DNA from: Aggregatibacter actinomycetemcomitans
GTDB lineage: Bacteria > Pseudomonadota > Gammaproteobacteria > Enterobacterales > Pasteurellaceae
DNA: 49,778 nt
Direction of reading: 5' to 3'
NCBI RefSeq assembly: GCF_003130205.1
Contig: NZ_NRDF01000014.1
Coordinates: 1 to 49,778 of the forward strand
Position numbers and translations under genes: made by a program. The first letter of the stretch is position 1, and every line of letters begins with the position of its first letter. Of this stretch, positions 1 through 49,778 are shown piece by piece. The notes beneath the pieces are model-generated. The model searched no databases. It was not told the origin of the DNA and worked only from the letters and a program-made list of their open reading frames with translations.

Positions 1-99
1 CAGTCTGTCGTAGATAAACTCAATCTAAGACCACGAAAGTGTTTAGGCCGGAAAACACCTTATGAGGTTTACTTTAAGAAATTGTTGCACTTGGTTTGA
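1..99 (+). CDS. IS30-family transposase, C-terminal fragment
   Basis: Frame 1 reads 32 residues to a TGA at 97-99 and contains LNLRPRKCLGRKTPYEVYF, the tail typical of DDE transposases of the IS30 family, where an N-x-RPRK-x-LG-x-x-TP motif follows the catalytic core. The N-terminus lies outside the window, so the catalytic DDE residues cannot be seen. Family assignment rests on this short motif only. Confidence 0.7.
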   Translation, partial: QSVVDKLNLRPRKCLGRKTPYEVYFKKLLHLV

Positions 100-112
100 C
101 AATTTAAGACAG
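1..112 (+). mobile_element. Right end of an IS30-like insertion sequence (partial, cut by window edge)
   Basis: The first 99 bases encode the C-terminus of an IS30-type transposase. Just after its stop the sequence AAGACAG ends at 112; its reverse complement begins CTGTCT, and the same hexamer occurs at 49709-49714 at the other edge of the window. This suggests terminal inverted repeats of one IS family. The exact outer end and target duplication cannot be set without the rest of the element. Confidence 0.65.
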
Positions 113-125
113 AAAAACCTCAAAA

Positions 126-141
126 TGTGATCTAAATCGCA
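126..141. promoter_or_regulatory. Candidate CRP site before the YdcF-like gene
   Basis: TGTGA-TCTAAA-TCGCA matches the CRP core TGTGA-N6-TCACA at 9 of 10 positions. Its centre (133.5) lies about 41 bases before a plausible start point near 175, with a TACACT -10-like hexamer at 163-168, the geometry of a class II CRP-activated promoter. The gene's AAGGAG ribosome site follows at about 189-194. Confidence 0.55.
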
Positions 142-199
142 GTTTTTAAATGCAATTGCAATACACTATCCCTATAAACATCAATCCAAGGAGAATAGG

Positions 200-1292
200 A
201 TGAATAAAACCTTAAAAATTTCATTGTTTGCCATGATTTCTGCGTTAGCTTTTAACGCCACGGCAAATACACAACCGTTAGCCGTGTTGGAACCGCAGGT
301 AAACTATCAACAGTTGCTCACCCAACGGCAGGTAGTGGATGATTTAATCGCGCAGGCGGTGAAAATCCAAAATTCACCGGCGCGGGTGTCCAATGCGGGC
401 TTTACCGCAAAATTGCCAAGCAACATGGAACGTATTGCTGCGATTTTATTGGAAGCCTATGAATTGGAGCCTTATCGCGTTGATTTTCTGTTCGGCGCAG
501 CCAATGCCAATATTTATAACGGCAATACGGAAAAAGCCCTCGAGCTTTATCAAAAGGTATTAACGGTGGCGCCCGATGATGTGAAAGCGCATATTTATTT
601 AACCGCGTGGAATCGTTTTAAACAAAACCAAGGGGAAACCGACAAATACTTCACCCGTTTAAAAGCGCTGGCGCCGCAAAAAGCCGCGGAATTGGAAAAT
701 GTATTTAAGATTATTGATAACGCTGCAAGTCAGCCGATTAGCGATAAATTGACACAAAAACTGCCGGCGGATTCCGCCATTATCACTTTGGGTTATGCGT
801 TAAATCCGGACGGCAGTATGCACGATATTTTGATTCAGCGTTTGGAAAAAACCGTAGAAATCGCCAAAAAAAAATCCCGACGCGTTGATTATCGTCACCG
901 GTGGCGTGCCACAAAATAATCGTACGGAAGGCGCCTTAATGAAGCAATGGCTGATTGACAAAGGCATCGACGCCAAACGCATTTACGCCGACAACTACGC
1001 CCGTTCAACGGTGGAAAATGCCTTGTTCTCCCGTTACGCCTTAGCGAAACACCACATCAAACACGCCGCCCTGATCAGTTCCGGCAGCCATGTGCGTCGC
1101 GGTCGCGCGTTGTTTGAAATCGCCACCTTAGAATCCGGTCCGCAAGGCATCACCATCGAAACGGTGGCAGCATTAGACAAACCGTTGGACGAATTACAAA
1201 AAGTGAGTGAAAAAGATTTACTGGGAATCTATCGTGACGGCCTGAAAACCATGGGCTTGCCAATGTTTAATAGCGGCGCATTACAAGATTAA
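200..1292 (+). pseudogene. TPR + DUF218 (ElyC/SanA/YdcF-type) exported protein, frameshifted at an A9 run
   Basis: Two overlapping frames (200-919 and 885-1292) together form one protein of about 363 residues. The first frame has a signal peptide (residues 1-23), a TPR-like stretch around residues 75-150 and the start of a DUF218 domain (ADSAIITLGYALNPDG). The second continues it (IIVTGGVPQNNRTEGALM, then the RST-EN and ISSGSHVRRG motifs of the family). The frame changes at nine A residues, 866-874; with eight A the reading is continuous through KKNPDALIIVTGG. It is therefore a +1 indel. It may be a real inactivation, a sequencing error, or a site where RNA polymerase slippage restores the frame. 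The family is membrane- or periplasm-associated and often linked to envelope maintenance; the substrate is unknown. The gene sits alone after an IS end and ends at a USS-pair terminator. Confidence 0.75.
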
Positions 1293-1335
1293 TCTTGCAA
1301 TGCAATTGGGTCGCATCCCGAGCCCACTCCGATCC

Positions 1336-1376
1336 AAAGTGCGGTTGAAAAACGCTGTGAATTTTCACCGCACTTT
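1336..1376 (+). terminator. USS inverted-pair terminator
   Basis: AAAGTGCGGT (1336-1345) pairs with ACCGCACTTT (1367-1376), extended inward by TGAAAA/TTTTCA with a one-base bulge, and is followed by a T run. Inverted USS pairs commonly act as terminators in Pasteurellaceae. It lies downstream of the YdcF-like gene. Confidence 0.7.
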
Positions 1377-1403
1377 TTATGTCCGACGAAATCTTATTTT
1401 CCT

Positions 1404-1444
1404 AAAAAAAAAGAGCAACATAGCCAAGCCATGTTGCTCTTTTT
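1404..1444. terminator. Bidirectional intrinsic terminator between YdcF-like gene and glmU
   Basis: A perfect 10-bp stem AGAGCAACAT (1412-1421) / ATGTTGCTCT (1431-1440) with a 9-base loop is flanked by an A tract on the left and T tract on the right, so it can stop transcription from either side. It sits about 20 bases after the end of the minus-strand glmU. Confidence 0.85.
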
Positions 1445-1460
1445 CATGCAAATCAATAGA

Positions 1461-2831
1461 TTATTTTTTCTTCGTCGGCCTTTCCCAGCCTTGGACGTGT
1501 TTTTGCGGAACGCGGGTGGTGACCAGTTCGTCGCGTTTGACGTCGTAGCGGATGGTGGAACCTGCGCCGATGGTAGCGCCGCTTTCTATGGTGACCGGAG
1601 CGACGAGTTGGCTGTCGGAGCCGACGAACACGTTGTCGCCGATGGTGGTTTTGAATTTGTTGGCGCCGTCGTAGTTACAGGTGATCACGCCTGCGCCGAT
1701 GTTACAATCTTTGCCGATTTCCGCGTCGCCCACATAGGTTAAGTGGTTCACTTTGGAGCCTTTGCCGATGTGTGCTTTTTTGATTTCCACGAAATTGCCC
1801 ACATGGGTATTTTCTGCCAAATCGACGCCCGGGCGTAAGCGGGAGAACGGTCCGATGGCGGCATTGGCGCCCACGGAAGCCTCTTCCAGCACGGAATACG
1901 GTTTGATTTCCACGTCATCACCGATGTCACAGTTGGTTAATACACAGCCCGCACCGATTTTCACCCGATTTCCTAACCGCACTTTGCCGTTTAAAATCAC
2001 GTTCATGTCGATTTCCACGTCTTTGCCGTGGGTCAATTCACCGCGCAGTTTGAAGCTGTTCGGATCCAATAACATCACTCCCGCCAGCAATAATTCGCCT
2101 GCCTGTTTTTGTTGGAAATATTGCTCAAGCGCGGTCAGTTGCAGGCGATTATTCGCGCCTTCCACTTCCATTAAATCTACCGCTTGCACCGCCGCCACTT
2201 GGCAACCGTCACGATTTGCCAAGGCGATAACATCGGTCATGTAGTATTCGCCTTGCGCGTTGTTGTTATCCAACTGCGCTAGCCATTTTTTGAAAGAAGC
2301 ACCGTCGGACACCATCACGCCGGTGTTCACTTCCTGAATGTTGAGCTGTTCCGCGCCGGCATCTTTTTGTTCCACAATGCCGACAACGTTGCCGTTTTCG
2401 CGCAAAATACGACCATATCCCGTCGGGTTATCCAACACGACCGTTAACAAGGCAATACCGTTATCCGGCTTGGCAGCGATGAGTTTTTCCAAGGTGTCTT
2501 TGGTGATCAGCGGCGCATCGCCATAGAGCATTAAAATGTTTTCGTCATCGGCAAAAAACGGCGCCGCCTGTTGCATGGCGTGACCCGTGCCGAGCTGTTC
2601 CGTTTGCAACACCCAATTCACCGGCTCGCCCGCCAGGCGCTGTTGCATTAAATCGCCGCCGTGTCCGTAAACCAAATGAATATTGCGCGCGCCGAGCTGT
2701 TTGGCGGTGTCGATCACGTGTTTCACCATCGGTTTGCCCGCAATGGGGTGCAACACTTTCGGCAAATCGGAATACATACGGGTGCCTTTGCCGGCAGCCA
2801 GAATTACTACGCTGAGTGCTTGAGTTGTCAT
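1461..2831 (-). CDS. glmU: Bifunctional UDP-N-acetylglucosamine pyrophosphorylase / glucosamine-1-phosphate N-acetyltransferase
   Basis: Makes UDP-GlcNAc in the cytosol in two steps: acetylation of glucosamine-1-phosphate with acetyl-CoA, then uridyl transfer from UTP. It feeds peptidoglycan and LPS synthesis. The 456-residue length equals the family norm. The N-terminal uridyltransferase shows the nucleotide loop [24 protein letters not shown]-type motif (residues 11-33, only part quoted: LAAGKGTRM), and YGDAPLI near residue 103. The C-terminal half (from about 250) is a left-handed beta-helix of hexapeptide repeats including [11 protein letters not shown] and NYDGANK. It is transcribed alone, divergent from anmK, and ends at the bidirectional terminator. 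Confidence 0.97.
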
Positions 2832-2916
2832 AAAGAATGTCTCTTTTGTTCGCTAAAAATTGCGCGCTAGTATATCATTCTTGCAATTTCGAGTTAAGTT
2901 AAGGATACGCCGCAAT

Positions 2917-4958
<2,042 letters not shown>

Positions 4959-5102
4959 AAAAACGCCGGGGAAAATGACCGCACTTTTGCCACACTGATC
5001 ACACTTTCAAAATAAAAACACCGAAAAAATGCACCGCACTTTTCCCTTTTGTGTAAGCGTTGTAGAATAAATTTTATCTAAATTCGTCAACGGGATATTG
5101 TT
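4959..5102. other. Short intergenic region with two USS copies
   Basis: Holds ACCGCACTT cores near 4979 and 5035, both in the same orientation, so they do not form a strong hairpin with each other. An AT-rich stretch (about 5065-5095) is a plausible promoter region for the following gene, but no clear -35/-10 pair could be set. No other gene seen. Confidence 0.5.
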
Positions 5103-6467
5103 ATGAAGCGCGCGAATTTTCCTTTCCGATTAACGTTGCTGACAAGCGTAGTCACGTTGCTTGCGGCTTGCCATTCCATTATTTATCAACCCACCAAAAC
5201 CATTGAACAAATCGATCTGCAACGCGGTTATCGTTTGGAAAACACCATGCAACAAGCGCTGCAAAAAGAGAATCTGGTGATAATGACCTTTTCCGGCGGC
5301 GGTTCGCGGGCGGCATCTTTGGGCTACGGTGTGTTGGAGCAATTTAAAAACGCCATGGTGCGTCCTACGGAAAAAGGCGATACTCTGTTACAAAATATTG
5401 ATGTGGTGTACGGCGTGTCGGGCGGTTCGGTGTTGGCGGCGTATTTTGCGCTGGAAGGGCAGGATGTGATCCCGAAATTTAACGAATCCTTTTTGAAAAA
5501 AGACTTTCAAAAGAAAGTGATTAACGAAGTGTTTTCCATGAGCAACGTGCCTCGGCTGACCTCGCCGCAATTCGGACGGAGCGATTTGTTGCAGGAGCAG
5601 TTGAATCTTGCATTGTATAAAGGGAAAAAATTTGCCGACCTCGCCCAACATCGAAAAGGGCCTTTTGCGGTGATCAATGCCACGGACATGACCATGGGGC
5701 AAAAAATATCCTTTACCCAAGATTTCTTTGATTGGCTTTGTCTGAATTTAAACGATATTGAAATTGCCCGCGCGGTGGCGGCATCCAGTGCCGTGCCGTT
5801 AATTTTTTCCCCGGTGACGCTCAATAATCATGGCGGATCTTGTCATATCCATAGCAAAAAAGCGATGTTGACCGAACAGCCGGGTTATTGGCTCCTGCTG
5901 AATAATTTTAATGCCATGGAAAAACGTTTTGCCCGCTATCAAAATAATCCCGAAAAAACCTATTTACATTTGGTAGACGGCGGTTTGACAGACAATTTGG
6001 GATTGGCGAGTTTATTGGATATGTCGAATTTATTGAGTATGCATGAGTTATATACAGAATTGAAAAAGTCCAATTTGCGCAATATTGTCGTGGTGAATGT
6101 GAATGCACAAAACGAAAATACCAGTCAGATAGATAAATCGGCAGATGTGCCGGGCGTGAAAGAAGTGGTTAATACAGTTATCAGTGTGCCCATTGATAAG
6201 GCGACGGAATCCACATTGCAATATTCACAAAAATTTGCCGACCAATGGAATGCTTACACTAAGCGCAAAAAAGACGTGAAAATTAAGATTTATTTTGTGA
6301 ATTTGAGCTTGCGGAAGCTGCCTGAAGGACAGTTAAAAACCGATGTGTTACATATCGGCACGTCTTTCTATTTGCCTGAATCTGATGTGGATAAACTGCG
6401 CGAAGCCGCTAAGATTTTGTTAGAGCAATCGAAGGAATATCAAGAAGCGCTGAAGGCATTGCAATAA
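5103..6467 (+). CDS. Patatin-like phospholipase family lipoprotein
   Basis: Predicted lipoprotein acyl hydrolase. A basic N-terminus and hydrophobic segment end in lipobox LLAAC with Cys23. The patatin signature is complete: oxyanion loop SGGGSRAA (residues 64-71), nucleophile elbow GVSGGS with Ser106, and catalytic Asp292 in VDGGLTDN. This Ser-Asp dyad is typical of bacterial patatin-like hydrolases acting on phospholipids or acyl groups. The substrate and the membrane face are not shown by sequence. It stands alone between murQ and an oxidoreductase and is followed by a USS-type terminator. At 454 residues it is longer than the minimal patatin domain, with a C-terminal extension from about 340. 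Confidence 0.88.
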   Translation: MKRANFPFRLTLLTSVVTLLAACHSIIYQPTKTIEQIDLQRGYRLENTMQQALQKENLVIMTFSGGGSRAASLGYGVLEQFKNAMVRPTEKGDTLLQNIDVVYGVSGGSVLAAYFALEGQDVIPKFNESFLKKDFQKKVINEVFSMSNVPRLTSPQFGRSDLLQEQLNLALYKGKKFADLAQHRKGPFAVINATDMTMGQKISFTQDFFDWLCLNLNDIEIARAVAASSAVPLIFSPVTLNNHGGSCHIHSKKAMLTEQPGYWLLLNNFNAMEKRFARYQNNPEKTYLHLVDGGLTDNLGLASLLDMSNLLSMHELYTELKKSNLRNIVVVNVNAQNENTSQIDKSADVPGVKEVVNTVISVPIDKATESTLQYSQKFADQWNAYTKRKKDVKIKIYFVNLSLRKLPEGQLKTDVLHIGTSFYLPESDVDKLREAAKILLEQSKEYQEALKALQ

Positions 6468-6476
6468 TCTTGATAG

Positions 6477-6515
6477 GTGCGGTGTAAAAATACATTTTTT
6501 TATGACCGCACTTTT
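6477..6515 (+). terminator. USS-type hairpin terminator after the patatin-like gene
   Basis: GTGCGGT (6477-6483) pairs with ACCGCAC (6505-6511), extended inward by A- and T-rich arms and followed by TTTT. It begins ten bases after the stop of the patatin-like gene. Confidence 0.65.
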
Positions 6516-6592
6516 GCTTGCCTGTCGCACAAATATTGACTTCTCCCCTTTGCGTAGTAATATGCTCCCACTTTCCATTACAGACTTTTTTT

Positions 6593-7888
6593 ATGCTAGC
6601 GTTTTCACATCAGGAACATATTGAATCCTACTATTCCGTCACCCGTAACCAACATTTTGAGTTGCCGCCGTTAAGTCAAAAAGCATCCGCCGACGTTTGC
6701 GTGGTGGGCGCGGGCTTTTTCGGTTTATCCACCGCGCTGGAGCTTGCCGAGCAGGGCAAAAGCGTCATTGTGCTGGAAGGCGCACGGATAGGCTTCGGCG
6801 CTTCGGGTCGTAGCGGCGGACAGGCGATTAACGGGTTTGAAGACGGCATCGACGAATATATTGCGCAGGTGGGTTTGGAAACCGCCCGCAAGCTCTGGCA
6901 GATGTCGCTGGAAGCCATTGAGATTATTGATGAGCGCATTGCCAAATACGGCATTCAATGCGATTGGAAGAAAGGCTATGCCACCTTGGCGTTAAATGAA
7001 CGCCGCATGGAGGATCTCATCGCTATCGAAAAAGCCAGCCATGAGATTTTCGGCTATCAAAATATGCAGCTGTGGGATAAAGCCAAGCTGGAACAACATC
7101 TGGGCAGCAAAATTTATTACGGCGCGTTGTACGACAGCAATTCCGGGCATTTACACCCGCTCAATTATTGCCTCGGTTTGGCGAAAGCCTGTTTGGATCT
7201 GGGCGTGCGCATTTATGAGCAGTCGCCGGTAGTGGATTTACAGGAAAAAGCCACGGAAATTGAAGTGTTCACCGATCAAAGTTCGGTCATCGCCAAAGAT
7301 GTGGTGTTAGCGACCAACGCCTATATTGACGCCCTGCCGAAAAGCATTCACCACGGCATTGCGCGCAAAATTTTGCCGGTGGAAAGTTTTATTATCGCCA
7401 CCGAACCGTTGGATCAAGCCACCGCCGATTCGGTGATTAACAACGGAATGTCCGTGTGCGACAGCAATTATTTACTGGATTATTATCGTTTAAGCGCCGA
7501 TAACCGCTTGCTGTTCGGCAGCGACTCCAGTTCGGAAAAAGATATGATCGAAGTCATGCGCGGCAATATGTTGCACGTTTTTCCGCAGTTGGAACAGGTC
7601 AAAATTGATTACGGCTGGGGCGGGCCTATCGACATGACCATCAATTCCAACCCGCATTTCGGGCGCATTTCGCCGCATATTTATTTCGCGCAAGGCTATT
7701 CCGGACACGGCGTTGCGCTCACCGGTTTGGCGGGGCGCATTGTGGCGGAAGCCATTTTAGGCAACGACGAGCGTTTAATGATTTTCAGTCAATTAAAAGT
7801 GCCTTCCGTGTTCGGAGGCAAATTAGTGAAGAATCTGGCATTAAAAATAGGCATCAATTATTATCGTTTCTTAGATAAATATCGTTGA
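6593..7888 (+). CDS. FAD-dependent amine/amino-acid oxidoreductase (DAO family, PuuB/OrdL-like)
   Basis: A DAO-superfamily flavoprotein expected to oxidise an amine or D/imino acid in the cytosol. The N-terminal FAD-binding dinucleotide fold reads VVGAGFFGLSTALELAEQG. A GASGRSGGQ motif follows, and the C-terminal FAD motif SGHGVALTGLAGR lies near residue 380. I chose ATG 6593 (MLAFSHQEHIESYY, 431 residues) over an upstream in-frame start at 6518, because the upstream extension overlaps a terminator and adds residues not expected in the family. Overall it resembles gamma-glutamylputrescine oxidase and relatives, but no other putrescine-degradation gene is nearby, so the substrate is left open. 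An amino-acid ABC importer follows. Confidence 0.85.
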   Translation: MLAFSHQEHIESYYSVTRNQHFELPPLSQKASADVCVVGAGFFGLSTALELAEQGKSVIVLEGARIGFGASGRSGGQAINGFEDGIDEYIAQVGLETARKLWQMSLEAIEIIDERIAKYGIQCDWKKGYATLALNERRMEDLIAIEKASHEIFGYQNMQLWDKAKLEQHLGSKIYYGALYDSNSGHLHPLNYCLGLAKACLDLGVRIYEQSPVVDLQEKATEIEVFTDQSSVIAKDVVLATNAYIDALPKSIHHGIARKILPVESFIIATEPLDQATADSVINNGMSVCDSNYLLDYYRLSADNRLLFGSDSSSEKDMIEVMRGNMLHVFPQLEQVKIDYGWGGPIDMTINSNPHFGRISPHIYFAQGYSGHGVALTGLAGRIVAEAILGNDERLMIFSQLKVPSVFGGKLVKNLALKIGINYYRFLDKYR

Positions 7889-8013
7889 TTTTGTAGACAA
7901 ATTTTATTTCTTTTAGTTATACGATAGAGAAAATGATTATTTTATTCGGCGCAGATTTACTGTAATAATCCACCGCACTTTTCCTGTTATTAAGTAAAAT
8001 AAAGGAACGAATT

Positions 8014-8790
8014 ATGAAAAAATCCATTTTAGCAAAAGCATTACTGTTAGCCGGTTTAGCCCTCGGCATCGCCACGCAGGCGGCAGGCGAAATTTCCGAT
8101 CGCGTAGAAAAAACCAAAACCTTATTAGTGGGTACGGAAGGCACCTACGCCCCGTTCACCTTCCACGATGACAGCGGCAAATTAACCGGTTTTGACGTGG
8201 AAGTTATCGAATCTGTGGCGCAACGTTTAGGCTTAAAAATTCAATTTAACGAAACCCAATGGGATTCCATGTACGCCGGGTTAAACGCCAAACGTTTCGA
8301 CTTAATCGCCAACCAAACCAGCCCAAGCCCGGAACGCTTGAAAAAATACCTTTACACCGCGCCTTATAACTACTCCACAGCAGTTATCGTGACCAAAGAG
8401 AGCGATGACAGCATCAAAACCTTTGAAGATTTAAAAGGCAAAAAAGTGGCGCAATCCTTAACCAGTAACTACGGTAAAATCGCCAAAGCCAACGGCGCGG
8501 AATTGATTGTAGTGGAGGGTTTGGCGCAAGCCTTGAAACTCATCACACAAGATCGCGCACAAACCGTAGTAAACGACCAATTAGCCGTGTTGGATTACTT
8601 CAAAAAACAACCGAATGCCGGCTTAAAAATCGCGGTAAAACGCGATGAAAAAGTGCCTTCCGGTTTCGCCGTGTTAAAAGGTGAAGAGCCGTTGGTGGAA
8701 AAAATCAATCAGGCGCTGGAAGAATTACGAAAAGACGGCACCTTGAAGCAAATCTCAATTAAATGGTTCGGTGATGACATTACTCAATAA
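8014..8790 (+). CDS. Amino-acid ABC transporter substrate-binding protein (FliY/TcyJ-like, probably cystine)
   Basis: Periplasmic binding protein of a polar amino-acid importer. Residues 1-24 form a signal peptide with an A-x-A type end (TQAAG). The mature protein has the family-3 solute-binding motifs [21 protein letters not shown] and FEDLKGKKV, and ends with a [13 protein letters not shown] motif close to that of E. coli FliY/TcyJ. Length 258 residues. It is first in a binding protein-permease-ATPase operon. It is followed by a strong hairpin (8823-8850) that could give more binding protein than permease. Cystine specificity is inferred from similarity only. Confidence 0.88.
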
Positions 8791-9496
8791 TTTTCTCGCC
8801 TCCCTTCCCTTTATGAACGCAGAAAGAGCTGATGAAGTCATCAGCTCTTTTTGGCCTATGTTGGAAGCGGCAATTGATAAAACCATTCCGCTGGCAATTA
8901 TTTCCTTCTTTGCCGGTTTAGTGATTGCGTTGGGCGTGGCGGTGATTCGTACCATGCCGAAAAGCGGCATCGGTTTGCGTGTGTTGCAACTGCTTTGCCG
9001 CATTTATGTCTCCACCATTCGCGGCACACCGATGTTGGTGCAGATTTTCATTATTTTCTACGGCTTGCCGGAAGTGGGCATTAAACTGGATCCCTTTCCG
9101 ACGGCGATTATCGCCTTTTCCATTAATATCGGCGCCTACGCTTCGGAAACCATTCGCGCGGCGATTTTGTCTATTCCGAAAGGACAATGGGAAGCCTCCT
9201 ATTCTATCGGCATGAACTATTTCCAAACCTTCACCCGCACCATCATGCCGCAAGCCTTGCGCGTGTCCGTGCCGCCGCTGTCCAACACCTTCATCAGCAA
9301 CGTGAAAGACACATCATTAGCGTCTTTGGTGCTGGTGACTGAGATGTTCCGCGTGGCGCAAAACATCACAGCGGAAAACTATGAATTTATTATGATTTAT
9401 AGCGAAGCGGCATTAATTTACTGGTGTATTTGCCTGGTCTTGTCATTTTCGCAGGAACGCCTGGAAAAACGCCTGTCCCGCCACTTACAAGCCTAA
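8771..9496 (+). CDS. Amino-acid ABC transporter permease (TcyL/YecS-like)
   Basis: Inner-membrane permease of the amino-acid importer, 241 residues at the longest start. The EAA loop, which contacts the ATPase, is [24 protein letters not shown] (about residues 137-160; key part SIGMNYFQT), and [10 protein letters not shown] and KDTSLASL are HisM-family motifs. The longest frame starts at GTG 8771 or ATG 8774, overlapping the binding-protein gene. ATG 8813 would give a length closer to E. coli YecS, but no good ribosome site precedes any of them. The first codons contain a terminator-like hairpin (8823-8850). Confidence 0.88.
8823..8852 (+). terminator. Terminator-like hairpin inside the start of the permease gene
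   Basis: AAAGAGCTGATGA (8823-8835) and TCATCAGCTCTTT (8838-8850) are perfect complements, giving a 12-13 bp stem with a tiny loop, and the T run continues to 8852. It begins 32 bases after the stop of the binding-protein gene and lies within the permease reading frame. It is a candidate partial terminator or RNA-stabilising stem. Confidence 0.6.
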
Positions 9497-9505
9497 GGAA
9501 AGCCT

Positions 9506-10273
9506 ATGTTAGACGTTCATAACATTCATAAAACATTCAATAGCAATCAAGTACTGAAAGGGATCGATTTTCAGATTCAAAAAGGCGAAGTGGTGGCAAT
9601 TCTCGGTCCTTCCGGTTCCGGCAAAACCACGTTTTTACGCTGTTTAAATTTACTGGAACGCGCCGAACAGGGTACGTTGCGCTTCACCGACGGCAGCCTG
9701 GCGCTGGATTTCGCCAAAAAAATCAGCAAAGCCGACGAATTAAAACTGCGTCGCCGCTCTTCCATGGTGTTCCAGCAATATAATTTATTTCCTCATCGCA
9801 CCGCACTTGAGAACGTGATGGAAGGCATGCTTGTGGTGCAAAAGAAAAGCAAGGCGGAAGCGGAACAGCGCGCCGTTGAATTGCTCACCAAAGTAGGCTT
9901 AAAAGACAAAATACATTTATATCCGTCCCAACTGTCCGGCGGGCAGCAACAACGTGTCGGCATTGCACGCGCGTTGGCGGTGCAGCCGGACATTATTCTG
10001 CTGGACGAACCCACCTCGGCGCTGGATCCGGAATTGGTCGGCGAAGTGCTGCAAACCTTGAAATTACTGGCGCAGGAAGGCTGGACGATGATTATCGTTA
10101 CCCATGAATTGCAGTTTGCCCGCGATGTGGCGGATCGGGTGATTTTAATGGCGGACGGCAACGTGGTGGAACAAAACAGCGCACGCGAATTTTTTGAAAA
10201 CCCGCAACAGGAACGCACCAAACAATTTTTGTTGCAGGCAAAAATTCCGATCTGTGTGGAATATGAGATTTAA
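9506..10273 (+). CDS. Amino-acid ABC transporter ATP-binding protein (TcyN-like)
   Basis: ATPase that powers the preceding binding protein and permease. Walker A is GPSGSGKTT (about residues 34-42), the signature is LSGGQQQR, and Walker B with catalytic Glu is IILLDEPTSALDPE. The Q-loop motif is MVFQQYNLFPH, typical of the polar amino-acid subgroup. Its length of 255 residues is normal. The start at 9506 follows AAGGAAAG with a nine-base gap after the permease gene. It ends eight bases before the convergent tusB, whose coding region holds an apparent terminator for this operon. Confidence 0.93.
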   Translation: MLDVHNIHKTFNSNQVLKGIDFQIQKGEVVAILGPSGSGKTTFLRCLNLLERAEQGTLRFTDGSLALDFAKKISKADELKLRRRSSMVFQQYNLFPHRTALENVMEGMLVVQKKSKAEAEQRAVELLTKVGLKDKIHLYPSQLSGGQQQRVGIARALAVQPDIILLDEPTSALDPELVGEVLQTLKLLAQEGWTMIIVTHELQFARDVADRVILMADGNVVEQNSAREFFENPQQERTKQFLLQAKIPICVEYEI

Positions 10274-10281
10274 CCCGTCAC

Positions 10282-10569
10282 TTAAAGGGCGATTTGCGGA
10301 TAATATTGTTCGCTGATTGCCACAAAATCCGCTAAAGAAATCGACCGCACTTTTGTTGATGACGGCAAAAGTGCGGTTAAATTTCTCGCCAAAATATCTT
10401 CCTGCAGCACTATGCATTGCGCCTTACAGCGCGCCAATAAATCCGCTTGTTTTAACGCCAATAACACGCCGTCCTGCCACAGCACGACCGCATCCTGTGC
10501 GGTGGCATTCAGCAAATAACGTTCCAGTTCGGACGGGGAATAATGGGCTTGGGAAAAGGTATAAAGCAT
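10282..10569 (-). CDS. tusB: Sulfurtransferase complex subunit TusB
   Basis: A DsrH-type subunit of the TusBCD complex, which relays sulfur from TusA to TusE for 2-thiouridine formation at the wobble base of some tRNAs. It has 95 residues, the usual length. It begins two bases after tusC and is the last gene of a yheO-tusDCB operon, the same order as in enterobacteria. Odd point: two inverted USS copies (10344-10377) lie in its 3' half and encode LLPSSTKVRS. They form a strong hairpin where a terminator for the convergent ABC operon would be expected. Confidence 0.9.
   Translation of the reverse strand: MLYTFSQAHYSPSELERYLLNATAQDAVVLWQDGVLLALKQADLLARCKAQCIVLQEDILARNLTALLPSSTKVRSISLADFVAISEQYYPQIAL
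10344..10377 (+). terminator. USS inverted pair within tusB, likely terminator of the ABC operon
   Basis: ACCGCACTTTTG (10344-10355) and CAAAAGTGCGGT (10366-10377) form a perfect 12-bp stem with a 10-base loop. It lies 70 bases past the stop of the plus-strand ATPase gene but inside the minus-strand tusB frame. Confidence 0.6.
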
Positions 10570-10571
10570 AA

Positions 10572-10934
10572 TCAGAAAGTCAGAATTTTTTCACTTTGTT
10601 GCAGAATATTTATCAGCTGTTTGCGCGGCAACACCGCGCAATTTAACGATAAATCCTGCGCATGAAGTTGAAATTGTTGCAGGGAATCGGCACAAACATA
10701 ACGCCGTTCAATGTCGTATAAATCTAATAATTTTAATGCACTTGCCGTGTCTTTTTGCAAAATCAATTCCGCCTGTTGATGTTTTTGCAAATTCAACACA
10801 CCGTCATCCAAGAAAAACACCGCGATGTCCTCTTCCGTACAAAATGCCGTGGCGGCAAGCAACGCATCTAATCCTTCCCGTGTATTTGCCGTGCCATAAG
10901 GCGCATGACGAAAAATAAAGGCAAGTTTAATCAT
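10572..10934 (-). CDS. tusC: Sulfurtransferase complex subunit TusC
   Basis: A DsrF-type subunit of TusBCD. It has 120 residues, starting IKLAFIFRHAPYGTANTREGLDALLAA, of which FRHAPYG and AREGLD-like motifs are typical of TusC. It overlaps tusD by four bases and is followed by tusB, which supports coordinated translation of the hexameric complex. The partner genes tusA and tusE are not in this window. Confidence 0.92.
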   Translation of the reverse strand: MIKLAFIFRHAPYGTANTREGLDALLAATAFCTEEDIAVFFLDDGVLNLQKHQQAELILQKDTASALKLLDLYDIERRYVCADSLQQFQLHAQDLSLNCAVLPRKQLINILQQSEKILTF

Positions 10935-11308
10935 AGAGTGAGCACTCGATCGGCTTGTAACAGGGCTTGGCTGAATTCACCCAAGCCGGCAAGTTGAAAA
11001 ACGTCCGCCAGGTTAACCGCACTTTTATCGGCGGCAGAATCACTATCCACCACACCGCGTCGTTGAGCCGCGGCAACGCATAAATGCAGCGGCACGTTAA
11101 ATTGACGGGAAAATACCTGCCAGGCTTGGACTAAATTGAATTCGTCGTTGGCGGGATAAACCAAGGCGTTGCCGTTGTTCACGCCGTCCTGATAAAAAAA
11201 GATTTGGCGGATCTGATGTTTTTGCACCAACAGCTGTGCCAGTTGGTATGCCAAAAACGCACTTTGGCTGCCGTAAGCCGGTTGTTTCACCACCAACACA
11301 TAATCCAT
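10931..11308 (-). CDS. tusD: Sulfurtransferase complex subunit TusD
   Basis: A DsrE-type subunit carrying the active-site cysteine that holds the persulfide during sulfur relay. Cys77, in PLHLCVAAAQRRG, matches the catalytic Cys78 of E. coli TusD in context. It has 125 residues, near the usual 128. It is separated by three bases from the upstream YheO-like regulator gene, and overlaps tusC, so it belongs to one operon. A USS copy lies inside the gene near 11016. Confidence 0.92.
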   Translation of the reverse strand: MDYVLVVKQPAYGSQSAFLAYQLAQLLVQKHQIRQIFFYQDGVNNGNALVYPANDEFNLVQAWQVFSRQFNVPLHLCVAAAQRRGVVDSDSAADKSAVNLADVFQLAGLGEFSQALLQADRVLTL

Positions 11309-11311
11309 GGC

Positions 11312-11980
11312 TTATTCATCCTGATCCTGTTTAATTTGACGAATATATAAATACACGGTATGACGGGAAATATTGAGACGTTCCGCCACTAAATTGATGG
11401 CATCTTTAATGTCGAAAATGCCTTTTTCATATAGAGAAACGACAATTTGACGGTTTTTGTTATTATTCGCCACCATGCGATCGGCAGTGATCTCCTCAAT
11501 GGTTTTCCCCACAGTTTGCACTACCAGTTCTTCTACCGAGCTGGCAAAATTCACCGCTGAGGTTTCTCGGTGATCGGGGGTTGGGATAAAATTTTGCAGA
11601 AATTGCGACACCGGCACGTCTAAATTAATGTTGATACAAAGCAAGCCGATGATACGCTTTGTACTGTTGCGAATAGCGATGGTTACCGACTTCATCAAGC
11701 CACTATTTTTCTCCTCATTGATAAAATAAGGTTTACTGACGCTGTCCGATTTCATCTCGTGCAATGAACGCAAAGCAAAATTCGTTATAGGCGAACCCAC
11801 CTGACAGTTGGTATTATGCCCGTTGGCGATATAAATGGCGGAATGTTCTAAATCCTCAAAGGAATGTAAAACGATTTCGCAATGTTGCCCGATAAGCGCA
11901 CTCACGCCGTCAACCACGGCAATATAAGAATTTAAAATGGTGCGATCTTCGTCAGTAAAAGGTCGTTTATCCGCTAACAT
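11312..11980 (-). CDS. yheO: YheO-like transcriptional regulator (PAS-like + HTH)
   Basis: A putative DNA-binding regulator of 222 residues. Residues 1-120 form the YheO-type PAS-like domain (IVDGVSALIGQHCEIVLHSFEDLEHSAIYI region; key motif EIVLHSFED). The C-terminus (about 175-220) is a helix-turn-helix, RLNISRHTVYLYIRQIK. In gamma-proteobacteria it is regularly the gene before tusDCB, as here. Its ligand and target are not known to me. A USS-pair terminator (12018-12048) separates it from fkpA. Confidence 0.88.
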   Translation of the reverse strand: MLADKRPFTDEDRTILNSYIAVVDGVSALIGQHCEIVLHSFEDLEHSAIYIANGHNTNCQVGSPITNFALRSLHEMKSDSVSKPYFINEEKNSGLMKSVTIAIRNSTKRIIGLLCININLDVPVSQFLQNFIPTPDHRETSAVNFASSVEELVVQTVGKTIEEITADRMVANNNKNRQIVVSLYEKGIFDIKDAINLVAERLNISRHTVYLYIRQIKQDQDE

Positions 11981-12017
11981 GAAAGAACGTGTTTATTGTT
12001 ATAAGCCACTAGAAATA

Positions 12018-12048
12018 ACCGCACTTTCGCTTGTCGGAAAAGTGCGGT
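12018..12048 (-). terminator. USS inverted-pair hairpin after fkpA
   Basis: ACCGCACTTT (12018-12027) pairs with AAAGTGCGGT (12039-12048). It starts twelve bases past the fkpA stop on the minus strand. The T-rich tail on the minus strand is weak, so termination may be partial. Confidence 0.6.
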
Positions 12049-12059
12049 CGTTTTTCAGG

Positions 12060-12785
12060 TTATTTCGCCGGGGTGACATCCAACACTTCCACATCAAAGT
12101 GAAGTGTGGAATGCGGTGGAATTTTATCGCCCGCGCCGTCTTCACCGTATGCCAAATCCGCCGGAATGACCAACTCGATTTGTCCGCCTTTTTTGATTAA
12201 TTGCAAGCCTTCGGTCCAACCTTTAATCACTTGATTTAACGGGAATTCGGCAGGCGTACCGCGCTCGCGGGAGCTGTCGAATACAGTGCCATCCGGCAAT
12301 TTACCGGTATAGTGAACTTTAACCATATCGGTGGCTTTAATGACATCACCGGACCCTTCTTTTTCCACACGATATAACAAGCCGGAGGCAGTTTTCTTCA
12401 CGCCATCTTTCTTAGCAAATTCTACCGTGAATTTTTTGCCTTCTTCTTCCGCTTTTTTCACCATGGCGGCAACACGTTTTTCATTTTCCGCTTTTAACTT
12501 GGCATTAATGCCTTGCAAAGCAGAGGCGATTTCTTTGTTGCCTTCCAATTTTACTTTGCCGTTTAACACGTCAGAAATCCCGGCAATCACTTTCGCATTG
12601 TTGTAATCAATCATGCCTTTTTGTGCGTTAATTAAGCCTTGTAAATCGGAACCGAATAATACGCCCACCGCGTAAGAGGAATCATCGGTGAATTTTGCAT
12701 CATTTTTGCTTTCCGCCAAAACACCGCTAGAAATGACCGCACTTAAAATCAGCACCGGCACTGAAATTTTCTTCATTTTTAACAT
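12060..12785 (-). CDS. fkpA: FKBP-type peptidyl-prolyl cis-trans isomerase (periplasmic chaperone)
   Basis: Helps fold periplasmic and outer-membrane proteins. A signal peptide ends near residue 25 (SSGVLAES). An N-terminal helical dimerisation segment spans about residues 30-125, and the FKBP domain follows, with VKVHYTGKLPDGTVFDSSRERG, GWTEGLQLI, LAYGEDGAGDKIPPHSTLHFDVE as landmarks (quoted motifs: VHYTGKLPDGT, IPPHSTLHF). The start at 12785 was preferred over the next Met three codons on, because AAGGAT lies eight bases before it. It is divergent from slyX, an arrangement also seen in E. coli. Confidence 0.93.
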   Translation of the reverse strand: MLKMKKISVPVLILSAVISSGVLAESKNDAKFTDDSSYAVGVLFGSDLQGLINAQKGMIDYNNAKVIAGISDVLNGKVKLEGNKEIASALQGINAKLKAENEKRVAAMVKKAEEEGKKFTVEFAKKDGVKKTASGLLYRVEKEGSGDVIKATDMVKVHYTGKLPDGTVFDSSRERGTPAEFPLNQVIKGWTEGLQLIKKGGQIELVIPADLAYGEDGAGDKIPPHSTLHFDVEVLDVTPAK

Positions 12786-12873
12786 TGGGTTCTATCCTTT
12801 ATAATAAGTAAAAAATGCGTTGAATAGGGTAAAACGGATTCAACAAATTCACAACAGTTATTTAGGAAATATT

Positions 12874-13095
12874 ATGTCGATACAACAAAATTTAGCGCAG
12901 CGTATCACCGAATTGGAGATGAAAACAACCTTTCAGGAAACTGTCATTGAAGAATTGAATCAGGCATTGGTTGAACAACAATTTATTCTGGATAAAATTC
13001 AGCTCCAGTTACGTTATCTGGCGAATAAAATACAAAATATACAGCCTTCCAATATCGCCAGCCAAGCAGAAGAAACCCCGCCACCGCATTATTAA
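12874..13095 (+). CDS. slyX: SlyX family protein
   Basis: A small cytosolic coiled-coil protein of unknown role. The 73 residues are rich in Leu, Ile and Glu heptads (QRITELEMK-type start, [11 protein letters not shown]) and end with the P-P-H-Y tail typical of SlyX. I chose ATG 12874 ([15 protein letters not shown]) because AGGAA stands before it; the frame could extend upstream to 12820 without support. It ends at a terminator shared with the convergent peroxiredoxin gene. Confidence 0.9.
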
Positions 13096-13114
13096 AGTTA
13101 AAGAAAATAAAAAA

Positions 13115-13137
13115 GGGCGCCGAACCGGCGTCCTCAT
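13115..13137. terminator. Bidirectional terminator between slyX and the peroxiredoxin gene
   Basis: GGGCGCCG (13115-13122) pairs with CGGCGTCC (13126-13133) with one G-T wobble and a three-base loop. It is flanked by an A tract on the left and an AT-rich tail on the right, and lies between two convergent genes. Confidence 0.75.
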
Positions 13138-13154
13138 TTATTTTATAATGTTGA

Positions 13155-13883
13155 TTATTTCGCGAAATACGCTTCTAAATCATCACTCCCACCGATGTGT
13201 TTACCACCGATGAAGACTTGTGGCACAGTCGCACGACCGGAAATCGCACGTACGCTCACGATAGTCGCATCGTGACCTAACACGATTTCCTCAAAGCTCA
13301 AGCCTTTTTCGTGTAACATTTGTTTTGCTTTTGCACAGAACGGACAACCCGGTTTAGTGAAGATCGTAATAGATTCTTGAACTTGGTGTTGCGGTGCAAG
13401 GTACTTCAACATGGTGTCGGCATCGGACACTTTGAACGGATCACCCGGTTCGTTTGGTTCGATAAACATTTTTTCTACTACGCCATTTTTCACCAGCATA
13501 GAATAACGCCATGAACGTTTGCCAAAACCTAAATCTTCTTTTCCTACCAACATGCCCATGCCTTCGGTGAACTCGCCATTACCGTCCGGAATGAAAGTAA
13601 TGTTGTCGGATTTTTCATCTTCTTTCCATGCATTCATCACGAATGTATCATTCACGGAAATTACAAGAATATCATCAACACCGTATTTTTTGAATACCGG
13701 CGCTAATTCGTTATAACGTGGTAAATGGGAAGAAGAACAAGTCGGGGTGAATGCACCCGGTAAAGAGAAAACGATAACGGTTTTATTATCAAATAATTCG
13801 GATGTAGTGACATCAATCCATTGGTCGCCTTGACGCGTACGGAATGTCACTTGAGGAACTTTTTTACCTTCCATATTAGACAT
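13155..13883 (-). CDS. Hybrid peroxiredoxin-glutaredoxin (PGdx type)
   Basis: A fusion of a Prx5-type peroxiredoxin and a glutaredoxin that reduces peroxides with glutathione in the cytosol; this domain fusion is well known in Haemophilus influenzae. The peroxidatic Cys49 lies in [12 protein letters not shown], and the C-terminal glutaredoxin has CPFC at residues 180-183, followed by [14 protein letters not shown]. The start at 13883 (MSNMEGKK) follows an AGGAG ribosome site; an upstream in-frame codon has none. It is 242 residues long and divergent from oxyR, suggesting peroxide-responsive control. Confidence 0.95.
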
Positions 13884-13963
13884 GATTTTTCTCCTATTAA
13901 AATTTGCAGAACACATTTAGAAACCGCCGTTAAAAGCCTAAGCAATATCTAAACATGAGGTGA

Positions 13964-13993
13964 ATTATAGGTAAAATTATGATATAGTCGCAA
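13964..13993 (-). promoter_or_regulatory. Candidate PGdx promoter in the oxyR intergenic region
   Basis: On the minus strand TTGCGA (13988-13993) and TATAAT (13964-13969) are 18 bases apart. ATAG and CTAT tetramers around 13984-14008 (ATAG-N16-CTAT, with an imperfect ATAG-N7-CAAT) resemble parts of the OxyR consensus ATAG-N7-CTAT. Binding of OxyR here is inference. Confidence 0.4.
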
Positions 13994-14041
13994 TCAATTA
14001 ATTCTATTTTTTTAATTGCTACCTTCTATAATTGAGGATCT

Positions 14042-14941
14042 ATGAATATTCGTGATTTAGAATACCTTGTAGCGCTTGCCGAACACAAGCACTTTCGTCG
14101 TGCGGCGGATTCTTGTCATGTAAGCCAACCGACATTAAGCGGACAAATTCGTAAACTGGAAGATGAGTTGGGTATTATTCTGTTGGAACGTACCAGCCGT
14201 AAAGTATTGTTTACCCAATCGGGTTTATTATTGGTGGATCAGGCTAAAACCGTCTTGCGCGAAGTAAAGTTATTAAAAGAAATGGCAAGCAACCAAGGCA
14301 AAGATATGACCGGTCCGCTACATATAGGCATTATTCCTACTGTAGGACCTTATCTAATGCCTCATATCGTACCGACCTTACAGCAAAATTTCCCTGATCT
14401 GGAATTATTCCTTTATGAAGCACAAACCTATAGGTTGTTAGAACAACTGGAAACCGGCCGATTGGATTGCGCTATTGTAGCGTCCGTACCGGAAACTGAA
14501 GCCTTTATTGAAGTCCAACTATTTAATGAAAAAATGCTTCTTGCTGTTGCTGAGCAGCACCCATGGGCTAATGAAAATTCAGTCTCAATGTCCTTACTAA
14601 AAGACTGTGAAATATTAATGTTGGACGATGGGCATTGCTTACGCAACCAAGCATTAGGTTATTGCTTCACTGCCGGCGCACGGGAAAACGCCCATTTTCA
14701 GGCAACCAGCTTAGAAACTCTACGCAACATGGTCGCTGCCAATACCGGCGTCACTTTAATGCCACAGCTTGCTGTGCTCAGTGAAGGCAATCGTAGTGGC
14801 GTAAAATACCTGCCTTGTGATGAACCAGAACCATCCCGCGACATTACCTTGGTTTATCGCCCGGGTTCACCATTACGTGCACGTTATGAGCGAGTAGCAA
14901 ATACGGTGAGTCAATCGGTTAAATCTATCTTATCTTCTTAA
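14042..14941 (+). CDS. oxyR: Hydrogen peroxide-sensing LysR-type regulator OxyR
   Basis: Activates peroxide-defence genes when oxidised. The N-terminal winged helix-turn-helix is MNIRDLEYLVALAEHKHFRRAA with SQPTLSGQIRKLE (residues about 27-39). The redox pair is Cys199 and Cys208 in GHCLRNQALGYCF, with the same spacing and numbering as in E. coli OxyR, so the sensor should be functional. Length 299 residues. It is preceded by GAGGA and is divergent from the PGdx gene. fabR follows after eleven bases, probably in the same transcript. Confidence 0.97.
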   Translation: MNIRDLEYLVALAEHKHFRRAADSCHVSQPTLSGQIRKLEDELGIILLERTSRKVLFTQSGLLLVDQAKTVLREVKLLKEMASNQGKDMTGPLHIGIIPTVGPYLMPHIVPTLQQNFPDLELFLYEAQTYRLLEQLETGRLDCAIVASVPETEAFIEVQLFNEKMLLAVAEQHPWANENSVSMSLLKDCEILMLDDGHCLRNQALGYCFTAGARENAHFQATSLETLRNMVAANTGVTLMPQLAVLSEGNRSGVKYLPCDEPEPSRDITLVYRPGSPLRARYERVANTVSQSVKSILSS

Positions 14942-14952
14942 TGGGGTAAGCT

Positions 14953-15573
14953 ATGGTCGGAATTCGGGCGCAGCAAAAAGAAAAAACCCGTCGTGCCTTA
15001 ATTGATGCGGCTTTTAACCAGCTGACGGCAGAAAAGAGTTTTTCCAATTTGAGTTTGCGGGAAGTCTCCCGCGAGGCCGGTATTGCTCCGACCTCATTTT
15101 ATCGCCATTTTCGCGATATGAATGAGCTTGGTCTCACCATGGTGGATGAAGCAGGTTTAATCCTACGTCAACTCATGCGTCAAGCACGTAAACGCATTGC
15201 CAACGGTGGAAGCGTTATCGTCATCTCAGTGGAAACCTTCTTTGAGTTTATCAACAACAGTCCAAACATATTCCGCCTACTATTGCGTGAAAGTTCAGGC
15301 ACATCACAGGCTTTCCGCACTGCCGCCGCCCGTGAGATAAAGCATTTTATAGACGAACTGTCAGAATACATCGCCCACAAAAACCACTATTCCCAATATA
15401 TCGCTTATGTACAGGCCGAAGGGATGGTCACCATTGTATTTACCACTGGCGCCAGTGCCTTAGACATGAGTAAAACGGAACGGGAGCAGTTAAAAGAGCG
15501 GTTGATTTTACAACTCAGAATGTTGGCAAAAGGTGCTAAATATGAAACCAGGGATAAATACAAGCCTGGCTAA
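14953..15573 (+). CDS. fabR: HTH-type repressor of unsaturated fatty acid synthesis FabR
   Basis: A TetR-family regulator which, in enterobacteria, represses fabB and fabA to tune membrane unsaturation. Residues 1-50 carry the HTH ([21 protein letters not shown]), and the ligand domain includes [15 protein letters not shown] and [14 protein letters not shown]. The length of 206 residues is close to E. coli FabR. It directly follows oxyR; in E. coli the two are near neighbours as well. The target genes are not in the window. Confidence 0.9.
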
Positions 15574-15683
15574 TTTTTAACCGGTTCAATTTAGCTCTGC
15601 TTATTTTACATTTCATGCCAAAAACAGATCGTTAGGTTTTATACCCCTCAAATAGTTAAACTAACCGGACTTTGTAGGAACAA

Positions 15684-17342
15684 CTATGACATTCGGCCGT
15701 TGGCAATCGGGATCACCTGATCGCAAATCGCCATGGTGGAGGCGCGATGGCTGACGAGGATGATTAATTTTTCCGCTTTTACATTCAATAAAGATTGCAA
15801 AATCATGGCTTCGTTTAAGCTGTCCAGATTGCTGGTAGGTTCGTCCAGCAAAATAATCGGCGCGTTGTGCAAGAAAGCGCGGGCAATGCCGATGCGTTGT
15901 TTTTCGCCGTCAGAAAGGTTGTTCCCCATTTCGGTAATTTTGGTGTCATAGCCTTCCCGCAGGCTCATGATAAATTCATGAATAGACGCTTTTTTCGCCG
16001 CTTCAATCACTTGTTCTTTGGTCGCATTGCGGTTCGCCAACAAAATATTTTCATAAATGGTTTCGTTGAAAATATAGGTTTGTTGTGTGATATACGCAAT
16101 ATTATCGCGCAAATTCACCGTGTTAATGTGTTTTAAGTCGGTATCGTTAATACAGATGCTGCCTTGTTGCGGATCGTAAAAACGCATAATCAATTTTAAC
16201 AGCGTGCTTTTTCCGCTGCCGCTGCGTCCGTGAATGCCGAGAATTTCACCTTTGTTTATGTGTAAATTCACACCGGATAAAATTTGTTCCTGCGCATAAG
16301 CAAAACTGACATTTTCTACCTTAATTTGCTGCACATCGGTGATACTTACTCCATTTTCCACGTCTTTCAATTCAGGCTGTTCCGCCAGCAACGCCAATAC
16401 CCGCTCGCCGCTGGCAAGGGTTTGCAGCAGGTTATTGGAGAGATTACTTAAGGCAATCACCGGTCCGTAGCCGGACATAAGCAAAATCACCGCCACTAAC
16501 AAGCCGACAAAATCAATTTTATCATAAGCAAATAACGTTAAGCCCACCAGTAAAATCACGATATTGAAAAATGACACGGCGATTTCCGTAAAGGAACGCA
16601 CATTGCCTTCCTGTTGTTTGATTTTTAAGAATGCCTGATCGATTTTTTCGCTGCGTTGGTGAATTTCCTGTAGGCGTTGCTGTTCGTTGCCGAATAACTG
16701 AATTTCTTTCATGCCACGAATGCTGTCGAGGAAGAAATCGTTCATTTCGCCCACCAGCTCGCGGTATTTGCGCCCGTCTTCGCGCGCCATTTGGGTAGTG
16801 ACGATAGGCAGAATAATGCCGATGGTGACATACGCCAACAACGCCACCAACACGAACCACCAGGAAATGTGAGCGAATACCGCCAATAAAATGGCGGAAG
16901 TGAGAAAGGCAATAGCGATGGGGGCGACGGTATGCGCATAGAACACTTCCAACAATTCAATGTCGTTGGTGACTAAAGAGAGCAATTGCCCGGATTGTTT
17001 ATCCTGCAATTTAACGAACGCCAGGCGACGCAATGCGCCGAACACTTTATCGCGCAATAATGCCAATAATTTGAAAGCGATGTAATGCCCGGACATTTGT
17101 TCCAGATAACGCAAAATGCCGCGTGCCGCCGCTAACACGATAAGTGCGGTCAAAATTTGCGATAAATTTAAGTGAACGTGGAAATTAAGCAGTTCCGCCA
17201 AGCCCATGGCGCCCAGCACCATAATGAAAATCGCGCTGAGGAAACCAAGGGTGCCCATAATGATGGTGAAACTCATGATGTGGGCTAACGGCGTGACTAA
17301 TTTCATAAGCTGCCACATGACGACAAATCCGTTCTTACGCAT
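15684..17342 (-). CDS. ABC exporter, membrane-ATPase half transporter (CydC-like)
   Basis: An ABC type-1 exporter half with about six membrane segments in residues 15-300 and a C-terminal ATPase: Walker A GRSGSGKSTLL, signature LSDGEKQR, Walker B IILLDEPTSNLD. It has 552 residues. The 8-bp overlap with the upstream partner indicates a heterodimeric exporter. The pair resembles the CydDC cysteine/glutathione exporter family, but neither protein aligns closely in my reading to E. coli CydC or CydD, so substrate and symbol are left open. A USS lies inside near 17143. Confidence 0.75.
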   Translation of the reverse strand: MRKNGFVVMWQLMKLVTPLAHIMSFTIIMGTLGFLSAIFIMVLGAMGLAELLNFHVHLNLSQILTALIVLAAARGILRYLEQMSGHYIAFKLLALLRDKVFGALRRLAFVKLQDKQSGQLLSLVTNDIELLEVFYAHTVAPIAIAFLTSAILLAVFAHISWWFVLVALLAYVTIGIILPIVTTQMAREDGRKYRELVGEMNDFFLDSIRGMKEIQLFGNEQQRLQEIHQRSEKIDQAFLKIKQQEGNVRSFTEIAVSFFNIVILLVGLTLFAYDKIDFVGLLVAVILLMSGYGPVIALSNLSNNLLQTLASGERVLALLAEQPELKDVENGVSITDVQQIKVENVSFAYAQEQILSGVNLHINKGEILGIHGRSGSGKSTLLKLIMRFYDPQQGSICINDTDLKHINTVNLRDNIAYITQQTYIFNETIYENILLANRNATKEQVIEAAKKASIHEFIMSLREGYDTKITEMGNNLSDGEKQRIGIARAFLHNAPIILLDEPTSNLDSLNEAMILQSLLNVKAEKLIILVSHRASTMAICDQVIPIANGRMS

Positions 17343-19083
17343 GATTTGCCCCCATTCTGATATTTTCTAAATTCTTTTGTTGATTGAACATTTCTGCATA
17401 AATTCCGTTTTCCTCCATTAAAGAGGCATGATCGCCGGATTCCGCCAAGCGACTGCTTTGTAACACATAAATCTGATCTGCGTTCACCGCGTTTGCCAAC
17501 CGATGAGAAATCATCACAATGGTTTTGCTGTGTTTAAACTGTTGAATAAATTGAAGAATAATTTCTTCGCTTTCCACATCAATGTTGCTGGTGGCTTCAT
17601 CAAAAACATAGACATCAGCGTTATGCAAAAGGGCGCGGGCAAGCGCCAAACGTTGAATTTGCCCGCCGGACAAATTGCTTCCGCGACTGAGCAACGGCAT
17701 CTCCAAACCGCCGTTTTCCCGCACGAAATTCGCCAGATTCACTTGTTCCAAACATTGATAAATGGCGTTATCGGAAGCATTCGATAACGCCATTAACATA
17801 TTTTCCCGCAGGCTACCTTTAAAAATGTAACTGCTGTGACTTACCAGCGAAACGTGGTGATATAAGGAATGGCGGTTAATCTGTTTAATATCGATTCCGT
17901 TAAACAAAATTTCGCCTTGTTGCGCCTGATAGAATCCCATTAGTAAAGATACCAAGGTCGATTTGCCACAACCGCTTTTGCCCACGAAAACCGTTAACTG
18001 TTTCGGCTGGATGCTGAGAGTTAAGCCGTTAATGGCGAGTTTTTCCTCGGAATAGGCAAAATGCAAATCGTTAATTTGCACGGTGACTTCATTTTTAACC
18101 GGAAAATCCACCGCACTTTTATTTTCTTCCACCGGCGTATCCAACAGCGTAAAGATTTTTTCCGAAGCAGCTTTGCCGTTCATCGCCACATGGAAGAAGG
18201 AACCAAGCAAGCGCAATGGAATGAAAAATTCGGAAGCCAGTAAAATAAACAACACCACGCCGAAAACGGGTAAATTGCCGTCCTGGAATTGTAAAAGTGC
18301 GGTCAAAATACCCAGCGCAGCGCCGCCATAAGCCAATAAATCCATTAGCGAAACGGAGTTCAGCTGCATGGTGAGCACTTTCATGGTAATGGTGCGGAAA
18401 TTTTCCGCTTCAATGTCCATTTGTTTGGCTTTGTAATCGTCGTCCTGATAGATTTTTAAAGTAATCAAGCCTTGCAGGTTATCCAAAAAACTGCTACCTA
18501 AGCCTACATAAATGGACCAATATTTCGCTAATAAACGTTTGGCGATTTTATTCACGGCAATAATGGACATAGGAATTAACGGTACGCAAACCAACAGAAT
18601 GAGGGACGTTGGCGCGTTGAAAAAAAACAAAAAAATAAACAACGTGAGTGGCGCAAGCAGGCTGTAAAAAAGCTGCGGGAGATAACGCCCGAAATAAATT
18701 TCCAGCTGTTCTACCCCTTCGGAAGCCACTTGAATTACGGAAGAGGTTGATTGTTGATTTACTTGATTAAGCGGCATGGAAGACAGTTTTTGATAAATCA
18801 GCGTGCGTAATTTGTGTTTCACCTGCGTACTGGCTTTATAGGACGCTTTCACTGCCATTTTGCCCGCCCAGGCACGTAGTGCCAAACAGGCAATTAAAAC
18901 GACGGTAAAAATAACCGCACTTTGGAGGGTAAGCGAACGCTCAAACGCCCATTGCAAACAAACGGCAAACACCACTGCGCTAATAATGCCGCCAATTAAT
19001 ACAACCCAGTTCCACAATACATTAATCGCAATCCATTTTTTGCTGTTGGCGACCGTATTTATCAGCCGTTTATCAATCATCAT
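17335..19083 (-). CDS. ABC exporter, membrane-ATPase half transporter (CydD-like)
   Basis: Partner of the gene at 15684-17342. Residues 20-320 hold six predicted membrane helices including a phenylalanine-rich stretch (TLFIFLFFFNAPT). The ATPase domain has Walker A GKSGCGKSTLV, signature NLSGGQIQRLALARALL and Walker B VYVFDEATSNID. Length 582 residues. The motif YFGRYLPQLFYSLLAPLT resembles the YYARYLPQ motif of E. coli CydD, which supports a CydD-type origin. No cytochrome bd genes are adjacent, so the classic role in bd oxidase assembly cannot be assumed. Two USS copies lie near 18110 and 18298. Confidence 0.75.
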   Translation of the reverse strand: MMIDKRLINTVANSKKWIAINVLWNWVVLIGGIISAVVFAVCLQWAFERSLTLQSAVIFTVVLIACLALRAWAGKMAVKASYKASTQVKHKLRTLIYQKLSSMPLNQVNQQSTSSVIQVASEGVEQLEIYFGRYLPQLFYSLLAPLTLFIFLFFFNAPTSLILLVCVPLIPMSIIAVNKIAKRLLAKYWSIYVGLGSSFLDNLQGLITLKIYQDDDYKAKQMDIEAENFRTITMKVLTMQLNSVSLMDLLAYGGAALGILTALLQFQDGNLPVFGVVLFILLASEFFIPLRLLGSFFHVAMNGKAASEKIFTLLDTPVEENKSAVDFPVKNEVTVQINDLHFAYSEEKLAINGLTLSIQPKQLTVFVGKSGCGKSTLVSLLMGFYQAQQGEILFNGIDIKQINRHSLYHHVSLVSHSSYIFKGSLRENMLMALSNASDNAIYQCLEQVNLANFVRENGGLEMPLLSRGSNLSGGQIQRLALARALLHNADVYVFDEATSNIDVESEEIILQFIQQFKHSKTIVMISHRLANAVNADQIYVLQSSRLAESGDHASLMEENGIYAEMFNQQKNLENIRMGANHA

Positions 19084-19198
19084 AATGTTTATTTGTCCTT
19101 AAAATCACCTCAATGAAAGTGCTATATCATAACATTTACATGACAAATGATAATTAATTTTATTCGTAAAAATAATGTATTTCGTGTTTAACGGTTAA

Positions 19199-19230
19199 AT
19201 AAAAAAATAGCGCCTGAAATAAGACGCTAT
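19199..19230 (-). terminator. Terminator of dcuB
   Basis: On the minus strand ATAGCGTC / GGCGCTAT (19223-19230 and 19207-19214, one G-T wobble) form a stem followed by a run of T (the A run at 19199-19207 on the plus strand). It lies about 25 bases past the dcuB stop. Confidence 0.75.
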
Positions 19231-19252
19231 TATTCCCCTAAGCAAAATCGTG

Positions 19253-20575
19253 TTATAGGAAAATATTTGCAAATAATAAGCCTAAGGCTAAGCTGAATGC
19301 CATACTCAATAAGCCCGGCAACATGAAGCTGTGATTGAAAATGTATTTACCGATGCGTGTGGTGCCCGTAGTGTCAAAGTCGATAGAGGCAATGATCGGA
19401 CCGTAGTTCGGAATGAAGAAATAACCGTTTACTGCCACAAACACACCAACTAATACTGCCGGCGGAATGCCAAGGGCAATACCAAGCGGGAATAATGTTG
19501 CCACCGTTGCCCCTTGGCTGTTTACCAATACAGACAGGATAAATAAGGCGATTGCAAATGTCCAAGGCGCAGTTTCTACCAACCCCCTCACCATACCTTT
19601 CACTTCTTCAAGATGCGCCTGCATTAACGTATCACCTAACCATGCGATACCGAAAATGGCGATAACTGCACGCATACCGGCATGGAATACCGAACCCTTG
19701 GTAATTTCCGTACCGTCCGGTTTACAGGTTAAGATAATTAATGCACCGATGGTTAACATAATAATTTCAATGGTGTGTGCCATACCCATCGGTTTGCCGT
19801 CGAATACCGGACGTAATGAAGGCATTGCCCCCATTAAAACCACAAGTAATGCACCGAATAAGAAAAGTGAGACGGAAATTTTTGCGGTTTTGCTAATTTC
19901 AAGTTCTTTACTGCTAGTGGTTGAATTGAAAACTTCCGCATATTTAGGATCGTTTAAACGATGTTGATATTCCGGATCATCTTTTAATTCTTTGCCCATT
20001 TTGTTCACAAAGATACAAGCAAGGAAAAGACCGACTATCGTAGAAGGAATGGTAACAATCAGGACATCCCCCAGGTGAATACCCTGCGGTTCAAGGTAGG
20101 CAACCACGGCTACCACCGCCGCCGCAATCGGGCTTGCAACAATAGCAAATTGTGATGCGATAACCGCCATGGATAACGGACGCTCCGGGCGAATACTATT
20201 TTGACGGCTCACTTCAGCGATAACCGGTAATACGGAGTAAGCCACGTGTCCGGTTCCTGCTAACAGCGTAAATGTCCAAGTTACCGCAGGTGCCATGAAA
20301 GTAATGTATTTCGGATTACGACGTAAAATATTAGTGGCAATTTTGATCATGTAATCTAACCCACCGGCAGCCTGCATTGCCGCTGCTGCTGCAACTACCG
20401 CCATAATCATAAACATCACATCAATTGGCAAGCCGGCAGGTTTTAAACCGAACCCAAAGGACAAAATTGTAAGCCCCAAGCCACCAAATACACCTAAACC
20501 GATTCCGCCAACACGCGCACCGATTAAAATGCAGAGCAGCACAATGGCGAACTGAAATAAAAACATAGCAGACAT
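19253..20575 (-). CDS. dcuB: Anaerobic C4-dicarboxylate transporter DcuB
   Basis: An inner-membrane antiporter that exchanges fumarate or malate for succinate during fumarate respiration. The 440 residues are largely hydrophobic (10 or more membrane helices) with DcuA/B motifs [25 protein letters not shown] and [11 protein letters not shown]. It is a single gene with its own terminator. A strong CRP-like palindrome lies upstream (20754-20775), in line with the known catabolite and oxygen control of dcuB in other bacteria. The start at 20575 follows AAGGAGG. Confidence 0.93.
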
Positions 20576-20753
20576 ACTGCCTCCTTAGAATAAAAATAAA
20601 AAATTGTTTAATGTATAAGAGATTATACTCAATGAGATTTTGAGAGAAATGCCTTATACAAAGGCAATCGGGATTTAGTTAACTTCAAAATTCACCTTAA
20701 TTATATAAGAATGTTGTAATGGTGAGTATGGCGGATTTTGGACGTTCTGATTA

Positions 20754-20775
20754 AATTATGATCTATATCACATTT
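20754..20775. promoter_or_regulatory. CRP-type palindrome upstream of dcuB
   Basis: The 22-base site matches the CRP consensus AAATGTGATCTAGATCACATTT closely (ATGATC-TA-TATCACATTT in the core). Its centre is about 190 bases from the dcuB start and 137 from the yibN-like start, so which gene it serves is open. Confidence 0.6.
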
Positions 20776-20846
20776 TAAATAAATAATTGATTGTTATTTC
20801 AACAAAATTAATAGAACCTGCAGAGACAATAATTTTTGATAAATGA

Positions 20847-20873
20847 CTCAAGTAAAGTTATACTTGAGCCCTT
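20847..20873 (+). terminator. Hairpin in the leader of the yibN-like gene
   Basis: CTCAAGTA (20847-20854) and TACTTGAG (20861-20868) form a perfect 8-bp stem with a six-base loop, followed by CCCTTATTTTTA. It ends about 33 bases before the start codon and may be an attenuator or the terminator of an upstream transcript. Confidence 0.5.
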
Positions 20874-20901
20874 ATTTTTAAACCTGATTATTGAGAAAAA
20901 A

Positions 20902-21342
20902 ATGCAAGAATTTATACCCATGGCAACCGCTTTTGCCAAAAATCATACCTTGATCGTCGTCGCTTGGGTAGCTGTCTTTTTGATGGTGATCTATAACTTC
21001 GTAAAATCCGCCACCAGTAAAACCAAACTTATTGATAATGCGGAAGCGATTTCCTTAATGAACAACCAAAATGCCGTGGTTATCGACTTACGCTCCATTG
21101 ATGAGTTTAACAAAGGCCATATCATAAACAGTTTAAACATCCTGCCTTCCGAAATTAAAAACAACAATATCGGAAAAATTGAACAGCACAAAGACATTCC
21201 GGTAATTTTAGCCTGTGCCGATTTCGTTTCTTCCCGTTCTTCCGGTGAAATTCTGGCAAAACAAGGTTTCAATCATGTTTATGTGCTAAGAGAAGGCATC
21301 GGCGGCTGGCGTGCAGCAAATTTACCTTTAGTTAAAAAATAA
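20902..21342 (+). CDS. yibN: Membrane-anchored rhodanese-domain protein (YibN-like)
   Basis: A single N-terminal membrane helix (residues 12-36, LIVVAWVAVFLMVIYNFV) precedes a rhodanese domain (about 48-140) with VVIDLRSIDEFNKGHI and NILPSEIK. The start at 20902 (MQEFIPMATAFAK) matches YibN better than an upstream in-frame codon. The active-site position reads ACADFVSSRS; the Cys is present, but the loop lacks the usual Arg five residues on, so sulfurtransferase activity is uncertain. It precedes secB, gpsA and cysE as in E. coli, but grxC, which lies between yibN and secB there, is absent. Confidence 0.88.
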   Translation: MQEFIPMATAFAKNHTLIVVAWVAVFLMVIYNFVKSATSKTKLIDNAEAISLMNNQNAVVIDLRSIDEFNKGHIINSLNILPSEIKNNNIGKIEQHKDIPVILACADFVSSRSSGEILAKQGFNHVYVLREGIGGWRAANLPLVKK

Positions 21343-21357
21343 AATAAGGATTCGAAA

Positions 21358-21870
21358 ATGACCGAAGAAAACAAAGAAGTGGCAAACCAAGAACAAGAAG
21401 TTCAAGCGGTGTTGCAAATTCAACGCATTTATGTGAAAGACGTTTCTTTTGAAGCACCAAACCTACCGCACATTTTCAACCAAGAATGGAAACCGCGTTT
21501 AAGTTTTGATTTATCTACCGAAACCGCCAAATTAGGCGATGATTTATATGAAGTCTGCTTAAATATTTCAGTGGAAACCACATTGGAAGATTCCGGTGAT
21601 GTGGCATTCATCTGTGAAGTGAAACAAGCGGGCGTGTTTACCATCAATGGTTTGGAAGAAATGCAAATGGCGCATTGCTTAACCTCACAATGCCCGAATA
21701 TGTTATTCCCGTATGCCCGTGAATTGGTTTCCAACTTAGTGAACCGCGGTACTTTCCCGGCATTAAACCTTTCTCCAGTAAATTTTGACGCACTATTTGT
21801 TGAATATTTTCAACGTCAGGAACAACAAGCGCAAGAAGCCGGCAAGCAAAGCGAACCAACAGTAAATTAA
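21358..21870 (+). CDS. secB: Protein-export chaperone SecB
   Basis: A cytosolic tetrameric chaperone that keeps preproteins unfolded and delivers them to SecA. The 170 residues contain the SecB landmarks [20 protein letters not shown] (key motif [12 protein letters not shown]), IFNQEW, and the C-terminal [11 protein letters not shown] and [15 protein letters not shown]. It starts 15 bases after the yibN-like gene with a TAAGGA ribosome site, so the two are probably co-transcribed. A strong terminator follows. Confidence 0.97.
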
Positions 21871-21875
21871 TTGAA

Positions 21876-21914
21876 AAACCCACTTTTTAGTCTTGAAAAG
21901 TGGGTTTATTTTTT
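21876..21914 (+). terminator. Intrinsic terminator after secB
   Basis: AAACCCACTTTT (21876-21887) and AAAAGTGGGTTT (21896-21907) form a perfect 12-bp stem with an eight-base loop and then ATTTTTT. It should separate secB from gpsA transcription. Confidence 0.85.
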
Positions 21915-21954
21915 CGGTAGCGTTTTTTTGCCTCTTTTTTGCCATAAGGAGTAA

Positions 21955-22971
21955 ATGATGAATACAACCATAGCCGATTATCCTATCACTGTGCTGGGTG
22001 CCGGTTCTTTCGGTACGGCATTGGCTATCGCTTTTTCACGCAACGGACATTCCACCTATCTATGGGGACACAACCCGACAAAAATGCAGCAACTTCAGGC
22101 AGATCGCCAAAATAACGCATTTTTACCCGATATTATTTTTCCGTCATCTTTGGTTATTGAAGCCGATTTAGGCAAGGCGATTCAAGCCTCAAAGGATTTA
22201 TTACTTGCTGTGCCGAGCCATTGCTTCGGTGAAATTCTCGCTGAAATTCGACCGCACTTACGCGCTGATCATCGTATCGTATGGGCAACCAAAGGCTTAG
22301 AGAGGGATACCGGGCGTTTACTGGAAGAGGTAATTAAAGAAAAACTTGGCGAACAGTACCCGCTGGCGGTGCTTTCCGGCCCGACATTTGCCAAAGAATT
22401 GGCTTCCGGTTTACCTACCGCCATTACGCTGGCATCCGATAACGAAGCCTTTGCCCGACAATTTCAGGCACGCATTCACTGTAGTAAACATTTTCGGGTT
22501 TATATCAATAATGATATGCTCGGCGTACAACTGGGCGGTGCGATTAAAAACGTCATTGCCATCGGTGCGGGCATTTCCGACGGCATGGGTTTCGGTGCCA
22601 ATGCCAGAACGGCGTTAATTACCCGTGGCATTGCGGAAATATCCCGTTTAGGCGCCGCACTTGGCGCTAATCCGAATACCTTTATGGGAATGTCCGGCTT
22701 AGGCGATTTAGTATTGACCTGCACCGATAACCAATCACGCAACCGCCGTTTCGGCATCATGCTCGGGCAAGGCGTTTCGGCACAAGAGGCGATGGAAAAT
22801 ATCGGGCAAGTGGTGGAAGGCTTTTATAACACCAAAGAAGCCCATTTATTGGCGCAACGGCACAACATCGAAATGCCCATCACCGAGCAAATTTATCAAG
22901 TACTGTTCTGCGGCAAAGCAGCAAAAGATGCTGCCGTGAATTTACTGGGCAGAGAACGTAAAGGGGAATAA
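21955..22971 (+). CDS. gpsA: Glycerol-3-phosphate dehydrogenase [NAD(P)+]
   Basis: Reduces dihydroxyacetone phosphate to sn-glycerol-3-phosphate for phospholipid synthesis. The NAD(P) fold is at the N-terminus ([16 protein letters not shown]), with [24 protein letters not shown], the catalytic-lysine region [17 protein letters not shown] and [11 protein letters not shown] following. It has 338 residues. Start at 21955 or the adjacent 21958; AAGGAG lies before both. cysE begins three bases after its stop. Confidence 0.97.
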
Positions 22972-22973
22972 TC

Positions 22974-23771
22974 ATGTCATTAGAAGTTTGGCAAAATATT
23001 CGTCAGGAAGCGAAACAGCTCGTCGATAACGAGCCTATGCTTGCCAGTTTTTTTCATTCGACGATCTTAAAACATCACAATTTAGGCAGTGCATTAAGCT
23101 ACATTTTAGCCAATAAATTAGCCAATACGATTATGCCCGCCATCGCATTACGTGAAATCATCGAAGAAACCTATCAGGCAAAACCCGGCATTATCGAATG
23201 CGCCGCCTGCGACATCATGGCTGTGCGTCAACGTGACCCGGCGGTTGAATTATTATCCACGCCGTTGCTTTATTTAAAAGGCTTTCACGCTTTACAAAGT
23301 TATCGCATCACCCATTATTTATGGCAACAAAACCGCAAAGCCCTGGCGATTTATCTGCAAAACCAAATTTCCGTCGCATTCGACGTGGATATTCACCCCG
23401 CAGCAAAAATCGGGCATGGCATTATGTTTGACCATGCCACCGGCATTGTGGTGGGCGAAACCTCGGTCATTGAAAATAATGTATCTATTTTACAAGGGGT
23501 TACCTTAGGCGGAACAGGTAAAGAATCCGGTAATCGGCATCCAAAAGTGCGTGAAGGCGTGATGATAGGCGCCGGTGCAAAAATTTTAGGCAACATTGAA
23601 GTGGGAAAATATGCTAAAATTGGTTCTAATTCCGTAGTGTTGCAACCGGTGCCGGAATATGCCACCGCAGCGGGTGTACCTGCACGAATCATTGGTAAAG
23701 ATAAAGATGCCAAACCGGCATTTGATATGAACCAAAACTTTATTGATCTTGGTATGGAACTGAATATCTGA
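22974..23771 (+). CDS. cysE: Serine O-acetyltransferase
   Basis: Makes O-acetylserine from serine and acetyl-CoA, the committed step of cysteine synthesis. The 265 residues comprise an N-terminal helical domain (1-140) and a left-handed beta-helix (about 140-240) with GIMFDHATGIVVGETSVIEN and GGTGKESGNRHPKVREGVMIGAGAKILG (key parts DHATGIVVGET and GNRHPKV). The C-terminal tail ends in a Gly-Met-Glu-Leu-Asn-Ile run; E. coli CysE also ends in Ile, needed for contact with CysK. It is coupled to gpsA. Confidence 0.96.
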   Translation: MSLEVWQNIRQEAKQLVDNEPMLASFFHSTILKHHNLGSALSYILANKLANTIMPAIALREIIEETYQAKPGIIECAACDIMAVRQRDPAVELLSTPLLYLKGFHALQSYRITHYLWQQNRKALAIYLQNQISVAFDVDIHPAAKIGHGIMFDHATGIVVGETSVIENNVSILQGVTLGGTGKESGNRHPKVREGVMIGAGAKILGNIEVGKYAKIGSNSVVLQPVPEYATAAGVPARIIGKDKDAKPAFDMNQNFIDLGMELNI

Positions 23772-23826
23772 TTTCCATTATTAAATCAAAAACTATTAAA
23801 TCAAAAACACCGTAAAAATGACTCGC

Positions 23827-23940
23827 AATCGAATCAAGTTCGATTATTCGTCCCGATAGGGCCGTTGGCAAAGCCAACGTTCGAAATCCGTTGGATTTTA
23901 TAACCGCACTTTAGACGCATTAAAGTGCGGTTAGTTTTTT
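23827..23940 (+). terminator. Run of four hairpins ending in a USS-pair terminator
   Basis: Four inverted repeats follow one another: AATCGAA/TTCGATT (23827-23845), CGTTGGC/GCCAACG (23863-23879), AAATCC/GGATTT (23884-23898) and AACCGCACTTTA/TAAAGTGCGGTT (23902-23932), the last followed by a T run. The last is a convincing terminator for gpsA-cysE; the others are unexplained. Confidence 0.65.
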
Positions 23941-23985
23941 TGTTATTTTTAAATTTAAAAACCAATTTTAGATGGATAACTTATA

Positions 23986-24390
23986 ATGCAAAAGCAATCA
24001 TTATTTTCAAATGTAAAATACCTATTTGTCTTTTTTATCAGCTTATTTTTTGTTATTTCCTGCGGAAATAATACGGATAAATTAGAAGATGAATACCTTG
24101 GCGAAATACAAAAGGATAGCGAATACCGCTATGTCATCGATATTGATAAACTAGCCAACGGAAAAGCGATTGAAACCTCGGTAAAAATGACAATTTCGCC
24201 GGAAAACTCGGGAATAACGGGAAAATACCTGTTCAATAAACAGGCTGACTTAGCGCAAAATCTTGTGATAATCGAAGGAAAACCGCAACTTCAAGGCGAC
24301 ATTTACATCGACCTTCAATGGGGTATTTACGGAAATATGAGTTATTCGCCGAAATTATTTAAAAAGCGATATTTACTCAAAATAAAATAA
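23986..24390 (+). CDS. Hypothetical small lipoprotein
   Basis: I do not recognise this protein. Residues 1-26 look like a lipoprotein signal: a hydrophobic stretch FVFFISLFFVISCG with Cys26 in a V-I-S-C box. The mature part (about 108 residues) is mostly beta-forming and charged, with an ITGKYLFNKQ motif and no cysteine. It stands alone between the gpsA-cysE terminator and a terminator shared with glpX. Its base composition is AT-rich compared with neighbours. The ribosome site is weak. Confidence 0.6.
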   Translation: MQKQSLFSNVKYLFVFFISLFFVISCGNNTDKLEDEYLGEIQKDSEYRYVIDIDKLANGKAIETSVKMTISPENSGITGKYLFNKQADLAQNLVIIEGKPQLQGDIYIDLQWGIYGNMSYSPKLFKKRYLLKIK

Positions 24391-24393
24391 ATA

Positions 24394-24420
24394 AAAGCCG
24401 GTGTTATTACCGGCTTTATT
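24394..24420. terminator. Bidirectional terminator between the small lipoprotein gene and glpX
   Basis: AAAGCCGGT (24394-24402) and ACCGGCTTT (24409-24417) form a perfect 9-bp stem with a six-base loop, flanked by A-rich and T-rich tracts. It lies between convergent genes. Confidence 0.85.
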
Positions 24421-24427
24421 TTTATCA

Positions 24428-25345
24428 TTAGGCATTAATTAAACGATAAAGTGCGGTGTCTTTTCGGTCTAAATAATGGGTGGATTGAATACGACGAATA
24501 GTTCTGGATTTGCCACGAATTAATAAGGTTTCCGTTGTTGCCAAATTACCTTTACGATGAATACCTTTTAATAAATCGCTATTGGTAATACCCGTTGCGG
24601 CAAACACCAAATTATCATCACGCACCAGTTGTTCCAGTTGCAATACGGTGTTCACTTCTACGCCCATTTCCTGACAACGGCGAACTTCCTCCGCCGCCAC
24701 AACGCCTTCCGGCGCACCGCCGATACCGTAAACCATATCCACTTCCGCTTCCGGCAAACAGCATAAAACGGAAGCGGCAACATCGCCGTCAGGAATGGTA
24801 AATACGCGTACGCCCAATTCGTGCATTTTTTCAATCACCGTGCTATGACGGGGTTTATCCAACACCATGACACTTAAATCGGACAATAATTTGCCTAATT
24901 TAGAAGCAACACGACGCAAATTTTGTTCAATAGGCAAATTCAAATCAATCAAGCCTTTCACTTCCGGCCCCACCATCAGTTTTTCCATGTACATATCCGG
25001 CGCTTTTAAAAAGGTATTTTTACCCCCTGCCGCCAGCACGGAAATGGCGTTAGACTGCCCCATTGCCGTCATTCGTGTACCGTCAATAGGATCAACGGCA
25101 ATGGACACCAACTCGCCCATGCCGGAACCGACTTTTTCACCGATATACAACATCGGCGCCTGATCAATTTCCCCTTCGCCAATCACGATTTCCGCATCCA
25201 TATGAATCAAATTCAGCATATAGCGCATGGCTTTCACCGCCGCATCGTCCGCCGCATTTTTATCTCCGCGTCCCAACCAAGCAAAACCGGCTAACGCGGC
25301 AACTTCCGTAACTCTTGAAAATTCAATGGCTAATGCTCTGTTCAT
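24428..25345 (-). CDS. glpX: Fructose-1,6-bisphosphatase class II, with internal deletion
   Basis: Hydrolyses fructose-1,6-bisphosphate in gluconeogenesis with Mn2+. Clear class II motifs are LAIEFSRVTE, GRGDKNAAD, IVIGEGEIDQAPM, AVDPIDGTRMTAMGQ, IPDGDVAAS and GIGGAPEGV. It has 305 residues against about 336 in E. coli GlpX. The difference maps to a single place: after GGAPEGVVAA the sequence goes directly to EEVRRCQEMGVE, skipping roughly 31 residues. The frame is kept and the C-terminus RRIQSTHYLDRKDTALYRLI is normal. Whether the shortened enzyme is active is unknown. It is divergent from zapB. Confidence 0.92.
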   Translation of the reverse strand: MNRALAIEFSRVTEVAALAGFAWLGRGDKNAADDAAVKAMRYMLNLIHMDAEIVIGEGEIDQAPMLYIGEKVGSGMGELVSIAVDPIDGTRMTAMGQSNAISVLAAGGKNTFLKAPDMYMEKLMVGPEVKGLIDLNLPIEQNLRRVASKLGKLLSDLSVMVLDKPRHSTVIEKMHELGVRVFTIPDGDVAASVLCCLPEAEVDMVYGIGGAPEGVVAAEEVRRCQEMGVEVNTVLQLEQLVRDDNLVFAATGITNSDLLKGIHRKGNLATTETLLIRGKSRTIRRIQSTHYLDRKDTALYRLINA

Positions 25346-25540
25346 GATCTATCCCTTAAAATCAAAAATGTGAAATCGGCTTATTTTAGCACTAAGCAAA
25401 CGATTGCATACTAAAATTTAAGAGAAAATTTTAGCGAAAAGAATTAATTAGCAGATAATGCGATTCTTTTCTTTAAAAAAGACGATTAAGTAAGGTAGAA
25501 TATGGCCACTTTACATCCATTTGTTTTAGAGGAAATTACT

Positions 25541-25759
25541 ATGTCACTAGAAATTCTAGACCAGTTAGAAAACAAGATTAAACAAGCTGTCGAAACCATT
25601 CAGTTGCTTCAATTGGAAGTGGATGAATTAAGAGAAAAAAATGGCAGAGCACAACAAGAAAATGATGCACTACGCGGTGAAAACGAACAATTAAGAGGCG
25701 AACACCAAAATATTCAAGAACGTTTACGTTCGCTTTTAGGTATCACCGACAGCATCTAA
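25541..25759 (+). CDS. zapB: Cell division protein ZapB
   Basis: A small coiled-coil protein that supports the Z ring through ZapA. The 72 residues are almost entirely heptad repeats: MSLEILDQLENKIKQAVETI and LQLEVDELREKN. I chose ATG 25541 because GAGGAAA precedes it and this Met begins the family sequence; the frame is open upstream to 25502. It is divergent from glpX and precedes mioC. Confidence 0.93.
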   Translation: MSLEILDQLENKIKQAVETIQLLQLEVDELREKNGRAQQENDALRGENEQLRGEHQNIQERLRSLLGITDSI

Positions 25760-25816
25760 CTATTTATTTTTAAACAAGGGTTTAGTTTATCTAAGCCTTC
25801 TTTTTTAGGAGAGAAA

Positions 25817-26260
25817 ATGCAGCCTAAAATTTGCTTAATTACCGGCAGCACATTAGGTGGCGCCGAATATGTTGCCGAACACTTGGAAAGCGTATTACAA
25901 CAACAGGGTTTCAGCACCGCACTTCTGCACGGACCCTCTTTAGACGAAGTCATTAATGAAAAACTGTGGTTGGTGGTCACCTCCACCCACGGCGCTGGCG
26001 AATTGCCGGATAACCTAAAACCGCTATTTGACGAACTCAAGACCGGTGATGCGGATCTTTCGGGTTTACGATTTGCCGTCATTGGCTTGGGCAACTCCGA
26101 TTACGATACCTTCTGTTTTGCGGTGGATACAGTAGAGCAGACTTTGCTGACAAAAAGCGCGGTCAAAATTACCGACGCTTTGCGTATTGATGTCTTAACG
26201 GAAGCCGATCAGGAACAATGTGCGGAAGACTGGCTACCTAACTTTGTGCAACATCTTTAA
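25817..26260 (+). CDS. mioC: Flavodoxin-like protein MioC
   Basis: A small FMN protein of 147 residues found beside oriC in many gamma-proteobacteria. The FMN loop is [29 protein letters not shown] and [13 protein letters not shown] are the other flavin-binding loops. In E. coli its transcription passes into the origin, and the same orientation holds here since it reads toward the region 26261-26683. Its role in electron transfer is not firmly known. Confidence 0.95.
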
Positions 26261-26683
26261 TCTTTTTGCTCAAAATAAAATCAATCATTTTCTCAAAACT
26301 CTTGTGGATAACTTCACATAAAATTGTGAAAAATCTGTTTTTATAACATGAATAAATTTTACAAAAGATCTAACTGTGGATAAATAACAAAGTTACCCAC
26401 AAGAAATTTGAGGGTGGATCGGTAAGATCTTAACAACTTGTAACATGATCCATCTCTTTCATTTACCACATAAAAAAGATCTTATCCAAGGTTTTCGTCG
26501 ATCCTAATTATAGTAATAATAAACTTTATATATAGATAAAGATCTTATTATTTATTAACGTCGGATCCCGTCTTCCGTTCCCCACAAACTGACCTTTTAT
26601 CCTCACAGGATTTTCAGTAGAATAGCAACCAATTTTTAAAAGGATCAGAGGATCCGTCACAGAATGTAAGAGATAAAAAAATA
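26261..26683. other. oriC: Putative chromosomal origin of replication (oriC)
   Basis: The 423-bp AT-rich gap between mioC and mnmG matches the enterobacterial origin position. Two perfect DnaA boxes (TGTGGATAA) lie at 26303-26311 and 26375-26383. Near matches are TTACCCACA at 26393-26401 (8/9), TTATCCAAG at 26482-26490 (7/9) and TTATCCTCA at 26597-26605 (8/9). GATC sites are dense (about ten, several as AGATCTTA), fitting Dam/SeqA control. A very AT-rich tract (about 26505-26560) on the mnmG side fits the unwinding element, in the same relative place as the E. coli 13-mers. Confidence 0.88.
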
Positions 26684-28576
26684 ATGATGTTTTATACAGA
26701 AACCTATGATGTCATCGTGATCGGTGGCGGCCATGCAGGAACCGAAGCCGCATTGGCACCTGCACGCATGGGGTTAAAAACCCTGTTGCTTACGCATAAT
26801 GTGGATACCTTAGGGCAAATGTCCTGTAATCCGGCGATTGGCGGGATCGGCAAAGGGCATTTGGTCAAAGAAATTGATGCCATGGGCGGTTTAATGGCAA
26901 CCGCGGCGGATAAGGCGGGTATTCAATTTCGTACCTTAAACAGCAGTAAAGGCCCGGCGGTGCGTGCAACACGTGCACAGGCAGACCGTGTGTTATATCG
27001 CCAAGCGGTGCGTATCGCCCTTGAAAATCAACAGAATTTGGATATTTTTCAACAAGAAGCCACGGATATTTTAATTGAACAAGATCGTACTACGGGCGTA
27101 GTGACCAAAATGGGGCTGAAATTTCATGCCAAAGCCGTAATTCTCACTGCTGGCACTTTTCTCGCCGGTAAGATCCATATTGGTTTGGAAAATTATACCG
27201 GCGGGCGTGCAGGTGATCCGGCTTCCGTGATATTGGCACAGCGTTTGCGTGATCTCAATTTACGGGTGGATCGCTTAAAAACCGGTACGCCGCCACGTAT
27301 TGACGCACGTACCATTGATTTTTCCGTGCTTGCCGAACAACATGGCGATGTGCAATTGCCGGTATTTTCGTTCATGGGATCGGTCGATCAACATCCCCGC
27401 CAAATTCCGTGTTTTATTACCCATACCAACGAAAAAACCCATGAGGTGATCCGCAATAATTTGGATCGCAGCCCAATGTACACAGGCGTGATCGAAGGAA
27501 TTGGTCCGCGTTATTGTCCGTCTATTGAAGATAAAGTAATGCGTTTTGCCGATCGCAATTCTCATCAGATCTATTTGGAACCGGAAGGCTTAACCAGTAA
27601 CGAAATTTACCCGAACGGTATTTCCACCAGTTTGCCGTTTGATGTGCAAATGGGCATTGTCAATTCCATGAAAGGCTTGGAAAATGCACGGATTGTGAAA
27701 CCGGGCTATGCCATTGAATACGATTATTTTGATCCACGTGACTTAAAACCGACATTGGAAACCAAATCCATTCAGGGGTTATTCTTTGCTGGACAAATTA
27801 ACGGCACAACCGGTTATGAAGAAGCGGCGGCGCAAGGTTTGCTCGCCGGAATTAACGCCGGGCTTTATGTGCAGGAAAAAGACGCGTGGTTCCCGCGTCG
27901 CGATCAGGCTTATATCGGTGTGTTGGTGGACGACCTCTGCACCCTTGGTACCAAAGAACCGTACCGCGTGTTTACCTCCCGTGCGGAATATCGCTTGTTG
28001 CTACGCGAAGATAACGCCGATATTCGTTTAACGCCGATTGCCCATGAACTTGGGTTGATTGATGAGGCGCGTTGGGCGCGTTTTAACCAAAAAATGGAAA
28101 ACATTGAGCTTGAACGCCAACGCTTACGCAGTATTTGGCTACACCCGCGTTCGGAATATCTGGAAGAAGCGAATAAAGTGTTGGGCAGCCCACTGGTGCG
28201 CGAAGCTAACGGCGAAGATTTATTGCGCCGTCCGGAAATGAATTATGAAATTTTGACTTCTCTCACCCCTTATCAGCCGGCAATGGAAGATAAAGAAGCG
28301 GTGGAACAGGTGGAAATTGCCATTAAATATCAAGGCTATATTGAGCACCAAGAAGAAGAAATCGAAAAACAAAAACGCCACGAAAACACGGCTATTCCGG
28401 CGCAGTTTGATTATGCTAAAGTTTCCGGTTTATCAAACGAAGTGCGCGCGAAGCTAGAACAACATCGCCCGGTGTCTATTGGTCAAGCAAGCCGAATTTC
28501 CGGCATCACACCGGCGGCAATTTCCATCATTTTAGTGAACTTGAAAAAACAAGGGATGCTAAAGCGCGGGGAATAA
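26684..28576 (+). CDS. mnmG: tRNA uridine-5-carboxymethylaminomethyl modification enzyme MnmG
   Basis: With MnmE it installs the cmnm5 group at U34 of certain tRNAs, using FAD, NADH and a folate one-carbon unit. The 630 residues begin with the FAD fold [15 protein letters not shown] and contain [29 protein letters not shown], the catalytic region [17 protein letters not shown], and [18 protein letters not shown]. The start is 26684 or 26687 (MMFYTE). The gene lies directly after the origin, as in E. coli, but is separated from rsmG by an inserted gene pair. Confidence 0.97.
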
Positions 28577-28804
28577 TCTTTCACTAAAAACAAAAAAGTG
28601 CGGTCGGTTTAGCAGACGTTTTCATAAATAATTGACCCGATCTCATGCAACACAAATTTTGATGGCTAATCGGGTTATGTTGCCTTATCAGAAGTAAATG
28701 TGCGGGGCGATGAGATGAGATTGGCTAAGCTTATCACGCATTTTTGCCAGCCCAAGGTTAAAAACCGAGGATAGTGAGTACCCTCGGTTAAGTATCAAAC
28801 CCTG
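28577..28804. other. Intergenic region after mnmG
   Basis: Contains one USS (about 28598) and a stretch (28630-28760) where I see no gene or clear motif on either strand. It ends with the terminator of the minus-strand neighbour. Confidence 0.5.
28757..28789 (-). terminator. Terminator of the quinone reductase-like gene
   Basis: AACCGAGG (28763-28770) and CCTCGGTT (28782-28789) form a perfect 8-bp stem; on the minus strand it is followed by TTTTTAA. It lies about 15 bases past the gene's stop. Confidence 0.75.
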
Positions 28805-29662
28805 TTATGGTAAAAGTTGTAGTGCTTGTTTCACTGCCACATCTAATTTTGTGGTTGGGTGACCAAGTAATTTCTCAAGGGTTTTATCCTCTGAAAATAA
28901 TGCACCATTTGATGCGTCCACATCACATTCTGCAGTTAACCTTGCAAAATCTTCAGGCAAGCCTGCTTTTATAAGCGCCGCTGAATAATCTGCGGCAGGA
29001 AGATCGACATAAGGAATCTCTTTGCCTGTTTGTTTACTGATTTCTGCAGCTAAATCCGCTAATGTCCAACTGGTTGAGCCGGCAAGTTCGTAAGTTTGGT
29101 TGTCATAACCTTCACCTAATGTCACATTTACCGCTGCTTCAGCAAGTTCTGCACGACTGGCGGATGAAATACGTCCCTCTTTTGCCGAACCGTAGAAAGC
29201 GTTATTTTCCAATGCTGCAGGAATAAAAGCGGTGTGGTTTTCGGTGTACCAGCCGTTGCGTAAAATGGTGTAAGTAATACCTGATGCTTTTAATGCGGCT
29301 TCGGTTTGTATGTATTCATCTGATAATAAACGTACATTATTTTCTTTGTTAACGTTGATAAAACTAATATAGATGATACGTTTCACGCCTGCTTTTTTGG
29401 CTGATTCAATAACATTATTGTGTTGTGCGAAACGTTGTCCAATTTCGTTGCTTGATACTAAAATTAAGGTATCTACGCCTTGCAATGCTTCCACTTGACC
29501 TTCCACTTTTGAATAGTCAAATTTGCGTGCTTCCACACCTAAAATTTTTTCCGGGGAACGCACGAGGGCGATAACGTTGACGTTTTTTGCTTTTAATAAA
29601 TCTAATGCGATGGCACCGAATTGACCTGTTGCACCTGTAATGGCGATAATTTTGTTTGTCAT
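28805..29662 (-). CDS. NAD(P)H-binding quinone reductase-like protein (QorB/NmrA family)
   Basis: A member of the NmrA-like short-chain dehydrogenase group; close relatives (QorB/YtfG) reduce quinones with NADPH. The 285 residues begin with the dinucleotide motif IAITGATGQFGAIALD (G-x-x-G-x-x-G) and include ALVRSPEK, VSSNEIGQR and RNGWYTENHTAFIPAALE. It is divergent from an HxlR-type regulator, the same layout as E. coli ytfG-ytfH. Together they are inserted between mnmG and rsmG. Substrate is inferred from the family. Confidence 0.85.
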   Translation of the reverse strand: MTNKIIAITGATGQFGAIALDLLKAKNVNVIALVRSPEKILGVEARKFDYSKVEGQVEALQGVDTLILVSSNEIGQRFAQHNNVIESAKKAGVKRIIYISFINVNKENNVRLLSDEYIQTEAALKASGITYTILRNGWYTENHTAFIPAALENNAFYGSAKEGRISSASRAELAEAAVNVTLGEGYDNQTYELAGSTSWTLADLAAEISKQTGKEIPYVDLPAADYSAALIKAGLPEDFARLTAECDVDASNGALFSEDKTLEKLLGHPTTKLDVAVKQALQLLP

Positions 29663-29745
29663 GTTGTTTTCCTCCTGGTAGTGGGATGGTTGACCGTATT
29701 AGTCGATGGCAACTATAATAATTACATTACTTACTTTTGAGAAGT

Positions 29746-29763
29746 ACTTACATAAACGTAAGT
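29746..29763. promoter_or_regulatory. Candidate HxlR operator
   Basis: ACTTAC-N6-GTAAGT is a perfect inverted repeat between two divergent genes. A further ACTTAC half-site lies at 29729-29734, 17 bases upstream in the same direction. Such dyads are usual binding sites for HxlR dimers near their own gene. Confidence 0.6.
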
Positions 29764-29816
29764 TTTGGAAAATTTTTAAATTTATTTATAATTAATTGAT
29801 TTTTAAGGAAATAAAA

Positions 29817-30179
29817 ATGGAAAATATTTTTGAACGTGGCAATGTTTTGGCTTTAGCTTGTCCTTCACGGCAGATATTACAGCATTTAACCAGCCGTTGG
29901 GGCGCGTTGGTATTGGTGAGTCTGCATTCCGGTACCAAACGTTTTAGCGAATTGCGTCGCGCCATTGACGGCGTGAGTGAGCGAATGCTGACGAAGACCT
30001 TACAAGAATTGGAATCGGACGGTATGTTAGTTCGCAAATCCTATAATACCGTGCCGCCGCAGGTGGATTACACGCTGACGGAATTTGGTTCGGAGGCGTC
30101 AAGTAAAATGTTTGAATTGGTGGATTGGCTGGAAAGCAATTTGAGCAGGATTTTGCAGCAACAAGCGAAAAATGCATAG
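29817..30179 (+). CDS. HxlR-family transcriptional regulator
   Basis: A winged helix-turn-helix protein of 120 residues. The family signature is present: [52 protein letters not shown] (about residues 14-65, key motif [18 protein letters not shown]). A single Cys lies near the N-terminus (LACPSR), the position where HxlR sensors such as YodB react with quinones or electrophiles. The start at 29817 follows AAGGA. It likely controls the divergent quinone reductase and itself through the ACTTAC dyad. Confidence 0.88.
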
Positions 30180-30186
30180 AATACTG

Positions 30187-30213
30187 ACCGCACTTTCAAG
30201 TAGAATGTGCGGT
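30187..30213 (+). terminator. Imperfect USS-pair hairpin before rsmG
   Basis: ACCGCACTTTC (30187-30197) pairs with GAATGTGCGGT (30203-30213) with one mismatch, just past the HxlR gene stop. The right half is a mutated USS core. No long T run follows, so termination may be weak. Confidence 0.5.
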
Positions 30214-30237
30214 ATTCTTAAAAAGAGTATCTCATCA

Positions 30238-30855
30238 ATGAAAGCTAAATTAGACAGCCTCCTTGCACAAGCAAAGATTCAACCAAGCGATCAACAAAAA
30301 CAGCAGTTGATCGATCTCGTCAATTTATTAAACAAATGGAATAAAGCCTATAATTTAACCTCCGTGCGCGATCCGCAAGACATGTTGGTGAAACATATTT
30401 TGGATAGCCTCGTGGTTAGCCCTTATTTACAAGGAGATCGTTTTATTGATGTAGGTACCGGTCCGGGCTTGCCCGGCTTGCCGTTGGCGATCATTAACCC
30501 CGATAAGCGGTTTGTGTTGTTGGATAGCCTGGGCAAGCGTATCAGCTTTATTCGTAATGCGGTGCGTGAGTTGGGACTAACAAACGTTACGCCGGTTTTA
30601 AGCCGTGTGGAAGAATATCAACCGGAAGAAAAATTCGACAGCGTATTAAGTCGTGCTTTCGCTTCTTTAAAAGACATGACCGAATGGTGCCGGCATTTAC
30701 CCAAATCCGATGGTATGTTTTATGCGTTAAAAGGTATTTATCAGCAGGAAGAAGTACAAAATTTAAGTGATCAATTTCAGATTGAAAATGTGATTCCTCT
30801 TGAGGTCCCAACGCTTATCGGTGAACGACATTTGATACTTTTGACTAAAAAGTAA
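30238..30855 (+). CDS. rsmG: 16S rRNA (guanine(527)-N7)-methyltransferase RsmG
   Basis: Methylates G527 of 16S rRNA with AdoMet. The start at 30238 ([13 protein letters not shown]) was chosen over an upstream in-frame codon overlapping the HxlR gene. The 205 residues contain [20 protein letters not shown], the AdoMet loop [15 protein letters not shown], and VLSRAFASL. It lies directly before the atp operon, as in E. coli. Confidence 0.95.
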
Positions 30856-30913
30856 AATTTTTGTTAACTATCTTTTGTTGTAGTTCATTTACCACTTTTT
30901 GAGTGCTTTTGAG

Positions 30914-30941
30914 TTGAATCTCATTTTTTCAAGGGTATAAT
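30914..30941 (+). promoter_or_regulatory. Candidate promoter of the atp operon
   Basis: TTGAAT (30914-30919) and TATAAT (30936-30941), spaced by 16 bases, lie 28 bases before the atpI start. It is the best sigma-70-like match in the 113-base gap after rsmG. Confidence 0.55.
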
Positions 30942-30968
30942 TGCTCCGTTTTAAGGTTTAAAAAAGTT

Positions 30969-31346
30969 ATGTCCAGAGTTTTAGCACAAGCCCGAACCAA
31001 ATATAAAAAATCTATTTACATTGAATTTTTCGTCGGTCTTGTTTTGAGCTCTATTATTGCGTTGTTAGCCAATACCCAAAGTGCGGTTGATTTCTGCTTA
31101 GGATTTTTTGCCGCGTTCATACCTTTTTCTATCTTTGTGTATGTTGTTTTTTATCGCAATCAGGATTTATCAAAAAAATTAACCGCACTTTATCGCGGTG
31201 AAGCCATTAAATTTGTGTTGACGATTTTATTGATTATTTTTTCGTTTAAATGGCTTTCGGTAACATATTTTATTGTTTTCTTTACAGGTTTTTTTACAGC
31301 ATTAATGCTAAATAATATCATCCCATTTTTGCTGAACAGGTCTTAA
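30969..31346 (+). CDS. atpI: ATP synthase subunit I
   Basis: A small membrane protein at the head of the operon, thought to help assemble the c-ring. The 125 residues have about four hydrophobic segments (e.g. FFVGLVLSSIIALLANT). Non-essential in E. coli. Two USS copies (near 31078 and 31181) lie inside. The sequence is less conserved than the other subunits, but position and topology support the call. Confidence 0.88.
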   Translation: MSRVLAQARTKYKKSIYIEFFVGLVLSSIIALLANTQSAVDFCLGFFAAFIPFSIFVYVVFYRNQDLSKKLTALYRGEAIKFVLTILLIIFSFKWLSVTYFIVFFTGFFTALMLNNIIPFLLNRS

Positions 31347-32159
<813 letters not shown>

Positions 32160-32194
32160 TTTTTTATTAACCGGCTCTAGGGCTAAAAACTTAA

Positions 32195-32467
<273 letters not shown>

Positions 32468-32516
32468 TCACCTTATTTGCTTATCAACGTGAAGCAAGCA
32501 GATTAAGGAGGACGTT

Positions 32517-32987
32517 GTGAATTTAAATGCAACATTAATTGGTCAGCTCATTTCATTCGCTCTATTTGTATGGTTCTGTATGAAATTTGTTTGGCCGCCA
32601 ATTATTAAGGCAATTGAAACGCGTCAAAGCCAAATTGCAAATGCTTTAGCTTCGGCGGAAGCGGCAAAAAAAGAACAAGCAGATGCCAAAACCCTTGTTG
32701 AACAAGAAATTTCTAAAGCCAAAATTCAGGCACAGGAAATTTTGGACGCTGCCAACAAACGTCGTAACGAAGTATTGGACGAAGTTAAAAACGAAGCTGA
32801 AGAACTTAAAGCGAAAATTATTGAACAAGGCTATGCGGAAGTGGAAGCCGAACGTAAACGTGTTCAAGAAGAATTGCGTATTAAAGTGGCGTCTTTGGCT
32901 GTTGCCGGTGCAGAAAAAATTGTGGGTCGTTCTATTGATGAAGCGGCAAACAATGACATTATTGATAAATTAGTTGCAGAACTATAA
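32517..32987 (+). CDS. atpF: F1Fo ATP synthase subunit b
   Basis: The peripheral stalk. An N-terminal membrane helix ([24 protein letters not shown]) leads to a long charged coiled coil (about residues 35-140). Length 156 residues. It starts with GTG at 32517 after a strong AAGGAGG site; no ATG is available at the family start. Confidence 0.96.
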
Positions 32988-33000
32988 GAAGGTTGAGCTT

Positions 33001-33549
33001 ATGTCAGAATTAACTACCATAGCTCGCCCTTATGCTAAAGCAGCATTTGATTTTGCCGTAGAACAGCGTTCGGTTGACAAAAGTGCGGTGGAAAAATGGG
33101 GAGAAATGTTAGGTTTTCTTGCTGAAGTGGTTGAAAACGACACCATGAAAGATTTCTTAACAAGCTCTTTTTCCGCACAGAAACTGGCGGATACGGTGAT
33201 CGCAATTTGTGGTGAACAAATAGATCAATATGGGCAAAATTTGATTCGGTTAATGGCTGAAAATAAGCGTTTAACTGTCTTTCCGGCAGTATTCAAAGAA
33301 TTCCAACATTATGTTGAGGAATATAACGCAATTACGGAAGTTCAGGTCACCTCAGCTCAACCATTAAGTGTCGCGCAACAAGAAAAAATTGCTGCCGCAA
33401 TGGAAAAAAAATTAGCCCGTAAAATTAAGTTAAATTGCAACATTGATAACTCACTGATTGCCGGGGTTATCATTCGTACAGATGATTTTGTGATTGACGG
33501 AAGTAGTCGCGGGCAACTTACCCGTCTGGCAAATGAGTTGCAATTATAA
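33001..33549 (+). CDS. atpH: F1Fo ATP synthase subunit delta
   Basis: Joins the peripheral stalk to the F1 head. The 182 residues begin at ATG 33001 ([19 protein letters not shown]), with GAAGGTTGAG before it. The C-terminal motif [22 protein letters not shown] is conserved. A complete USS lies within the gene (near 33082), encoding part of KSAVEKW, so the uptake site is tolerated in this coding frame. Confidence 0.96.
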
Positions 33550-33561
33550 GAGGATTAGAAG

Positions 33562-35103
33562 ATGCAACTAAATTCAACTGAAATTAGTGAATTAATAAAA
33601 AAACGCATTGCCCAGTTTAATGTAGAAAGCGAAGCGCGTAATACGGGAACAATCGTTTCAGTCAGTGATGGTATCATCCGTATTCACGGTTTAAGTGAAG
33701 TGATGCAAGGTGAGATGATTGCATTACCGGGAAATCGCTACGCAATGGCATTAAACTTAGAAAGAGATTCTGTTGGTGCAGTGGTAATGGGTCCTTACGC
33801 CGATCTTGCGGAAGGGATGGAAGTACAGTGTACCGGTCGTATTCTTGAAGTGCCGGTAGGTCGTGGTTTATTGGGCCGTGTGGTAAACACGCTTGGTCAA
33901 CCGATTGATGGTAAAGGTGAAATTGAAAATGACGGTTTTTCTCCAATTGAAGTCATTGCACCGGGTGTAATTGAACGTAAATCCGTTGATCAACCTGTTC
34001 AAACCGGTTATAAAGCCGTTGACTCCATGGTGCCAATCGGTCGTGGACAACGTGAATTGATTATCGGTGACCGTCAAACCGGTAAAACCGCATTGGCTAT
34101 CGATGCTATCATCAACCAACGTAATTCCGGCATTAAATGTATCTATGTTGCAATCGGTCAAAAAGCATCAACTATTGCTAACGTGGTGCGTAAATTAGAA
34201 GAGCATGGCGCGTTAGCCAACACTATCGTGGTTGCCGCTTCTGCTTCCGAATCTGCCGCATTACAATATTTAGCCCCTTATGCCGGTTGTGCAATGGGTG
34301 AATATTTCCGTGATCGCGGTGAAGATGCGTTAATCGTTTACGACGATCTTTCCAAACAAGCGGTTGCTTACCGTCAAATTTCCTTATTATTACGTCGTCC
34401 GCCGGGTCGTGAAGCTTATCCGGGTGATGTATTCTATTTACACTCACGTTTACTTGAGCGTGCTTCCCGTGTAAATGAAGAATATGTAGAAAAATTTACT
34501 AACGGCGAAGTAAAAGGTAAAACCGGTTCTTTAACCGCACTTCCGATTATCGAAACACAAGCGGGTGACGTTTCCGCGTTCGTTCCAACCAACGTCATTT
34601 CGATTACCGACGGTCAGATTTTCTTGGAATCCAACCTATTTAACTCCGGTATTCGTCCTGCGGTAAACCCGGGTATTTCGGTTTCCCGTGTAGGTGGTTC
34701 GGCACAAACTAAAGTTATCAAAAAATTAGCCGGTGGTATTCGTACCGCGCTTGCGCAATATCGTGAATTGGCAGCGTTTGCACAGTTTGCATCCGATCTT
34801 GATGATGCAACCCGTAAACAACTTTCTCACGGTGAAAAAGTAACCGAATTGCTAAAACAAAAACAATTTGCGCCACTTTCCGTTGCAGAACAAGCCGTTG
34901 TGTTATTTGCTGTTGAGTTCGGTTATTTAGACGATGTGGAATTATCAAAAATTGCAAGTTTTGAGACCGCACTTTTAGATTATGCAAATCGTAATTATGC
35001 CGAGTTTATGCAAGAACTGACCAAAACCGGTAACTATAATGACGAAATCAAAGATACGTTAAAAGGTATTTTAGATAGTTTCAAAGCTAACAGTGCTTGG
35101 TAG
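33562..35103 (+). CDS. atpA: F1Fo ATP synthase subunit alpha
   Basis: A nucleotide-binding subunit of the F1 head, 513 residues. The P-loop is GDRQTGKTA (about residues 169-177), with the family signature [31 protein letters not shown]-like sequence near the N-terminus is [14 protein letters not shown]. Two USS copies lie inside (near 34535 and 34965). Confidence 0.98.
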
Positions 35104-35118
35104 TAACGGAGAAACAAG

Positions 35119-37378
<2,260 letters not shown>

Positions 37379-37419
37379 TCACTTCAAGCTGATGCATATC
37401 AAACTTGAAGGAGAAAAAC

Positions 37420-37848
37420 ATGGCAACATTTAATTTAACAGTGGTAAGTGCAGAACAACAAATCTTTTCCGGCAACGTGAAAAGCGTTCAAGCGACCGGT
37501 ATTGAAGGCGAGCTCGGTGTTTTACCGGGCCACGCCCCGTTACTAACGGCGATTAAGCCGGGTATTGTTAAGCTGACGTTGGAAAATGATAGCGAAGAAG
37601 TTATCTATGTTTCCGGTGGTTTCTTAGAAGTGCAACCGACTGTGGTTACCGTCCTTGCGGATATCGCCATTCGAGGTCAAGAACTTGACAGCGAACGCAT
37701 TCTTGCTGCGAAGAAACGTGCCGAAGAAAACATTCGTCAGCACCACCACGATGCGGATTACGAAGTGTTAATGTCCAAACTTTCTAAAGAATTGGCAAAA
37801 CTTCGTGCTTATGAACTGACAGAACAATTAATGAAATCTAAACGCTGA
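37420..37848 (+). CDS. atpC: F1Fo ATP synthase subunit epsilon
   Basis: A central-stalk subunit that can inhibit ATP hydrolysis. The 142 residues from ATG 37420 ([18 protein letters not shown]) include [25 protein letters not shown] precedes the start. The C-terminal helical domain is complete. A USS-pair terminator closes the operon. Confidence 0.96.
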
Positions 37849-37871
37849 TTTTATTAGTAATCATAAAAAAT

Positions 37872-37904
37872 AAAAAGTGCGGTGAAAAACCACCGCACTT
37901 TTTT
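37872..37904 (+). terminator. USS-pair terminator of the atp operon
   Basis: AAAAAGTGCGGTG (37872-37884) and CACCGCACTTTTT (37891-37903) are a perfect 13-bp stem with a six-base loop and a T run. It also serves the convergent potD on the other strand. Confidence 0.85.
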
Positions 37905-37915
37905 ACTATCCCTAA

Positions 37916-38962
37916 TTAATTCGTTTTCAACTTATTCCAATATTTTTCATAAATATCAATGGCGTTGCCCACATCGCCTTGAATAATGCCTTTTTCCACC
38001 TGCTCTTCCGGCGGGAATAAGGTCGGGTTGTTTGCCATTTCCGGCGAGATTAATGGTTTTACGCCGTTGTTCGGCATGGAATAACCCAAGCGCTCCAGAA
38101 CCACTTTGGCGTTTTCCGGACGTAGCAGGAAGTCGATGAATTTATAGGCGTTTTCGACATTTTTCGCGCTTTTCGGAATGGCATAGTTATCCATCCAGAA
38201 AATGGCGCCTTCTTTCGGATAAACAAATTGAATATTTTCGTTCTCACGGTGTGCCATATAGGCGGAACCGTTCCAAATCATGCCCAGCGCCACTTCGCCC
38301 TGCACATAAGGTACTTCCGGCGAGTCGGAGTTAAACACGGCGACGTTCGGCAATAATTTTTCCAACCGTTCGTAAGCGGCTTTGATTTCGTCTTCGTTGG
38401 TGGTGTTCGGTGATTTTCCGTCTAACAATAACGCCACATGAAACACTTCGCGCGCATCACTAGTGAGCAATACTTTGCCTTTGTATTCCGGGTTCCACAA
38501 ATCTGACCAGCTGATGATTTTGTTGACGTCAATATCTTCCGAGTTCACAGCGATACCGGTTAAACCGTACACATAGGGCAGGGAATAGTCGTTATTCGGG
38601 TCGAAATCTTTGTGCAATAAATTGTCCGGAATTTGTTTGAAATTGCTTAACTTGCCATGATCCAATTTTTGCAGCATACCGTCTTGCGCCATTTTGTTCA
38701 CATAATAGCTGGACGGGAAAACCAAGTCATAACCGGCATTGTCGGAAATCAGTTTAAGTTTGGCGTACATTTCCTCGTTGCTTTCAAAGGTAGAATAAAT
38801 CACTTCAATGCCGGTCTCTTTAGTAAATTCGGCAATGAGATTGGAAGGAACGTAGTCGGTCCAGTTATAAACGTAAAGTTTTTCTTGCGCAAAAGTGGTG
38901 GTGGAAAGGAAAGTTAGGGCTAAACAAAGGGATTTTAATGTTTTTGCAAACAAATTTTTCAA
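37916..38962 (-). CDS. potD: Spermidine/putrescine ABC transporter substrate-binding protein
   Basis: A periplasmic polyamine-binding protein, 348 residues. A signal peptide ends near residue 25 (STTTFAQE). PotD motifs are [26 protein letters not shown], and [19 protein letters not shown], with aromatic and acidic residues that contact polyamines in the family. No potA, potB or potC is adjacent, so it is an orphan that presumably serves a transporter elsewhere. GGAGGAC lies before the start. Confidence 0.92.
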
Positions 38963-39266
38963 TTTATTGTCCTCCGGAGCTAAAAATAGCGAGCGGTTAA
39001 ATTTTATCAGGAAACTGAGTAAAAACTCGGCGGGCAGTATAGCAGATTTTAAACGCTTGTCCCGTAGTTTTATGAAGGCATTGCGCCGTTTTGCCCATAA
39101 AGTGCGGTGGGTTTTTTGATTATTTCTGATTTTCGAAGTGGTTAAAATTTCCCTCTGTACTTTTTTAAAACAAAGTTGTCTGAAAGATCGATAAGGTATA
39201 GATGATTTCGCCTGTGTAAAAATATTATATAATAGCCAACAAAAAGGTAATCAGTCAGGAAAAACT
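38963..39266. other. Intergenic region between potD and hsdR
   Basis: Has one USS near 39100 and AT-rich DNA with a TATAAT at 39228-39233 that may serve hsdR, though no matching -35 is clear. No gene is supported. The base composition changes sharply at about 39265, where the GC-rich hsd genes begin. Confidence 0.5.
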
Positions 39267-39928
39267 ATGTCCCAAACCCACAACGAAAACTCCCGTGTAA
39301 AAATCCCCACCGTACTGCACCTGATGCGGCTGGGCTACCGCTATCTTTCGCTAAAAACCGTAACATGGGACAAGCAGACCAATATCTTTCCCGACATCTT
39401 CACCGAGAGCCTGTGCCGCATCAATCCCAACCTATCGCCGGATGACACACGCCGCCTGCTGACCGACATCACCATCGAGCTGGACAACGAAGACTTGGGG
39501 CAACAATTTTACGAACGCCTCATAAGCCGCTCCGGCATCAAGCTGATCGATTTCCAAAATTTCGACAACAACCGTTTTCACGTCGTAACCGAACTGCCCT
39601 GCATCAACGGCGACGAAGAATTCCGCCCCGACATTACCCTGCTGGTAAACGGTATGCCGCTGATCTTTGTCGAAGTCAAAAAGCCCAACAACAAAGGCGG
39701 CATCGGCGCAGAACGCGAGCGGATGGCAAAGCGCGCGCAAAATCCCAAGTTCCGCCGCTTTATCAACATCACCTAATTCATGGTTTTTTCCAACAACATG
39801 GAATACGACGACGGCGCAACCGAGCCGGCGCAGGGCGCGTTTTACGCCTCATCCGCCTACGGCAGCCCCGCGTTCAACTACTTCCGCGAAGAACACAAAC
39901 TCAACCTTGCCGAGCTTTTAGACACCCT

Positions 39929-39940
39929 TTCAGACGACCT
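39929..39940 (-). repeat. Neisseria-type DNA uptake sequence
   Basis: AGGTCGTCTGAA on the minus strand, a perfect 12-mer matching the AG-muc dialect of the Neisseria DUS, within hsdR. Confidence 0.8.
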
Positions 39941-40995
39941 TGCAAACACCGTCCTGCAAGACAACAACCTGTCTGTCATCAAACACAGTCCCGAATTTGT
40001 CAGCAACAAATCTCCCGACACACCAACCAACCGCATCCTGACCTCTCTGCTGTGCCGCGACCGCCTCGCCTTTCTCCTGCAATACGGCTTGGCATACGTC
40101 GAAACACAAAACGGCATACAAAAACACATCATGCGCTATCCGCAGCTTTTCGCCGCCTACGCCACTGAAAAACACCTGACCAACGGCGGCAGAAAAGGCG
40201 TCATCTGGCACACACAAGGCTCCGGCAAAACCGCGCTTGCCTACTACAGCACCCGCTATCTGACCCGCCATTACGCCAAACAGGGCATCGTGCCCAAATT
40301 CTATTTCATCGTGGACAGGATCGACCTCTTGAAACAGGCGCAGCAGGAATTTACCGCCCGCGACCTCGTCGTCCACACCATCGACAGCCGCGAAGCCTTC
40401 GCCGCCGACATCAAATCCGCCCAAACCCTGCACAACCATTCCGGCAAAGCGGAAATCACCGTCGTCAACATCCAAAAATTCAAAGACGACCCCGACGTCG
40501 TCGCTAAAAACGACTACAACCTCGCCATCCAGCGCGTCTATTTCCTCGACGAAGTACACCGCAGCTACAATCCCAAAGGCTCATTTTTAGCCAACCTCAA
40601 CCAGTCCGACGTAAACGCCGTCAAAATCGGGCTGACCGGCACGCCGCTTATCGGCGTAACTGCAGGCAGCGTCAACACCCGCGAACTCTTCGGCGACTAC
40701 ATCCACAAATACTATTACAACGCCTCCATCGCCGACGGCTACACCCTGCGCCTCATCCGCGAAGCCATCAGCTGCCGGTACAAAGCCCAATTGCAGGCAA
40801 CATTGGCGCAGCTTGAAATCGAAAAAGGCAGCTTTGAGCGCAAAGTCATCTACGCCCATCCGCACTTCGTTCGCCCGATGCTCGACTACATCCTCGACGA
40901 CTTCGTCAAATTCCGCAAAACCAACCAAGACGACAGCACGGGCGCCATGATTATCTGCGACAGCGCAGAGCAGGCGCGGCAGATGTACGCCCATT

Positions 40996-41007
40996 TTCAG
41001 ACGACCT
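40996..41007 (-). repeat. Neisseria-type DNA uptake sequence
   Basis: A second perfect AGGTCGTCTGAA on the minus strand within hsdR. Confidence 0.8.
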
Positions 41008-42285
41008 CGGACCACAAATTCACCGCCACCCTGATACTGCACGATGTCGGCAGCAAAGACGAGCGCGACCAATGGGTCAAAGACTTCAAAGCCGGCAAAA
41101 CAGACCTTCTTTTCGTGTACAACATGCTGCTGACCGGCTTTGATGCTCCGCGCCTGAAAAAACTCTACTTGGGCAGACTCATCAAAGCCCACAACCTTTT
41201 ACAGACCCTCACCCGCGTCAACCGCACCTACAAAAACTACCGCTACGGCTACGTCGTCGATTTTGCCGACATCCAAAGCGAATTCGACAAAACCAACCGC
41301 GCCTATTGGGACGAGCTGACCAACGAGTTGGGCGACGAAATCGGCAGCTACAGCCAACTTTTCAAAACCGCCGAAGAAATCGAACAGGAAATCGCCAACA
41401 TCAAAGCCGCTCTGTTTGACTTCGACACTGAAAACGCCGAGGTCTTTTTCAGCCAAATCAACCAAATAAAAGACAAAACCCAGTTGCTCGCCCTCAAAAA
41501 AGCCCTGCAAACCGCCAAAGAGCTGTATAACATCCTGCGCCTGCAAGGCGACTATGAATTTCTAGAGCATCTCGATTTCGACAAACTCAACCTCCTATAC
41601 CGCGAAACCGCCGCCCGCATCGACACCCTGAACCTTTTCGAAAAACTACAACAGGGCGACACCGCACACCTGCTCAACGAAGCCCTGGAAGACATCTGGT
41701 TCCACTTCGTCAAAACCGGCTAAGCCGAGCTTAAACTCGCCGACGATTTAAAAGATATCATGCGCAAAGTCCGCGAAGGGCTGGCGGGCAACTTCGACCA
41801 AGTAGACCCCGAATTCATCAGCCTGCGCGAAGAACTGGAACGCATCTTCAAGAAAAAGAACCTCGCCGAAGTCGGACAAGACGACATGAAAACCAACATC
41901 GGCATACTCGAAACCGTCTATGCCAAAATCAAAGAGCTCAACCGCAAAAACGACCTACTGCGGCACAAATACCACGGCGACGCCAAATACGCCCGCATCC
42001 ACAAACGCCTGCTGGAAAACCCTGCCCTCTACGGCGACAAACAAAAAGTCTTCGACGCGCTCAACGGCGTAAAAACTGATGCCGACCAAAAAGTGCTGGA
42101 TATGGAACAGATATTGGACAACCAAACCTACTTTGAAAAACAAATGCAGGGCATTGTACTGAAACGCTTTCGGACAGAACAAAAATTCCCCGTCCAACCT
42201 GCAGACATCCAAGCCATCAACCGCCTGCTGGTGCGCGAATACTTGCAAGAGGGCGGGCGGCAGATATAGGGCGGTTCAGTTGTAA

Positions 42286-42414
42286 ACTTTAGGGTTACAA
42301 CTGCTGCAAGGCAAAGGCGAACGTTATATTGCCGAACCTGAAAAAATAACAGAGTATCAATATGGTAGGTATCCTGAAAAAGTGCGGTTGGATATTGAGA
42401 ATATTTTCAGATGA
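42286..42414 (+). pseudogene. Unidentified gene remnant between hsdR and hsdS
   Basis: A frame without a start codon reads about 42 residues (ending in GRYPEKVRLDIENIFR and a stop). It looks like the tail of a lost gene; I do not recognise the family. A complete USS (42380-42388) lies in it, the only one between 39267 and 45312, so this segment seems native to Pasteurellaceae. Confidence 0.35.
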
Positions 42415-42437
42415 TCTTTGAAGAGAAATAAAATTTT

Positions 42438-43610
42438 ATGAATGAATTACAAGATTGTATTTTAGGTGATTTGGTAGAGTTCCAACGTGGATATGATTTA
42501 CCAAAAGATGCTTTTGTAAAAGGCGAATATCCTGTTCAATCTTCCAACGGAATTTTGGGTTATCACAATGAATATAAAGTTAAAGCACCTGGAATCACGA
42601 TTGGGAGAAGTGGAACAGTCGGTATTCCGCATTTAATAACAAAAAACTTTTTTCCGCATAATACAGCATTGTATGTAAAAGATTTTAAGGGTAATAACGT
42701 CCAATATATTTATTACCTATTGAAAAATTTAAAATTAAATGAATATAAAACTGGTTCTGGTGTTCCAACCATGAACCGAAATCATCTGCATCCGTTAAAA
42801 ATCAGAGCGTTCACCGACCTCAAAACCCAACAATCGATCGTCGCCGTCCTCTCCGCCTTGGACAAAAAAATCGCCCTGAACAAACAAATCAACGCGCGCT
42901 TGGAAGAGATGGCGAAAACCCTGTACGACTACTGGTTCGTGCAGTTCGACTTCCCCGACGCGAACGGCAAACCCTACAAATCCTCCGGCGGCGAAATGGT
43001 CTTTGACGAAACCCTGAAACGGGAGATTCCGAAGGGGTGGGAGGTGAAGAGTTTATGGAAAATAGCAAAATATTTTAATGGATTAGCTTTACAAAAATAT
43101 CGCCCTGAGAATGAATTTTCTGATTTTTTTTCAGTTATTAAAATCAGAGAAATGAATGAAGGTATTTCTTCAAATACTGAAAGAGCAAGCACAGACATCC
43201 CAAAAGAAGCAATTATTGATGACGGAGATATTTTATTTTCTTGGTCTGCAACTTTGGAAATTAAAATTTGGTCGCAAGGTAAAGGTGCGCTAAATCAGCA
43301 TATTTTCAAAGTAACTTCTGCGGTATACCCAAAATACTTCTATTATTTTGAATTATTGAATTACTTAAAACATTTTAAAATGATAGCTGATTTAAGAAAA
43401 ACAACAATGGGACATATTACCCAAGACCATTTAAAACAAGCATATATTTGTATTCCATCTAATAGTCTATTAGAAAGATTGGAAGAAATTATTGAGCCTA
43501 TTTTTCAAAAAATTCTAATAATGCAAAAACAAAACCACCACCTGACCCAATTGCGCGATTTCCTGCTGCCCATGCTGATGAACGGGCAGGTTTCCGTGGC
43601 GGAAGAGTAG
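42438..43610 (+). CDS. hsdS: Type I restriction-modification specificity subunit S
   Basis: A DNA-recognition subunit, 390 residues, with an intact frame. Two target-recognition domains (residues about 1-120 and 205-350) alternate with conserved coiled-coil spacers: QSIVAVLSALDKKIALNKQINARLEEMAKTLYDYWF (about 133-170; key part ALDKKIALNKQINARLEEM) and LTQLRDFLLPMLMNGQ at the end. The spacers are GC-rich like hsdR and hsdM, whereas the recognition domains are strongly AT-rich, so this is a mosaic gene as expected from domain swapping. With M and R broken it probably has no function alone in this strain. Confidence 0.92.
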   Translation: MNELQDCILGDLVEFQRGYDLPKDAFVKGEYPVQSSNGILGYHNEYKVKAPGITIGRSGTVGIPHLITKNFFPHNTALYVKDFKGNNVQYIYYLLKNLKLNEYKTGSGVPTMNRNHLHPLKIRAFTDLKTQQSIVAVLSALDKKIALNKQINARLEEMAKTLYDYWFVQFDFPDANGKPYKSSGGEMVFDETLKREIPKGWEVKSLWKIAKYFNGLALQKYRPENEFSDFFSVIKIREMNEGISSNTERASTDIPKEAIIDDGDILFSWSATLEIKIWSQGKGALNQHIFKVTSAVYPKYFYYFELLNYLKHFKMIADLRKTTMGHITQDHLKQAYICIPSNSLLERLEEIIEPIFQKILIMQKQNHHLTQLRDFLLPMLMNGQVSVAEE

Positions 43611-43711
43611 TTCGGGCATTAATGCCCGGCCTGGGGCTTCCAAATCCGACCGCGCTTTTCAGTCCGCCATGTGAAGCTAAAACCGAAATAAAAAACAAAC
43701 GAACCAAAAAA

Positions 43712-45312
43712 ATGACCGAACTGTATTTCACCGAACAAACCAAAACCTTAATCGACAGCCTGAAAACCATCTGTGCCCACTACGGCTTGGGCAACGACGG
43801 CAACGAGTTCAAAATCATCAGTCAGGCTTTTCTGTATAAATTCTTAAACGACAAATACGATTTCGAAGTCAAAAAAATCCTCGAAGAAAAGCCCGGCGAG
43901 CCGATGGAATTCGTCGATATGGAGATTCAGAGCAAAACGGCGGTATTGAAGCCAGAGCATTCCATCCGCTATCTGTCGCAAAGGCAAAACGATGCGGATT
44001 TTGCCAAATTGTTCGACGATACCTTAATCGACATTGCCGCGCATAATGCAGAGGTATTCGCGGTGAAAACCGAGGGCGGGGCGAAAATCGTGCTGTTCGA
44101 GCGCATCGGCCAATATATCGCCGATGAAAACCGCCGCGACGATTTTTGCCGTGCGCTGATTTCCAAATTGGCGGATTTCAGCTTCGAGACAATTTTTGCG
44201 CAAAAATTCGATTTTTTTGCCACGATTTTCGAATACCTGATTAAAGACTACAACAGCAATTCGGGCGGCAAATATGCCGAATATTACACGCCGCACGCAG
44301 TGGCACGGATTATGGGGGATATTCTGGTGCCGCAGGTGTTGCGCGGTCAGATGCAGCGTGGACGTGTACGATCCGTCGGCGGGTTCGGGAACATTGCTGA
44401 TGAACGTGGCGCACGCCATCGGCGAAGACAAATGTATGATTTATACGCAGGATATTTCGCAAAAATCGTCCAACCTGTTGCGCCTGAATCTGATTTTGAA
44501 CAATCTGGTGCATTCGCTGAACAATGTGATTCAGGGCAATACGATTTTGTCGCCCTACCACAAGGACAAAACAGGTCGTCTGAAAAAATTCGATTTCATC
44601 GTTTCCAATCCGCCGTTTAAATTGGATTTCAGCGATTTCCGCGACCAATTGGACAGCGCGGAAAACCGCGAACGTTTTTTTGCGGGGATTCCGAAAATCA
44701 AGGCGAAAGATACGGATAAGATAGAAATCTACCAGCTTTTTATCCAACATATCCTGTTCAGCCTGAAAGAAAACGGCAAGGCGGCGATTGTATTGCCGAC
44801 GGGCTTTATTACCGCCCAATCGGGCATAGACAGAAAAATCCGCGAATATCTGGTGGACAATAAAATGCTCGCCGGCGTGGTGTTCATGCCTTCCAATATT
44901 TTCGCCACCACGGGAACCAATGTTTCCATCCTGTTTATCGACAAAACCAATAAAGACAAAGTGGTCTTAATCGACGCGTCGGGCTTGGGCGAAAAAATCA
45001 AAGACGGCAAAAACCAAAAAACCGTACTTTCCCGCGAAGAAGAACAAAAAATCTGCCAAACGTACGGACAAGCAGGCAGTGGAAGATTTCAGCGTGGCAG
45101 TAGGCTACGATGAAATCCAAGCGAAAAACTACAGCCTCTCGGCAGGGCAGTATTTCGAGGTGAAAATCGATTATGTGGATATTTCCGCCGATGAGTTCGA
45201 GCAGAAAATGGCGGCGTTTTCCGCTGATTTGGACCGGCTTTTTGCGGAGTCTGTCGAATTGGAGCGGGAAATTGGGGAGAAGTTGCAGATGTTGAGGTTT
45301 GGGGAAAAGTAG
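43712..45312 (+). pseudogene. hsdM: Type I DNA methyltransferase subunit M (two frameshifts)
   Basis: Three frames in series make one HsdM of about 532 residues. The start is at 43712 (MTELYFTEQTKTLIDSL). The first shift (about 44354) lies just before DPSAGSGT, the AdoMet-binding motif I; the catalytic motif NPPF is in the second frame (FDFIVSNPPFKLDF). The second shift (about 45066) lies before QAVEDFSVAVGYDEI; the C-terminal helices are in the third frame. Each needs a +1 or -2 correction. The AdoMet motif, catalytic motif and N-terminal domain thus cannot be made as one chain, so methylation should be lost. A Neisseria-type uptake sequence lies at 44573-44584. Confidence 0.9.
44573..44584 (+). 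repeat. Neisseria-type DNA uptake sequence
   Basis: AGGTCGTCTGAA, a third perfect copy, inside hsdM. Confidence 0.8.
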
Positions 45313-45350
45313 CAATAAAACTCTCGTCTGAGTAGAAAGAAGAGATGATA

Positions 45351-45412
45351 AAGTGCGGTCTATTTTCAGAGCGTTTTTCAATGTGAAAAACACTGGAAAA
45401 AACCACCGCACC
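45351..45412 (+). terminator. Nested hairpins after hsdM
   Basis: An inner perfect stem GTTTTTCA/TGAAAAAC (45373-45380, 45384-45391) lies inside an outer imperfect USS pair (AAAGTGCGGT near 45351 and ACCGCACCTTT near 45404). The outer right arm carries a one-base insertion. Confidence 0.5.
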
Positions 45413-45425
45413 TTTCTTTTATCAA

Positions 45426-45463
45426 ATAAAAACCCGCGCGTTATTTAAACGAATTCAGCGCGG
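45426..45463 (-). terminator. Terminator of the manXYZ operon
   Basis: On the minus strand CCGCGC (45458-45463) pairs with GCGCGG (45434-45439), followed by GTTTTTATTTG. It lies about 30 bases past the manZ stop. Confidence 0.6.
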
Positions 45464-45492
45464 ATTTTATGTTCCTCTAATTTGTTGATCAA

Positions 45493-46329
45493 TTACGCCA
45501 GGGTGCCTGTCCAGGCGCCGAAGATGCCGATGACGAAGAAGCCGACGATAATCCATAGGGCGTTTACCCGATTGCGCAACAGCCACATACAGGCGAAGGT
45601 GAGCAACAACGCCAGTAAGCCCGGCATGAGACTGTCTAAGATGCTTTGTACGGTGGTGACCTCAACAGTGCCGTTTTGTTTTGTGATGGTGGAAACTACT
45701 AACGGTACGTTAATACTGGTCCATTTTTGCACCAGGGCGCCCATGATGAACAAACCGAGGATTGACGCGCCTTCGGTAAGTTTTTGCAATAAGCCGCCGC
45801 TCATGTCGCTGACCACGTCCAACCCTTTACGGTAGCCGTAAATTACGCCGTAGTAACGGGTGGCGAGACGCACGAGGTTAAATAAAACGAAGAACAGAAT
45901 CGGCCCTAAAATGCTACCATTTAATGCCACGCCTGCGCCGAGTGCGGCGAAAACCGGGCGTGCGGTCCCCCAATAAATCGGGTCACCTACACCGGCAAGG
46001 GGACCCATGAGACCCACTTTAATCCCGTTGATGGCGGCATCTTCCACCGGTTTGCCATTGGCACGCTGTTCTTCCATGGCAATTGCCACGCCTAATACGG
46101 GGGCGCCGACGAAAGGCTGGGTGTTGAAAAATTCCAGGTGGCGTTTAATGGCGTCTTTGCGTTCTTGCGAATCCTGTACCGGGTATAGCCGTTTAATTAC
46201 CGGCACCATGGAATAGGCAAAGCCCAGCGCCTGCATGCGTTCGAAGTTCCATGAACCTTGGAACAGATTAGAGCGCATTACGACGGCATTCAAATCACTT
46301 TTTGTTACTTTTCTTATTTCGGTTGTCAT
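45493..46329 (-). CDS. manZ: PTS system mannose-family IID component
   Basis: A membrane component that forms the sugar channel with IIC. The 278 residues start with ITKSDLNAVVMRSNLFQGSWNFERMQALGFAYSMVPVIKRLY-like sequence (key motifs RSNLFQGSWNFERMQ, GFAYSMVPVIKRLYP), followed by DEINGIKVGLMGPLAGVGDPIYWGT-type motif GLMGPLAGVGDPI, all typical of IID. It is the last gene of the operon, 14 bases after manY. Confidence 0.95.
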   Translation of the reverse strand: MTTEIRKVTKSDLNAVVMRSNLFQGSWNFERMQALGFAYSMVPVIKRLYPVQDSQERKDAIKRHLEFFNTQPFVGAPVLGVAIAMEEQRANGKPVEDAAINGIKVGLMGPLAGVGDPIYWGTARPVFAALGAGVALNGSILGPILFFVLFNLVRLATRYYGVIYGYRKGLDVVSDMSGGLLQKLTEGASILGLFIMGALVQKWTSINVPLVVSTITKQNGTVEVTTVQSILDSLMPGLLALLLTFACMWLLRNRVNALWIIVGFFVIGIFGAWTGTLA

Positions 46330-46343
46330 GTTATCGCTCCTTA

Positions 46344-47147
46344 TTAATCCAGTCTGTTATCCAGGTCGTTGCCGGCGGCAGTTGTTACCTGTACGACTTG
46401 TTTGCTTTGGTTATATTTTGGCTGCATTTGGATGTATAACACCGCCATCACGATGCCTAATACACCGAGGGCAACCAGATTGAATTCGGTATAAGCGGCG
46501 ATGACGAAGCCCGCGTAGAAGAATGGCATTAAATGCCCTGCGCGCATCATGTTGATGACCATGGCGTAACCGACTACGGCGATGAAGCCACCGGCGATTT
46601 TAAGCCCGGTTGTCACTACGTCAGGAATGGCGTTCAGCATTCTTTGAACTTCATCAGTACCGGCGGTTAAGGCGACGATCAGCGCCGGAATGGCGATACG
46701 CATGGCTTGTAACATTAGCGCGCTGCAATGTAGCCAGTCCAAACGCGCCAGGCTGCCGTCTTCCACTGATTTATCCGCGGCATGCTGGAAACCCACGGTG
46801 ATGGCGCGCACGATATAGGTCAACACCTGACCGGCGGCGGCAAGCGGAATCGCCACCGCAATCCCGGTAGAGATTTCTTGTCTACCGACGATAACCAAAA
46901 TGGTTGAAATCACGGAAGCCAGTGCCGCATCAGGCGCCACCGCTGCGCCGATGTTCATCCAGCCTAACGCCAATAATTCCAAGGTCCCGCCGATAATGAT
47001 ACCGGTTTTAATATCGCCCAACGCTAAGCCGACTAAGGTACAGGCAATTAACGGGCGTTGTGTTTGCCATTCGTCAAGAATCGATCCTGCGCCGCAAATA
47101 CAGGCGACCAGAAACACCAGAATAATTTGTAAAGTGGTAATTTCCAT
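46344..47147 (-). CDS. manY: PTS system mannose-family IIC component
   Basis: A membrane permease, 267 residues, of the mannose/glucosamine/N-acetylglucosamine group. Family motifs: DEWQTQRPLIACTLVGLALGD, GGTLELLALGWMNIGAAVAPDAALAS (key part LELLALGWMNIGAA). It pairs with IID in the membrane. It lies between manX and manZ with short gaps. Confidence 0.95.
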   Translation of the reverse strand: MEITTLQIILVFLVACICGAGSILDEWQTQRPLIACTLVGLALGDIKTGIIIGGTLELLALGWMNIGAAVAPDAALASVISTILVIVGRQEISTGIAVAIPLAAAGQVLTYIVRAITVGFQHAADKSVEDGSLARLDWLHCSALMLQAMRIAIPALIVALTAGTDEVQRMLNAIPDVVTTGLKIAGGFIAVVGYAMVINMMRAGHLMPFFYAGFVIAAYTEFNLVALGVLGIVMAVLYIQMQPKYNQSKQVVQVTTAAGNDLDNRLD

Positions 47148-47158
47148 AATTATTTCCT

Positions 47159-48157
47159 TTAAAGTAAGTTATTTTTCTTTAATAAATCCATCATGTACTG
47201 GCGGCTGTCATTTGAAACTTTACGTACATCTAGTTCAATATTTTTGGCATCGAGGGCTTTAAATGCGGCAATATCTTTGTCGTCCACGGACACCGCACTG
47301 GTAATCATTTTTTTACCGTCGCGATACGCCATGCCGCCCACGTTGATGGATTTAAAATCGATGCCCGCGTCGGAAAGGCGCAATACGTCCGTCGGATTGG
47401 TAAATAGCAACATCATGCGCTCGCCGGCATATTCCGGGTTGTTGTAAACCCGCACCATTTTGTCCACATTTACCACATGGGCGGTGACCCCGGGCGGTGC
47501 AACGCTTTTCAGCATGGTAGCGCGCACGGTGTCTTTCGCCACCTCATCGCTCACGACCACAATACGCGATACGCGGCTTTCTTTCGTCCAACGGGTTGCC
47601 ACTTGCCCGTGAATCAAGCGGTCGTCAATACGTGCCAAACCGATTTCCAAATGCCCTTCCTGATTCGGTGTGACCACCGCAGGTTGCGGTTCTGCTTGAG
47701 GCGCGGCGGGTTGTGCCGGAGCTGCCGCTGTCGGCACAGTCGGTTCGGTTTCCTGTTCCTGATAACGCAGCGCACGTACGCCGGTACGACCGGTTTCCAA
47801 GGCGATTGCCACCAATTCATCCAAACTTGGACCATCATCCCGCGCCATGAAGGCTTCCACCAGCATCGGCACGTTCACACCGGTGACGATATCCATGTTG
47901 TCTTTGCCTTCCGACACGCGGTTCGCCGCATTAAACGGACTACCGCCCCAGGTATCCACCAAAAACAGCACTTGGTCACAGTGGGCAAGATCGCCGCTGA
48001 GTTTCGCCTGATATTTTTCCATGATAGTCTCAGCGTTTTCACCGGGCACAAAATCAATGGTCGCCACATTTTCCTGTTCGCCGATGAGCATTTCTGTGGT
48101 TTTTAACAGTTGCTCCGCCGCGACTCCATGTGTTGCGATAATAATTGCGATGGTCAT
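47159..48157 (-). CDS. manX: PTS system mannose-family IIAB component
   Basis: A cytosolic phosphate carrier fused from IIA and IIB. The IIA active His10 lies in IIIATHGVAAEQL. The IIB active His lies in GLARIDDRLIHGQVATRW. The two domains are joined by an Ala/Pro/Gln-rich linker (about residues 135-165). Length 332 residues against 323 in E. coli ManX. AAGGAGACC precedes the start. A strong CRP palindrome lies upstream, in line with catabolite activation of this operon. Confidence 0.96.
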   Translation of the reverse strand: MTIAIIIATHGVAAEQLLKTTEMLIGEQENVATIDFVPGENAETIMEKYQAKLSGDLAHCDQVLFLVDTWGGSPFNAANRVSEGKDNMDIVTGVNVPMLVEAFMARDDGPSLDELVAIALETGRTGVRALRYQEQETEPTVPTAAAPAQPAAPQAEPQPAVVTPNQEGHLEIGLARIDDRLIHGQVATRWTKESRVSRIVVVSDEVAKDTVRATMLKSVAPPGVTAHVVNVDKMVRVYNNPEYAGERMMLLFTNPTDVLRLSDAGIDFKSINVGGMAYRDGKKMITSAVSVDDKDIAAFKALDAKNIELDVRKVSNDSRQYMMDLLKKNNLL

Positions 48158-48507
48158 TTGGTCTCCTTGAAGATAATTATACCGTTTACCATTCTACCTA
48201 AAAACCGGCAACTCATTCGTTTAAGCTAGGTGCTTTTTAGTAGATTTTATGTGATCAGGATCACATTTTTATAAAAAACACGAAGAAAAAGCACCGCACT
48301 TTAGTGTGTCCGTAATGCCGTTGTGTGAAAAAACAATCATCCGATTTGTCGTTGGCACAATAAAATCGGATTAAATTGCATGCAATCGGCGCGAATCATG
48401 TAGAATACGGGGCAAAATTAATCAACGATACCTTCCTTACCACGGAAGGCGCAAAAGTGCGGTGAAAAATAATGGTGTTTTTTGCCTCCGCAGAATGAGA
48501 AAATCCG
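48158..48507. promoter_or_regulatory. Divergent control region between manX and the MFS gene
   Basis: This 350-bp gap has the CRP palindrome (48250-48265), USS copies near 48291 and 48454, a short perfect palindrome ATTGCATGCAAT (48375-48386), a TAGAAT -10-like hexamer (48411-48416) and a hairpin CCTTCC/GGAAGG (48431-48449) that would lie at the start of the MFS transcript. No gene seen. Confidence 0.5.
48250..48265. promoter_or_regulatory. CRP site upstream of manXYZ
   Basis: TGTGA-TCAGGA-TCACA is a perfect core match to the CRP consensus, with T/A-rich flanks. It is about 100 bases upstream of the manX start. Confidence 0.8.
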
Positions 48508-49746
48508 ATGAGTGAGCGCCAACATTACCGTAATTTAGCCCTAATTGCCGCCATGGCATTGTTTATGCAATCCCTTGATGCCACCATTTTGAACACCGCG
48601 CTGCCCGCCATTTCCGCCGATTTGCATGAATCGCCGCTGGAAATGCAAATGACGATCATCAGTTATTCCCTCACCGTTGCCTTGTTTATTCCGCTCACCG
48701 GCTGGATTGCGGATAAATACGGCACGCTCAATGTGTTTCGGGTGGCGGTGGCGATTTTTGTACTCGGTTCCGTGGCTTGTGCCGCCTCCAATTCGTTAAA
48801 TGCGCTGATTTGGTCCCGTGTGTTGCAGGGGCTGGGCGGCGCGTTGATGATGCCGGTGGCGCGTTTGGCGATTATTCGCAACGTGCCGAAAACCCAACTG
48901 GTTGCCGCGTGGAACGCCATGGCGATGGCGGGGCTTATTGGCCCGGTGTTGGGACCGATTGTGGGCGGTTGGCTGGTGACGCACGCCACATGGCATTGGA
49001 TTTTCTTGATTAACATTCCTATCGGTTTGCTCGGCATTTGGTTTGCCGGACGACATATGCCGAACAGCACGGACAATATCGGTAAACTGGATTTGCGGGG
49101 GTTCGTGCTATTTGCTGGCGGCTTGGCGGGCTTGACCCTCGGGTTGGATTTATTGTCCGAAGATCGTGTCAGCCCATGGATGACCGCTTTGATTCTGGCT
49201 GCTGGAATAGGTTGTTTTTCCATTTATTATGTTTATGCCCGACGGGCGCAATATCCCTTATTGTCACTCAATATATTTGCGGTTCGCACCTTTCGGGTAG
49301 GCATCGTTGCCAATCTGTTCATTCGCTTGAGCGGTTCCGGCATTCCGTTTTTAATGCCACTCATGTTGCAGGTGGTGTTTAATTATGGCGCCGATGTTGC
49401 CGGTTGGCTGCTCGCGCCGATCGCTGTGAGTTCGGTGTTGACCAAATCCTTCGCCGGAAAAATTCTGTCGCGCTTCGGCTACAAAACGACGTTAATTTTG
49501 ACCGCACTTTCCATGACTTTCGCCATTGCTGCCATGAGCCTCTTAGATCAGCAAAGCCCGATTTGGCTGTTGGTGCTGATTCTGGCGTGGTACGGTTGCT
49601 CCATGTCGATTATTTTCACCGCCGTCAACACCCTCGCCATTAGCGACTTAAGCGACCACAACGCCAGCACCGGCTCCACTTATCTCAGCGTCATCCAACA
49701 AGTAGATACTGTCTCCCAGCCCCAAAGTCAAATGTTTTTTCACTAA
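48508..49746 (+). pseudogene. Multidrug-type MFS transporter (DHA2 family, MdtD-like), truncated
   Basis: A drug:proton antiporter of the 14-helix DHA2 type. Motifs are FMQSLDATILNTALPAI (motif D2), TGWIADKYGTLN (motif A) and RVLQGLGGALMMPVARL (motif B). The family sequence runs to about residue 399 (STGSTYLSVIQQV), then changes at 49705 to an unrelated tail of 13 residues and a stop. The last membrane helices (13-14) are missing; E. coli MdtD has 471 residues. The break coincides with sequence resembling an IS end, so it is most likely an insertion. The truncated protein is probably non-functional. Confidence 0.82.
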
Positions 49747-49778
49747 GCTAAACAAACTTGTGGTTGGTAAAAAGTTTT
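49705..49778 (+). mobile_element. Probable left end of an IS30-like element (cut by window edge)
   Basis: The MFS reading frame is disrupted here. CTGTCT (49709-49714) followed eight bases later by CAAA matches the reverse complement of the IS end at 77-112 (CTGTCT-N8-CAAA). The transposase start would lie beyond the window. Orientation equals that of the element at the left edge. Confidence 0.5.

Follow-up and report, generated by a model that had tools for sequence, protein, structure and literature searches.

A relic type I restriction-modification locus with Neisseria-type uptake words in Aggregatibacter actinomycetemcomitans

How did words of the Neisseria DNA uptake sequence (DUS) come to lie in a restriction locus of a Pasteurellaceae chromosome? 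The question is raised by a contig of Aggregatibacter actinomycetemcomitans (NZ_NRDF01000014.1, assembly GCF_003130205.1; all 49,778 nucleotides were analyzed and are called the window), for which a first-pass annotation had proposed transfer by natural transformation from an oral commensal Neisseria.

A decayed hsd locus and its uptake words

The HsdR, HsdM and HsdS families were all found in one locus by Pfam and PADLOC, identifying a type I restriction-modification system, and the tract is a relic of such a locus. The hsdR gene (39267..42269, + strand; HSDR_N, SWI2_SNF2, ResIII and T1R_D3-like in Pfam, REase_I in PADLOC) is broken by in-frame TAA codons at 39774 and 41721, as judged by tblastn against the intact HsdR of A. 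kilianii (87.8% identity, 1000 aa). The hsdM gene (43712..45312, +) is likewise broken: N6_Mtase is matched in two frames, and tblastn with the intact HsdM of A. kilianii shows the frame shifting near 44356 and again near 45065. The first-pass annotation had missed this decay. Between them, hsdS (42438..43610, +; Methylase_S, Specificity_I) keeps an open, A+T-rich frame, the central part of which is conserved by blastn at 92–97% identity to relatives, with no match there in the Neisseriaceae genome G094. While hsdR and hsdM of the window are not intact, the hsd genes are open in A. kilianii, Cardiobacterium hominis and the Neisseriaceae genomes G085 and G086; in these intact loci, as in any ordinary type I enzyme, S would be expected to select the site, M to methylate it and R to cut unmethylated DNA. 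The hsdR–hsdS interval holds probable remnants of a rhuM-type gene (42269..42379, +), recognized by blastn pieces (42269–42308 and 42308–42425) that match the C. hominis locus (L004); in C. hominis and in A. actinomycetemcomitans (L006) this gene (Pfam Virulence_RhuM) is whole between hsdR and hsdS. The locus thus shares all three subunit families with type I systems but differs in its R-S-M order, the rhuM remnants between R and S and its two broken subunits. It is flanked by an extracellular solute-binding protein gene that adjoins the atp operon (37916..38962, −) and by a mannose-family PTS IID gene (45493..46329, −).

Three perfect copies of the 12-mer AGGTCGTCTGAA lie where the first-pass annotation had placed them, two in hsdR (39929..39940, −, site 1; 40996..41007, −, site 2) and one in hsdM (44573..44584, +, site 3). 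Its reading of the word as the AG-muc dialect agrees with the description in Frye 2013 (PMC3630211), where AG-mucDUS, the form used by N. mucosa ATCC25996, N. sicca and N. macacae, differs from AT-DUS at −1 (T/G) and at +2 (C/T), which yields AGGTCGTCTGAA; the 12-mer in the hsd genes is the same. The word is far above background, as checked in 100 dinucleotide shuffles of the window (0 copies) and across the full 2.17-Mb genome (39 contigs), which holds ten copies at four places and none of a reversed control word. When DUS 12-mers of both AG forms are counted, all 11 in this genome lie in or beside defence-type genes.

The host's own uptake word (USS, AAGTGCGGT) occurs 41 times in the 49.8-kb window, or once per 1.2 kb. 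None falls inside the three hsd genes, where the density seen elsewhere in the window would predict 5.3 (Poisson P = 0.005), so both the frequency and the absence first reported for this word stand; yet one copy, at 42380, lies within the annotated interval, in the hsdR–hsdS spacer, and over the whole of 39267..45312 one is observed for 5.5 expected (P(≤1) = 0.026). Two further copies sit just beyond the tract edges (39100..39108 and 45351..45359, both +). The GC-rich, deviant codon use claimed for the tract held for hsdR, which is Neisseria-like (log-odds 0.32–0.33, equaled by 0 of 36 host ORFs), and weakly for hsdM (0.07–0.08, again 0 of 36). It failed for hsdS, an A+T-rich gene (36.7% G+C) whose score of −0.15 is reached by 17 of 36 host ORFs.

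Relatives and orthologous DUS sites

The window HsdR belongs to an eight-member clade (SH-aLRT 100) of three Aggregatibacter copies, C. hominis and four Neisseriaceae (G085, G086, G094 and G087, recovered from 83 Neisseriaceae genomes, one per species). Within the clade hsdR DNA identity is 84–94%, and the remaining retained hits reach at most 66% protein identity. The nearest relative is A. actinomycetemcomitans DSM 8324 (94% HsdR protein identity), which has the tract at the same site, with 93–94% identity continuing through the flanks. The acquisition is therefore not particular to this chromosome, as had been supposed. Relatives are nonetheless not confined to Pasteurellaceae, because the Neisseriaceae hsdR genes are 84–86% identical to that of the window in DNA and carry DUS at the same positions; together with hsdR codon use, this upholds the Neisseria side of the original proposal. 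The hsdR genes of A. kilianii and C. hominis are still closer to the Neisseriaceae copies (90–94%).

At site 1 the AG-muc 12-mer is present in L006, A. kilianii, C. hominis, G094 and G087, with AG-DUS in G086 and one mismatch in G085. At sites 2 and 3 every Aggregatibacter copy carries AG-muc. The remaining copies have AG-DUS at site 2, except for one mismatch in G086; at site 3, G094 also has AG-muc, C. hominis, G085 and G086 have AG-DUS, and G087 has one mismatch. By comparison, the DUS 10-mer was found at the two hsdR sites in 0 of 77 outgroup loci, and 12-mers of either AG form numbered zero in the 1.36 Mb of those loci. The clade parts at its root into three lineages (the window and L006; G086; the other five); the tree settles neither their order nor the order of the inner branches. 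Since sites 1 and 3 are exact in all three lineages and site 2 in two of them (G086 differing by one base), the DUS very likely predate the first split of the clade. Neither a single Aggregatibacter clade (AU test, p 0.098) nor a single Neisseriaceae clade (p 0.077) was rejected, so polyphyly of the Aggregatibacter copies lacks significance.

The commensal AG-muc donor envisaged by the first-pass annotation was not found. AG-DUS dominates G085, G086 and G094 (2809, 2399 and 2757 copies, against 147, 132 and 334 of AG-muc), which sets them apart from the AG-mucDUS species; G087 has 191 and 78 and was assigned no dialect. The words were counted in these four of the 83 genomes, and none of the four is dominated by AG-muc, a weak negative given one genome per species. 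The totals of 2399–2809 resemble counts given for Neisseria in Frye 2013 (PMC3630211). The G+C content of window hsdR (53.8%) is above that of every Neisseriaceae copy examined (47.4–49.9%). The Aggregatibacter copies share a short upstream stretch, and ~68 bases before hsdR (39199–39266) are common to the window and A. kilianii. Because of these 68 bases, and because hsdR identity between the two (86.5%) is comparable to that of the flanking host genes of both genomes (83–89%), a single old acquisition inside Aggregatibacter followed by exchange is possible.

Tags of two families in one spacer and beyond the locus

The USS in the hsdR–hsdS spacer (42380..42388, +) has the Hin-type core AAGTGCGGT followed by two A/T tracts downstream, which together define a Hin-type USS; its flanks score higher than those of 38% of genuine Aggregatibacter USS (38th percentile). 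Beside it lies a worn inverted DUS (42406..42417, −), two transitions away from the AG-muc 12-mer. The USS is orthologous in L004, L005, L006 and the Neisseriaceae copies G085 and G086 and is missing from G094 and G087; C. hominis, G086 and A. kilianii keep the inverted DUS without change, as AG-muc, AG-DUS and the AT-DUS form, respectively, and the versions in G085 and L006 are each one mismatch away. Flank scores of the spacer USS run from 10.5 (window) to 20.6 (L006), compared with a mean of 11.0 for 290 genuine sites and −14.0 for random Aggregatibacter positions. The extended USS of G085 and G086 score 19.4 and 18.9, at the 88th percentile of the 290; none of 6000 positions drawn at random from four Neisseriaceae loci scored as high. 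In both, an inverted DUS follows the USS ~18 bases on. The two signals here share a single spacer of ~40 bases, and because the pair occurs in each of the three basal lineages it may be ancestral to the eight known copies. As a complete Pasteurellaceae USS stands in two of the four Neisseriaceae copies, the simple one-way transfer first proposed is probably not the whole history.

Both kinds of tag recur elsewhere. The word AGGTCGTCTGAA was found in all nine Aggregatibacter genomes (89 copies; control 0), which rejects a Pasteurellaceae background rate as its source in this genus; other Pasteurellaceae had 63 copies in 33 of 131 genomes, at most seven per genome, with 18 of the reversed control. 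In a type I-C cas operon, the DUS at L001:10521 is exact in 10 of the 11 copies aligned, and 8 of the 11, Neisseriaceae G112 and G091 among them, have a USS within coding sequence (L001:10894). Within such tracts, 63 kb of Neisseriaceae loci held 13 USS; the 148 kb beyond them held 4 (Fisher p 0.0001). The tract borders were drawn by hand once the loci had been viewed, and in the nine main loci the reversed control word occurred once inside and twice outside. DUS tracts are always defence genes in the window's genome, but for the genus this rule is false: among 30 hand-picked ORFs near DUS in seven other Aggregatibacter genomes and the Pasteurellaceae genome G201, 13 belong to defence-type families (one, in L161, by a general helicase match alone) and 17 do not, including FMN oxidoreductases, LysR, malic enzyme, LigB, NmrA, MutS and others. 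A general fusion of USS with inverted DUS is unsupported. A USS with an inverted DUS core within 35 bases occurred in 16 of 83 Neisseriaceae and 44 of 140 Pasteurellaceae genomes (reversed control 0 throughout), no more often than a rough chance estimate from small samples of fetched loci (1.1 and 1.8 per genome, respectively).

Origin, route and alternative histories

Neisseria-type ancestry of the hsd tract is well supported by these comparisons. In the history that we consider probable, the cassette had an ancestor in a DUS-using Neisseriaceae host, the putative donor, and would have entered the A. actinomycetemcomitans lineage before the window's species diverged from the A. actinomycetemcomitans type strain, landing between the solute-binding protein gene and the PTS operon; stops in hsdR and frame changes in hsdM would then have inactivated it. 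Natural transformation appears the most likely route: the window lacks tRNA genes, the part of its genes searched on both sides of the tract yielded neither an integrase nor a phage family, and the cassette bears DUS and one USS. The cassette probably moved more than once among oral bacteria, because it is intact elsewhere in A. kilianii and C. hominis, where hsdR is 90–94% identical to Neisseriaceae copies.

Carriage by conjugation, a phage or an integrative element, with the DUS as mere marks of origin, is unlikely. Type I restriction-modification loci are often carried on islands, and the interval between the flanking genes does vary among Aggregatibacter genomes: at the corresponding place G004 carries genes for a TonB receptor and an alcohol dehydrogenase plus two further ORFs, the stretch homologous to 45351..45359 in that tract-free genome sits after a different gene, the flanking genes are more than 20 kb apart in G007, and an exact empty site was not found in the Aggregatibacter genomes compared. 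Against such a vehicle stand the lack of tRNA and mobile-element genes just described and the finding that long flanks are common to only two of 28 pairs of the eight loci, the window with L006 and G086 with G087. Even less probable is a locus native to Aggregatibacter that passed to Neisseria and Cardiobacterium and gained DUS there. The nearest relative is indeed a Pasteurellaceae copy, and the spacer USS is found in all four gammaproteobacterial and two Neisseriaceae copies, spanning the three basal lineages; this direction is nevertheless opposed by exact DUS at three sites in the Aggregatibacter-only branch (window and L006), by the absence of USS from the three genes and by Neisseria-like hsdR codon use. 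We know of no pressure to gain DUS in Aggregatibacter. Contamination of the assembly, or words arising by chance because the gene is G+C-rich, deserve practically no weight: nothing was found in their favour, and they are refuted by the shuffles, by the same tract at the same site, diverged to 93% identity, in A. actinomycetemcomitans and by orthologous words in seven other loci. The genome control likewise rejects a chance origin.

An extension of the preferred reading, entry from a Neisseriaceae ancestor, holds that both uptake tags let the competence machinery of either family take up the cassette, which would thereby be kept in both and exchanged repeatedly in both directions; we regard this as plausible but tentative. 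It draws on the paired tags of the G085 and G086 spacers, on the cas operon as a second case and on the enrichment of USS in tracts of Neisseriaceae loci. It is weakened by the chance-level frequency of the loose pattern, by the lack of USS in two of four Neisseriaceae hsd copies and three of five Neisseriaceae cas copies, by the middling flanks of the coding cas USS (6.8–6.9; genuine mean 10.1, sd 7.4) and by Frye 2013 (PMC3630211), in which USS-bearing DNA did not transform N. meningitidis to a significant extent; the spacer might also have been exchanged by itself. A shade more doubtful is the broader proposal that oral immune cassettes (type I restriction-modification, type I-C CRISPR-Cas) are 'bilingual', with genuine tags of two families at conserved positions, and that transformation in Neisseria and Aggregatibacter maintains one shared defence pool.

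Kroll et al. reportedly described in 1998 the exchange of chromosomal genes between Haemophilus and Neisseria, recognized by the uptake word of the other family. That exchange is likewise interfamily, among oral or respiratory beta- and gammaproteobacteria, whereas here DUS lie in Pasteurellaceae DNA of all nine Aggregatibacter genomes searched, some of them in defence genes, and orthologous tags occur in the two families. For the autB/lav autotransporter, passed from Haemophilus to Neisseria, the source describes USS by flanking gene remnants in autB-positive meningococci and DUS in the spacer of autB-null strains (PMC5635059); DUS bordering autB are noted in its introduction, citing Davis 2001. 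Both uptake words thus occur at one locus there too, but direction and gene type differ, and the hsd tract has USS and DUS together on one stretch of DNA, separated by ~18 bases, its USS being shared by copies from the two families. Published reports of DUS in Aggregatibacter or of doubly tagged defence cassettes were not found among titles and abstract openings of the open-licence literature.

Read as provenance marks, the DUS indicate that DNA has crossed between two classes of Proteobacteria in every Aggregatibacter genome searched, and the crossings include defence systems. Tags of both groups in some close relatives suggest that such defence genes pass between Aggregatibacter and Neisseria. 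Uptake words are thought to keep families apart; with doubly tagged loci one can ask directly if uptake specificity acts as barrier or as passport, and counting DUS gives a cheap map of Neisseria-derived genes in Aggregatibacter and its relatives.

Uptake words at the hsd locus

The first-pass annotation had placed three perfect copies of AGGTCGTCTGAA, the AG-muc dialect of the Neisseria DNA uptake sequence (DUS), in the hsdR-hsdS-hsdM tract (39267..45312), and these were present at 39929(−) and 40996(−) in hsdR (sites 1 and 2) and at 44573(+) in hsdM (site 3). The word occurred 0 times in 100 dinucleotide-preserving shuffles of the window; across the genome (2.17 Mb, 39 contigs) it was found ten times at four places, with none for a reversed control, bearing out that it is not at background rate. 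One AG-DUS word accompanied the ten. The host uptake sequence (USS), AAGTGCGGT, had 41 copies in the window, including one close outside each edge of the tract (39100 and 45351). Its reported absence from the three genes held (0 versus 5.3 expected from the outside density, P = 0.005), but the hsdR-hsdS spacer carries one at 42380. Codon use was judged with tables drawn from 36 host and 37 Neisseriaceae ORFs, all called mechanically. It was Neisseria-like in hsdR (log-odds 0.32-0.33, a value matched by none of the 36 host ORFs), weakly so in hsdM and not in hsdS.

The other DUS 12-mers of these two AG forms lie in three loci of the genome. In L001 (G000:C11:57000-76000), a tagged block at 6120-13050 combines a type III restriction-modification remnant with type I-C cas genes; one of its words falls in an ORF that has the end of a type III methyltransferase, one in a type III restriction gene, two in cas8c and one in cas7. 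Three Neisseriaceae genomes hold copies of this cas8c at 88% identity, and some of these genomes have the block's DUS and USS at orthologous positions. L002 (G000:C33:110000-128000) holds at 5600-12600 a second type I-C-like cluster (Cas3, Cas5, Cas1) with two words, one in cas3 and one 146 bases before the cas1 start. L003 (G000:C34:74000-90000) has one word in a gene for a Mokosh-like AAA helicase (6490-8457, 655 aa).

Relatives, site and decay of the tract

The three subunit genes stand in the order R-S-M, identified as HsdR, HsdS and HsdM by Pfam and PADLOC. In the species-genome collection, the HsdR fragment matched A. actinomycetemcomitans (94%), C. hominis (89%) and A. kilianii PN_528 (88%); the remaining 77 of the 80 matches listed, from 285 confirmed, reached ≤66% identity. 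Among 83 genomes of the Neisseriaceae, taken as the family of a Snodgrassella genome, matches of 87-89% were obtained in four: G085, G086, G094, where the match covers the query in part, and G087, whose match is split into pieces of 87% and 77%. The first three contain 2399-2809 AG-DUS each and G087 contains 191. At the DNA level, the window hsdR was 93.7% identical to that of A. actinomycetemcomitans DSM 8324 (L006) and 84.1-86.5% to the other six copies, while A. kilianii hsdR was 94.0% identical to C. hominis and 90.9-93.9% to the four Neisseriaceae copies.

In an HsdR tree of 88 rows built by a quick method, the eight copies formed a single clade (SH-aLRT 100) in which the window paired with L006 (support 99). 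Three lineages leave the base in an open fork: G086 alone, the pair of window and L006, and a group of the remaining five (support 92). AU tests rejected neither a single Aggregatibacter clade (p 0.098) nor a single Neisseriaceae clade (p 0.077). The three DUS sites were orthologous in all eight copies, as AGGTCGTCTGAA or AGGCCGTCTGAA, except for one mismatch each in G085 (site 1), G086 (site 2) and G087 (site 3). Sites 1 and 3 hold an exact DUS in every one of these basal lineages and are therefore very likely older than the first split of the clade. Among 77 outgroup loci, the DUS 10-mer was absent from both hsdR sites, and 12-mers of the two AG forms were absent from all 1.36 Mb.

The tract lies between the atp operon with a solute-binding-protein gene (left) and a mannose-family PTS operon (right). 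DSM 8324 carries it at this same position, and identity stays at 93-94% through the flanks; in A. kilianii it is elsewhere, with only ~68 bases upstream of hsdR in common with the window. Between the same flanks, G004 has genes for a TonB receptor and an iron alcohol dehydrogenase and two more ORFs. No tRNA was found within the window. The tracts of G086 (L120) and G087 (L122) occupy a common site, sharing ~1.4 kb of downstream flank.

Measured against the intact A. kilianii proteins, the window hsdR is interrupted by in-frame stops at 39774 and 41721, and hsdM shifts frame near 44356 and again near 45065. This copy is therefore most probably incapable of restriction. L006 has an hsdR frame change at another place and an open hsdM; A. 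kilianii, C. hominis, G085 and G086 have both reading frames open, each gene is matched only partly in G094, and G087 has an hsdR frame change and an hsdM stop. A rhuM-type gene separates hsdR from hsdS in C. hominis (L004) and L006, and two short stretches in the window match its region. The window hsdR has a G+C content of 53.8% versus 47.4-49.9% in the Neisseriaceae copies, and the direct donor is therefore not among them.

Double tags in hsd and cas DNA

The hsdR-hsdS spacer consists of a USS, ~18 bases and an inverted DUS. An exact DUS stands there in C. hominis (as AG-muc), G086 (as AG-DUS) and A. kilianii (as the AT-DUS form), whereas G085 and L006 each show a single mismatch and the window shows two; the USS was not present in the G094 and G087 copies. 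Against a flank profile built from 290 Aggregatibacter USS, the spacer USS of G085 and G086 scored 19.4 and 18.9, the 88th percentile of genuine sites, a level that no position reached among 6000 drawn at random from four Neisseriaceae loci. L006 has two tandem versions of the spacer between rhuM and hsdS (13530-13716), the second with an altered USS core.

Two tags on one DNA also occur in the type I-C cas operon. Thirteen copies were queried and 11 aligned, G002 and G004 having no DNA match. The DUS at L001:10521 was exact in 10 of the 11, and a coding USS at L001:10894 was present in eight, including two of five Neisseriaceae (G112 and G091). The flanks of this USS were middling (6.8-6.9; genuine mean 10.1), and a second USS behind cas7 had good ones (G112 16.6, G091 15.7). 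In nine Neisseriaceae hsd and cas loci, 13 USS fell in 63 kb of tract versus 4 in 148 kb outside, the latter including 11 further Neisseriaceae loci (Fisher p 0.0001, with borders set by hand after viewing).

A looser pattern, a USS with a DUS core no more than 35 bases away, occurred in 16 of the 83 genomes from Neisseriaceae and 44 of the 140 from Pasteurellaceae, against 0 for the reversed control. Pairing as a general rule was not supported, these counts not exceeding a rough word-frequency estimate (small samples). Separately, G166:C13:80523-80692 (Pasteurellaceae) and G111:C1:2234756-2234925 (Neisseriaceae) share two near-identical USS-DUS strings ~120 bases apart, which hints at another exchanged segment.

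Distribution and probable passage between families

The AG-muc word was present in 42 of 140 Pasteurellaceae genomes: all nine Aggregatibacter (2-19 copies each, 89 in total; reversed control 0) and 33 of 131 others (63 copies; reversed control 18). In the rest of Aggregatibacter the tagged genes were mixed, 13 of 30 hand-picked ORFs being defence-type. Four loci from other Aggregatibacter genomes (L138, L139, L148 and L153) have tagged clusters that include genes for FMN oxidoreductases or LysR, together with intergenic inverted DUS pairs spaced 17-54 bases and positioned like Neisseria terminators. C. hominis NCTC10426 (G061, the source of L004) has 12 DUS 12-mers of the two AG forms at few places and one inverted pair at 168-base spacing, as in cas4 of other genomes; Cardiobacterium may thus hold further Neisseria-type tracts.

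The evidence best supports a type I cassette of Neisseriaceae origin that an ancestor of the A. actinomycetemcomitans group acquired and that has since been inactivated. Two Neisseriaceae copies contain a genuine USS, however, which suggests movement in more than one direction. Natural transformation would be the simplest carrier, because both tags belong to competence systems and the genes searched at the tract's site included no mobile ones.

Our searches of the open-licence library brought up no earlier report of DUS-tagged defence genes across Aggregatibacter or of orthologous DUS and USS in both families. Exchange between families that left foreign uptake words behind is itself already known, and was reportedly described by Kroll in 1998. 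At autB, both uptake words lie at one locus (PMC5635059). In Frye 2013, USS-bearing DNA gave no significant transformation of N. meningitidis and exchange with H. influenzae is termed rare (PMC3630211). This barrier might not apply to a cassette that carries both tags.
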